In this document: in pieces, positions 1 through 64,000 of the stretch
Layout of the letters: each line of letters opens with the position of its first letter
Position numbering within the stretch: position 1 is the first letter of the stretch
Assembly: GCA_947561395.2 (NCBI GenBank)
Contig: OX387183.1
Span: 60,743,915 to 60,807,914, forward strand
From: Buxus sempervirens
Lineage: Eukaryota > Streptophyta > Magnoliopsida > Buxales > Buxaceae
Reading direction: 5' to 3'
Length of the DNA stretch: 64,000 nucleotides
Notes under the pieces: generated by a model
Told to the model about the DNA's origin: nothing
The model's database searches: none
The model's input: only the letters and a program-made list of their open reading frames with translations
Position numbers and translations under genes: made by a program

Positions 1-256
1 TCGAGATCAAGCCTTACAACCCCCGAATCGAAGATCGAAGTTTGGTTCGAGATCAAGCTCTTTTAGCCCTCGAATTGAATATTGAAGTTTCATTCAAGAT
101 CAAGCTCGTGTAGCCCTTGGATCAAGACCCATTAAGGAGATCGAATCAGAGGAGAAATTACAAAGATTGTAACCCATTTCTTCTTTTCAAATACAAATTG
201 TTATTTGTTACATTTTTCTTGTCTTTCGTTTTAGACATGAAAATTTGTGTTAACAA
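1..256 (+). mobile_element. Right-hand part of a Gypsy-like LTR, left end outside the window
   Basis: The segment has repeated 'gatcaagctc'-type motifs, then a stretch around 'gattgtaaccc', a T-rich run and the terminal 'tttgtgttaaca', which reads like the 3' end of a plant Gypsy (Tat-type) LTR. CHX-like coding sequence begins at the next base (257), so the LTR appears to have landed in the CHX pseudogene. No primer-binding site follows, which suits a solo LTR or the downstream LTR of an element that continues to the left. The family assignment is from memory of such LTR ends and is not certain. The target duplication cannot be tested because the other end is not in the window. Confidence 0.5.
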
Positions 257-532
257 CGCTCTTAAAGCTTTCATCTCTAGAGGTCGTCTTCTTCTCTGGT
301 GCCCGAAACGCAGGTAATGAAGCTTTGGGAAGACGGGAAATAGGCTTCCGCGCATTTGATTTTAATGGCAGTAAAAACAGAGGGGCTAACACGTTATCGC
401 TGACGTGGTTACGTGCTCCACACGGCAACATATGATAGGAGCGGCAGTGTCCACTGCGTGATAACACGGTAGACGATGTCAACCCTCTATTTATACCCTA
501 CAGTCCCCACCGTCCTCTCTCGTCCTACTCAG
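257..532 (+). pseudogene. CHX15-like cation/H+ antiporter pseudogene, left piece
   Basis: In one frame the start encodes a run ending VVFFSGARNAG, followed by a GT at about 313. This matches the end of CHX exon 2, where intact relatives in this window read KGIVDLAAFSLARDSE before a GT donor. After a presumed degraded intron, shifted frames give ELR-like text, VVTCSTRQHMIGAA and then NPLFIPYSPHRPLSSYSA. The last corresponds to the PLFISHQ region of the intact copies. Reading resumes at 15184 across the LINE as SARSDRVFNAFRHYE, in the same frame. Several frame breaks and a stop show it is dead. The match at 440-532 plus 15184-15265 is good; the match at 257-440 is weaker. Confidence 0.55.
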
Positions 533-2506
533 AGATTAATCCTTAAGGAGAGAACCATCAGGAAAGAGTACTTTCATGTTTTAAATCAACAAGAAATTCT
601 GTGGGCACAAAAATCCAGAATCAATTGGCTAAGGGAGGGGGATCTGAATACAAAATTTTTCCATATTTCCACCCTTAACCGCAGACAAAGAAATAAGATC
701 TCTTATCTTAAAGATGATAACAATGAACTTTTCACTGACCAGGATGATATTGAAAAATTTTTCATTGATCACTTCTCTAACATGTACCATGAGTGCACCT
801 CTTCTAGTAACTCTCAGGACCAAATGCATTGGAGGACAAGAATTTCTGATGATGATAACTCAAACCTTCTCCAACAGATTACTAATGAGGAAATACACCA
901 AACTCTTAAAGCCATAGGTGCTAGAAAGTGTCCTGGCCCTGATGGCTACCAGGGTTTATTTTACCAAAGGTATTGGGATATTGTTGGCCCTAAGGTCTGC
1001 TACATTGTTAAGGATTTCTTTAGGTTTGGGATTTTGGAAAATGGTATCAACCACACTTTTATTGCTCCCGTCCCCAAAGTTGACCACCCTATCAGACCTA
1101 GTGACTACCGTCCTATTAGTTTGTTTAACTTTAGTTACAAGATTATCTCTAGGATCATTGTCAATAGGATGAGATCCCTGATGAACAAAATAATCTCCCC
1201 AAATCAAAGTGCTTTCCTAGCTAAAAGATCAATTCACGACAATATTATTTTAGCCCAGGAAGTGATGCACCACATTAGGGGTAGGAAGAAGGGTAACTCT
1301 GGGGGGTTTGCTCTTAAGGTTGACCTATCAAAAGCCTATGATAGACTTAGATGGGATTTTATCTGTAAAGCCTTACTTACAGCTGGGTTTGGGCAACAAT
1401 GGACCTACTTAATCATGAAATGTGTTACATCTGTAACTTACTCGATTTTGGTTAATGGCTCCCCTGCGGTGTTCATCACCCCCAGTAGAGACATTAGGCA
1501 AGGAGATCCCCTATCTCCTTACCTGTTTATCCTGACTCAGCAGATCCTATCAAATCTCCTTCATGAAGCAGAGCACAATAATCTCACAAAAGGAATCAAA
1601 ATCAGCAGAGCTAGCCCCCAACTTAACCATCTAATGTTTGCTGATGACCTGTTGTTATTTGGGAAGGCGACTTCAAGCGAAGGTATTCACCTGCTCAGAA
1701 CTCTTCATCATTTCTATTCTTTATTTGGGCATGAAATAAATCTGAATAAGACTGAATTGCTGGTCAGCCCCTGTATTAAAGGTAGAGCTAGGGGTAACCT
1801 TAGTAGGATTTTTGGCATCAAGGCCACTACTAAATTCCAAAAATATTTGGGTATCCCCCTAGCTAATGTAGGATTTCCAATGCCCTTTTCTCTGAAATAA
1901 ATTCTAGGATTAGTAAGAGAATGGCAACTTGGAAATCCAACCTCCTCACTCAAGCTAGCAGGGTTACCCTCATAAACTGTCCACATTAGTCGATGCAAAA
2001 ACAGAGATACCCCAACCTGGAAACTTGGTAAGAATGGTTCTTAAAATGTTTCTTCTGCTTATAATATATTAACTAACAGAGAGGATCAAGTGTCTAGCAG
2101 GTACTGGAAGGAGATTTGGAGACTTCATTGCCCTTAAAAAATCAGGATGTTTGTTTGGAAGATGATGCAAGATGGTCTCACGACTAGCGACCTCCTCCAA
2201 AGAAGACTGAATGCCCAGATGCAAGACTATGTCTTATGCAACAACGAACCTGAATCTGCTATCCATCTCTTTTCCAGCTGTCCCTTTACTCGTGCTATCT
2301 GGTTTGCAGGTGTTGGTGGCCATCTGGATGGCCAAGAGTTTCAAAATAATTGCAAGGAGTTGTGGTTTCAGCTATTAAGACAATGTGGCATTGATCGTCT
2401 AAGGACCTCAGCGTGGGCAAATCTAATGTGGACTCGTAATCAGGTAATTTTTGAAGGTGGATCCCCAAATTTGCAACTGAGTATCTCCCATTTCCTATTG
2501 TTGCAG
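533..2506 (+). pseudogene. LINE ORF2, reverse transcriptase and zinc-binding part
   Basis: The frame is open to 1900 and shows WLREGDLNTKFFH, CPGPDGYQGLFYQRYW, the motif A region VDLSKAYDRLRWDF, the motif B region IRQGDPLSPYLF and the catalytic FADD in LMFADDLLLFGKA (about 1630-1665). After 1900 a frame change and a small deletion near 1985-2000 break the thumb region. From 2147 a new open frame reads FVWKMMQDGLTTSDLLQRR and CVLCNNEPES-like text ending in HLFSSCPFTRAIWF, the C..C..H..C zinc-binding region typical of plant LINEs. Coding is cut at about 2506 by the Copia insertion. The N-terminal endonuclease is absent. Confidence 0.9.
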
Positions 2507-2507
2507 G

Positions 2508-3387
2508 ATGATTCTTGGAGAAAAGATTACTACATCAAAAGTTATTAGAAAAATCTTAAGATCTTTACCTGAAAGATTCAGACCTAAAGTAACTGCTATA
2601 CAAGAGGCAAAAGATGTAGATAACATGAGAATAGAAGATCTGGTAGGATCTTTACAGACTTATGAGCTAGATCTCAATATGCCAAAAAGAAATAAAGGAA
2701 TAGCTCTTAAATCTGTAAAATCTGTTAATACTGAAGAATCAGATAATTCTGATGTTGATATGGATGAACTTGTCCTCTTAGCCAAAAAGTTTAAGAAAAT
2801 GTTTAAAAAGAGACAATCCACTTCTTCATCATCCATTGACAGATCTAACAGGAGATCTGATAAGAAAATGTCTGATCCAAGAAAGGAGAAGAAATCTTCT
2901 CAGAATGATGAGGTCCAATGTTACAAATGTAGAGGATTTGGACATGTTGCCTCTGATTGTCCCTCAAAAGATAAAAAGAAAAAGACTAATTATCAGGTTA
3001 CTTGGGATGACAGTAACACTGATAATTCTTCACAATCTGATGAGGATATGTCTGTTAATTTTACTGCTTTCAATTCTTTTTACTCATCCTCCTCTGGTAG
3101 TTCAATCTCTGGAATTGCAGGAGATAACAAAGAGACTTTATCAGATGATGAAGAAGAACTACAAGAAGCATACAATCAGCTCTATAAGGAATTTAATAGA
3201 GCTCAGAAAAAAATCAAGAAACTGAGTAAAAAATTGAAGGAATCAGAAACAGAGAGAAAGAAAGCTCTTGCAGAAATAGATTCAATAAACCAGAAGTTAC
3301 TTGAAAAACATGCTAAAGAAAATTCTCTGGTAACTTCTCTAACTGAAAAAACTGAAAAAATAAAAGAAAAAGAAGCTCAGATTTCTG
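2508..3387 (+). pseudogene. Copia gag, central to C-terminal fragment in inverted orientation
   Basis: The frame encodes a UBN2-type end (KILRSLPERFRPKVTAI, then VGSLQTYEL), a zinc knuckle CYKCRGFGHVASDC (around 2917-2958) and a lysine/glutamate-rich coiled coil. These are parts of the same class of Copia gag as the fragment at 5074-5424, but on the other strand. It abuts LINE sequence on the left and the 3' LTR on the right. Confidence 0.8.
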
Positions 3388-4408
3388 AACTACTCTTAAG
3401 GTCCACGATCTATAACGATTCTGAATTTAACAATTGCGGAAACAGTACACAAAGAATTATACGAGGAAACCTGGATCCAGATCCAGGAAAAACCTCGAGT
3501 CTATATGAGGCGACTAACCCTTCAAAATCCACTATTGAATGAGAAGACAATTACAAAGGAGAACATACTTAACCTTTACAATTTGACTCACTCAACAGCA
3601 ATCCACAGTTCGAATCCACGAACTGCTACACAGCTTGAATCCACAAGCTGCAGAACACGATCAGTCCAGATCGCAAACAATCACTCTCCAGTGATCCACA
3701 GTTCGAATCCACGAACTGCAACACAGCTTGAATCCACAAGCTGCAGAACACGATCAATCCAGATCGCAGCAATCCTCTCAGAATCCACTGAGACGATCCA
3801 ATGCAGTAGGAATCCACCTACGCATCAATCAAGGTCGATCACCAGTCCAGGCGATCACACGATCGGATGAAGTTCTGAATTGAAGAAGAATCCTCTACCT
3901 TCAATTCCAGGTGATCTATCTCAGATCTCCCCCTCACTCAATCGCCGACTCTCTAAAGACGATTTGATCGAATCTCAAATCTCTCAAGATCCGAATTCAA
4001 AATGATCCAAAGAAAAAAGTCACAATTAAAAATTACAACTCGTCTATTTAAAGAATAAAGCACAAATCGCGTCGAGCGCTGGTAGCGTCGTGAAGCGATC
4101 GAAGAAGACGGCTGGTAGCGAACTCATGTCCCGCTCAGAGTGAGTTGAATCTGTTAGATGCGCGTTGCTAGCGAGCTGCTAGCGGGAGAGTACGCGGCAG
4201 GTGCACGATCCTTGCTTTTGACACACGAAATTCCTTATGCGCTGCCAGTGGGGTGGCAGCGGCATGGTAGCAGTGTGGTGGCACCAACTCTTCTTCTTTA
4301 CTGAATTTTCTGAATTTTCATTGTTTAATCTGCACATCTTGAAGCTTTATTAGAAACCTAATTTGTCAATCATTTGCCATAACAGGAGTGTGAGTTTTCA
4401 CACTTACA
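3388..4408 (-). repeat. Copia 3' LTR
   Basis: This is collinear with 5498-6518 over 1021 bp with no indels. By eye the copies differ at about six sites, all C/T on the plus strand, which suggests decay of methylated cytosines. A G-rich polypurine tract lies next to its start (4409-4419 on the plus strand reads 'atctccccctt'). Confidence 0.9.
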
Positions 4409-5073
4409 ATCTCCCCCTTGGCAAATGCCTGACAACAACCTTACATCAGATTTTAAAATCAACCTTAGTTAATGATGATATCCATTCAAGAAATTTAAAA
4501 CTACACTGTTAACCAGAGACACAGTGATTTGGATTAATCCAGAGTTTCATTCATTTACAACCAGATATACAGACAACAAAATCATTTACATTGTTCAAGA
4601 AAGACAGACAGCAAGAAAGAAGGACAGACAGACATTAAGAAAGAAAGACAGACATTATCTCCCCCTTACTTATCATTCCCTTATACAAAAAAATTCAGGA
4701 GACAACACCCAGAACAGACCATAACAAAACAACCAACATATCCACAACAAGAATAACATCACCAAACATCAAGCAAACACCAGAATTCGAAACATCAGCA
4801 GCAGCAAGCAGCAAACACCAAGCATCAGCACCCACCCAGCCAAACCATCAACAGAACCATCATCCAAATTTCTCCCCCTTTCTGGTTGGTGGTTTGGGTT
4901 CCCAAGACCTTGAGTAGTGCTTGTAGGCATCTTGAGATCTGGAGTGCAGCCAACAGAGCTTGTGATCCATCTCCAGCTGAGTCTTCCGAATGCATTCCAG
5001 AAAATGACCCGCTTCATTTTGCATACGTTGCTGAGCAGCAACGTCCCTTTGAACTTCTCCACAAGTGAAATCA

Positions 5074-5424
5074 ACATCCTTCATGAGTGACCTCTAGGAT
5101 GTCCCAAGCTTCCTTAGCGACTTCACATGAGGAAATTCTCCTGAATTCCTCAACACTAACAGCACAAAATAAGGCATTCATTGCCTTGTTATTCCATCCA
5201 CATTGATCAGATTCAGTTTTAGTCCACTGATCATGAGGTTTGGAGATCACAACACCTACATCTGTTGTGATCACAGGTGGATGATAACCATTACAAACCG
5301 AGAGCCAGACACGCTCATCGATTGACTTCAGGTAAGCTCTCATTCTAGCTTTCCAGTAAGAATAATTGTTACCTTCAAATAAAGGAGGTCTAGAGGCAGA
5401 TCCTCCTTCTTTTCCAAAATCCAT
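5074..5424 (-). pseudogene. Copia gag, N-terminal fragment
   Basis: The reading frame starts MDFGKEGGSASRPPLFEG followed by NYSYWKARMRAYLKS, the characteristic N-terminus of plant Copia gag (DUF4219/UBN2 type). It begins about 46 bases after the primer-binding site. Only the first part of gag is present here. It is a fossil fragment. Confidence 0.85.
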
Positions 5425-5470
5425 GCTATAGATCTAGATCACACTATGTATAGCAATTCAAAGTGTATAG

Positions 5471-5482
5471 GCTCTGATACCA
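5471..5482 (-). other. Copia primer-binding site, initiator tRNA-Met type
   Basis: The minus strand reads TGGTATCAGAGC two bases inside the 5' LTR. This is the common plant Copia primer-binding site complementary to the 3' end of initiator tRNA-Met. It fixes the orientation of the element. Confidence 0.85.
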
Positions 5483-5484
5483 CT

Positions 5485-6518
5485 TGAAAGAGTAGAGAAC
5501 TACTCTTAAGGTCCACGATCTATAACGATTCTGAATTTAACAATTGCGGAAACAGTACACAAAGAATTATACGAGGAAACCTGGATCCAGATCCAGGAAA
5601 AACCTCGAGTCTATATGAGGCGACTAACCCTTCAAAATCCACTATTGAATGAGAAGACAATTACAAAGGAGAACATACTTAACCTTTACAATTTGACTCA
5701 CTCAACAGCAATCCACAGTTCGAATCCACGAACTGCTACACAGCTTGAATCCACAAGCTGCAGAACACGATCAGTCCAGATCGCAAACAATCACTCTCCA
5801 GTGATCCACAGTTCGAATCCACGAACTGCAACACAGCTTGAATCCACAAGCTGCAGAACATGATCAATCCAGATCGCAGCAATCCTCTCAGAATCCACTG
5901 AGACGATCCAATGCAGTAGGAATCCACCTACGCATCAATCAAGGTCGATCACCAGTCCAGGCGATCACACGATCGGATGAAGTTCTGAATTGAAGAAGAA
6001 TCCTCTACCTTCAATTCCAGGTGATCTATCTCAGATCTCCCCCTCACTCAATCGCCGACTCTCTAAAGACGATTTGATCGAATCTCAAATCTCTCAAGAT
6101 CCGAATTCAAAATGATCCAAAGAAAAAAGTCACAATTAAAAATTACAACTCGTCTATTTAAAGAATAAAGCACAAATTGCGTCGAGCGCTGGTAGCGTCG
6201 TGAAGCGATCGAAGAAGACGGCTGGTAGCGAACTCATGTCCCGCTCAGAGTGAGTTGAATCTGTTAGACGCGCGCTGCTAGCGAGCTGCTAGCGGGAGAG
6301 TACGCGGCAGGTGCACGATCCTTGCTTTTGACACACGAAATTCCTTATGCGTTGCCAGCGGGGTGGCAGCGGCATGGTAGCAGTGTGGTGGCACCAACTC
6401 TTCTTCTTTACTGAATTTTCTGAATTTTCATTGTTTAATCTGCACATCTTGAAGCTTTATTAGAAACCTAATTTGTCAATCATTTGCCATAACAGGAGTG
6501 TGAGTTTTCACACTTACA
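5485..6518 (-). repeat. Copia 5' LTR
   Basis: On the minus strand the LTR starts TGTAAGTGTG at 6518 and ends in TTTCA at 5485, two bases before the primer-binding site. It contains an internal tandem duplication of about 96 bp rich in 'gaatccacgaactg' and 'gaatccacaagctg'. A 1021-bp part matches the other LTR with only a handful of differences. Confidence 0.9.
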
Positions 6519-6534
6519 GATTCAGCTCAACTAC

Positions 6535-6930
6535 CACTACAAGAAAATACAATTTTTTGCGGCATCCTAATGTTGCCACCAATAATAGATGAGTCGCCGC
6601 AAAAAAGATTTTGCGGCAACCCGTGCTCGTCGCAAAAAAAGCCGTCGAGAATACTATTTGCGGCAACATAAGCGACGGTTGCTACTAATATTAAGGGTTT
6701 TAGCGGCAACCATTGTTGTCGTGAAAGCTTGGTAACTGTAAGTTCATATTTGAATTTGCGATAAAGACATTTGAATTCGCGACGAAGTAAGGCCGCCACT
6801 AATAGTTACCAAAAAACTTTTGGCGACGAAGGCAACTGTCGCAAAAGTTGCTACTAATAATTTGTACTTTTGATGACATTAAATTTGCGACAGAATAAGG
6901 CCGCCGCTAAAAATACAAAGTATCGTGACC
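6535..6930. repeat. CACTA left subterminal repeat region
   Basis: Multiple copies of 'gcggcaac', 'gtcgcaaa', 'gcgacg' and 'gccgc(c/t)act' in both orientations cluster here, for example near 6556, 6612, 6660, 6712, 6780 and 6895. In CACTA elements such motifs bind the element's own DNA-binding protein. The assignment of binding is by family analogy. Confidence 0.75.
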
Positions 6931-7892
6931 AAATAATAATTTTTTTTCTGGTAATTACAAACATAACTTGATGTGCAATATATGAAATGGCTTTGCCATA
7001 TAAACATACAATCTCATTTGTGATAAGTAATAAAAAGAGAATTGTGAAACATAACTTGAGTCTTGAGATGGTTAAAACATCCAAAGATATAATATTATTA
7101 AGAAAATCAAACGGAACATTCAAATTACTTGTCGTCAACCTAAAAGAAATTAAAATCTCTCAAAATTATAAACTTGAAGTACACAATTAAACAAATTTCA
7201 ATGTCGTTGAGCCATATGCATTCTAATAATTGTCATTTACACAAATATTAATGTTTGTTCTCTCTCCAAGAGCTCCTCTGCATTTGTATTGCTAAAGCCA
7301 AAAGCCTACAAAATAAACATAAAAGACAAAATATAGTTTAGTTGCATAATCTCACACAAGCCAAAAATGTCTTTCACATAGATTTTATGTCGAAGACATG
7401 TGATGGATAAGAAGAAGCAAATCAACGCACAAAAAGAAAATGAATTCCAACCAAAAACGTTTTTCACATAGACTTTTTGTTGAATAAGTGTGATAGATAA
7501 GAACAAGAAAAGCAAGCACAAGAACCATATGAAATGAATTCCAACTATTTTATATATATTCTCTAGACCATTGCTCCTATTGTACGTGCGAGCAAAGTGC
7601 CACCAATTTGCTTCGCGAGACTAGAAGGTGCCCAGTTTAGAGGGAGGGACCAGGCATATATGTTTACCTTTAAGAATCAAAAAAAGAAATTAAAGATGCA
7701 GTAACTCCGCTGGAAGCAAAAAGGAACAGGAGTTGGAAACTTTCAGTTGACATTAAACTCCATGTCCGTCTGCGGCCCTACATCTCTAAAGCAAACCCTA
7801 TTCTAAGCTCAAACAAAGCCAACCTACCTGAGTCTATATAAATTCAAAAGCTACCCCCACAAGGCCAACACACACACAGGGGAAAGAAGTCA

Positions 7893-8012
7893 TAATGCCT
7901 TGAAGCCTTTCTGAAGAGGAGGAAACTGAATGACCATTTGTGATTATAGAGTCTCTCTCTTTATCCTAATGCCTTGAAGCCTTTCTGAAGAGGAGGAAAC
8001 TGAATGACCATT
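7893..8012. repeat. 46-bp direct repeat, two copies
   Basis: A 46-bp unit beginning 'taatgccttgaagcctttc' occurs at 7893-7938 and again at 7967-8012, with a 28-bp spacer. It is inside the CACTA element; no function is evident. Confidence 0.85.
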
Positions 8013-9500
8013 ATATTCTAAAATTTGTTCGTCATCACTGTTACCTTTTTGCATTGGTTGGAGAAGCTTTGGTTGAACGCACAATCTAAAAGTTGTGAGC
8101 AATAACTAAATTTCTTATCTTAACTGATTAACATGAAGAACATACATCATATTCGTTCATGTAAATTCATGAAAACAAGAGAATTGGAATCTGGAAAAAG
8201 TTCATAAATGGTTGCATTAAAAACAAGTGAGAGAGTAGAACAAAATCTTTCTCCATGACTGTTATCATATGCATACTGTATCTCCATGGAATCATGAGAT
8301 ATAAGCCTCTGAACCCTAAAAAATCAGTTGGAAACAGCAAACAAATTATCAGCAAACTATAGAAGTAGAAAAGAGGAGGGCATTGAGAGCATTCTGTAAA
8401 AATGATGAGTCGCCGCAAGACTAGGTTGCAGCAATGAATCAAGCATTCTTGATATACAATATTTTGGAATCTCAGCAAGAAGTAGAGAAGGGTGGGATCC
8501 ATCCATTGGATTCAAAAAGAGAGAGTAGGAATGTAATACACGTAGTATAGTTCATTAATATGCAAGGGGTTTGGCAGGGACATTTGGTAGATGCAAGACC
8601 AAAAACTAATATAATTAGTTTACAGAACTGGAAAGGAAATGAAACTGACAGGTCAATAAGTGTGAGTTCGTGAAAATCAAACCTTGCCTCTTATTAAAAT
8701 AAAAAAAAGTAATACAAAAAAGAAAAAATGGTTAATAAAGAACATCAAGATTTATGTGGGTTGGCAATGGGTAGGAGATAGCAAGGTTTTGATGAGAGCA
8801 GTGAATAACTAGAAAATATTTGACATATGAAGAAGTCATAATTATATCATGTTCATATGACAAAATTCCTTCTCTCAACTGATTTGCATGAAGAAAATAA
8901 ATCATGTTCTTTCCTGTGAATCCATCAAAATTATATCTACACATCAAATTTTGTACAAATTCATTTATAAGACCAAGAATAACACAACAATATAATGCTT
9001 GAAAATCATAAAGAACTCAATAAACCATAAAAGTTTTATGAACTTAAATTGCTGTATTAATTAATAAGGGAGATGATGGTAGGTGGTGATGGTGGTTTCT
9101 CAAAAAAAGTTTCAAATGAGTAGGATTGAGAAAATAATGAAGTTTTGATTTGACATCTCACCCTAAGAAACAGGTTTTGGAACCAAAGGTAGTGGGCAAT
9201 ACAGATAGATCATATATATATCATAGCTTTAATTTTTGTGGATGAAGCAGGAGACTATCACTTGTCTTTGCAATACATAGGAATTTTGATAAATAGGTAA
9301 AAGATATAAAATAACAATAGTTAATGAAGTAAGTCAACAGAAACTAATAGTAGATACCAATTTATTTTAATCAAGCATAAAGTTACTTGAATAACATATA
9401 GTTATCTCATTGGGAGTTTAGCTGTATGAGAGTAATAAATTTTAACTAAATTTATGAAATCACAATAAAAGAAGAAATCTAAAAGATTTTGGAAACCAAC

Positions 9501-9795
9501 CTTGTTCATCTGGTTCAGATAAACCAGGGATCCTCCCTGCCAAAAGGCCCTGTTTTACTACTGCCAACCCATCTCTTGGAAAACCCAAAACTGCAGTAGA
9601 AACTAAAGAAACCCCAGAAATAATAGCTGATCTTCTCAAAAACCAAGAGGATTTCTCGGTATCTTCATCATCAATTCCATTTTTTTCCGATTCACCCGCA
9701 CAAGGTATACTTATCTTCTTTGGTTGTGGAAATTGCGAAGACTGGTTATGATTTCTCAAAGAGAAACACCAGCTTGTGAAGAAGGCTGAGCTCAT
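9501..9795 (-). pseudogene. PPD4: Captured first exon of a PPD4-like PsbP-domain thylakoid lumen protein
   Basis: The frame starts with Met and encodes a chloroplast transit-like serine-rich N-terminus, then a twin-arginine lumenal signal (RRSAIISGVSLV, then an AVLG/LAV stretch), then VKQGLLAGRIPGLSEPDEQ. The last string is the conserved start of the mature PsbP domain-containing protein 4 family. A GT donor follows directly at 9500-9499 on the minus strand, exactly where 'DEQG' should continue into the next exon. No later exon with the WRTYRRPDEK-type continuation is visible in 8000-9490. It is a truncated exon inside the CACTA element, so I infer transduplication. Recognition is from memory of the family and should be confirmed by a protein search. 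Confidence 0.75.
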
Positions 9796-9993
9796 TTTTC
9801 TCTAGACAAATTTTTGGTTGAGAAACAAGCAAAGCAGGGACTTGTCTTGTTTGCAATTAATCCAAGAGCAAAATTTCTCAGACAGGGAAACTGAAACTTC
9901 CCTTTTTGTAACTAAGAACAGTTAAGTCTATGTTAAATAAGCTCTTCCATTGAAGAATGCTGTGGAAGCTGCCTGTTTTTTTCCTTGAGATTC

Positions 9994-11055
9994 TTATATC
10001 AACCATTTTGATATGATGTTGGGTTGCTTCATGCACATCCATGGTGGCAAATTGTATGGAATCAAAACCACTGGCCATATACTATATGTGGTATTCATTG
10101 ATCGAAATGGATTAAATCCATCACTTGCTAAACCCAACCTAACATTACGGGTCTCCACAGCGAAAGATGGGTGATTGATATCAAATGACTTCCAAGCCTT
10201 TGAGTCTGCCGGATGCCTTAACAAACCATCCTTGGTACGTCCCTCATCATGCCATCGCATGTCAGAAGCTATTTTTGATGACATAAACATCCTTTGGAGC
10301 CTTGGTTTTAGTGGGAAATAACGTAAAACCTTGGCTGGAATTTTTTTCTCACCTTCCGATCGATCTTTAACATTCTTATACCTTGAAGTGCCACATATAT
10401 CACAATTCTCCTTCTTTTTGTCAGGCTCTTTCCAGAACAACATGCAGTTTTTAGGGCAAGCATCAATCTTTTCATATCTCAGACCCAACTCTTCAATAAT
10501 CTTTTTGGCTTGGTAATAGCTCCCAGGTAATTTTGATTCCTTGGGAAATGAAATTTTCAACAACTCAAGAAACTGGGTCATAGACTTGTTACTCCATGAA
10601 TTTAAGCACGTTATATGAAAAAGCATCAAAATAATTGACAACACAGTCTGCGTCTTATACCCTGGGTATAATTCTTGCTCATATTCATTCATTAATTTGG
10701 AGAAGTTATTAGTATGTTCATTGTGCTGGTGTTTAGGTTCTTGCTCTTCCAAGTTTTGGTTCCCAACACCACTTGACTCTTCATTCTCGTTTTGGTTTCC
10801 AAAACCACTTGGCAATTCATGCTAGTTCTGATTCCCAAAAATATCATGTACTAAGTCTCTAATACCATCATCTCTTGTCACACTAGGCTCATTATTCCCC
10901 AAATTGTTAGTAGACGCTGCTAACTGTAAAATATCTTCTCCATGATGATACCATGTCCTATAATTTTTAGCAAATCCAAGCCTCAAAATGTGGTCTTCTA
11001 CTGTATTTCGATGATGCCATAACACATTATTGCATTTGGGACACTGACACTTCAA
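9994..11055 (-). pseudogene. CACTA transposase (TNPD/transposase_21 type), truncated
   Basis: The upstream part (11055-10822) reads MKCQCPKCNNVLWHHRNTV and YRTWYHHGED, the transposase-associated zinc-binding domain found at the N-terminus of plant CACTA transposases. An in-frame stop near 10820 separates it from 10815-9994. That second frame contains the transposase_21 domain: CPKNCMLFWKEPDKKKENC, RYFPLKPRLQRMFMS, MRWHDEGRTKDGLLRHPADS and LGLASDGFNPFRSMNTTYS. The usual continuation after PPWMCMKQ is missing, and the sequence runs into unrelated DNA near the PPD4-like exon. Function is therefore lost. It is the only coding trace of the element's own genes. Confidence 0.9.
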
Positions 11056-11547
11056 TTGTTCCCCAATATTGGTTCTATGATCAAATGCAAACTGAAGAAA
11101 ACCCTGAACACCATCAAGGAATTCATTGGTTGCCCTATTTAAGCTAGAAAATAAGAATTATATTAGTATATCAATAAGACATATACAAAATAAAAGAGTC
11201 TAAACCAAATAAAATTTAATAGTTATATACCTCATCCAAGACTTATCCATAGGAGAGTATGTTGTTCCTCAAAGCTCTCAATTCTTTGTTGATTTGGTTG
11301 CAAATAATCCTCACTCCTTATTTCAACTAACAATTCAAGTGACTTTAATTACCATTATTAAATGTATACATTCATATTTTTAGAACTTGTAATAGAAAAA
11401 AAAAGTTAAACAACTTTTAAGAAAGAAAAGAATATAAGGCAACCTATAATACATAGTAGACACTAGTTTTATCTAAGCAACACAATACTAAAGGAAAGAA
11501 AATAAATATTCTAATCAGTATTGTCCATGATGAATAGCAGTTACTAG

Positions 11548-11700
11548 TTTTGTTGAGGATCTAATTACCATTTGTAAGTGCATGTGAGAAGCATGCCATC
11601 ATTTTGTTGAGGATCTAATTACCATTAGGAAGTGCATGTGAGAAGCATGCCATCATTTTGTTGAGGATCTAATTACCATTAGGAAGTGCATTTGGCCTTT
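11548..11700. repeat. 54-bp tandem repeat, nearly three copies
   Basis: Units beginning 'ttttgttgaggatctaatta' start at 11548, 11602 and 11656, so the period is 54 bp. The second and third copies share 'ccattagg' where the first has 'ccatttgt'. The array lies inside the CACTA element just upstream of the SMXL-like fragment. Confidence 0.9.
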
Positions 11701-11816
11701 TATATTGTTCAAAAGCCTAATTAATGGTGGTTAGGTATCAGTTGGGTTTTTCCAAAAATCCTAATTAACTTGTCACATCAATGGTCCATTTCTCAAGAAA
11801 AGAAGCAAAATGATGT

Positions 11817-12530
11817 AGGGGCCATGCTCTGGTCACTCCACTCCATGTGGCTGCAACCTTGCTGAGCTCAAGGTCTAGTCTCTTGAGGAGGGCTTGTCTC
11901 AAGTCCCAACCTCATCCCACTTCACATCCTCTCCAGTGCAGAGCTCTTGAGCTTTGCTTCAACGTGGCTCTCAACAGGCTGCCAACCACACCTGGCCCTC
12001 TCCTCCATAGCCAGCCTTCTCTCTCCAATGCTCTCATTGCAGCATTAAAGAGAGCTCAAGCACATCAGAGGAGGGGTTGCATAGAACAGCAGCAACAGCA
12101 GCTCTTTTGGCCATTAAAGTGGAATTAGAACAGCTTATCATTTCCATCCTAGATGATCCTAGTGTTAGTAGGGTGATGAGGGAGGCTGGGTTCTCCAGCA
12201 CCTCTGTCAAGAACAACCTAGAGGACTCTTTAGCTACTTCTGTGTTCCCTTGTTATGGTAGCTCTGGTGGTGTTTTATCTTCTCCTTGTTCTCCTTCTCC
12301 TTCTGATAATCACAAGGAAACCATCAACAACAGCAATTACTGGCAAACCCACCTCCTGAATCTCTCGTTTGAGCAAAACCCAGTTCTATTCCCCACTCAA
12401 AAGAAACATTTATGCACCCCCATAATAGATTCAGCTACTGAGGGGGATATCAGATTGGTTTTGGAAGTTTTGTTGAGGAAGAAAAGAAGGAACACTGTAA
12501 TCGTTGGGGATAGTTTGCCCACTAAGAGAC
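11817..12530 (+). pseudogene. Captured SMXL4/5-like gene fragment (double Clp-N region)
   Basis: Translation gives [19 protein letters not shown], then [20 protein letters not shown] and [15 protein letters not shown], then after a frame change [20 protein letters not shown] and [12 protein letters not shown]. Further on it reads [18 protein letters not shown] and [20 protein letters not shown]. These are the double Clp-N domain, the linker and the start of the ATPase region of SMAX1-LIKE proteins, closest in my memory to SMXL4/SMXL5. The frame slips within a CAG run near 12095. The fragment lacks the start codon and everything after the first ATPase strand. It sits in the CACTA element on the opposite strand to the transposase and the PPD4-like exon. 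Confidence 0.8.
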
Positions 12531-14339
12531 ATGTGTATTCATTTAATTGTTTCCCTCAAACTACATTTTTACATGTAAATTCCAATTAGAACAAAATATT
12601 TATTGTAAATACCTAAAGTGGATAAAAAGGGAAAAGGAAAAAACAGGGGGGAAAAACATACGATCAAAAATAAAAAATATAAAAAAAGGAAAAGGAAAAA
12701 ACAGTCAGCATTCCCTGTTTCTTGACAACTCTGTTTTCTTTGTTTCTTATTGCACAAGTAATCCAGGTCATATACTGTTGTTATATAGGTTTATAAGTCT
12801 TTCAAGATAATAATCTCACCAAACCCAACATAAGAATATCCACAAAAATAACTCTGTTTTCTTTGTTTTTTATTGCACATGTAATCTAGGTGCATGCTAC
12901 AGAAATACACTCAAATAGCATTCAAGTAAGCCCTGAAAACAAAGTGTAATTCGGCTTCACGGCATGACAAATACACTATAGACACAATGCCTAGGACTTT
13001 CTTCATTAATTTTCCAAGAAATTACACTCATAGCCAAAGATTGACAGCATGAAGTTAATGTTTGTCCCACTATCCAGACATGCATTTCACTCCTCATGCA
13101 TAGTAAAAGTATACTAAAATGACAAAAATACCAGCAAACTACAACTTCAATCCTTACGTAAAAGCTCAAGGTCCCACAGATTACATAACAAAACAAAGCT
13201 AAATATTTTTCTTCTTCTTTCAAACATTTAACCAAACAGTGAGTACACAATACACAATAAAGTGCTAAAGCCACGATTCATGGATTCACGGGTTCATGGT
13301 TCCACGTTCCTTGAAAAGCCTAACGCGAGGTAGGCAAAGAATGCCTGGTAAAAGATAAGAAAGTCATTACAGTGAATACATTCAGCTTACTTTGGCTTCG
13401 AAAATGGGAACTTAGCGATGACAATAATCTTGGTGCATTTGCCTTGTGTAAAATACAAACACATTGGCCTCCAACGATCACGCTTACGAGCCAATGATAC
13501 AGTTGAACGACTCGAGTCTTCAGTAGAGACGGAAGCAGAGATGTTAAATCTCTAGACAGGAGAAAGTGACGGAATGAAGGTAAAATCAATAGACTCCTAA
13601 TTGGGGAAAATCAGTAGGTAAAAAAGAGAAATTCCAGATTACAATACTCTATAAGAGCAAAATCAATCGACTCCTACAAATAGGTATGAAACACCAATTG
13701 GGGAAAACAAAATATAGAAAAAAGTTAAGAAATTTACTAAGAAAATAATGAGATGTGAAATAAAATAATACTTACCTCAGGTTGTAACGAGTGGAATCAA
13801 CAGAAAAAGGAAAATCCTTCAACGAATGACAATAGCACCAAGGATGGCAATAGCAGGTTGAGTTTCCTTTACAGAGAGTAGTCGAGAACGGCAGGTTGGG
13901 GTTCTGTTATAGAAAAAGCAATTAGCAGTTGTCGTTCTTTTCAGAGGGCTAACATTGTTCCATCGATCAATGTTCAATATGCCTGAAGAACTTAAGCAGA
14001 AATAGATGATGAAAAAAAATAAATCCAAAACCATCAGAAAAAAAGAGATGCACATTTAAACCAGAAAATTTTGCATATTAAATCTCTGAGTGAACCATAG
14101 AAAGGGGAAAGGAAAAGAATCACGAAACCAGAAACCTGTAAAACCCTCCAATAATGCGAAGATCGACAGTCACAGAGGGTCTGCTTCACTGAGTGCTGAT
14201 CGGGTGTCTTCAATCTTTCACAATAGATAAAAAGTGGGAAGCAAGTTTACTGAATGACCAAGGCTTTTGCAGGTTAATGGATGTGTGCGTGGGACTAGGG
14301 CTTGATCAAGATAGTGAGAGGGAAAGGAGAAGAATGAAG

Positions 14340-14584
14340 ATGCGTGCGCGGGAAAGGGAGAAATGTGTTGCGCGCGAAAGAACAAAAGCCCAACAAAAGG
14401 CGACGTCGCGAAAACACAAAAGAGCGTCGCAAAAGCCTAAACAAAAGGTGCTGTCGTGCAAATAAGAAAAGGCGACTAACAAATTGCGGTAGACGAAAAA
14501 AGGTGTCTCAATTTGATGTTTTAGTGGCTATCCGAGTAAGTGTCGTAAAAACGTTGTCGCTAAAAGCATCTTTTTTTTGTAGTG
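14340..14584. repeat. CACTA right subterminal repeat region
   Basis: Motifs such as 'gcgacgtcgcg', 'gcgtcgc', 'gctgtcg', 'ggcgac' and 'gttgtcgct' lie in the last 250 bp. They mirror the left end and stop at the terminal TGTAGTG. Confidence 0.7.
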
Positions 14585-15183
14585 TACAAATACAAAAAGT
14601 AATACCCAGAAAAATGGAAGAGGTGGCAGTAAGATGGTCTCTCCCTAAGGCAAACAACACTAAAGTCAATGTTGATGGAGCAGCTAGGGGATGTCCGAGA
14701 AGAGCTTCATACGGCATTATTGTAAGAGGCCCACAAGGGGAGTTCATAGCAGCCGCAGCAAGCTTGGTGGGCACTTCGTCAGCTTTAGTGGTAGAAGCCC
14801 ATGGCCTCCTGGAGGGGATTATTCTAGCCCAAGCTTTGAACATCACAAGGGTTGAAATTGAAAGTGACTCAGCAACCATTGTCAACCTTATGAACAAAGA
14901 AAATGGTGATTTACCGTGGGAAGTGGAGAATATTATTGAAGACGCAAAACTCAGGTGCAGACACTTTGATTTGTACTCAGTTAGCCACATCTACAGAGAA
15001 GCAAACTTTGCTGCGGATCTTTTTGCAAATTTTGCTCTGGATGACTATTCGTGTATCTGGCTTCACCATCCTCCTTGTTTTCTCTCTACTCTCCAGTTAG
15101 ACTTCATTGGGGGTACACATATTAGGAATGTTAGAGTTATTGATCAGGAATGTTGTAAGTTTTAATACCAAAAAAAAAAAAAA
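14585..15183 (+). pseudogene. LINE ORF2 C-terminal RNase H domain and poly-A tail
   Basis: The frame from about 14614 to a stop at 15163-15165 encodes an RNase H-like domain: VNVDGAARGCPRRASYGIIV with the first acidic residue, then VEAHGLLEGIILA, then IESDSATIVNLMN, then SHIYREANFAADLFANFA. This is the plant LINE type (RVT_3). It is the continuation of the LINE truncated at 2506. The tail is A-rich and ends exactly at the target duplication (15184). Confidence 0.9.
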
Positions 15184-16015
15184 GTCCTACTCAGCCAGAT
15201 CTGACAGAGTCTTCAATGCCTTTAGACACTACGAGTCGCATAGCGGAGGTGTCGTCAATGTCTAACCATTCATTGCAATCTCGCATATCGAAACGGTCCA
15301 CAACGATCTATGTCAGGTTGCACTGGAGAATGGGCATTGTCTGCAGCACGCTGCAGATCGAGGATGAAAGTCCTGCACTGCACTGGAGAAGAAGGTGACC
15401 ATTGTGATCCTCCTGTTTCAAAAGAAATGGGCAATCGATGGAATAGTGGAATCAGTAAATTGTTCTATCAGGTCCATGAACCTCAATGTACTCGAAAGGG
15501 CGCCTTGCTTTGTCGGTATTCTCGTTGACTGTGCTGTACTAAACGATTCTCCGTCGCTGCTAACAAGTCAATCAGTGTACAAAGTGGGCGTGCTTTTTCT
15601 TGGCGGTGCTGATGACGGGGAGGCTCTAGCCTACGGTGCATGCATGGCGAAACAAGAAAGCGTAAGTCTCATCGTCGTTCAATTTCTTTTGCTGGGAAGG
15701 GACAATGCAAGGGAGAGGAAACTTGATGGTGACGTGATCGATGAATTCAGGAAAGATCATGTGAGAAACGAGTGGTTCGTGTACATAGAGCAGGTGATAA
15801 AAGATGGAGAGGGAGTTATTGCAGTGATAAAAGGAATGGAGGATGGTTTCGATCCCATCATTGTGGGGAGACACCATTCTAAGGAATCCCCTATTTTGTT
15901 AGAACTTAATGAATGGAGCGAGTGTGCCGAGTTGGGGACCGTCGGGGACATGCTTACCTCACCGGACTTTGGAAGCACGGCGTCCATGTTGGCGGTGCAA
16001 CAAGGTAGAGTATGA
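15184..16015 (+). pseudogene. CHX15-like antiporter pseudogene, right piece (C-terminal domain)
   Basis: The first segment reads SARSDRVFNAFRHYESHSGG and then hits a stop at about 15265. From 15395 a 206-residue open frame encodes WAIDGIVESVNCSIRSMNLN, VLERAPCFVGILVD, VGVLFLGGADDGEALAYGA, then IIVGRHHSKESP and the terminal AVQQGRV. These match the cytosolic C-terminal domain of CHX proteins; the intact neighbours have NVLERAPCSVGILIDRG, FLGGNDDREALTYGKRM and the VVQQQ end. Compared with them this copy is closer to canonical CHX15 wording (WAIDGxVES), so it is a distinct paralogue. It lies on the opposite strand to the intact genes. Confidence 0.8.
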
Positions 16016-16230
16016 GGAAACTTGATTAATTATGCAATGCAACCACGTACCATCGAAGAACATTGGAGGTCTTGTGATCGGTGATCATGCAGCATTGCCT
16101 AATATGTTAGATGAAGGAATATTGCAGCCTCCTGGGAACGGCTGAAAAATTGTTCCTAATATTTTTCCTCTTTCAAGAGCTAATTCTGTCCATTGAGTAC
16201 TTTAGGTAGGGTTACTTACAAAGTTTTTCC

Positions 16231-16490
16231 TTATTTATTTATTTATTTATTTTTTGGGAGATTAAGGATTGGTATTAATTTAAATGTCAAATATGCATGT
16301 ACAAGGTATGCTGTTTTACCAGAGGCAATACAAAAGCCAACTATGAACCAAAAACAAGAGGATCCAAGATCATGTTTCTCCATATTTCTTGGATAAGTTT
16401 AGCAGCTGGTCTAGAAGCATTCTTGAAGATTCTTTTGTTTTTCCCAAGCCAACAATTATGATAAATTGTGGCAACAAGGGGAGTGCGGCA
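16231..16490 (-). pseudogene. Short LINE 3'-end relic
   Basis: On the minus strand 16490-16344 encodes CRTPLVATIYHNCWLGKNKR and IFKNASRPAAKLIQEIWRN. This resembles the region just after the zinc-binding domain of plant LINE ORF2 (W..KN.R.F). Beyond it on the minus strand lies an A-rich (AAAT)n tail (16231-16258 on plus). It is short and decayed, so the assignment is moderate. Confidence 0.4.
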
Positions 16491-17793
16491 TATCATGTAG
16501 TTTGTTAGACAACCAAATGATATTGTTCTAGTTAACTTTAGGGTGATTATACGTAAGTTCAATGTAGCTTTTATAGAAGAACTTTTTAGAATGAAGCTTA
16601 AGTAGCTCGATCCTCCAAATTCTGGACCCGCTATTAAATGACTGTTGCACTTAAAAAGTTGTGTAACAACATATACTAAAAGGCCTAACATATGACCCAC
16701 AATGGTGTAACTATGTATATCAAAGGACAAATAAACAATAATTCAATAATACGCTACATATGTAACTCTACATGAGAACATACATAGGAAGAACAAACAT
16801 AGGGTGCATATCCTGGATATAAATAGACAAATAAATTCTAAGTTAAAGTCAGCTTTAGGAGTCAAATACTAGACCCTTGCTCTGATACCAAGTTAAGCAA
16901 CCGCTAGGCCAAAAAGCAGACAGGTGACTTTGTGAATGTGTATATAAAAGACCTAACATAGGATAGTTTAAACACCTGCAACATTCTTAATCTAGACCAT
17001 GCAAATTGGGTATTTTCAGGTTAGTTACCAAAGTTCTTAGCAAATACAAACCAAATTTGGGTCTTTCCAGTGTGTTTTAGAACTCTTGATTGAAGAATAA
17101 GATACTCTCCTGAAAATTCAAGAGTTGATGTAAATGAGTCAGGAGCCATGGCGATCTCAGTTTACGCTTAGAACTTGGATTTTTCAGCTCGCAAAAGCAG
17201 AATTTTTAAATCAAATTCCAGTCCACCAAAAGCTTCGTTATCAAATCAGGGTGGCCCCGTGCCATATCTGAACAAGAGGAAACCTGCTTGAATCATATGC
17301 ATGACTGGACTTTGCTTTTATTGTAGCATGACTATTTTTCCTCAAGTTGGCCTAAAAAACATCATCATAATTTGAGGTACACTACTGGAATCCTCTATTG
17401 ATCCTTTTTAAAGTTCGGACATTTGTTAAGGAATATATTAAATACATAAAGTTCACCTCTACTATCAGCTTAAGCTTCTAGTAAGAATGGTGTTCAACAA
17501 CATTTTTGTTCCTTTCTTTGTTATTGTTAAACTGCTAACTAGGGTTTACGAATGCTCTCTTAACGACCTATAATAAGGAAATAAAATAAAATATCCTTGC
17601 AAAGTGATTTTGGAAAATTTCCAGAATTATAATTCAACTGAAAAATTAATAAGACAAAGCTTATGTGCAACATTGGGAGATCTTTTTTGGATACAGAAAC
17701 GGAGAAAATTTTGTGTCGATTAGTCCAATAAATGAATGCTTTCCATCCTACAATCACCATTGGTTTCTGATAAGAACTTCTGAAAGATCAGCA
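16491..17793. other. Intergenic DNA, no gene seen
   Basis: No coding sequence is recognisable. The stretch contains a 'ctctgatacca' motif at about 16880 that resembles a primer-binding site without a supporting LTR. It also has a copy (17425-17500) of a dispersed repeat that recurs inverted at 24560-24637. The 3' untranslated region of the PP2C gene should lie in its right-hand end. Confidence 0.5.
17425..17500 (+). repeat. Dispersed repeat, copy 1
   Basis: The core 'ttaaggaatatattaaatac' through 'cagcttaagctt' is found in reverse complement at 24560-24637 with a handful of differences. I do not know the parent element. Confidence 0.7.
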
Positions 17794-20700
17794 CTAGTAT
17801 GCTTCATCTTCCTCTTCCTTCGCAAATCTCCTCCTCCGATTCATACTACTAGAGAATCGAGGAAGCTTCACTATTGTATTCGCTCTACTCACGCCTTCGA
17901 GAGCACACCATTCTGCCTTTGAGTAATTGCTCATTTTACTCGTTACACTTCCAAAGCTTGCAGCACTTCTCATGCTTCTATTGGCTCCACTATTATCTGA
18001 AATGGATCTTTTTAACAAAGGTGTAGGCTTCAGGAACAGGCATATGACTGCACAATCATCTACCTTTGATGTTGGATATCTACATCTCCAGGCTCGGATA
18101 GCATGAGCTACTAACAACTTAGCTGCCAGGGATCGTCTCCTTGCTGAAGCAACAATCTTTATCACCTCCTTGTTTGATAACACATCCCATACCTGAAGAG
18201 AACCAACTTATTTTGGAGGTAGTTTTGCTTATGAAACCAAATTTCTTGCCATAAACCTACAATTTCTTGGAAGGAACTGAATTTCTTAATTTGATGTAAG
18301 AAGTTCATAAGAGTGAATTGGTGGTACTGACGAAAGGAAAAATTTCACTGAAAGACCCCAAACGTTACCTTCAGGCGATGGTATATTCTGTAAGAGCTTT
18401 TCTCCCAAAATTTTTCTCTTCTTAATTATTGCTACATTCCTAACCCTTATATACAGGATTTGACTCCTATATAATTCACATAACCCTTTTTTCACCAATT
18501 AAGGAAAGTTAAAATTCATGCCAGGTAATTTGAACATGATACAAATAAATTTTGGGTTCATTTTCTTCTTACCCCATCGGTTGCCAGGACCAGGAACTCA
18601 TCCCTATTTGTAAGCTTTCTGTAAGAAACTTGAGGGATAGAGATAAGGCCGAAATCTTTCAGGCAGAAATCTCCAAAGGCCCTCGCCATGGCAAGACCAG
18701 GACAGTTTTCATCAGGCAACCATACTCTGAACACTCCTGGCTCCTCATCCATTGCAAAAACTCTTCCTTTGCAGTTCTTAATTCTTTCAGATTCACCTAA
18801 GTTAAAGAAGAAAGGAAGTAAAAAGAAAAATGATCAATGGGATTAGATCACTCTAGTTTTGCTTCAAATAGATGAAAAGCTCTCACTTGGAAGATTTGGT
18901 TTCAAGTCGACCGTAAGTTGGACAGGGATGGGTTGGTTTTTGTCATCCCTAGTACAAAGAACAGCACGAGAATCCCCCAAATTGGTGATGACGAGATCCT
19001 CCCCCTGAAATGTAGAAAAAGAATTGCCTTTACCAAGTTAGTGTTATCTACTTGAAAGACAATATTTTTGTGATTCTGATTATATCATATACCTGTTTAA
19101 GAAGTGTTACTGCTGTTGTACCGCTACAGAAGCAGTCAATGGATGAATCAAGGCTGAGTTCCTCATCCATCTCTTTAAAAGCCTTGATAAAACTAGCCTC
19201 CCATGATGAGAAAGATGGATGGCAATCGTTGTTATTGCTTCTACCAATGCCACTGGCATCGTTATTGTTGTGACGATCACCATCAACATCAACATCATCA
19301 AGACCTGATGGTTTCAGTGCCGAGGAGATCTTTGATGGTAAGACATCCCTTACGAGAGATGCAACCTTATGACCTAAGGGACCATGGCCATCAAACACAC
19401 CACAAAAGATCTTATCTTTCTCACCTGTGAAGTCCTGATTGACATGAAAATAAATATAGTTCTTATTCACTATTTTCAGATAAATAAACACTTCAGAATA
19501 TTCAGATAATGGACACTATAGAAAAACAGTTATCAAACAAGATGGGTTAGTAATAATGATGCTCAAAATACTGTCTAATATGATAAAAGGAAAATCAAAA
19601 TGCAAGACAAAATATTGTGAAATAGAAGCCAAAGCAACAGAATAAATAAAAGACAGTTAACAGAATAAGAGGGCATATATAATGCCAAGAAAATCATGTT
19701 TTGCCATCCAAGCTATAAAATCAAATCTTCTGTTAGCAATTATGATTTTCCTTTTGAGTGTAAAATTCGGGATTTCAACTTAGAATTAATATTCCACTTA
19801 AACGAAGAGTGTATTTTGGCATTTAGAATGAAGACCTAGGAAAGCCCTGTGAGAAGGTGCTAAAGGGTACACATGAATGAAAGGATCTAAAAGAGGATGG
19901 AGTCAATCAGAAAGGATTAAAAAGTACATAATCCGACCGAAGATCTGGTTTCTAATGGGTTGGGTAGGCAGAAGAAAGGCAGCCTTATGTAGCCCAGATT
20001 TGCAAAGCTACAAAGTAATTTTACAGCTGAGGACTTCATCGCGCATTAGTCATTGTATTAATCAAGAAGTTTAATATCTGGATAATCGACACATATGCCT
20101 CGCAGATTGGTAGACTTTGGCACTTTTGTTTCTAACATACACTGCTGCTTCCTATGCAGAAATAATAATAAAATCGAATAAAATTAAGACACTAATAACA
20201 TATTACGAATCTATACTATATTTAATGCGAGAAGGGCCTTTGGAAGCGTGTCTAAAACAATTCACAACTTCTCCAAAATTTTGCTTTAAAAAATACAGGG
20301 CTATACCTGTCTAAACTCACTTCTCTCCCATTCCTTCTCTCTACGTGTAGTAGTGCACGTGCACCCGTGCTAGTAAAATTAAGACACTAATAACATATTA
20401 CCCAAAAAAATTAAATCGATAACGAAATAATAACAGGAAACATGACTAATGACAATCATAAATATTGAAATAGAAACCAACCACTATATAATCCAATCCA
20501 AATTCTCCAAGAAAAAATGAAACATCTTGAAAGGAAAAAGGGGGAAGTGAAAAAAACAAAACAATAAATAATTTGAACCATGACTTATCTCATAAAAATG
20601 ATAAAATTACAATCAAAAATGAAAAATAATAAAATAATAAAAAAGAAGCCTTACCTCCCATACGGTCATGGCATCTTGATTAATCCCTTTTCTCCCTCGT

Positions 20701-20855
20701 CGTGTGTACATGGATACAAACCTAGAAGACCCTTGTAACCTCACACGGGCCCCATAATCACCTTCAACAATTTTGTAGTCATGTTCATCAATAACCTCCT
20801 CATAGTGCTCCATGGATCCTTTAGATTTCTCATTCTTACTACAACAGGCTCCCAT
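17794..20855 (-). CDS. Protein phosphatase 2C, clade E-like, with N-terminal acylation motif
   Basis: This is a Mg/Mn-dependent Ser/Thr phosphatase. Exons (minus strand) are 20855-20655, 19434-19093, 19004-18887, 18796-18573 and 18192-17794, all with GT-AG borders. Together they give 427 residues. I chose the Met at 20855 because it yields MGACCSK, a classic N-myristoylation plus palmitoylation signal seen in clade E PP2Cs, implying membrane attachment. An upstream in-frame Met (20912) would hide it. PP2C motifs are in order: GINQDAM, VFDGHGPLGHKVA (metal Asp), CSGTTAV, NLGDSRAVL, MARAFGDFCLKDFG, VLATDGVWDVLSNKEV and VDDCAVICLFL. All metal-binding aspartates are present, so the enzyme looks active. 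A serine/arginine-rich tail of about 75 residues follows the domain. Intron 1 (19435-20654) holds a small Helitron. The exact family member is not known. Confidence 0.93.
20180..20402. repeat. 27-bp direct repeats flanking a Helitron
   Basis: The 27-bp unit beginning 'aaaattaagacactaataac' occurs at about 20180-20206 and 20376-20402, immediately outside the Helitron ends. Helitrons do not normally create target duplications. Confidence 0.8.
20210..20373 (+). mobile_element. Miniature non-autonomous Helitron
   Basis: It begins TCTATACTATATTTAA (after an A) and ends GTGCACCCGTGCTAG (before a T). This fits the Helitron rules of a 5' TC, a 3' CTRR, a GC-rich hairpin just before the end (GCACGTGCACCCGTGC) and insertion between A and T. 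It is 164 bp long with no coding capacity and lies in PP2C intron 1. Confidence 0.7.
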
Positions 20856-21391
20856 ACCGAGAAGCTGGATTCCCCCGGCGAGTTTATCACGGATCAAGGC
20901 AATTCCGGTCACAAGAAGCCAGAATCCCCACCTAATACTTGGTTTTCCGTGAAACCCAGAGAGCTCAAGTAGTCATGGAAATAGAGGAGGAGGATTCAGG
21001 TGGTGGGGCGGATTCAAAATGCCTGAAAGCAACATTTATTAGAATAGATAGACAAGGACGTGAATCCCTTTCTTGGATACCGGTCGTTGAATTTAAAATT
21101 TTCAAAAAATAAATAAACAAATAAAAACGAAAGACCCAAAAATGACAGTCACTTTGTTTGTTCCTTCTCTATTTGGGGTATCTGAAGCCTTCGTAAATAG
21201 GTTTTTTTTCCTCCACGCATGGAGTCAAAACGGCTTCTTCTCCATTTTAAGGGCACGTGTTGTCACCAACGCCAAACGACGGAAAAACCCTTAACCAGAT
21301 AAGGAGATAGGATTAAATTATGGAGATTGGTTTGTGTGGACCATTTTAAGAGAGTGGGAATAGGATCTAGGAAACTTCTATTTCCAATTAA
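20856..21391 (-). promoter_or_regulatory. Upstream region of the PP2C gene
   Basis: No coding sequence is seen. A perfect G-box CACGTG lies at 21254-21259 in the context GGGCACGTGTTGTC, about 400 bp upstream of the start codon. G-boxes of this form are bound by bZIP/bHLH factors and often mediate ABA or light responses. That it acts on this gene is inference. The region ends where a Harbinger-like element begins. Confidence 0.45.
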
Positions 21392-21922
21392 GAGGGTGTT
21401 TGGGAACGTGTTCAGAAACTGTTTTTTGGTTTTTAAACACAGAGAACCAAAAACATGTTTGGTTGTGTTCGTTTTCAAATTGTTTTTTAAAAAAACAGTT
21501 CAAAATTATCCCAGTTTTTAAAAACCGAAAATATAGGTTTTTAAAAACGCAAAACCATTTTTTGGTTTTTGATGATGGCAATTTTGTAATATTTTTATTC
21601 GAATTCTCGCCGATTCCTATCGTCTTCCTCAGTCTGCTTCCGGTTCAATGCCAACTGCCTCCTCCATTTTCACTTATACTCTTATGCTTGGTCTGCAGTT
21701 ATTCGTCGGTTCCGGTGGATGTTGAAACAAAATCCAAAGGTTTCAAAATCCAGTATTTTTCGATCAGGAAAAACCCCTATGATTTCACCGGCATCACCAT
21801 TAGATGATTAAAGATCAGGTATGAAAACCCCCCTCTGCTATTTGTCGGTTCCGATCTTGCCGTCCAGAAATGATAGAATGAGGACAAAGAAGGGAGAGAG
21901 GGACAGCAAGGGTGAGAGAGAG

Positions 21923-22171
21923 AGAGCGAGGGGTGTCACCACGAAGCCAGCTCGTCACGAACATGCTCTCTGCTTCAGGACTTGAAGATCGAGGATGGAG
22001 GAAATCCCTGCATACATTGCCCTCACCAACACCATCTACACAATTTGCAAGTAACGTGCTTGGCATAGACTGGTTTCTCATTAGACCGGAGTTCAACTGC
22101 TGCTGATGAACTTTGTGAGGAAGATTCTGATGGTGATGAAGCGAGAGATCCGAATCAAATGCTCCTCTATA
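21923..22171 (-). pseudogene. bHLH122/130-like transcription factor fragment (N-terminal)
   Basis: The minus strand encodes YRGAFDSDLSLHHHQ, then LNSGLMRNQSMPSTLLANC and FLHPRSSSPEAESMF. Plant bHLH122/128/130-type factors have the N-terminal pattern 'SGL-x-R-(Y/F)-RSAPSS' followed by an acidic stretch and 'SPE(T/A)E' motif, which this resembles. The DNA-binding domain is absent and the expected 'RSAPSS' has decayed to QSMPS. It lies inside the Harbinger-like element, so it may be another capture. The assignment is moderate. Confidence 0.5.
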
Positions 22172-22391
22172 CTTCTGCAAACAAATCAAGGAATGGACGA
22201 AATTCATCGCCTTTTTAGTAGAGCTGGCAACGGGTCGGGTTGAACCCGATTAGTGGTGGGTTGGAAAAATCCCAAACCGAACCCAACCCGCCACTAATCG
22301 GGTTCAACCCGCCCAACCTGATTATTTTCTATTGGTTGTTTTGTTGTTGTGTAACTTGTGTTATCTCGGCCTTTCTTCTGGTTTTAGTGGA

Positions 22392-22998
22392 GGTGGATCT
22401 GGTAGGCGATCCGTTCTTGCTCTCAAACCCAATCCTTTGAAGCCAAGCTAAAGATCACAAGGCACTCGTCCTTGCTTATGCTTCTTACGCTCGCAAGCTC
22501 AAGCTCGAGAACTCGTAGCTTTGCTTCTTCAATTCGAAGGGAAATTTGAGTTCTGAAGGTTGAATGTTGAGAAGATCTCTTGTACCCATACATGAAACAC
22601 AAGCTTCACCACTTGAAAATTTGAATTTCAGGTGCGCTTCGATAAGTTATTAAGAATATATCAAAAACGATTTATCAAGAAATCAATCTGAATAAAGAAC
22701 TTAAAATTTAAAAAAAAAAAATCCAGAAAACGGAATCAAAGAAGGTTTTTCCCCTTTTCTCTTTCTCGTTTTCTTGGCTTTTGTCGAGAACTCGAAGCTG
22801 GTTAGGGTTTTTGCTTATCTTGCTCGCAATTACATGGATCTGACTTCCAAGTTGACTTACCGGTCTCTGAGCGACTCCGATGTTGTTTCGATTGACGAAT
22901 CTGTACTTCGTCAGTTTGAGAAAGAGGTAAAGGAGCGGATCAAGGTCACGCGGCAACTGATTGCCGAAGCGAAGGAGTCCTTCGATAATCAGCGCAAG
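22392..22998 (+). pseudogene. GAUT8: Captured GAUT8/QUASIMODO1 galacturonosyltransferase fragment
   Basis: The first part reads GSGRRSVLALKPNPLKP and then DHKALVLAYASYARKLKLEN up to 22515. After a 269-bp non-matching interval it resumes at about 22785 with ENSKLVRVFAYLARNYMDL, VLRQFEKEVKERIKVTRQLI and AEAKESFDNQRKIQKL. This is the stem region of GAUT8 (homogalacturonan synthesis, Golgi), upstream of the GT8 catalytic domain. The catalytic part is absent. A stop follows LKP, and the coding text changes abruptly after QKL. An 11-bp repeat TCGAGAACTCG flanks the interval. It is not functional as a GAUT. Identification is by recall of the Arabidopsis protein. Confidence 0.8.
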
Positions 22999-23110
22999 AT
23001 CCAGAAGCTAACCAAGGCGAGAGACTTTTGCGTCGCGGGCACTGCTGAGTGCTGTGCTTGGCTGCGACAACTGACAAGAGATGACCAGACCTTCGCGTCG
23101 CGGCGCAGCG

Positions 23111-23215
23111 GAATGGAAGACAGGAAGAGGAAGAGAAGAGAAGAGTCGAAGGAATGGAAGACAGGAAGAGGAAGAGAAGAGAAGAGTCGAAGGAATGGAA
23201 GAGTCGAAGAGGAAG
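23111..23215 (+). repeat. 41-bp purine-rich tandem repeat
   Basis: Units beginning 'gaatggaagacaggaagagg' start at 23111 and 23152, with a partial third at 23193, so the period is 41 bp. It lies directly downstream of the GAUT8 fragment in the hAT element. Confidence 0.85.
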
Positions 23216-24204
23216 ACTGGAAGAGGGCAAGAGGCAAGCGAATAAAAAATGAAGGATTTTGTTTGTCTTAATCGGGTAACCCGTCGGTTCACGGGTTATA
23301 ATCGGGTTGACCCGATTCTGGGCGGGTTGGAAAAATCCCAACCCGCACCCAACCCAATAAATAATCGGGTCAATCCAAACCCGTTTAATACGGGTCATTT
23401 CGGGTTGACCTGTCGGTTCGGGTCACCTTTTGCCGGCTCTACTTTTTAGGTAAACAGTTAAAGAAGAATGAATAGAATGACTGATCCCCAAAACCCTAAT
23501 CGAATATGCGCTTTTTTTCTTTGAACTTACTTCAGAGTACTGGATCTGACCCATCTCCCTCACCTAGATCGATAGTAGACAAGAAGGAAAACGGACCAGA
23601 AAAAGAAAAAATTTCAACAAGATAGCGGAAGACATGGATGAAGAAGAAAAACCCGAGACACGCAGAAAGAGAAAGAAAGCTTTGGGATTTTGGAGAAAGT
23701 AGAACGGTATAGGGTTATTAAGCTTCATAAGTCTAGTTTTGATTGGATGGTTAATGAAAGGTTTAACGGTTAATTAACACAAATGGAAGAGATGCTTTGG
23801 ATAGTCACATGGACAACACAATGATAAATATATGATGATGAAAGCAAGATGATTATGAAGATAAATATCTATTAACAAAATTAAATTTAAAATTACTATT
23901 CTTAAGTAAGTTAAATTATTTAACAATGTTCATTCTTTATTACTCAATGTGAAAGGACATTATTTTGGCGTATTGAACTTAACTTGTTTTTTGTATCGCA
24001 ACACATTTTTGTAATTTTAAAACTTAAATTGTTTTTTTATTAATTGCTACCAAATGGGTTTTTTGTCATCTGTTTTTAAAAACTCAAAAAACGATAATTG
24101 TTACCAAACGGGTTTTTTGTTTTTTGTTTTCAAAAACCAAAAAACAGTTTGAAACATTTTTAATTTTCAAACTGTTTTTAAAAAAAAAGTTACCAAACGG
24201 CCTC

Positions 24205-25088
24205 TAAGATAAAAAGAAAGAATGGATAATTCAATCCGGAGAGTTGGGAGAAAATAATGGGATTTTCGATTTAAAACTGGGACGATTCAAACAACCATTT
24301 GTTTCCCTCTAAATAGTTAGAGCGTCATTTGCTTTTTGAAATCTCTCCAACACCAGTTCTCAGTAATTTAAATAGATCGTTTTGCATGCACCCAAGTGAG
24401 TTAGTTCCTAATATAATAATTATATGATCGCTTTTTTTTCATTCTTTTAAAAGAATATAACAAAAATGTTAATTAACCATTTAAATTAAAATAGAAGATA
24501 TAAACTTTATTTTAAGATGCAACTAACAAGAAAACCTTAAAATACCTCACTGCGTGTAGAACATTGTTTTTACTAAAAGCTTAAGCTGATTGTAAGGGGT
24601 GAACTTTATATATTTAATACATTCCTTAACATTCAACAATGGTACATTTTTTTTAAAAAAAAAATACTATTTATTTTTACCATATGTTTAAGCAAGCTCA
24701 ATCTTGATATATATGCTTTAAAATGAAACTTTATTCTTATAAACTCATTTTATTACAACAAAAACAAAACGAGAATCACAGACTTCTCAATAAGGCTTAA
24801 CCTTTAATGGGAAGTTTTTTCGATTAAATGTCTTAAAAATAGACGCGCCGGCTTTTCTCCTTTTTCGGTCATCTAAAGTCGTGCAATTTTGAGGGGTAAA
24901 GAATACAAGACCAAATAAATAGACAGAAATAAATACATACAATCAACAAAACAACCAAATGAACACAAAATTAAGTGTACTTTTTTATGAGAAACTAAAA
25001 ATTAAGACTCTGGCATCGATCGTAGGGCCGTCAGTTGAGATTCCGTCTCATGTTCTGAGCTTACTTGTAACCATTCATATTACTACTT
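24205..25088. other. Intergenic DNA downstream of the first CHX gene
   Basis: The region is AT-rich with no coding sequence. It contains the inverted copy of the dispersed repeat (24560-24637). The 3' untranslated region of the CHX gene should be at its right end. Confidence 0.5.
24560..24637 (-). repeat. Dispersed repeat, copy 2 (inverted)
   Basis: Its reverse complement matches 17425-17500, including 'cagcttaagctt' and 'gttaaggaat'. The two copies face opposite ways on either side of the PP2C gene. Confidence 0.7.
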
Positions 25089-26372
25089 TTACGTGGAGGA
25101 ATATTGCTGTTGTTGCACAACCAGCACAGAAACTCTACTCCGGACATCCGCCGAAACTAGTAGATCTCCAATAACCCCAAGCTCCATGAATGTACTCCAT
25201 TCTGCAATACCTGATATTAGGGGCGAGTTCATCTTATGGCGCCTCCCGACCATTATCAGGTCATATTCATTCTGGATAGATCGAATCGTCAAGGCAGTTT
25301 CTGCACCATCTCTCACCACTACCTCCTTGTAATAAACATTCTCATGACCAAGAGGATTAATCTTGACATCCTTCAACAACTCATCATCAAACTTTTTATC
25401 CCAATTATCTTTGTTCCACATTTCTTCCTCTGAAGTGAACTGAATTACTGTTAGATTGACTCTAAGATCTCTCGCCATGCGTTTGCCGTATGTCAGTGCC
25501 TCTCGATCGTCATTCCCGCCCAAGAATAGGACGGCCACATTGTATGATGACTGTGATAATATCGTGGTTACGGAGCTTCCCAGGCCGCCTCGATCAATTA
25601 GGATCCCTACGGAGCAAGGAGCCCTCTCAAGGACGTTGCGGTTCACCATCCTCAAGCTTTGATTTTCTGCAACTGTCGTTCCATCTTCAGCCAGTTTCTG
25701 ATGAAAAGGGAGTATTATTAGAGATGTCAACTTGTCGAGGGCAAGCAGGCTTATGTCTTCGTGCATAAACTTGAGTGCAGAGACGACGGTGTAAGCATGC
25801 ACTGTTACAGCGTCCTCGTTGTGTTGCTGATAATAATTGAAAGATTTGAGGACGACCTCAGAGTAGGATTTATTATCGGAATAAGTCTTTTTCTGAAACT
25901 GGTGAGAGATGAAGAGGGGTGATTCTCGGCCAACAAGCTCAATAAGGTGGAGGACATTAACAAACGTGGGGCTTTCTTTGGAGGGACTAGAGGCTTCTAA
26001 CAATTTGATGATGCTCGGAATGTCATCTGCGCTGTAGACGCACACAAGCGTCCGAAGTTCAGCGTTCTGTTTAGTGTGCATAATGGTCCTTTTCCTGTAT
26101 CCTGCATACTTCCTCGAAGGATCATACAAGGATCTTACTGCGATCGGCACCACTGCAGCAAACAACATGATAAGGATAGACATAATGGTGTAGGTCTGTT
26201 CATCTGTTCCCTGCGTTAAAACGAGGGACAAAGAATGGGAGAATCAATTAATGAAGAAGAGGAGAAAAATATTCCATGATCATTATCCTGAAATTAAGCT
26301 GTAGTTCTTTACAAATCAGAAAATCACATTATCCTAAAAAAGAAGGGGGATCAGTGGATACCTCTATATATA

Positions 26373-26436
<64 letters not shown>

Positions 26437-28173
26437 TTTTGTATAGATAAATTTAAGAGGAAACAAAATGTCTACTCTTGACAAGTCTTAGTTACCTCGG
26501 AGTCTCGGGCAAGGCTAAACGCGGCAAGATCCACAATCCCTTTGGAGCTCATAATAAGGGCGAGGGCTAAAGCATCGTTAAATGGCATCCGACAATACAC
26601 AGCAATCAAAAAAACCACAGCAACCTTCCCTGCATATGTAATAGCTACAATGCCCACATTCAATGCTATAGTTGGCCAAGGGTATTTGAAAAATATATCG
26701 GCCTTCACGCCCATTATAGTCACGAAAACCGGCACCAGAAACCCTGAGACAAGAGTTTCAAGCTTATTTACGACAGCAGATCCCAATGGTGGTCCGTCCG
26801 GTACAGCCAAACCAAGAATGGAAGGTCCAAACAAAACCGATAGATGAAGTTTATCACTAAATATTGAAGACAGCAAAAACATTATAAAGACTGCCATAAC
26901 GTATCTGTCATTCACAGGTCTCCCTTCGGGTGTCTGCCTCACCATCCAAATCATGGCCGGCCGGCATATGAACACAATAGTGAGCAGAAACCCGATAATT
27001 AAGCCAATGGTTGTGAAAAAACCGGAGAGTGTCAGTCCATTTGAGAACGCTCTGATGAAAATGGATACCGTCGTTAGAAACACGCTTAATTGGTCACTGA
27101 TAAGTGCTGCAGACAAGGCAAGACGACCCAACTCCGAATTGATGATCTCGATGTCATTGAGAAGGCAAGCTATGACGGGAAAGTTAGTAAGAGCATGGGT
27201 TGCTGTTACAAAGCTTAGGATTTTGTAGGTTTTCTCGTCTAGTTTCCTCGGAAGATTACTGGTTATGAGAGAAAAGCTGCTCAGTCCTACAATCAACGGG
27301 GCCAACCATGCTAAAATGCCTATCGTGAAGGCCCTTTTTCCTGTCCTCTTTATCATGCTAACATCCATTTTCACCGAGACTATGAACAAAAAGAGTACGT
27401 ATCCAAAAAGGGCAAGGGTTCCAAGTGTATTATTTGCATGGGGAGGGAACATCAACTTTGCAAATTTCCTGTTGCGAGCAAAAATTGCCAGTATTAGACC
27501 AGCCTGCAGGTTCCCACACAAAGAAATCAATGTCATTAACCAGTCACGCTATTGTTAATCATTGGTTATAACATGAACATATTACCTCTAACACAACCCA
27601 CAGTTCAGTTGGTGATTTTTTTTTCCTTTTGTGACACCATTACTTGATTCCTATTGTAACCATGGTTTGTTGTTGGTCACTAGTAGATAAGCATTCATTC
27701 TCAGGCACTGCCTTCTTATGGAATGGATTTAAAGAGCCATATTTAAGGCATGCAAGAATTAATCATGGTATGCCTTTTAGAGACGTCACTTCTCAATCCA
27801 TCTTAATTTTCTTATAACAAAATAAACCTATATCGACTATTAAAGGGGCAAATAGAATCCGAGACAACGTCGCGCATGGTGGTGCAATGCAAGCCTTTGA
27901 TGGACATATGTGCCCTAAAAAATATAGAGAAAAATAAATGGAAAGATCAAGAAGGATAGCACATACAAGGAACTCCGAGACAATTTTGGGGATTCCAAAC
28001 CGCTTGAAAAGAGAATGAAAGGTATGTGTGAGGAAGAAGATCAGCGTCGACTGGAAAAGCAGAAGAGGCAGAATGTACTGCAAGGGGCTCTCATTGGGCT
28101 TCAAGTACCAGAAACCCGTTGAGGTGACGCTGAAAGGCAAACTGAAGCATTTAACCGGAACTGTCGAATCCAT
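25089..28173 (-). CDS. CHX15-like cation/H+ antiporter, copy A
   Basis: This is a CPA2-family monovalent cation/H+ exchanger; plant CHX proteins act in endomembranes or plasma membrane in K+ and pH homeostasis. Exons (minus strand) are 28173-27967, 27503-26496 and 26210-25089, with GT-AG borders (GTATGT and GTAACT donors) and phase-0 introns. They give 778 residues. The N-terminal two thirds holds about 12 hydrophobic segments with AGLILAIFARNRKFA, THALTNFPVIACLLND, SAALISDQLS (the conserved Asp), GLAVPDGPPLGSAVVNK and MSSKGIVDLAAFSLARDSE. The C-terminal cytosolic domain contains FLGGNDDREALTYGKRM and ends VVQQQQYSST. The start is supported by a leader CAGGCTCG.CACATGG conserved with copy B. 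Intron 2 carries a long TA repeat. The gene appears intact. CHX15 is the closest Arabidopsis name I recall, not proven. Confidence 0.93.
26363..26434. repeat. TA microsatellite
   Basis: About 70 bp of almost pure (TA)n with one C interruption lies in intron 2 of CHX copy A. It is likely to be length-polymorphic. Confidence 0.95.
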
Positions 28174-28800
28174 GTGACGAGCCTGGTAGGTTCTTCCCCT
28201 GTTCCCTCTTCTTGCTGGGAGGTGAAATACAGAACAGAAATGAGCGACCTAGTGCTGGGCGGCACCTTCCACTGGTAGGGAAACGGAAGGACGAGAGGAC
28301 ACCAAGGCCAAGCTTCCAACAGGCTGTTTTAATAAGTAAATTTACCGAATTCTTGTTGATGGAACCGTTAGATGAGGGAGAAGTTTCGCATCTATAAAAG
28401 ATCGGATCCTGTGTAGTTCCAGCTCTTTGTGCTACTCTACGATTCACTTTGTAAGGCTAGGATTGCCCCACGATATGATATTGTGTGGTTTTCAGAAACA
28501 ATGGCAAAAAGTTTTCAGGTCTATCTGTTTTGTGAGCGATTATATAACAAACAAAGACGATTCCACTAGACCTGGAAATCTAATCCTTATTGATACAACT
28601 ATGGTTAACTAGGATTAAGTTAGACTTGAAGGAATCAAGTTGTCGTATCATGTTTGTTGGAAATAGTGGTTCATATTTTGGATCTATGGGGAGGAATTAA
28701 GGGTATTTTTGGTATTTCAAAATACCGATTGGTATATATATCATGATGTAATCCTAATTGAATTTTTTATAAGTGAAATTTTGCTGCACAGTGGATGTAG
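28174..28800. other. Upstream region of CHX copy A
   Basis: The 25 bp next to the start codon are conserved with CHX copy B, which supports the start. A plus-strand TATAAAA-like sequence at about 28393 faces away from the gene. Nothing else is recognisable. Confidence 0.4.
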
Positions 28801-29362
28801 TGTAACGTACCGTACCCATACCCAGTACAATATTGTCCGTTTTTGGTCTAATGGGCCCTCAAGAATTTTTTCTTAAGGGAAAACACGAAAGAACTTTCCA
28901 GTGGTCACCTATCTTAGCACTGCTTTCACCCAAACACGCTTAACTTGAGGGTTCCAAAGGGATTTAGTCTCGTGTTATGTCTTAAAAGGCCTTTTGCTTT
29001 ATAAGGGATCACAAGACTACTTATAGCATCCCTGAGCATTGTGGGATCTCAACCATATGCACATCCTCGCCTAATAGTTCGCCAAGTAGGATTACCCATT
29101 CACCCGCTCACTTAAATAGACAGGATGTCACATACTCCCCTCCATGGGACAACACATCCTCGCTTTGGGCTGAACCCTCACACTTCCGGTTGGGCAAACT
29201 CTGATACCATTTGTAACAACCCAACCCAACGATGTGGCTGATGATTGCAAATTTTACTAGATTGGGAAGTTTTCTCGTGTTATCCCTTGAGAACAAATCC
29301 GTGAGAGCCCATTGGGCCCAGAGCAAACAATATCTTACAAGGTATAGGTCTGGGGTGTTACA
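28801..29362. mobile_element. Degraded Cassandra-like TRIM with 5S rRNA-derived sequence
   Basis: The left part starts TGTAACGTACC. At 28882-28967 it contains a clear reverse complement of 5S rRNA ('gtcacctatcttagcactgc', 'cacccaaacacgcttaactt'). A related LTR piece lies inverted at 29211-29362, starting TGTAACA and ending TGTTACA, and contains the 3' end of 5S-like sequence in the opposite sense (29267-29288). Primer-binding-site text TGGTATCAGAG flanks that inner piece on both sides (minus at about 29197-29209, plus at 29365-29376). Cassandra TRIMs are known for 5S sequence within their LTRs. This copy is rearranged and old. Confidence 0.75.
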
Positions 29363-30928
29363 AATGGTATCAGAGCTTTGCCTCGACTGAAAAATGTGCA
29401 TATGACATGTGTAAGTCCTTTGAAGATTTTAAGGCCATGCATGCTTACAATTTAGATAATAGAGTTATTGATCGTCTAGTAAATTTTGCTGACTGATATT
29501 AGATTGTTTCTTATATTCCATTCCTTCGGAAAAGGGAAAAAAGGTGTTAAGCCTGGCCGTCTGAATTGGAGCGGATCCTAGTGTTCCACAACACTTTGTG
29601 AATCAAGAAGATTCTTACAACTAGCTTTGTAGATCAATTATAATCTCTCTTTTATTAGAAATTTTCCAACTCAATTGTCATGGAGACCTAATTAGTTTTC
29701 TGAAATAAATGCCTTTTCAGAGTAATTAGCAAAAATCCCCTAAAAGCCATATTGATTTTGATATGATTGCTCTTCTGCTCTTGATTTCCGTTTGTTCAAT
29801 ATGTTCTACTTCTGTTGAGGTGATTTTTGAAAATATGTGGTTTGATTTGGGATGGATGTGAATTTTATTGAGTTAATGGAAGGATAAAGTTGGAGGTCAT
29901 AATTTTTGTCAACTTAACAATGGATTTATGTCTAGTTTTAGGTCAATGTAAATGTTGGGATCCATGAAGAGAAATGAAATTGCAAAATTAGGCATTTTTT
30001 TTTGTTGTTGTTTTGTTTGAATTGAACAGAATCATGTTATATGTCCTAGCTTTCACCATTTGAGGAAAAAAACTTTATCCTGGAATGTAAAATATAAGAG
30101 ATTAATGTAGTGCTAGCTTTTTACAATCATTTTATTTGGTGTTCTGTTATGTTCAACTCAAGTATTTGCTTTGCAAGTGTTTGTATGGTTACATGTGTTT
30201 ATGTTATTTGTTTGTGTGTGTGCCCACAAAACAAATTAAGTTTTTAAACTTTGATTGTTTCACATTCCTGTAATCCAAACATTCTAGTCTGTATCTTCAA
30301 TCAGTTTCCTTTTTCTTTCCGGCCGGATAATTAATATTTAATAAAGTATATCAAGAAAATTTTTGTTTCTAATTCCATAGCATGCTTTACAATATAAGGT
30401 TTCCACTGTGGCCTTCAAGTCCTCTGAAAGGTCCTGCCCTTGATCACAGATTGCCCGCCTTCAAGAGCGTCAACAAATTCTAGCATCTATATATAAGCTG
30501 AGCAACACCATGGGCAACCCCATAAATTGGTGATGTTTGCAACTAGAGGTCCTCACCATTTAATTCAAATTATTTCATTTCTTACTTTAATTTAGAAATC
30601 TGTTTCTCTTTTTGTAGATATGGTTGACTGGTGGTGAACATTTGCTAGCTACAAATCATCCCCGAACAGATACATTTGGACAGAGAGAAAAAAAAAAGGT
30701 TTAACGGAAGATAAACCAAGGAAAAATTATAAGACAGAACAAATACCTTGATGAAAAAAATAGATCAAAAAATAAATAAATAAACGCCCACCTAAATGGG
30801 GAATTGCAAGATAAGTCTCCAAATTTTTAAGCAAGTTTGCGTAAATGAATTGACAATGTCTACACAATAGAAACTGTTTCAAGTTCTCTAAAGGGATCTA
30901 ACATGCATATCTAATTATATCTACTTCT
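29363..30928. other. Intergenic DNA between the CHX genes
   Basis: The first bases hold the outer primer-binding-like motif of the TRIM relic. The rest is AT-rich without coding sequence. The 3' untranslated region of CHX copy B should lie at the right end. Confidence 0.5.
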
Positions 30929-33731
30929 TTAACGTGTGGATTGGTATCGTTGTTGTTGCACCACCAATACAGAAACTCTACTGTTGAAGTCCGATGAAGC
31001 AAATAGGTCTCCAATAACCCCAAGCTCAGGGAATACACTCCATTCTGCAAGACCTGCTGTGAGTGGTGAGTTCACTTTATGGCGCCTCCCTACCATTATA
31101 AGGTCATAGTCATTATCTATAGATCGAATAGCCAAGGCTGTTTCCGCACCGTCTCTCACCATCTGCTGTCTATACTCGACATTGCTATGACCACCAGGAT
31201 TGAACTTGACATCCTTCAACATCTCCTCATCAAGCATTTTATCCCAATCTTTGTTCCAGATATCATGCTCTACATTGTTGCACATATCTTGCTCTACAGT
31301 GAAGTGAATGACTGTTAGATTAATTCTGAAGTCTCTTGCCATGCGTTTGCCGTATGCTAGTGCCTCGCGATCATCATCACCTCCAAGGAAGAGGACGGCA
31401 ACACTATACGCCGACTGTGATAATACTGTGGTAACCGAGCTGCCAAAGTTGCCTCGGTCGAGAAGGATTCCTATGGAGCATGGTGACCTTTCAAGGACAT
31501 TGCAGTTCACTGTCCTAAAGTTTTGGTTTTCTGACAATATCATTCCATCTTCCGCCAATTTCCTATGGAAGGGGATTATAATTAGAGATGCCAACTTGTC
31601 GAGGGCAAGCAGGCAAATGTCTTCGTGCATAAACTTGAGCGCAGAGAGGGTGGTGTAGGCCTGCACTGTGACAACCCCTTGGTTGTGTTGTTCATAATAG
31701 TTGAAAGCTTTAAGGACGACCTCAGAGTAGGATTTGCCATTGGAAGAAACCTGCTTCTGCAATTGGTGAGAGATGAAGAGGGGTGTGGTTCGTCCAACAA
31801 GCTCAATGAGGTGGAGAACATTAACACAGATGGGGCTTTCCTTTGAGGGATTGGAGGCTTCCAATATTTTAATGATGCCTGGAATGTCATCTGGGCTGTT
31901 GATGCACACAAGGATCCGAAGTTCAGCATTTGGTTTGGCGTGCATGATAGTTCTTTTACCGTATCCTGCATACTTTCTCGAAGGATCATACAACGACTTT
32001 ACTGCAAGTGGCACCAATGCAGCTACCAGGGCTATTATAATAACCATCATGGTATATGTCTGCTCATCTGCTGTCTGTTTGAATTGAAAGCAATACAGTC
32101 CATATGTTAGTAATTTTGTTCCACTAAATGAAACAAGCTAAGCTGGTAATTGAAAGCACCATTATATATGATCTACAGGTCCCATAGGTGTGTATAGATA
32201 AAAGATGGAAAGAAAATAAAAGTCCACTCTTACGTGGATCCTTTATCTAGACTCCTTACGTGGATCCTCCACAAGATTGTGTCCTATGCCCCTTAAAGCA
32301 TTTAAGAAAACTACATTTACATCGTCCGAACAGCACATGGCACAATCTTGTGGGGGATCCACATAAGGAGTCTAGATAAAGGATCCACAGGATTTCAATT
32401 GTTTAGTTACCTCGCTGTCCCTGAAAGCGCTAAAAGAGACAAAATCCACAATCCCTTTGGAGCTCATAATAAAAGCGAGGGCTAAAGCATCTTTAAATGG
32501 CATTCGACAATACAATGCAATGAAGAAAACAGCAGCCATCTTCCCTGAATATGTGATGACTACCAGGATCAAATTCAATGCTGTAGTGCCTCCGCCGTAT
32601 TTAAAAAATATAGTTGCCTTCACGCCAATTAGAGTCACGAGAATCGGCGTAAGAAACCCCGAGACAAGAGTTTCAAGCTTATTTACGACGGCAGATCCCA
32701 ATGGTGGTCCGTCCGGTACGGCCAAACCAAAAATAAAAGGTCCAAAGAGAACCGCTAGCTTAAAATAATGACTACATATTGCAGACAGCAAGGACACTGT
32801 AATGACTATCATGATGTATGAGTCCTTCACGGGTATCCCTTCTGGTGTCTGCCTCACCATCCAAAACATGGCCGGCCGGAAAATGAACACGACAGCGAGC
32901 AGAAAGCCAATACATAACACGAGGGTTGTGGAAGCTCCGGTAAATGACTTTCTATCTGTGAACTCCTTCGTGTAAATGCCTACCGTCGTTAGAAGCACGC
33001 TTAAGAAGTCACTGACAAATGCTGAAGAGAGAGCAAGTCGACCCAACTCCGAATTGGTGATCTTGAGCTCATTGAGGAGGCAAGCGATGACGGGAAAGGG
33101 AGTAAGAGCATGGTTTGCTGTTACAGAGGCTATGATTTTGTAGTTTTTATCGTCCAGTTTCTTCGGTAGACTTCTGTTTATGAGTGCAAAGCTGCCCATT
33201 CCCAGAATCAAGGGGACCAATAAAGCCGAAGCGCCTATCGCGAAGGCCTTCTTTCCCGTTCTGGTTACCATGCTAACATCCATTTTCACCGAAATTAGGA
33301 ACAAAAAGAGCGAGTACCCAAACATGGAAATGGTACTGAGTATGTTATTTCCATGGGGAGGGAACATCATATTTGCAAATTTCCGGTTGCGCGCAAAAGC
33401 TGTCAGTATTATACCTGCCTGCAAGTTCATACACACACCCAAATATACATAAAAAGAAATCAATAAACGGAAGGAGTAAGAAATACACGAAACTAACGGG
33501 AATGAAGAGATGAAGAAGGATATTACATACCATGAACTCCGAGACGAGTTTGGGGAAACCAAAACGCTTGAGAAGAAAATGAATTGTGTGTGTGAGGAAG
33601 AAGATGAGCGTCAGCTGGAAAAGTAGAAGAGGCAGGACGTACTGCAAGGGGTTCTCATTGGACCTGAAGTACCACAAACCCGTTGAGGTGAGGCTGAAAG
33701 GAATAGTAAAGCACCTAACCAGAGGTGCCAT
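30929..33731 (-). CDS. CHX15-like cation/H+ antiporter, copy B
   Basis: This is the tandem paralogue of the gene at 25089-28173, in the same orientation. Exons (minus strand) are 33731-33531, 33418-32411 and 32074-30929, phase-0 GT-AG introns, 784 residues. Exon 2 is 1008 bp, exactly as in copy A. Conserved landmarks include AGIILTAFARNRKFANMMFP, NHALTPFPVIACLLNEL, SSAFVSDFLSVLL, GLAVPDGPPLGSAVVNK and MSSKGIVDFVSFSAFRDSE. In the C-terminal domain NVLERSPCSIGILLDRG, FLGGDDDREALAYGKRM and a VVQQQRYQSTR end are seen. Intron 1 is only 112 bp. Intron 2 (32075-32410) contains a foldback MITE. Sequence differences from copy A are spread over the protein, so the duplication is not recent. No breaks were seen. 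Confidence 0.93.
32234..32388. mobile_element. Foldback MITE in CHX copy B intron 2
   Basis: The left arm 'gtggatcctttatctagact' is repeated as its exact reverse complement at the right end, 'agtctagataaaggatccac'. Pairing continues through 'ccacaagattgtg', giving arms of about 50 bp around a loop of some 55 bp. No clear target duplication was found, so the superfamily is undecided. Confidence 0.75.
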
Positions 33732-35631
33732 GTGTCGAGCCTGCTAGGTCTTCCTGATCTCTTTCCAAGGAACAGAATAGACTATGAGAACCAGTAGCGA
33801 AGGGAAGGACGTACGAGAGGACACGGAAGCTGAGCCTGCGTCCTGCGGTTCTCCATAAATAATTTAACGGAGGGTTTGTTGATGGAACGGTTAGGCAGGG
33901 CGTTTCGAACTAAATACATAACAGAGTGGATCTGTCTGTCGCGACTCGCTCCAGCGCTCGATGTTACATTTTGCGGAACCGGAAAGGCTATATAAGTTTC
34001 AAATCAACAAACAGTTTGTATAGTTAAAGTGGAGTTTTAATTATGAGGAAGAGAGAAATTAAGGATAGACCTGAAGTGGGAGCTTGATAGCATACTTAAA
34101 AAAGGTAAAATGGTTTCTGCCGTCATTTTTGTTTTCTTTTCTTAGTAATCATCCATCAACGGTCATCTGTAGTGTTTACGCGGTTTGCTAACGGAGTATT
34201 TCTTTCCCATCCACCAGCTTCATTCACTCTTTCCAGTGGGGGGTTGTATTCTATGTTTCCCCGTATTATTGTCATCCCTCATTAATTTCATCATTTAAAA
34301 AAGGATGATTCGAATCTTCAAGCTTAATTCCACAAATAATGCAACAGTAATCTATATTAATGTTTCGCGACCCAAACTATATGACAAAGCTATGCCCTGG
34401 AATGGTAGGCGATCACCAAAGGGTTGGAATCGTCTGCCGCAATTAAGCTGCGGCTGACCTTGCAGCATCTGTGGGATGGTTGCTATGTATTTTCATCACA
34501 TTTCTCAATTTGAAATGTACTCTCTGTTGACATTTCACATTGGGGAATGTAAAATGCACAGCAACCCATGGATGCTATAGGGTCTGCCACAGTTTAACTA
34601 CAGCAAACGATTTCATCCCGTCACGAGTGTTGACTAAGTGATTAGTGGCATCACAGATCTCACAAATATTTTGGGCCTTGGGCCCATAGGTAGTAACTGG
34701 GCTACTAAAGAATCAAGTGCAGTCAGTATATAATTTAGCAGCATATAGTGTGACTGAAACAGCGTGTTCATGGAAAATACTTGAAAAAAACAGTCGAAAT
34801 TTTAAACAAAGCTATAACAAATTATCATAAGCATTGAAGAAGAAATCCATTTGTTATGGTCCTTATGGATGCACCAAAGATATTGACATCTTAATTATAT
34901 TAAACTCTTAATCTGATTGGATAAACCAAGGTTATGCTTGTTGTAGACTTTTAGTTCCAAAAGTCTATTGGATATATATATATTTAAGGATGTTAGGTTA
35001 AGGAAGCCTTTGGAAAACCTAATGTACGCATAAAAGTGTAAAAATTTGATTGTAGGATTATCTCGGGTTCTTACGTCAAACTCAATGGAAAATCACTCTG
35101 GTAGCATCTAGGTGTCTAGCTAATCCCCTATGGAAAGTGACAATTGATCGGCTGTACACTCCACCACATCCCATATTAAAAGTGTGCATAGCTGGATGTT
35201 GATGTTCAACAACCTAGCCAAATTTGTTCGTCAAGAATAACAACTATTACACGTAGCCATCTTATACTGTCCTTGCGCTGTTCACAAATTGAACGCGGCA
35301 GCCAACAATCGGCTGAATGATTAATTAATCCTCGGTGGAACCCGATTTCATATATTCCAATTATATTTCAGCTATTGGAAAGTAGATAAGCACATGAACA
35401 TTATTAGAACATGGAGGCAAGACAAATGGAAAGAGGCATATCTTCTTGAACAGATCTGAATTGCTACAAATTTCAATTGCGAGTGAACAGTGAAAAAACT
35501 GAAACCGAGCACCACATCTAAGGAATGAACTACAAATTTAACTGTAAAATTAAGTGACATCTATAAAGGACGAAAAGAAAAAAAGTAAAAAGAAAACAAC
35601 TATCACCAATTCTGTGTTGGGTTGTTACCAG
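33732..35631. other. Intergenic DNA upstream of CHX copy B
   Basis: The first 25 bp match the leader of copy A. A MITE-like inverted repeat lies at 34429-34612. The rest shows no coding sequence; the 3' untranslated region of the methyltransferase-like gene should be near the right end. Confidence 0.45.
34429..34612. mobile_element. MITE-like imperfect inverted repeat
   Basis: The left arm 'aatcgtctgccgcaattaag' through 'ggatggttgctatgtatttt' is matched by the reverse complement of the right arm, which reads 'aaatcgtttgctgtagttaa' through 'tgggttgctgtgcattttac'. Arms are about 85 bp with perhaps 75-80 percent identity by eye. No transposase is present and the target duplication is not clear. 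Confidence 0.6.
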
Positions 35632-37176
35632 TCACCACCATTGATGAACAAGAACACCACTCTGTCTGAGAGAAGAAAACAGCTCCAAGCATTGATCGTA
35701 TGTCTTCTGATACTTTGCACTCCTTTCGCCGGGGCAGCATCTCTGCCATCTATTGTAATGGCATTCCAGTAAGATCTCATCAATCAAGCAAATAGCTCCA
35801 GTATCAAATAACCTCGGTATCAAATCAAATTCCGTTCCTTCCACATCCATTTTCATGACGACAAAATCCCTCTCCGAGACTGTGCTCTTCAACCAATTTG
35901 CAAAGTCAAAGCCCCGAATCTTATCCACGTCTCCCATAAAACCCGCCGATGATTGAACAGGCTGAATCCTGCCCATTCCCCTACCTTTTTCTTCAGTTTT
36001 CGTACCTGGGTCCCGATTAATTTCAAAGAACAAGGTCTCATTCCTCACCCATGCGGCATAGGGCAAGAGATGAACCCGTTTCTTTGTTCGGTACTCTTCA
36101 TGGAATGCTTTGTCAGCCTCAATCGCATAAACCTCAAACGTTTTGTTCTGCTTGGGATATTGCTTCTTGAACCAGCTCCCAATGCTCGATCCATAACTCC
36201 GGGCTCCAACATCCACGTATATATACCTCTGCTTAAAGTTTATATCCGCCATTTTAGGAAGATACTTTATGTTCTTTATGTTTCTCTTTAATGTAATCCA
36301 GGGCTTCAACGGCTCCTCTGTTAACAATGGCTCAGCGTTCCGGACTAGTTCTTGTTTATACTCCGGAACAGAGCACTTATTCTCTGCAACGCCATAGGGC
36401 TTCTTCTGCCCGCGGCTAAGAATTTTATCCTCCTTCTTCATGACAATCTCACGAATAGAAGGCATCGATGAATCCACGCCATCGATATCGCGTGACCTTA
36501 CCAATGTACAGCAATTGAATAGACTAAGAAAAGAATTGAAACTATAGATGTCATTTGAGGCAGTATGAACGACTAAAAACCCTTCGGGTTTAAGTGTTCG
36601 CCCAATCTCAGAAGCGAAATCCGCCGGCCGAATCGACCGGTCAAGGGCGCCCCCACCGGAAAACACGAAATCAAAGGTATTATCGTTGAACGGTTGACGA
36701 AAGGGATGGCCGGAAATCACCAAGGGCCGTGATGCTTTCTTGGAGATCCCGATCGCGTCAGGAACACCGATCTCTTTCAGAGCAAAGACGTCTTGGCCGA
36801 AAGCGGTTTCAATGCATAACGCTTTCGAACTTGAGGAAAGGTAGCCTTGGGCGATCAGATCCTGAAAGACAGCTGAGTAGAAATCGACGGCCTTGCGCCA
36901 TTCCTTGCTGGTCCATAGATCACGTTGAGCGGTACCGCTCGACGAAGTCGGAACACTCTCGTCGACGACGATCGCAGACGCGCCGATCCGTATGGCACTC
37001 CCGGCGAAGTTAAAGTTTTCCGAGGCGGAGAAGAAACAGAAATCCGAGACATCGCAAGATCCACCTCTGATGGTAACAATGTAAGCGAATCGAATGAGAA
37101 GAAGGAAAACACAAAACAAGAACACCCGGACCAGAAGGTTTTTCAAAAAGCTTGGTTTTCCCGTCGTATGTTCCAT
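35632..37176 (-). CDS. Membrane-anchored SAM methyltransferase-like protein (DUF7870 type)
   Basis: A single exon encodes 514 residues from the Met at 37176, whose context GCCATGGAA is favourable; an upstream in-frame Met (37227) would add 17 residues. The N-terminus is basic, then a hydrophobic anchor (VRVFLFCVFLLLIRFAYIV), suggesting a type II membrane protein, probably Golgi by analogy. The middle holds a class I methyltransferase-like region (CIETAFGQDVFALKEIG, FDFVFSGGGALDRSIRP, EIGRTLKPEGFLVVHTASN). The C-terminal half has a FkbM-like fold signature (YIYVDVGARSYGSSIGSWF, FEVYAIEAD, VVMKMDVEGTEFDLIPRLF) and ends VLVHQWW. Plants have several such proteins of unknown function. The frame is intact. 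The substrate is unknown and catalytic activity is not established. Confidence 0.88.
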   Translation of the reverse strand: MEHTTGKPSFLKNLLVRVFLFCVFLLLIRFAYIVTIRGGSCDVSDFCFFSASENFNFAGSAIRIGASAIVVDESVPTSSSGTAQRDLWTSKEWRKAVDFYSAVFQDLIAQGYLSSSSKALCIETAFGQDVFALKEIGVPDAIGISKKASRPLVISGHPFRQPFNDNTFDFVFSGGGALDRSIRPADFASEIGRTLKPEGFLVVHTASNDIYSFNSFLSLFNCCTLVRSRDIDGVDSSMPSIREIVMKKEDKILSRGQKKPYGVAENKCSVPEYKQELVRNAEPLLTEEPLKPWITLKRNIKNIKYLPKMADINFKQRYIYVDVGARSYGSSIGSWFKKQYPKQNKTFEVYAIEADKAFHEEYRTKKRVHLLPYAAWVRNETLFFEINRDPGTKTEEKGRGMGRIQPVQSSAGFMGDVDKIRGFDFANWLKSTVSERDFVVMKMDVEGTEFDLIPRLFDTGAICLIDEILLECHYNRWQRCCPGERSAKYQKTYDQCLELFSSLRQSGVLVHQWW

Positions 37177-40100
37177 GGCTGTAATACCAAAACAAGAAAC
37201 AAAAGAATTACAAACCCTAAAGGCCACCCGAAACGGAGAGAAGCTCTAACACTAACGGGAGCAGAAGCGGGCGGCTGTGTGGTTGGCACCGATTAGGGTT
37301 CTACGGGATTGAGAAAATGAGGAGAATCGAACACAGAGAAAATGGCACATGTCAAAACGGTAATTCATGATTGTTTTCCGGCGGGACTTGGCTGCGAAGA
37401 ATTCTCTCATTGAGATCTACTTCGTCGGCTCCATTTCGCTTCGCAGTCTCACCTGAATTGCTGGTTTTTGGCGTTCAACCGTCAAAAGAACGGGCAACCA
37501 TCGGAGAAACGCGGATAACTTAAAGGAAAGGAAAAGCACATACGCGGCGTGGTTACGGGTGACCGGGACAATCAGTCAGCACGCGGATCTTTTCATCTCT
37601 CTAGACGTCCATGGGCCACCTTTTAAGTTTGCCACTACTTTTTCCAAGAATATCGATAATGGCCTTTCTTTACAATTGTCACGAATAAACACTTTTCATC
37701 AGTACTGTCAAAACTTAATTATCCTGGTATGAAAGACAAACTTTCAGATCTCATTTTGAAAATTTCTAAATTGTTAACATTTCTAGAAATATCTCCAAAA
37801 TTTAAATCTTTAGTGGATAATGCACGACACGTAAACACAATTTTCCAAATGGATTTGGGCCTAGGGGTGTGTTTGATTAGTTATATGGAAGAAAATCTGA
37901 AAAATATTTAATTTTGGAAAAGGGGTCTATGAGGAGTATAAATTAAAATGAATTAAATACGTAAATTCCGATGGAAAGTTCTAATTAGTTTCATACCCTT
38001 TATATTTTGACTAAAATAGAAATGCAGGCATTTTCTAAATTACGAAAACTTAAAATGGAAAGAGGAAACCAAGTCAACTGTCCCAAATCTCTATCTCGCT
38101 CTCTCTCTCATCATTGCAGCAAGAGAAGCTAAATTTAAAGAAAGAACGAATAGTAGCTACAAGGTGGAGAATCAGTATCTCTATTTATATTTGGATAAAA
38201 TGATGGGTTTCCTAAAAAACCTGACAATATCAGTGAATGTGCATGAATGCAGAATGTCGAGGCCATGCAGTTCAATTGGATTCAAGTGGCATTAACTGAA
38301 CTGATAGGAATTATCTTTTATTATTATTATATATATATAAATAAAACTCTTTCTCCATATGAAGCTTCTGTTTGATGGAAGTGCAGCCCCGGCCACTTGT
38401 CAGGTGGGGTTTGGCCCCTTGCCGATTGCTAGGCCTTCAGTTTTAGTTTCTTGGGTTGTGTTAGCATATGCGATTAATCACTAAGCCTTCTGACATTATT
38501 AATAATGCCTCTTACTTTGTGAATTATCATAAGCATTTTTATTGGAAAGATAACTCTATATAGAAGAACACAATAATAGGTGAGAAATGAAATGGCAATT
38601 TGTGAATTGGGTAGCGAAGTAAGGGCTAGGTATAGCGAAGTGGGGACTAGTGTGATAGGGTTGGTTAGTTGGTTATTTGTCATGTCACGATTTTAATATT
38701 AAGGATAGAATATATAGCTTTATCCCTAGAGCACCTTAGGTTGCTTTCGGCACATAGAATAGGGGAAATTGGTTTTTAGTGTAAGTTTTTTCAACATCAT
38801 TCATATTCAGCGGGTCAATTCTAAAAAATTGGGAATTAGTGATTTTTTTTATAATAATTGAAAGTCAGTATCATTTTAATGTTCATAAAATTTTCTTCTA
38901 ACCATGCTTTTAAAAGACCTTAAAAACCTTTTCGCTCATTTAGGTAGAAGTGAGGTTTGCAAGTCGTTTGAGGGTATTTCCAGAAGAAATTCTTCATTAA
39001 TAATAAAATGACACTGATCCCAATTATGTTAAAAAAGTATCATTAATTTTCAATTTTCAAGAATTCATAGACTGAATCCGAATTATTTTGAAAAGTATGC
39101 TAAAACCAATTTTCCCTATAAAATAAAATAAGCAAATTAAATGATATACTCTGAAAGCATCCAACATCACCACTCGCAACCAACCACCTCCTACTTTTTC
39201 TTTTGTAATTATAAGGAAGAATTAATATTTTCCTTTTTCCTTCTTTGGGAAGGAAACAAAGGATTAATTCCACGGGACGAAGCAGATAGCTACAAAGCGT
39301 CTTTGTCATGCCAACCCAGTACAGTGCATGCAGGGCCCATCTGTGAATTTTTCAACATTATTTAATTATGCTCTGACGAAGCAGATAGCTACAAAGCTTT
39401 TATTGAATTCAAGAATTCTGTTTTAAGTCTTCATGCTTTTATTGAAAGAGAGAGACTGAAAGCTCCTGAAATTCGTCCCTCCCCTCTGAAGCGTGATCGT
39501 CAAGAGTATTGCTTGGCACTTTTCTTGTTCCTCCTTTTCCTTTTTTCTGCTTTTAAGGGAGGAATATGAGTTAGCAAAGAAATTTTATCAATCAGCTGTG
39601 AGCGACATTAGAAAGGAGTGAAGGATCTAGAAGTTCTCAAGAGAAGAGAACCATGCAATGTTGTTCAAACAGTGTCCTGACTGGAAATTTTTTTAAACTC
39701 TCAGGAGTGATTTTCAGTATTTGATATGTCAGGGGATATCTGGGGATGATTTTCTTCACAAAAAAAAATAATAATAATAATAAACCCAACCACTGAACCA
39801 CATGAAGACTGAGGCATTGAGAGGTCCCATTTTTGGAAACATTGCTTTATTATTATAGTCCTAATTATTAATGATAGTATTCAAAGCACCTCCCGTTGAT
39901 TATGTCCCTGCTTTTTATGTGATTATATTATTATTATATATTTCCCAATAAAGAGATTGAGTAGCCGTTACCAACGGTCACCCTTCCACCTCTATTGCTT
40001 GGCCCCCTCTTGTTGGAGTGACTCTCAAGATCACCCCCACTCGAATCAGAGATTGGTGGCCTTTATTAAGGGGAAATGGAATCTTTTACCTTGTTTACTC

Positions 40101-43100
40101 TTTTACTCTAGTATGCTCCCACTAAAATTATGCCTTAATTTCATTGATAAGTTCTTTGGAATAGAACCTAACAAAGTATGTTACAGTACATATTTTGATT
40201 GGTAGCATACCAAAATAAGGGAATAGATTCAAAGATTTATGCTGTCTTAAAAGACAACCGATAAAAAAGGACAACTACGACCAAGTATGTCCGGCGGAGA
40301 TGGAATCCTCAACCCCTTTTCCTCCTCTCCAATTCAAGCCTTTCAGAACGAGATGAAATTTTCTGCAATTTTTTATTTAATTGCTTACTGTTATTAAAGT
40401 GTGATGCTTTCACGTGGAGCATTCTACGAATAATGTTTTTCATTTTTTATACATTTTTTATATTGGGCCCACTTAGAAAAATGCAATAATAGTGGGATAT
40501 GCAGAAACGTACCATTTCAAGAGCAGGAAGCAATTCAATGAAGAATTACAAACGATTTCGTTCCTTTAAAAATGATAATATCAAGGACTTCTGTAAGTTG
40601 TTACAGGGACATTTGAAAAAGAATAAAAAAAAAATTACGAAATAGTCAAAAAATATTATTACGTCAAGAAAAAGGAAAAAAAAAATATTGTGTTTGACAG
40701 CATCAAATATATATGGAAGTTACTCATAAACGCGTTTATAACGAGTTCAAGAAAGATCATTCTCTAAACATTAGTATAACTTTGAAGATGGCATGTTCTT
40801 TTTTTCCTTCCAAAGAAATTAATAAAATTTTGAAATTGATATTTTTACCCTCAAAGACATCAATAAAGCTTTGAAAATTGATATTTTTATCCGCAAACTT
40901 AATAACTTGAAAGTACACTAAACCAATTGACATGATTCATGTTACAAAAATTGGCATCATCAACGGTATCCATTTTTTGGTATCTTATCAATAATAATTT
41001 CTCATCTTAATTAAAATTCAGAAATTATTACTCTGTTTACAACGATTAGGACGTGGGATCACAATGGCTGTTGATGCTGTGCATGGATGATTAGCACAGA
41101 GATAGTACAGGTTTGTTTTATTCAGTGTTATTGGTGGGTTTTCCTGTTTAAATACCAAGTATATGTTCATATCAACCAAGGATAGTATCTGGTTTTGTAA
41201 TCATAATATCTGGTTACGAAGTGCGGGGGGGTCTTACCTTTTTTAATTTTGATCTGTCATTTTGTATTTATCCTGGATTATGTCTCATGAACCATCAAAA
41301 GTCATATATATACAGTTCTTGATTCTTTGAAACATAATATTTGGTTGTCCAGCAGGCATAGTAGAGCTTGCAAGAAACATCAACCCAGTTCAATGGTGAA
41401 CTAAGATTAGACCCTCTTAAGCAAAGTACCAATTTTTTTTATTGTTGGTAAATCTTTGAAGACTATAAATGGAGTATGTAGTCCCTATTTTTTTCCTTAC
41501 AAAATGAAAAGAACTGCACCGTAACTCCTTTTTCCCTTTTATTTTTCCTCTAAGGTCTGAATTGATTATTGCCTTGCCTGGGACTTTGAATCAATGCTGA
41601 TTGAACTTATTTTCCACTACATTAATCGATAGGACAATATGACATTAACCTCAAGATTGAGCATATCCTTATTTTAAAGGATATGAGTAACCGATGCTAT
41701 TCAATTATAATCAGTCATCTTTTTGAATTGCAATTCCTTGCTTCAAAGAGGTTTACAGTGAGTATTTTTCCCTGTTCCTTTGTGTCTTGGCTTTTCACTG
41801 ATGTCTTATAATTGTATCATTTGTCAAATGAAGGATACATTTTCCCCCAAATGCAAAAGAAAGAAAATATAGGTTTCACCTGGCATAAACTGAGCTTGAT
41901 GGCATGGTCCATATGAGGCTTCCAAAGTGGATCATTCCCTGATTATATTTCTCTAAGCTTTGGGGCCAGTACCATCCAAGAAGTCACTATCAATACAATC
42001 GAGTTTGTCCGTAGATGCTTCTGATAAATTAAAGTGAATTTCCTTTTTTTAGCAAGGATTGTACATGTTTTAAATTTTATTTCCCATACCATGCTTGTAT
42101 AGAGATATTCTATGCTTTCTATATTTTAGTACTAATGATACTTTGTCTTATAATTCCCTGATTACAAAATGGTTGATAAGTAATGGAGGGAGATTCAAAA
42201 CTGCGTTAAACATGTTTTCGATGAACTTAAATCCTGTAATGCATCTCCCCTTGTTATCCTTAAAAGATATTAGTGCTTCCTTCAGAAGATTGGGTTGAAT
42301 GAAAGCATAATAACAGCAACAAGCCAACTATACCATACAACAAGGGAGGGCAAGGGTTAGAGGGGAGGGGCTTTCTATAATCTACAGATTGTTTTTGTTG
42401 TGTTTTTTTTTCCCCAAATGTTAATGGGTGTTTTTTGATTCGTTCAAAAAAATGATGAAGAGTTTACAATTTAACTCCTCTTCTCCAATGGTGTTTACAC
42501 CAGGGTGAGCTACTTTGTTCTTCTTCTTGTTTCTCTTGTGACTTTTGTTTGTGGGGTTCGCTAATTTAATGTTGAGAATAATGTTTATGTTAAATCTATA
42601 GTTTTTCTTTTATTCTTTGTTCTCCTATGGATGTTCTTCTTTGCATTGAAAATTTGAAATAGAGTTTTTGTTCACTCTATTTGAGCTGCTTGTTTCACCC
42701 CGATTCACTCTCAACTTGGTTTCATGAAGGTGATGGTAAGGCCAATTTTTTATTTTATAACGGGAGTGCTAATCTATGTAAAGTTTGGGAAGATAATGCA
42801 AAACAACAAGGTAACACTAATCAAAGCCTAGCTTCAAAATGAACCATTCAAATAACAGGAAGAAAATTTCAAGTCTATCCAAACACCCTCCTCAAGAAAT
42901 ACTCTTTATTTGTATGGCAAACCCCTTGCCAAAGAACTCATATCCGTATAGCCCCTTGCCAAGAGCATTGCATATATCCCAAAAATAAATCTCTTGGACA
43001 AATAATCTGAATCTGAAGAAAAATAAAAAATAACCACAAGTAACAAATTTCAAGTAACGCTATCCACAGTTAATCACGTGTTGGAGCAAAACAATTTTAA

Positions 43101-43923
43101 ATATATCCTGTCTTTTGGTCTATAAGCAACCACATCTTCATTGTAGAGAACTCACCTAGGGAAATAATCTACTATCTTTCTAAAACCTTTTATGTAAGAA
43201 TCGTTAGATGGAACCCGCAAAAGTACATACTCATTTTGAAAGCCAAAAAACTCCTAAACCAAATAACAAAAACATTCATATTAACTGGTGAAATTGCAGG
43301 ACTTAACGTAAATACAACAAAAAATAATGAAAAAATAAATTAAAAAAAATTGAAAATGGAAACAGAAATTTAAGATCCATGTAATCTATTGAACATTTTT
43401 AATAGATTCAAATTTATCAATCGCGAACAAAAATACGATTAACCAAAAATTAAACACCAAATACCAAACCTGCATCAAGTCAAATTAACTGGTGAAATTG
43501 CTTCAGATTCTATGTATAGTCTGCATCAGTACCACCATCATTTTGTGTATAAGAAACACTTTCATTTGGCTTATAAGCTACTTCAAAAAAATTTTAATTT
43601 TATCAATCCCCGGTTCTTTGCTAGTGATATAATACGTGGAACACAACGCTGCAGACGCTTGCATTAGTAGCTTCATATACGCTTTATTTTAACTGGATCA
43701 ACGAATGAGTTCGGGTCACCGTAGCCCCTTGCCAATGAAATGTCCTCTTTCCTTGGATTTAGGTCCAAAATTCTCTTTCACTTCATATTGGGCTCCACGC
43801 ATATGGGGGCATCATATAGGTTGCTAGGCCCAATAGATCTGTATCAATATATTTAAAGTTTTTTTAACTTTTTAGACTTTCTCGACATGATTTCAGAAAA
43901 CATGTATTGGCATGTGAAAAAAT
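37177..43923. other. 6.7 kb of intergenic DNA, no gene seen
   Basis: The first 400 bp form the upstream region of the methyltransferase-like gene. The remainder is AT-rich with short runs of TA, TAT and ATA repeats (for example 38321-38343 and 39764-39782). A short segment near 42695-42760 weakly resembles a LINE linker (WFHEGDGKA). No open frame longer than about 80 residues looks like protein, and no element ends were recognised. Confidence 0.6.
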
Positions 43924-44073
43924 GGGAAAATTAAGGCCCGGTGTTTATTATTGAAATTAATTAAACTTGAATAACTTAATTTGTAAATTTGCAAAATCAA
44001 TAAAAGTTGTGCAAAATGTTTAATGTTTAGTGGCACTTTACGACTTACATTATTGGGTGGACTGAATTGCCCT
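43924..44073. repeat. MULE left terminal inverted repeat
   Basis: Reading inward it starts 'gggaaaattaaggcccggtg' and stays alignable with the reverse complement of the right end to 'gaattgccct'. Identity is roughly 80-85 percent by eye. Confidence 0.9.
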
Positions 44074-44592
44074 TTCGATATCTCTCTGCCAAAGTGAGTA
44101 GAGAAGAGGTGGAAAAGGGCTTTGTAGAAGCTAGCAAAAGCATCCCTTCTCCGGCGTGGGGTGTGGTGGTAGTCTTACTAGAGGATTCCAGCTATAGATG
44201 GGGCAAAACTATAGGGTTATGCAAATAGAAAGGAATCTTCCCTTCTACTAAGAGGTTTAGAAGGAGCCTTCCTCAAAACACTTTTCTTAAAAAAGCCCTA
44301 ACTATTACTTTCTTCATCATTGCACCATTATTGGCGATCGGAAACCTGTGAATACACCAACATTTAGGTACTCTTGTTTTAATCAAGAACAAATATTGCA
44401 TCTCTTCCAAAATGTTTGCTTTTCCGGTTATGATCTAGTATGTAGGCTTTTTAGGTTTTCTTGTTTTAATTTTGTCTGCCTTTTGTCTTTTATTTATCTA
44501 TATACTTTTTAGACATTGATCAATACAATGAAGCCTCAACGATTGATTGCATAGCTAAACTAAAATAATTTGGTTTGTGTAGAAATCAAGAG

Positions 44593-46053
44593 ATGGCTGG
44601 AACCTTAGAGAACATGGTGTTATGTTTTTGCCATGTTGATGGGGATATTGTTAGGACTGATGATGGACTAATCTCATATGCAAGTGGTCGTGTCAATGCC
44701 TTTCCTATTAACTGTGACACAAGATTTAATGAATTTGTATCAAGAATGTGTCAACTATGTAATACTTCTATGGATGGGAAGGTGATGAAATATACCACCC
44801 ATTTAGATAGGAGTATCTTATTACCATTAACATGTGATGAAGAATTACATAATCTAGTGATGTTAATATGTTGCTCATGTTTATATGGTACAAGATGATG
44901 GCAAAAATACAAAGTGAAGTGTCAAAATTAGATTTAACCTTAATGATTTTTTATATAATATAATGTATTTTTTTTATGTTAATGGATGTTTTATTTTTGC
45001 TACAGGAATGAAATTGCCAATGTTAAAACCTTACATAGCAGTATCAATCAATCACTAGCTGAGCCTTCTCAGTCCCAAAAAAGAAATGCATTAGACTTGG
45101 CATTCCCTAGACGTGCATGTGGTAGTAGGCAGCAGTTTATTTCAATCATTTATGAGGATGCTATTGTGGATAATTAAATATTTGATAGAGCAGACTCATT
45201 TCGTCATGCCATGTACAACTTGTCTATTGCACAGAATTTTCGCTATCAATGGGTTAGGAATACTGCGAAATACTTGCATGCCAAGTGTGTTGTTGATGGA
45301 TGCCCATGGAGAGTTAGTGCTCGACAAGTTAAAGACACAAGGTTTTTTAAAGTGAAACGTTTTGATAACTACCATAAACATAATGCAGGTGATGAATTGG
45401 GCTCAAGACCCCTTGTGAGGACTAAATGGATTGGTGGATTGATTGAAGAGACAGTAAAGTCTTCTCCAAATTATTTACCACGAAAAATCTGTAAGGATCT
45501 TCAATCAAGGTATGATATGCGAATTACTTATCACCAATCTTGGCATAGCAAGGAAAGGGCTAAGAGAAACATTAGTGGTGATTTGAAGGACTCTTATAGA
45601 TTGTTACCATGGAAGTGTAATAGGCATATGGAAGTCATGCCCGCATCAATTGCTCTTTGCACAGTAGATGAATGTGGTCATTTTCGTCAACTATTTATTG
45701 CATATCATTGCAGTGTTCATGGTTTTAGGAGTGGTTGTAGGCTATTGTTATTCATTGATGGCACATTTCTATTTGAACCATTTAAGGGAGCTTTGCTCTC
45801 AGCTACAGGAGTTGATGCTAACGATCAAATGTATTCCGTAGCATATGGGATTGTGTCATCAGAAAATTGTGAAGATTGGTTATGGTTCTTGAATAATTTG
45901 AAGTCTGCATTAAATGACTCGAGAGAGATTATCATTGTGTCTGACCGTCACCATGCAATTATTGAGGGAGTCCGGATTGTTTTTGGTAGTGAAAATCATG
46001 CTTATTGCCTTCGTCATTTAAAGGAAAATTTCAGTGCATTTTTAAGTCGTAAG
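44593..46053 (+). pseudogene. MULE transposase, N-terminal and catalytic part
   Basis: The segment 44593-44898 starts MAGTLENMVLCFCHVDGD, like the N-terminal PB1-type domain of plant MuDR transposases, and ends at a stop or an exon border. The segment 45005-45177 is poorly preserved. From 45187 the frame reads SFRHAMYNLSIAQNFRYQWV and CVVDGCPWRVSARQV (the MuDR DNA-binding domain with Cys residues), then the catalytic region: LLLFIDGTFLFEPFKGALL with the first Asp, GIVSSENCEDWLWFLNNL, IIIVSDRHHAIIEGV with the second Asp, and AYCLRHLKENFSAFLSRK. The frame is cut at 46053 by the solo LTR. Introns and degeneration cannot be told apart before 45187. Confidence 0.88.
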
Positions 46054-46129
46054 TGTAAGCACCTCATTTTTGCGCCCCGGAAGTGCCGGAAATGCAAACC
46101 CTAGATAGAAAGTCAAACCCTAAAGTGGG

Positions 46130-48572
46130 TGTGCGCACCCCCCTTTCGCGGTTCGAGGTTTCGGGCCGCACGACGAGGTGCATGTAGAAGTGATGCTCGC
46201 CTCGGGACTGATTTGGAATTTGGAGTCGCCACTGCCTGAGAGGTGCAGGCAGACACAAAGGGGCACCTATCCGGGCCTAATTAATCTGGTCTGCGGCTTA
46301 TTAGAGTTCTGAGCAAGTTCTCGGTTACGTCTAGGGAAGCCCGAAGACACCCTAGCCCGCCCCGTCGATTGACAGGTCCCGTGGGTCTCCTTGGTCTTGA
46401 GTCAACTTAGTTTTCACCCAATTCCTAAGCCAGCATGCACACCTATTTTGTCTGGTGGGACCCTCTGAAGGTGTGGGTCCCTTTTATTTTAATTTTATCT
46501 TTTTTATTTATCTAAGTGAGGTGGGTCGGACCCGGGTCCCGTTGGAAGACCCGTGGACTGCCATGGTTGGGCCTTGGGCCCAGTTGGGTTATTGGGTAAC
46601 CCATTTGGTTATTTTATTATTTTATTTATTTACACTTTAGGTTTGGGCTTAGTGGGCTTGGAATGGGCCCATTGCCAAAGTCAAGTGGCCTTGGGCCCGT
46701 TTATTGAAAATGGGCCCGGTTTGGGCCGGTCTATGGTGGGCCCCACAAGTGGGCCCAGGGTAGTCTTAATGGGCCTATCTAGGCCCAAAGTCCAAAAATG
46801 GGCTTAAGATAACCCAAGTGGTTTAAGGGAATGGTTCAAGCCGGTTTAGACCGGATTAGGTCCAACCGAACCAAGAAATTACACTTTTTACATCATTTTT
46901 ACAAGTGCCCGTATTTTCTCTACGGTCCAGCCTGACCGTGGATTGACTACGGTCTCTTCTGCCCGTGAAGCAAACACGGTCCAGGCTGGACCGGCCTGAG
47001 TTTACGGGCGCAACTCAGTTTGCCCGTTTGCTGCCGATTCTTCCTGGGATCACTCCGGCTGTCTTCTTGGGATCTTCAATGACTTCTGTGGTGATTCCAG
47101 GGCCTTTAGGATTCTTCATTTCCTTCTTTTGGCTTGAAAAGGACATTCTTCTTCTTTGATTTTTCTTGAAGAAACCGGCTCATTTCTTGTTTGTTTACCT
47201 CCAGATGTAAAAATAGGACATATGGTATTTACAGGGAATTGAACATCCTTAAAGAAGTCATATCCCCATCATGGAATAAGAAGGATCATTAGTTGATTCT
47301 TAGTGTCCAAAGGACACTTCTTTTCTTTTTTTTTTCTTTTCCTTTTTATGATCAACTCCTTTTAGCTTGCCATGACTTAAGAGGGAACAACAAAAGGGTT
47401 AGTAGAAACTGTAGAATGTACAATAACTTAAAAAAGAAATTAAAGCTTATCTCATTGTATTTAAATGGATGAAAAAATACTTACAATACTATTTATGACT
47501 ATCTTGAATGGTCCTTCTGAATTTGAGCAATTTCGGCAGCGCTTCCGCGTCCTCCGAGGAATTCTAGATGGATTTCAGCAGGGGTTTGGTGGGTTGTTTA
47601 TACTTACAAGATGAAAGAGGGAATTAGGACATGGTTTATGCAAGGTGAGGGGTATTTTAGGAATAAAATAGGTTTGGGTTGAGGGGTGGTAGCATTTGGG
47701 CAGGGATTGGCCGTGGAAAACTCCAAGAGGGAGAGGGGGTAGGCCAGGGGAGAAGGCTTGCTCAAATGAGGGGGGTGGCCTCTCTATTTATAGGCAAAAT
47801 TTTCGTGCCCGTATTTGAACTACGGGCATGCCTTGCCCGTACTTTAAGTACGGGCGTGCCTTGCCCGTAATTCAATTACGGGCGAAAAACGAATATTTGC
47901 AATTATCGCAGATTCTTCCGTACGGGACGCGTGTCCCGCCACGCGTCCCCTTCTAGAAGCTTGCCCGTAGTTGAAGTACGGGCATGCGTCGCCCGTACTT
48001 CAAATACGGTCCCGCACGTTTTTAAAATGTTTGGATTTCAAACCTTTATTCAATTTGGTTTATTTAAAGATTTTTATCCGATTTTTTGATTATTTTATTA
48101 TAAAACGAGATTCTCTTATTAAAATAATATTAAAAGATCATTTTTATTTATTTAATTCATCTATTCTGCTTTTTGCTGCTGTTTTGCCACATGGGCAGCT
48201 TTTCTTTGAAACTTCAACTGCCCATAACTTTTCCGTCCGATGTCCGATTTCAGCAAATTTGGTGTCGTTGGAATCAGCTCGGAATGCTCTATCCAATGGG
48301 ATCAAATTGGACAGTTGAATTGGGGCCGAGCAAAAAGTCAACTTTCGCTCCCCCAAAAGTTTGACCGGCTTATAACTTCCTCATCCGGACTCCGATTCCA
48401 GCAAACTCAGTTGCATTAGAACCGTGTCGAAATGCTCTTTTCAATGAGAGGAAGTTTGATGGCCAATTCTCTTTGGATCAAAAAGTCAAATTTTGGCCCC
48501 CTCAGGGTTTGACTTTTTAATTGAAATTTTCATTTTCTGCATTTTTTGGGGTGCAAAAATCAGGTGCTAACA
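46130..48572 (-). repeat. Gypsy 3' LTR
   Basis: It is nearly identical to 56088-58530 over its full 2443 bp. The outer edge abuts the target duplication GTGGG and the inner edge abuts a purine-rich tract on the minus strand (AAAGAGGGGCAGC). Confidence 0.97.
47803..48007. repeat. Cluster of short palindromes GCCCGTA...TACGGGC in the LTR
   Basis: Near-perfect hairpins with arms GCCCGTA/TACGGGC and 6-7-bp loops occur at about 47808-47827, 47839-47857, 47861-47882 and 47965-47990, with a weaker one at the end. The same cluster is in the other LTR (57761-57965). Each hairpin loop is an AT-rich 'tttgaac' or 'tttaag'-like sequence. Confidence 0.85.
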
Positions 48573-49569
48573 GCTGCCCCTCTTTGCCGGAGTCACCTTG
48601 GGGATGAACGGCAAAGAAGAAAAAGAACCTTATTTTTGCACCTCGCATTTCTGTCGACATGATCAACGAGCTCAAGTCCTCTTGATTTTCAAAGCAGCGG
48701 AAACACGAAACGGTTTCCACTAAGTTTTTCGGAGCCTGCTCACCCACACTTCGCGGGCTTCTTGGAGCAACCCCTGATTGGTTTCTACTTGGATCTCGAA
48801 GCTTGCTCACCCACACTTCGCGGGTTTCTTGGAGCAATTTCTTGATTTTAATTTAGATTTTAAAAGGGATGGGATTGGACTTAAGCTCACCAACCTGTTT
48901 CGGCATCGATGCAAGATGCTCAACAATGTTCTTTTCTTCTTGTTTTGTTCCATTAAAGCTTTTAGGTGATTTCCAATTTGTGGCTTCCTTTTATCTTTCA
49001 GCAGATTTAGAGTTTTTTTTTTTTTTTTTTAGAGCTTAGAGGCTAGATGAGGGTTGATGATGGTGGTTCAGGAATGAAGGAGTCTGGAGGAGGCTGCCTT
49101 GCTACTGTCTGTCATCCGGAGAACCTCACACACCTGACCTAATCTATTTACAAAAGTGGTAAATCAAAAATTACAAAAGGGCCAATTTTGCCCAGAATTT
49201 CTTCATTCTGCTTTCTTCTTGAGAACTTAAGAACTTCACCGCTCTTTTTTCATGGCATGGCCTTCTCAGCTTGGGGAAGAGTTCCTCCATCAGCTTCTCT
49301 TGTGATAAGGTAGAGGTTCCCTGGTTTGGAATGGCTTCATTGGGGATTGGTGGGAACTTCTATCGTCTTTTCTCTTTTTGCTTTTTTCACTTGGTTAGGA
49401 GCTTCTGCTGAGTATGGGTACTCTGTGGGGATGAAGGCTCCTTGCCTTGGCTTTCTACTTGGCCTTTTTCAGTCTTGTTTGTTTTTCTAGCCTCAAGGCG
49501 TTTCATGATGACCTGCCAAGATCTCACAAAGTAGTGAGGCATTGAAATCAAGAAGATAAGCAGCAGAAT

Positions 49570-49612
<43 letters not shown>
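49570..49612. repeat. Poly-T tract of 43 bases
   Basis: An uninterrupted T run lies in the non-coding part of the Gypsy element downstream of gag. Similar but interrupted T-rich runs occur at 49013-49031 and 54590-54658. It may be a site of sequencing length error. Confidence 0.9.
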
Positions 49613-49615
<3 letters not shown>

Positions 49616-51198
49616 CAAGTGATCTTTAAAAGAAAAGGCAAGACCAGCGATCACGGTGATTTGCCTTGTTAGCTCGAAGTGTTTTTGGACAGTGTGCTCG
49701 ACACGTATTCCCATGAAATTCTTGACTTAGGCCAGCAAGGGTTTAAAAGCTGAGGGGTATTTCAAGGAATGTCCCCCATTTCCCAAGTTTTGGTTTCTCT
49801 CATTTTCTCCTTTTTCTGGATTTGGCAATTGAGAGTTCTACCCTGGGTTAGTGTCTATTCCAGCTTGAGGGTTCTTGACCAAATTTTTGCATATCATGCC
49901 CTTCAGATCAGAGAGGTCTTGAAATTAGGACGAAACGTCAGCTTGGTTTTAAGTCTGAGAAATGAAAGGTGGCAAGGCTCAAAATCTTTTCATTCTCAGG
50001 TTTTACTTTGTGTCTGGCTGAAGCTCGTTCTTCCTCTTTTGGATTCCTTCATCACAAATCTGCACAAATCTGATTGTCACTTCTTCTGTAATCAGAAAGG
50101 ACTTTCTGTTGGGACAAAATGAAGGCCGAGGTTTTGGTTATTGAAAGAAAAGGAATGCGGCTCAAAGTTCTTTTGTAAATGGGTTGAGTCATGTTTTACC
50201 CTTTGATTGCTTGGATTTTGACACCGTCCGTTTCACTTTCCTTTCTTTTCTTTTTGAGACCTTTTGTTTTTTCCTTTATCATTTTTCCTGGGGGCCGATT
50301 TTTGCTTTTTGATTTGCTTGGCCTGCCCCAGTGTGTTTTTTCTTTTCTTTTTCTTTCTTAGCTTTTGCATACTTGCCTCATTTCTTCTTTGTCAAGCACT
50401 ATATTGGGGTATCTGACTTAGTGGGTCAAGAAAGAAAATTGTTAGGCTCAAAGGGTTTGACTAAGGATATGATTTAGGAAATTTTGGGATGCAAAGCAAA
50501 GATGGCCTTTCATCCTTTTACAGAAGTTGTGACAACTTGATTGGATTGTTTCATGCAAATTCATTCAGGAACCTGATTCATCCTTTTTATTTCCTTTTCA
50601 GCTTTTTCCCAGTGTGGGGTGGCTAGACACAACACAGGTATTTGAATAATACGATCAGGCTCACAGTGTTTGACTAGCGATTCTTATGACGAAAGATGCA
50701 CGAAGGATGGCCTCTCATCCTTTCTTAAAGTCATGATTGCTCAAGTCGGCTTTGGCCCTTAGCTGGTTTAGACACTTTCTCTCTCTTCTTTTCTTTTCTC
50801 TTTCCTCTCCAGGGTTATTCTGCCCCAGTGCAAGGATGGGTCTGGGAGAAAAATCAAAGCATAGATCAGGAAATGACTGCCTTTGGCTCAGTCAAGGTTT
50901 TCATGGGACAGTATCCTGCACCCAGCTGAAAACACCTTTGAGCTACTTGGCATTTTTCCATGATCATGGTCTTACCAAAGGGTATGGTCTCAGAACAATG
51001 TCATCACCGACCAAACACTTGCATTTTTTTCTTTTTTTTTCTTTTCTTATTTTTATGTATATATATTTTCAAAAAGTTTGCATGGAAGTAAAAAGTATTT
51101 ACAGAATTACTAATTACCAGGAGAGATTAACAAAAAGGTAAATTTCAAACTTATCCTGGTTATAGTGGATGTTGCATCTTGCAGCCCTGCCAAACCTC

Positions 51199-52770
51199 TC
51201 ACTTTGTCCCGCTAGAAGATGCCTGATGGTCTGGAAGAGGATTAGTCTGGACCCCTACTGGAGGAGTTGTTGCTGGGGGATCGACGGAAATTTGCTTATT
51301 GTCGATCAAATCTTGTATATCATGCCTCAAATCCCAGCAATAGTTAGTATGATGACCAGGAGCTCCCATGTGATATTCGCAGCGCACATTAGGATTGTAA
51401 TTGCGACTATTAGTCGGCTGGTGGGTTGGATCCTTTTTCTGCAAATATCCCTTTTTCAACAAGGTTGGCAGCAATTCTGCAACTGAGTAAGGGAGGGGAG
51501 TGAACACTCTAGTCATTCTTGCTTGGTGTTCCTCTCTGGTCAACCTAGGCCTTCTTGCAGCCTGTGTCTCTTGTCCAGGGTTCTGGTTATTAGGTGCTGA
51601 AAAGTGGTAAGGTCTGTTTTGCTGGACGTAGTTAACATTCTCGTCCTCTTTCTTCTTTTCCGGACCTCTCCCACTAACAGGGCCTCTTCTCTGCTCAGGA
51701 AATCCTGTAACTCTACCAGACTTAACTCCATCTTCTATTCTGTCTGCCACAACCACCAGGTCTGCAAAACTTGCAGCAAACTGCCCCAGCAGCAGTGTAT
51801 AGTATGGTTGCCCCAATGTTGAGATGAACAGGGTTACCATCTCTTTTTCCAGCATAGGCGGCTGAACCATCGCAGCCATCTCCCGCCACCTCTTAGCATA
51901 CTCACGGATGGACTCAGTACTCTTCTTGGTCATTTTTTGTAGCTCCATTCGAGTGGGCAAGACCTCAGTGTTAAACTTGAAGTGCTCAAGGAAAGTACTT
52001 GCCAAGTCATCCCATGTCCTGATTCGGCTCCTGTCTAGACTGGTGAACCATTTCTGTGCTGATCCCGTAAGTGAGCGTTGGAAGAATTGGATCATGATCC
52101 TCTTATCATGCGCATACTGGCACATGTCTCCATAGTACGCTCTGAGGTGTAACAGTGGATCACCACTTCCATCAAATTTTACGAGATCTGGACACTTGAA
52201 TTTTGGCGGAAGCTGTAAATCAGGGAAGAACCCTAGCCTATCCAGTGAGGCTTCCTTTGGCACAGAACTTCGGTTCGCATTCCGTACATGTTCTTTTAAG
52301 GCCTGCACATCGGCTTGCATCGATTCTTGTGCCCGATACCAATCTTCTATTTCATGCCCCATTTCCTGTGGCATGGCAGGGGCTGCTGGAATTCTCAGCT
52401 GTTGCTCTGCTTGGACAGGTAGTGGCTGAGGAACTGGCTGTTCTGGTGGTTGCAAATTCATCTGTGGAATAGCAGGCGGTGGCTGCTCTGGCATGACTGG
52501 TAAAAGCTGAGGAGCCAAGTGCTGTGGTGGCGGTACTCGTGGCTCCTGGGGAGGTACCGGCTGTTGTGGAGGTATCGGCAACTGCTGCTGCGGTTGTGCA
52601 AACTGGGGAGGTACTTGCAGCCTTTCCATTCTCTGCATCATGTTTGCCATCATGGCCGTCATGTGAGCCATTTGCTGGTTAATTCCTGTGATCACTGGAT
52701 GGTCTTCCAGCTTTTCTTGCTCCTGAGGAGGTGGAGGGAGTGCTTGTTCAAGTCCTTCAGCAGGATCCAT
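51199..52770 (-). CDS. Gypsy gag polyprotein (Tat/Ogre-like)
   Basis: A 523-residue open frame starts MDPAEGLEQALPPPPQEQEK. Its first 150 residues are rich in Pro and Gln. The retrotransposon gag domain follows (FKCPDLVKFDGSGDPLLHLR, WFTSLDRSRIRTWDDLASTF, MTKKSTESIREYAKRWREMA, about residues 190-330). A C-terminal C-H-H-C motif, CEYHMGAPGHHTNYCW followed by DLRHDIQDLID, is typical of Tat/Ogre gag. The frame looks whole. It packages element RNA into virus-like particles. No pol frame follows it, so replication would need enzymes from a related element. Confidence 0.92.
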   Translation of the reverse strand: MDPAEGLEQALPPPPQEQEKLEDHPVITGINQQMAHMTAMMANMMQRMERLQVPPQFAQPQQQLPIPPQQPVPPQEPRVPPPQHLAPQLLPVMPEQPPPAIPQMNLQPPEQPVPQPLPVQAEQQLRIPAAPAMPQEMGHEIEDWYRAQESMQADVQALKEHVRNANRSSVPKEASLDRLGFFPDLQLPPKFKCPDLVKFDGSGDPLLHLRAYYGDMCQYAHDKRIMIQFFQRSLTGSAQKWFTSLDRSRIRTWDDLASTFLEHFKFNTEVLPTRMELQKMTKKSTESIREYAKRWREMAAMVQPPMLEKEMVTLFISTLGQPYYTLLLGQFAASFADLVVVADRIEDGVKSGRVTGFPEQRRGPVSGRGPEKKKEDENVNYVQQNRPYHFSAPNNQNPGQETQAARRPRLTREEHQARMTRVFTPLPYSVAELLPTLLKKGYLQKKDPTHQPTNSRNYNPNVRCEYHMGAPGHHTNYCWDLRHDIQDLIDNKQISVDPPATTPPVGVQTNPLPDHQASSSGTK

Positions 52771-53040
52771 TTGGAGTTTTCTTCTTGAACGTAGGAGGTA
52801 CGGGCTGCGATACGCAATCTTGGTACCTTATTCAACAAAAAGACACAAATTAGTATAGAGAATTCATATTACATCAAAATATAATGCATGTTGATGCATG
52901 CCAATGACTTTTTGATTTGATTTATTTTCACTTAATTGATTTTTTTTTTTTTTGAAACTTTTATTCAACAACCAAGGAGGATAATTTAATCTCTTTTTAG
53001 CCGCCATTTGGAGACAAAGGGAGAGTCCCTGAGAATAATC

Positions 53041-54198
53041 TCCTTTTTACCGCCACTTCGGAGGTAAGGAAAGAAGATTTAAGAAAATGATTTCCTTCAA
53101 CCGCCACTTCGGAGGTTGACCGCCACTTCGGAGGTAAGGAAAGAAGATTTTTGAGAATGATTTCCCCCAACCGCCACTTCGGAGGTTGACCGCCACTTCG
53201 GAGGTAAGGAAAGAAGATTTTTGAGAATGATTTCCCTCAACCGCCACTTCGGAGGTTGACCGCCACTTCGGAGGTAAGGAAAGAAGATTTCTGAGAATGA
53301 TTTCCCTCAACCGCCACTTCGGAGGTTGACCGCCACTTCGGAGGTAAGGAAAGAAGATTTCTTAGAATGATTTCCCTCAACCGCCACTTCGGAGGTTGAC
53401 CGCCACTTCGGAGGTAAGGAAAAGAGATTTCTGAAAATGGTTTCCCTCAACCGCCACTTCGGAGGTTGACCGCCACTTCGGAGGTAAGGAAAGAAGATTT
53501 TTGAGAATGATTTCCCCCAACCGCCACTTCGGAGGTTGACCGCCACTTCGGAGGTAAGGAAAGAAGATTTTTGAGAATGATTTCCCTCAACCGCCACTTC
53601 GGAGGTTGACCGCCACTTCGGAGGTAAGGAAAAGGACTGTTACTTCGGAAGTTAGCCTCCACTTCGGAGGAAAGCTCCCTTTTAACCGCCACTTCGGAGG
53701 TAAAGGGAGAGAAGATCCTTGGAAATTATTTCCTTCAACCGCCACTTCGGAGGTTGACCGCCACTTCAGAGGTAAGGAAATAATCCTTGGAAAAGGTTTC
53801 CTTCAACCGCCACTTCGGAGGTTGACCGCCACTTCGGAGGTAAGGAAAGAAGATTTCTGAAAAAGATTTCCTTCAACCGCCACTTCGGAGGTTGACCGCC
53901 ACTTCGGAGGTAAGGAAAGAAGATTTCTGAAAAAGATTTCCCCCAACCGCCACTTCGGAGGTTGACCGCCACTTCGGAGGTAAGGAAAGAAGATTTCTGA
54001 AAAGGATTTCCTTCAACCGCCACTTCGGAGGTTGACCGCCACTTCGGAGGTAAGGAAAGAAGATTTCTGAAAAGGATTTCCCTCAACCGCCACTTCGGAG
54101 GTTGACCGCCACTTCGGAGGTAAGGAAAGAAGATTTCTGAAAATGATTTCCTTCAACCGCCACTTCGGAGGTTGACCGCCACTTCGGAGGTAAGGAAA
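53041..54198. repeat. 70-bp tandem array in the Gypsy leader
   Basis: About 16 units with a 70-bp period each contain 'ccgccacttcggaggt' twice, followed by 'aaggaaagaagatttctgag' and 'atgatttcc'-type spacer. The array breaks register at 53625-53720 and 53775-53800. It lies between the primer-binding site and gag. Tandem arrays are known in the untranslated regions of Tat/Ogre elements. Confidence 0.95.
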
Positions 54199-56066
54199 TA
54201 ATCTCTGGGTTTGGAAACCACAGGAGCTGATTTTGATTTTGGAAATGGATCAGTTTGAAGAATTCGAAGGAATGATAAGGGATTTGGGATGAACAAAAAG
54301 TATTGATTTCTATCAGGATTTGGAAAACTACAAGAGTTGATTTCCCATTCCAATTAACTTTCTTTGAGATCTTTTTTTATCTCTTCTTTTTTTTTTTTCA
54401 GTTTGTCCAATGGCCATTGGCAAAAATCTTGACTTTTTCCTTGACTCTTTTTTTTTTTCGCTTCTTTATTTTGGGCTGTTTCCCAGTCAATTGAAACTTA
54501 GTTTAAGCACAGGGGATTGAAACCATTCTTTCGCCCTAAGGCAAATTTAATGTACACTTAGAGGCAATTCAAATTTTTGAAAATTTTGTTTTTGTTTTTT
54601 TGTTTTTTTTGTTTTTTTGTTTTTTTGTTTTTTTGTTTTTTTATTTTTTTTTGTTTTTTGAAATGAGTTAATCAGGCATGCTTATGCAGATGATTTTGAA
54701 GTGTGTGCACTTGATGCATGAAGATGCGTACACAAAATTAAAACCAACATTACCATTCTGCATAATTAAAAAGTGTGTGCATAGTCCTAAAAGGTTGGTG
54801 CCCCTCGAGGCACGACTTCTAGACATACTTGTGTATGGAAACACATCTGAGTCCAGATCAGCCTTCTTTTGTCTGTCTTTGCTTTCAGGTGTCAGACCAA
54901 AAGATTTAACAATTTGCCAACAAGGACGAAAATTACATGATAATCAAAATCTGCAAAATTTCATCTTAAGGGCTTTTGGGAACCCAGAAGAAGGGTACAG
55001 TTTACTTCAAGGCAGGTAGGCTGAATTCCTAGATCTAGGGTTTTGCCCTTGCTCTGATCTGGCCTGTTTCTGCCTGATTTTCTGATCTGGCCGGCTTTCA
55101 TCTGCTCAAAAGGTCGACTTGGACTCAGAGTGCTCCCAATGGACTCGATGGGTCAAGGCCCATGGTTCACAGGACTCAATGCATGGATCTGAGGTGGTTC
55201 CCCTGATCAAAATTTGGTTGGTTTTCTAAATTAGGGCTAAGGCAGCCCAAGATCTAGGGCTCACTCAATTTAATGCAAAAGAGCGGGGGCACTGCCCCTG
55301 ATGGACTCTTGGATTTTAAATTGATTTTATTTTCCAATATTCACATCCACATCCATATTCACAAAGCTGTGGTTTATCAGAAACAATAGGTGGGGAAAGG
55401 GTACCCAGCCCGAGACATTTGCCTACAAGGGTCTGAGCCAAGTACTAGACCCTCACGTACCACAGCATGAAGCCAGTGGCGCTAAGGAATCCAGAAACCT
55501 GGGGAGATGGGTTTACCCTGCTTTCCCCGGCAAGCCACGGGAGCGTAGAGCTAATACCATCCCAAAAGTAAGTTCATCGTTTGAGAAGGGTGGCTGCTAG
55601 AGAGATCTATGTTTTGGTGAAGAAGAGCAGCATTTCATCAAATCATTCAAAGCGGATCATTCATGCAGACCCCCCCGTGCATGTCACCCCATGCAGTTAA
55701 AAGATCATTCACGGTGTAGTGAAGTGCTCGTGTGTGCAGTAGGGCAAAGTGCTGTGTCTATTTGGGTGATTCTCGGATGATGAGCTGATAAAGGGTTCCT
55801 TAATGTCACTTTTATAGTGAGAGTACAGAACAACATGCAATACGATGTCTGGGTGGATCCCCAGGTAAGTGGGCGGGTCACATTGGTCCCTGTTAAAAAC
55901 CACTTACCTTAGGCGATTATCATGTCCGTTTGACAGGATCCCCCAATATCACGTAATTGCAAGAGTTCCATACCTCACTAAGGTTGGACACAAAGTACTT
56001 CCTAAATTTGCTCATATCCCCCTATGTTGACTCATTTCCTGACCAAGGTTCAATTGGGTTGAGAGG

Positions 56067-56085
56067 TCCCCAGCAGAGTCGCCAA
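56067..56085 (-). other. Gypsy primer-binding site
   Basis: Two bases inside the 5' LTR the minus strand reads TTGGCGACTCTGCTGGGGA. This string is common after LTRs of plant Tat/Ogre-type elements and is thought to pair with tRNA-Arg. The tRNA identity is from memory. Confidence 0.75.
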
Positions 56086-56087
56086 GC

Positions 56088-58530
56088 TGTGCGCACCCCC
56101 CTTTCGCGGTTCGAGGTTTCGGGCCGCACGACGAGGTGCATGTAGAAGTGATGCTCGCCTCGGGACTGATTTGGAATTTGGAGTCGCCACTGCCTGAGAG
56201 GTGCAGGCAGACACAAAGGGGCACCTATCCGGGCCTAATTAATCTGGTCTGCGGCTTATTAGAGTTCTGAGCAAGTTCTCGGTTACGTCTAGGGAAGCCC
56301 GAAGACACCCTAGCCCGCCCCGTCGATTGACAGGTCCCGTGGGTCTCCTTGGTCTTGAGTCAACTTAGTTTTCACCCAATTCCTAAGCCAGCATGCACAC
56401 CTATTTTGTCTGGTGGGACCCTCTGAAGGTGTGGGTCCCTTTTATTTTAATTTTATCTTTTTTATTTATCTAAGTGAGGTGGGTCGGACCCGGGTCCCGT
56501 TGGAAGACCCGTGGACTGCCATGGTTGGGCCTTGGGCCCAGTTGGGTTATTGGGTAACCCATTTGGTTATTTTATTATTTTATTTATTTACACTTTAGGT
56601 TTGGGCTTAGTGGGCTTGGAATGGGCCCATTGCCAAAGTCAAGTGGCCTTGGGCCCGTTTATTGAAAATGGGCCCGGTTTGGGCCGGTCTATGGTGGGCC
56701 CCACAAGTGGGCCCAGGGTAGTCTTAATGGGCCTATCTAGGCCCAAAGTCCAAAAATGGGCTTAAGATAGCCCAAGTGGTTTAAGGGAATGGTTCAAGCC
56801 GGTTTAGACCGGATTAGGTCCAACCGAACCAAGAAATTACACTTTTTACATCATTTTTACAAGTGCCCGTATTTTCTCTACGGTCCAGCCTGACCGTGGA
56901 TTGACTACGGTCTCTTCTGCCCGTGAAGCAAACACGGTCCAGGCTGGACCGGCCTGAGTTTACGGGCGCAACTCAGTTTGCCCGTTTGCTGCCGATTCTT
57001 CCTGGGATCACTCCGGCTGTCTTCTTGGGATCTTCAATGACTTCTGTGGTGATTCCAGGGCCTTTAGGATTCTTCATTTCCTTCTTTTGGCTTGAAAAGG
57101 ACATTCTTCTTCTTTGATTTTTCTTGAAGAAACCGGCTCATTTCTTGTTTGTTTACCTCCAGATGTAAAAATAGGACATATGGTATTTACAGGGAATTGA
57201 ACATCCTTAAAGAAGTCATATCCCCATCATGGAATAAGAAGGATCATTAGTTGATTCTTAGTGTCCAAAGGACACTTCTTTTCTTTTTTTTTTCTTTTCC
57301 TTTTTATGATCAACTCCTTTTAGCTTGCCATGACTTAAGAGGGAACAACAAAAGGGTTAGTAGAAACTGTAGAATGTACAATAACTTAAAAAAGAAATTA
57401 AAGCTTATCTCATTGTATTTAAATGGATGAAAAAATACTTACAATACTATTTATGACTATCTTGAATGGTCCTTCTGAATTTGAGCAATTTCGGCAGCGC
57501 TTCCGCGTCCTCCGAGGAATTCTAGATGGATTTCAGCAGGGGTTTGGTGGGTTGTTTATACTTACAAGATGAAAGAGGGAATTAGGACATGGTTTATGCA
57601 AGGTGAGGGGTATTTTAGGAATAAAATAGGTTTGGGTTGAGGGGTGGTAGCATTTGGGCAGGGATTGGCCGTGGAAAACTCCAAGAGGGAGAGGGGGTAG
57701 GCCAGGGGAGAAGGCTTGCTCAAATGAGGGGGGTGGCCTCTCTATTTATAGGCAAAATTTTCGTGCCCGTATTTGAACTACGGGCATGCCTTGCCCGTAC
57801 TTTAAGTACGGGCGTGCCTTGCCCGTAATTCAATTACGGGCGAAAAACGAATATTTGCAATTATCGCAGATTCTTCCGTACGGGACGCGTGTCCCGCCAC
57901 GCGTCCCCTTCTAGAAGCTTGCCCGTAGTTGAAGTACGGGCATGCGTCGCCCGTACTTCAAATACGGTCCCGCACGTTTTTAAAATGTTTGGATTTCAAA
58001 CCTTTATTCAATTTGGTTTATTTAAAGATTTTTATCCGATTTTTTGATTATTTTATTATAAAATGAGATTCTATTATTAAAATAATATTAAAAGATCATT
58101 TTTATTTATTTAATTCATCTATTCTGCTTTTTGCTGCTGTTTTGCCACATGGGCAGCTTTTCTTTGAAACTTCAACTGCCCATAACTTTTCCGTCCGATG
58201 TCCGATTTCAGCAAATTTGGTGTCGTTGGAATCAGCTCGGAATGCTCTATCCAATGGGATCAAATTGGACAGTTGAATTGGGGCCGAGCAAAAAGTCAAC
58301 TTTCGCTCCCCCAAAAGTTTGACCGGCTTATAACTTCCTCATCCGGACTCCGATTCCAGCAAACTCAGTTGCATTAGAACCGTGTCGAAATGCTCTTTTC
58401 AATGAGAGGAAGTTTGATGGCCAATTCTCTTTGGATCAAAAAGTCAAATTTTGGCCCCCTCAGGGTTTGACTTTTTAATTGAAATTTTCATTTTCTGCAT
58501 TTTTTGGGGTGCAAAAATCAGGTGCTAACA
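56088..58530 (-). repeat. Gypsy 5' LTR
   Basis: On the minus strand it runs from TGTTAGCACCTG at 58530 to GGTGCGCACA at 56088. It is offset from the 3' LTR by 9958 bp throughout. A TATA box lies at 57737-57750, and clustered palindromes lie just upstream of it in transcription order. Confidence 0.97.
57737..57750 (-). promoter_or_regulatory. LTR TATA box
   Basis: The minus strand reads TATAAATAGAGAGG in the 5' LTR (a copy lies at 47779-47792 in the 3' LTR), a textbook plant TATA box. It lies just downstream, in transcription order, of the GCCCGTA/TACGGGC palindrome cluster. Confidence 0.7.
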
Positions 58531-59030
58531 GTGGGAAAAAGTTGACTTTTTGATCAAGTGAGAATTGACCACCTTGCTTTATCTCAATGGATAGAGAATC
58601 CCGACACGAGTCCAACGCAATTGAGTTTGCTGGAATCAGAGTCCGGATGACGGTTCTGTGGGCCAGTCAAACTTAAAGAGGAGCCGAAGGTTGACTTTTT
58701 CGAACCACGAGCCAGGTGATGAGCCCTATGTCATTGGATAGAGAGCTCCGATACGAGTCTAACGCAATTGAGTTTGCTCAAATCGGAGTTCGGATGAAGG
58801 AGATATGAGCTGTCAAAGTTCTCGAGCAGCAAAACCAAAAACTGCACATGTGGCGAAGAAACTGCGCACGTGGCGATGAATGCAGCGAAATATCTCAGGG
58901 ACTAAATCTCAAATATCCAAAAATCATCAAATATCTCAAGGACTAAACCAAAATTCGCAGGGGGCAATCTGTAGATATCCAAAAGTGTCAAATCGGTCAA
59001 GTCGAGGGGCAAATCCGTAATTTTTTGATT

Positions 59031-59283
59031 TGTATCCGGCATTTAATGCCGGATACACTTGCCCCTCTTCATATCCAGACTCAAATGTGGGATACAAAGA
59101 TTTGCTCGGCGAGATTTGCGCCGATCCCCCGACAAATTCGCGGCCGCATTAAATTTTTGAAATAATTTTGTTTGTATCCGATATCTTATACCGGATACAA
59201 AGGAGGCTCAATGTATCCGGCATTAAATGCCGGATACAAAGGACATGTAGTGTATCTGGCATTAAATACCGGATACATTAAGT
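59031..59283. repeat. Cluster of palindromes GTATCCGGCAT...ATGCCGGATAC in the solo LTR
   Basis: Perfect or near-perfect 25-bp palindromes occur at about 59031-59056, 59172-59201, 59212-59238 and 59251-59277. They lie just before the TATA-like 'ctataaaagc'. Diverged copies lie at about 60990-61017 and 61019-61048. The sequence differs from the palindromes of the nested Gypsy LTR, but the arrangement is the same. Confidence 0.85.
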
Positions 59284-62107
59284 TTTTCTATAAAAGCACA
59301 GCAGCAACCTCTGGTCGGGGGTTGGCTCTTCTTGCTGGTTTTCAACCTTCTTCCCCCACTTCTTCCCACCTGAATCCTTCCTCCCTCAACCCCCTTTGCC
59401 CTCCACAACCCCACCACACCACTCTAAGTCACTTCCACCCTTCTCATACTTCATCTTCTTCATGCACACCTCACCAAAAGGAGGTGCACCTGCTGTAGCT
59501 GTTGGGGAGGAGGCCTCCAGCCACTGTTCAACCTCCAAGAGGTGCTTTTATCTTGCTTCAAGGGTTAATAACCACCAGGTAATGCTCCTCAACACCTTGT
59601 ACTTCATATATATTAAAACTAGAATTTTTGAAAGGATTTCCCAAGCTTGTTCCCCTCTTTTGCATGAACTCATGGCTATGAGTTTTCAAGCATGTATATG
59701 TCCTACTTTTCCAGTCATGGGAACCACTACAGGTAGGAGGTCCACATAGGTTAGTTTAGGGAGCATGAAAGCCCGTGGTTTACACATTTTAGTGCCTTGT
59801 AGCCGCTGTTCTTGGGCTTATTCTAAGCATTTTTTCTGAGGAGCGTGTTCCTCCCTCCTTCACCTAATGTATCCCTAAGTATCCCCCCCACATCCCTTCT
59901 TGATTTTTTTTCTCTTTTCCCATTCTTTCTTATATTTTCTGTGGGTGTTTTTGCTGTTGCCATACCTCCCCTTGCTGTTTGTTCTTTGGCTTTAGTTACA
60001 ATATGCTACTGTTTTGGGGTTTGCTGTTGGGCTTAGGGATGAAGGCATGTTCATCTTTTGTTATTCAGTGTATTACTTCGTGTTAACATGCATGGTTCCC
60101 CCAGCCTAACACCTGCTGTTTTGGACTTTAGCATGCCTACTTGGTTTCTTTCAGTTTGCTGTTTTTTGTGTCTTGAGATGCACCCCCCTCCCACCATGGT
60201 TATGACCTCAATACCCCTTAGTAATTGCTGTCCCAGCAGACCTAGAAACTCCAAATCACCCCAAGCATGAAGGCCCATTTTCCTATCGAATTTAGGCCAT
60301 GTCCAGCCCTGATAGCATGCTTAAAACCCTTTTCCTTTCATTTTTAAGTTGCTGCCCCACCCACAGCAGGTTTCCCGGTAGCCCTTATTGGTGATTACAT
60401 GTTTTGCTTGGTGGATTATTTGCTTTAAATGCATGCTTGCGTATATAAGATCCATGTGAGCATGATTCCCTACCTCGGTAGCCCACTGTTGTGGCTCATG
60501 CGAGTTGCTGCTGGGAGACAACAGCAGCACCTCCAAACCCCTGTATGAAAATGGTCACTCTCCATTAACCCTATGCATCTCTAGCCTACTTAACAAGGCC
60601 CAATTTCTCCATGTTATTTGCTGTTTTTTTGTTGCTGTTGCTGTTCTTACCTCTACAGCATGTTGCTTCAGTGATCGACCTACATGGCATGGGAGCCTAA
60701 TCCATTGGCCTTGAGTGCCTATTGGGTAGTGGCTTGGGAATATCTTAAGACCCCTACCTCACTGCTGTTGTGCTACTGGAAAGGGGGGAGGGCAGCAAGC
60801 CCCATGCCCCCCAGTGCCCCACTTGCCTTTGCTGAGAAATCCAAGAAAAGGGATTGAAGTGAAGGCTCCCCTCAAACCTGAACCAATGTGGGTCCTCCCG
60901 AGGGCCCACAGAACTTCAGAAACCCCCTAAGAACCCCTGGAAACCATCCCCAATGGCCAAACCCCGAGAAAAGGCTATTTCAATGTGATCCGGCAACTCA
61001 GGCGGGATCACCTATGGCCTGTGTGTACCCGGCAACTAAGGCCGGATACACACAAAAATGCCTTTTTTGTGTCTTCTTGATCCTTGGCCGAATTTTATGA
61101 TGATTTTTACCAAACCCAGCAAACCAGTAGGGTATCCAGGTCACCCGGAAACCCAACTTGGGACCTGGACCACCGGTCCAAATTGGAGACACTTGTGGGC
61201 CTTCCAACGGGGCCCACCAAGCCCGATAAATCTCAAAGCATGTAAATAAGTAAGTTAAATAAAATGAACCGATTGAATCGGATGGGCCAAACCCAATGCG
61301 GCCCGTCCGAACCTGGATGTATGGAATGATGATTAAAATTGCAGGGTTTGGCCGAGACCAAGGGCAAGGGCCTATCGGGCCCGCCAAAGCCCACTAATCA
61401 ACCAAGTTAGGGTGCAAGCCCTAGACTTCAAAGAACTGGGCTTTCAAGCCCAAATCTGGATCACGGGCCCCAAGCCCAGTGACCAGCCCACTTTGGCAAA
61501 GTTAAACAAGATCAACTAAAAAACATCTTGGCAACCATCATGGGCCCGCCTAGGGGCCCGCAAATCAATGCAGACCCGCTTATTGTGTGAAAATCCCAAA
61601 AGCCTCCAATTTGAGCAAATTAAGTAAAATTAATTCACTAAACCTAAACCCAAAGGGCCTCTTAGGCTTAGACAGGGGCCCACAAGGGACATGCGGGCTT
61701 AACCAAGCCCACCAGGTACATCTGTGGGCCTTCCAACAGGGCCCACCCAGTCAGACTCAGATAACCTAAAGTAAATAAGATAAAATCAATTAAAGGGACC
61801 CACACCACTCAGGTGGTCTCGCCAGACTTAACCAAGTTGCATATCGGATTAGGAATCGAGTGAGAAACCATGGTAAGCTGACTCAAACCAGGGAACCCAC
61901 GGGACCCGTCGTCCGACGGGGTGGACTGGGGTGTCTACGGACTTCCTCAGACCACAACCGAGACCCCGACTTAGAATCTCAAGCCACAGACCAAAGCCCA
62001 ATAGACAAGATTAGGCACCCAGGTGTCCGCCTGCACCCCATCAGGCGGTGGCGACTCCAAATTCCCGTTTCTACCCGTGCGACCCAAAGTCAGGTGCGTA
62101 CAGTAAG

Positions 62108-62950
62108 AATATCAAAAAAGATGAAAAAGATATTGCAATAGACTTATTGGATGGCATTGCAAGGGCAAGACTTCAAGTGGATTTTGAAGATATGTTACAT
62201 TAGCTAGATGCTATTTATGAGGGATGCTCAACTTGGGTTTATAACAATGCACCTGAACATTGGGCTTCCTGAATGTTTCCTAAAAGACGTTGGGGCAAGA
62301 TGAGTTCCAATATCGTGGAAGCATTCAACTTATGGATTAGAGTCGAAAGGCAAATGCCAATAATGACACTCATCGAGCAAACCCGTGAGAAACTAGGAGA
62401 ATTATTGTTGAGACGCTATGAGGAGGTGGCTTCTTGGGAGAATGTTGTTGGCCCAAACATTGATAAAGAAATTTTCAATAACTATAACATGGGTCATGGT
62501 TGGATTGTAAGGCGTTTCACCCTAACTGAATTTGAGATTGAGATGATGAGTGGCAAAAAGGTTGTAGTCAACTTGGAATCTCGCAAATGTACTTGTAAAA
62601 AATGGGATATTACTAGTATTCCATGTGAACATGCATGCCATGCCATAGAGAGATCCAAAAGATGTGTATATGATTTCATTGAAGAATGCTACCACAACAA
62701 TGTGCAACAACGCATTTACTCTGAGCTAATGAACGGTGTGCCAAACATCGATGTTCCTGAGGTTAGAGATGAGGCTCTAGTTGATACAAATGACAGTCCA
62801 CTTATTGTTGCTCCTCCTAAGACAAAACGTTCAGCAGGCCGACCGAAAACAAAGCGTATTGAGTCTCAATTTCAAGATAAGAGAGTCTTCCAATGCTCTT
62901 GGTGCAAGGGAATTGGCTACAATAGGAGAACATGCCAAACACCAATTTAG
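62108..62950 (+). pseudogene. MULE transposase, C-terminal part with SWIM zinc finger
   Basis: Reading resumes after the solo LTR with NIKKDEKDIAIDLLDGIARA, then meets stops near 62200 and 62271. From 62273 a 225-residue frame reads FPKRRWGKMSSNIVEAFNLW, MPIMTLIEQTREKLGELLLR and the SWIM finger CTCKKWDITSIPCEHACHAI (C.C...C.H). A C-terminal knuckle CSWCKGIGYNRRTC follows, and the stop is at 62948-62950. This is the expected order for a plant MuDR transposase. The stops show the gene was dead or dying independently of the LTR insertion. Confidence 0.88.
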
Positions 62951-63849
62951 GATGCCTCAAAAGTAAGGCTAGCTAAATTGCATGCATCATATTCAAAAAC
63001 ATTCTTCTTTTTCTTTCATTTTCAGATTATAAATTGATTTTTGCTATAAATAATAAATTTATTTTAGAATTCAATTTTCTAAATTAAGCAGTTATATCAT
63101 ATCGTTGTTAAATTTTGCGAGAGTTTATTTATAATATATATTTTTTCTCTTTTCCTATCTTAATGCTACAATTGACTTGTCCACCATGATATAAAGGATC
63201 AAACTTCTGCTATGTTTTCCTTCAACGAGGACTAAACAAGTACTCTAATATTATTTAAAACTTGCATATCTCGACCCCCTCAAGGTATACATTACTCGTT
63301 AGCTTCTCTTCCCTATATGTTCATGCAAGTATATTTAACCAACACTTGAGCATGACTTCAATGTGGAGGCTTTCCTGGCAATTACCAGTTGCAATTGGTC
63401 ATCCGATGGGTAAGTGATGCAGAAGTAAAGAGCTTGGAGATGAAAAACATCACATGTGAATGACTCCAAGCCTCCAAGCATGATTCATGGTGGCTTTTGA
63501 AGTTCGTGTGGGTTTGTTGATTTCTACTTGTATGGGTAGGGTGAGAAAATCTTCCACCTTGAAGAAGTTTCTTAAAGCAGAATGAACCTGTAACGATACC
63601 ACAATTTAGTGACCGTTTTTGTGGTGGACTAGAAGCTGGACACAAATGAAAGTGTGCAAATCATCCTATATATAACAAATAGTAGTTTTCCTGCTACCAT
63701 CGTGTGAATGCCAAATAAATCATGATATTAGTAGCGATCTTTTTCATTTGTCGTTTTCCTACTTCTCGACTCAGTTTGGCAGAGAAAGCACGAAGGCCTG
63801 TGGTTACTCAGCCTTTTTGATTTGTTGGCGGGCGGGTTAAGCCCCATTG
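62951..63849. other. MULE 3' non-coding region
   Basis: The sequence between the transposase stop and the right terminal inverted repeat is AT-rich with no coding sequence recognised. Confidence 0.5.
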
Positions 63850-63999
63850 AGGGCAATTAAGTCTACTTCATAATGGAAACGGTAAAAGGACACTAAATAT
63901 TAAACAATTTGTACAACTTTTACTGATTTTACAAATTTAAAAATTAAGGTATTCAAGTTTAATTAATTTCAATAATAAGCACCGAGCCTTAATTTTTCC
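63850..63999. repeat. MULE right terminal inverted repeat
   Basis: Its reverse complement begins GGAAAAATTAAGGCTCGGTG and aligns with 43924-44073 over about 150 bp. It stops one base before the window end. Confidence 0.9.
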
Positions 64000-64000
64000 G

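Follow-up and report, generated by a model that had tools for sequence, protein, structure and literature searches.

The window analysed here, a stretch of 64,000 nucleotides from Buxus sempervirens, contains an element of 8,050 bp (positions 6535–14584) with CACTA/TAGTG ends: CACTACAAGAAAA starts it at 6535 and TTTGTAGTG closes it at 14584. The trinucleotide TAC is duplicated on both sides (target site duplication, TSD, at 6532–6534 and 14585–14587), and a paralogous empty site on contig C12 (match 32250959–32251084; L055) carries a single TAC across the joined flanks, in a gap-free alignment of 205 bases, 186 of them identical; 16 of the 205 aligned bases are to the left of the junction. The exact CACTA ends and TAC duplication named in the original prediction can therefore be read at the element borders and agree with the empty-site relative. 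The 5' end region (6535–7340, plus strand) combines the terminal CACTACAAG with subterminal GTCGC and GCGGC motifs; the 3' end region of the family occupies 13600–14584 (plus strand). The first 401 bases have at least 38 places at 86–100% identity among 40 scored (window included) of 67 candidates; the last 405 bases have 25 matches, of which, besides the window, six are full-length or nearly so at 93–98%. With both strands pooled, and with the reverse complements GTCGC and GCGAC entered as one count, GTCGC occurs seven times in the first 420 bases, five times in the last 240 and once in the 6,700 bases of the middle, and GCGGC eight, zero and two times, respectively. A 54-bp tandem repeat in three copies (the third at 67% over its length) lies at 11548–11709. 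The hallmarks of the CACTA superfamily, i.e. CACTA...TAGTG inverted ends, a 3-bp TSD, a tnp2-type transposase and repeated motifs near the ends, are all present.

The tnp2-type transposase is represented by its N-terminal part (9997–11157, minus strand), in two frames (11157–10825 and 10821–9997) that match Transpos_assoc (PF13963, E 1.8e-20) and Transposase_21 (PF02992, E 1.2e-37) in Pfam. Because the PF02992 match spans only columns 1–77 of 213, this transposase is truncated, as had been proposed. The sister copies show how it became so: most of tnp2 was deleted in the window copy at a microhomology of 6 bp, ATGTTG (10016–10021), which is common to the PPD4-like side and the tnp2 side of the join. 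The relative L043 retains a 774-aa frame with PF02992, PF13963 and PF13960, and DUF4218 and DUF4216 were found in L043 and in a further relative, L044. Having lost most of tnp2, the window copy probably relies on transposase from other copies.

Between tnp2 and the right end, and antisense to tnp2, lies a segment of an SMXL gene (11817–12522, plus strand). In the 676 Mb of genome searched for donors, its parent was found at C11:12703200 (L033), with 98.6% identity that stops at the joins; the piece falls within the first exon of this gene, which is apparently intact, has long open frames and matches NBD_SMAX1 (PF23569) and Clp_N (PF02861). With 98.6% identity over 0.7 kb and ends that coincide with the joins, both chance similarity and origin as an SMXL pseudogene were rejected. 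In the window itself, the second SMXL frame matches NBD_SMAX1 (E 1e-8), and the first has no family match in Pfam. One C of a CC pair is absent after position 12101 in all six element copies (6/6), which shifts the frame. We take the piece to be of the SMXL4/5 subfamily, as originally named; Pfam supports the SMAX1 type only. Genome-wide, the 12 SMXL matches comprise six element copies (window included), one gene, three diverged sequences at 68–71% and two short matches that belong to adjoining donor segments. One of the diverged loci, L016 (C1:6990981), was confirmed as SMXL by Pfam; it was rejected as the parent, being only 71% identical where a far closer locus is present.

The second predicted fragment, the PPD4-like exon on the minus strand, was likewise located where it had been placed. 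The captured piece (9440–10021, minus strand) consists of the upstream region, exon 1 (9795–9502) and the start of intron 1, and the parent at C4:18830888 (L039) shares exon, intron and upstream sequence with it at about 87% identity, gaps counted. The parent gene, spliced by eye, matches PsbP (PF01789, E 6.4e-10), and the window frame has no family match in Pfam; the subfamily name PPD4 is presumed, Pfam supporting only a PsbP-type protein. A locus at C4:53605389 (L046) was rejected as the parent (77% only, with a far closer locus present). Since the Pfam evidence from the window is thin, the SMXL and PPD4-like identifications rest on the parent sequences located elsewhere in this genome. Two single-exon frames of another locus, L049, also gave no Pfam match. 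Seven element places carry the PPD4-like piece, each also with a 5'-end match, although this match is partial on C15 and 13.6 kb away at C8:25749873. Some PPD4-bearing elements are without SMXL, and their right ends were not located.

The original prediction of two captured genes stood as far as both are present, but it was an undercount, as sequence matches show the element to be a mosaic drawn from six donor loci or more. One further piece (12907–13580, minus strand) comprises exon 1 and an intron of what we tentatively name an ERI1-like exonuclease. Its nearest source is a pseudogene on C6 (L052 at 91%, L050 at 89%), and the name draws on an RNase_T match below the Pfam cut-off (E 0.002) and on two PDB matches to ERI1-type exonucleases (E 0.78 and 0.91) that are not significant alone. 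Three other segments, in which sequence inspection revealed no recognisable coding frame, match donor loci without a recognised gene: 7928–9442 matches C19:11953967–11955567 (93–94% in two pieces), 11700–11817 matches C22:1162602–1162719 (94%) and 12518–12848 matches C12:27116312–27116632 (90%). All three end at or next to joins. The captured pieces are most likely without coding function.

Such a mosaic could have arisen if two CACTA copies, inserted close together at one host locus, were mobilised jointly and then lost their inner ends, a model proposed for Arabidopsis and, in the accounts of PMC8903248 and PMC13317346, extended to Pack-TYPE elements of rice and maize. We consider this route unlikely here: the captured pieces are short and come from six contigs, and a search allowing up to two mismatches found no inner CACTA end beside the SMXL and PPD4-like pieces of the window (one weak match lies at 7428). 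The joins would fit another manner of acquisition. Five bases (CCATT) are shared at the CACTA/C19 join, two at C22/SMXL and five (CCCAC) at SMXL/C12, compared with six at the deletion join. Because these three capture joins share 2–5 bases with the donors, we infer that host DNA may have been captured by repair of a broken element, copying from unrelated sites. As regards the three other capture joins, C19/PPD4 and the join of the ERI1-like piece to the 3' end have no clear shared stretch in the join comparison, and that between C12 and the ERI1-like piece is filled by a local duplication (12850–12900) of the stretch around 12727–12768.

The same frame-shifted SMXL piece is present in six elements on five contigs. 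Three of these are complete and have TSDs of their own (TAC in the window, ATG and CCT in two sisters), and we therefore conclude that the piece has spread by transposition. L045, in which both ends were read, has no matching duplication (GCG versus CAC), and the copy at 29.7 Mb on C3 ends in TAGTA rather than TAGTG. Apart from the gene and the window piece, there are five high-identity copies of SMXL, each of them adjoined by tnp2 or 3'-end CACTA sequence. Both parents exist in this genome, and the arrangement stays within CACTA surroundings, in agreement with what had been predicted.

The divergence of the copies from their donors bears on the order of capture. Differences fixed among the element copies amount to 2 of 688 for SMXL, compared with 17 of 304 for C12, 5 of 114 for C22, 14 of 176 and 18 of 217 for the two ERI1-like segments, 36 of 733 for C19 (7964–8697 only) and 32 of 564 for PPD4, i.e. 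about 4–8% for the pieces other than SMXL (Fisher p versus SMXL 9e-4 to 5e-10), counts that are affected by unequal copy sets (three copies for C19, six each for C22 and SMXL, five for every other segment). A copy was used if it covered at least 60% of the segment and a donor if it covered at least 50%; columns with any gap were dropped. On these sequence counts, SMXL would most simply be the last piece captured. Except for the SMXL gene, the donor loci are about 6–11% away from the element copies and may be related to the true donors rather than identical with them; for SMXL, coding constraint on the gene slows the donor branch, which in part accounts for the low divergence. The two fixed SMXL substitutions are both synonymous and may have arisen on the branch of the gene.

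These considerations leave some room, though we regard it as doubtful, for the right-side pieces (C22, SMXL, C12 and ERI1-like) to have been gathered in a single repair event with repeated template switching, with coding constraint and paralogous donors behind the unequal divergences. Neighbouring pieces touch or almost touch, with shared bases at both SMXL joins, and the pieces are found together throughout those parts of the SMXL-bearing copies that were read. The contrast between SMXL and its C22, C12 and ERI1-like neighbours argues against such an event, since the element branch is free to change at all sites and equal age would predict more fixed SMXL changes. We prefer, with a probability of about 0.9, to regard the element as an internally deleted, non-autonomous CACTA transposon of the En/Spm type that gained host DNA over several rounds. 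In this scheme, an ancestral element would first have taken in PPD4-like, C19, C22, C12 and ERI1-like material, and the 0.7-kb SMXL exon piece would have been added in a final round, an order suggested by divergence. The mosaic was then mobilised as a unit, as is shown by the six elements that share the SMXL piece and its frame shift, and the window copy subsequently lost most of its transposase at ATGTTG, as is shown by the sister copies. To judge from the orientation of the pieces, an RNA read from the transposase side would carry SMXL in antisense and the PPD4-like and ERI1-like exons in sense.

Such transcripts raise the question of whether the captured SMXL sequence has a function, in which the six near-identical copies would give rise to antisense or small RNAs that lower expression of the parent gene. 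Exact 21-mer matches to this gene number 551 of 684 in the window piece and 463 to 575 (of 671–684) in the other five copies, and captured sequences in maize Helitrons, Pack-MULEs and Sireviruses are described as sources of siRNAs against donor genes in the review PMC13317346, whose account does not name CACTA elements. The window element may well be methylated and silent, and strong silencing should be selected against, because the parent gene keeps its long open frames; we judge this function improbable. Slighter still is the chance that a family with a recent antisense SMXL capture in six near-identical copies, bearing also an ERI1-like piece, now tunes an intact SMXL regulator via trans-acting RNA. 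Relatives of the ERI1-like gene act on small RNAs. Trans-silencing of SMXL is testable, owing to the antisense orientation of the piece to the transposase and the exact 21-mer matches. More generally, the element offers a layered capture record of one CACTA family, with older pieces, a recent piece and its extant parent, dispersed copies and a deletion derivative, so that direct tests can be made of how and in what sequence the pieces were captured, and of whether the parent SMXL gene is affected.

Among known systems, the element resembles En/Spm-type CACTA transposons of the tnp2 group in its PF02992 and PF13963 matches, 3-bp duplication and repeats near the ends; the window copy differs in its internal deletion and in the host pieces inside it. 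In Arabidopsis, rice and maize, Pack-CACTA elements have CACTACAA ends that enclose host coding DNA drawn from a single locus or from several, according to the description in PMC8903248; the window element is similar in having host coding DNA with identifiable SMXL, PPD4-like and ERI1-like sources and several mobile copies, but it keeps part of tnp2, and its sister copies keep more. The pipeline described in that source files elements that match a transposase as autonomous and not as Pack-TYPE, and as a truncated tnp2 remains, the window element is, by this sorting, strictly a gene-capturing CACTA derivative. A close analogy may be drawn to Tgm-Express1 of the soybean wp allele, in which, by the account in PMC1947982, CACTA ends surround exonic and intronic fragments of five unrelated host genes. 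The window element likewise holds fragments of several unrelated host genes within CACTA ends; unlike Tgm-Express1 as described there, it partly retains tnp2, recurs as a mosaic in the genome, has captures that differ in divergence and is without a known location in a gene intron. The double capture originally thought notable does join two unrelated genes, but in the light of the five in Tgm-Express1 such mixing is unexceptional for CACTA elements. Multi-gene capture by CACTA elements is already published for Tgm-Express1 and Pack-CACTA, as far as these accounts extend, and the general picture is unchanged; what is notable in the present element is that its pieces were seemingly acquired at different times, and that the latest of them has hardly diverged from a growth-regulator gene of the SMXL type.

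The 8,050-bp element at 6535-14584 starts with CACTACAAGAAAA, terminates with TTTGTAGTG and is bordered on either side by TAC. In a search of the whole genome (676.5 Mb, 247 contigs), where the window occupies C3:60743915-60807914, the element's flanks, joined with one TAC, matched a paralogous RNase-H-like sequence on contig C12 (L055) with no gap over the join and 186/205 identical bases, the left-hand share being limited to 16 bases by a high-copy repeat that stops at 6518. The CACTA ends and TAC duplication of the original prediction are thus confirmed, and the element is a real insertion. To its right, an RVT_3/RNase-H-like domain (PF13456, E 1.4e-22) lies at 14668-15036, the C12 paralog representing the empty site. 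To its left, 3801-4408 and 5911-6518 are direct repeat units no shorter than 608 bases and with 99.2% identity (the comparison started at 3801, and the repeat may extend further left), and they look like LTR sequence; the last ~100 bases of the repeat account for 37 of the 40 scored flank matches in the genome (98-100%), and the element lies 16 bases past its end.

The 5' 401 bases of the element scored at 40 or more genome places and the 3' 405 bases gave at least 25 matches, the window included in both cases. With the two strands pooled, GTCGC counts are seven for the first 420 bases, five for the last 240 bases and one for the 6,700 bases in the middle. The minus strand within 11157-9997 encodes Transpos_assoc (E 1.8e-20) and, out of the 213 columns of Transposase_21, only columns 1-77 (E 1.2e-37), as expected of the truncated transposase noted earlier. 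A relative at C9:34.75 Mb (L043) retains a 774-residue frame with Transpos_assoc, Transposase_21 and DUF4218. The window copy lacks the rest of tnp2, its PPD4 side being joined to the tnp2 side at ATGTTG (10016-10021), a point past which sequence and long frames continue in four other loci (L026, L028, L036 and L040). This N-terminal part of tnp2 is present eight times within 2.6 Mb at C9:28.4-31.0 Mb; the match begins at query base 670 in six of these copies and at base 697 in the other two, which suggests local amplification of a truncated element.

Both host fragments originally predicted, an SMXL segment (plus) and a PPD4-like exon (minus), have parents in the same genome. The query 11780-12560 gave 12 matches: six element copies (window included), one gene, three diverged sequences (68-71%; Pfam identifies one of them, L016, as an SMXL gene) and two short matches to neighbouring donor segments. 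The gene, at C11:12703200, is apparently an intact SMXL gene: its long open reading frames match NBD_SMAX1 (E 3.3e-97) and Clp_N (E 5.1e-6) and, slightly below the Pfam cut-off, AAA_2. The captured 0.7 kb falls entirely within its first exon frame, so no intron comparison is possible. All six copies have identical end points and lack the same base (after 12101), a frame shift owing to which the window frame is not open throughout; they share two further differences from the gene, both synonymous, while the other five changes in the window piece alter amino acids. Of the six copies, three are complete elements, each flanked by a duplication of its own (TAC, ATG or CCT); two more retain their 3' end, and the one on C15 adjoins tnp2, with a 3' end ~36 kb off.

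The PPD4 query gave 10 matches at nine places: seven elements, all with a 5' end match, the parent gene (C4:18830888) and a paralog (C4:53605389). The parent, read as far as C4:18832999, encodes PsbP (E 6.4e-10) in exons spliced by eye. The captured piece runs from the upstream region through exon 1 into the beginning of intron 1, and hence its template was DNA and not a spliced RNA. In two sister elements (L002 and L041), gapped matches extend over 1,250 bases of the parental gene locus; 582 bases are left in the window copy. Four PPD4-bearing elements share an internal CACTA-like string, CACTACAATAATACACAGCCACTAT, shortly past the PPD4 block (L036:4744, L038:3040, L040:6887 and L041:2981).

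Further captured pieces were found. The region 12907-13580 (minus) matches C6:33669329-33686243 in five collinear pieces (86-97%); this locus has the appearance of an ERI1-like exonuclease pseudogene, the exonuclease name being tentative. A stop (PV*RF) common to the window and C6, and absent from relatives on C8 and C21, suggests C6 as the source. In addition, 7928-9442 matches C19:11953967-11955567 (93-94%), 11700-11817 matches C22:1162602-1162719 (94%) and 12518-12848 matches C12:27116312-27116632 (90%); no gene was recognised on inspection of these three donor segments, whose ends lie at or adjacent to joins. Among seven joins inspected, four (including the tnp2 deletion join) have 2 to 6 bases in common, two have no clear common stretch and one is filled by local duplication.

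Sites at which every copy compared has the same base and the donor another served to time the captures. They number 2/688 for SMXL, 5/114 for C22, 36/733 for C19, 17/304 for C12, 32/564 for PPD4, and 14/176 and 18/217 for the ERI1-like piece (SMXL versus each other piece: Fisher p 9e-4 to 5e-10), with the caveat that the SMXL donor gene changes more slowly under coding constraint. Since the element branch is free of constraint, so few fixed sites are most simply explained if SMXL was the latest capture, made not long before the six copies dispersed.

With tnp2 directed leftwards, the SMXL piece is situated between it and the element's right end, on the other strand. RNA transcribed from the right would contain antisense SMXL together with sense exons of the PPD4-like and ERI1-like genes. 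Of the 684 21-mers in the window piece, 551 match the SMXL gene locus exactly; each of the five remaining copies has 463 to 575 such matches among 671-684 21-mers.

Elsewhere in the window, judging from their frames, two adjacent pairs of long frames at 25089-33610 (minus), with a fragment at 15368-16015, resemble tandem genes for cation/H+ exchangers of the CHX type, and 45178-46104 and 62273-62950 read like parts of MULE/FAR1-type transposases.

Among the papers listed by our literature search, which included the combination of CACTA and SMXL, we saw no description of the present element. The kind itself, a CACTA element holding fragments of more than one unrelated gene, is known; the published context includes a review (PMC13317346) and Tgm-Express1, which has five such fragments, spliced into chimeric transcripts (PMC1947982).
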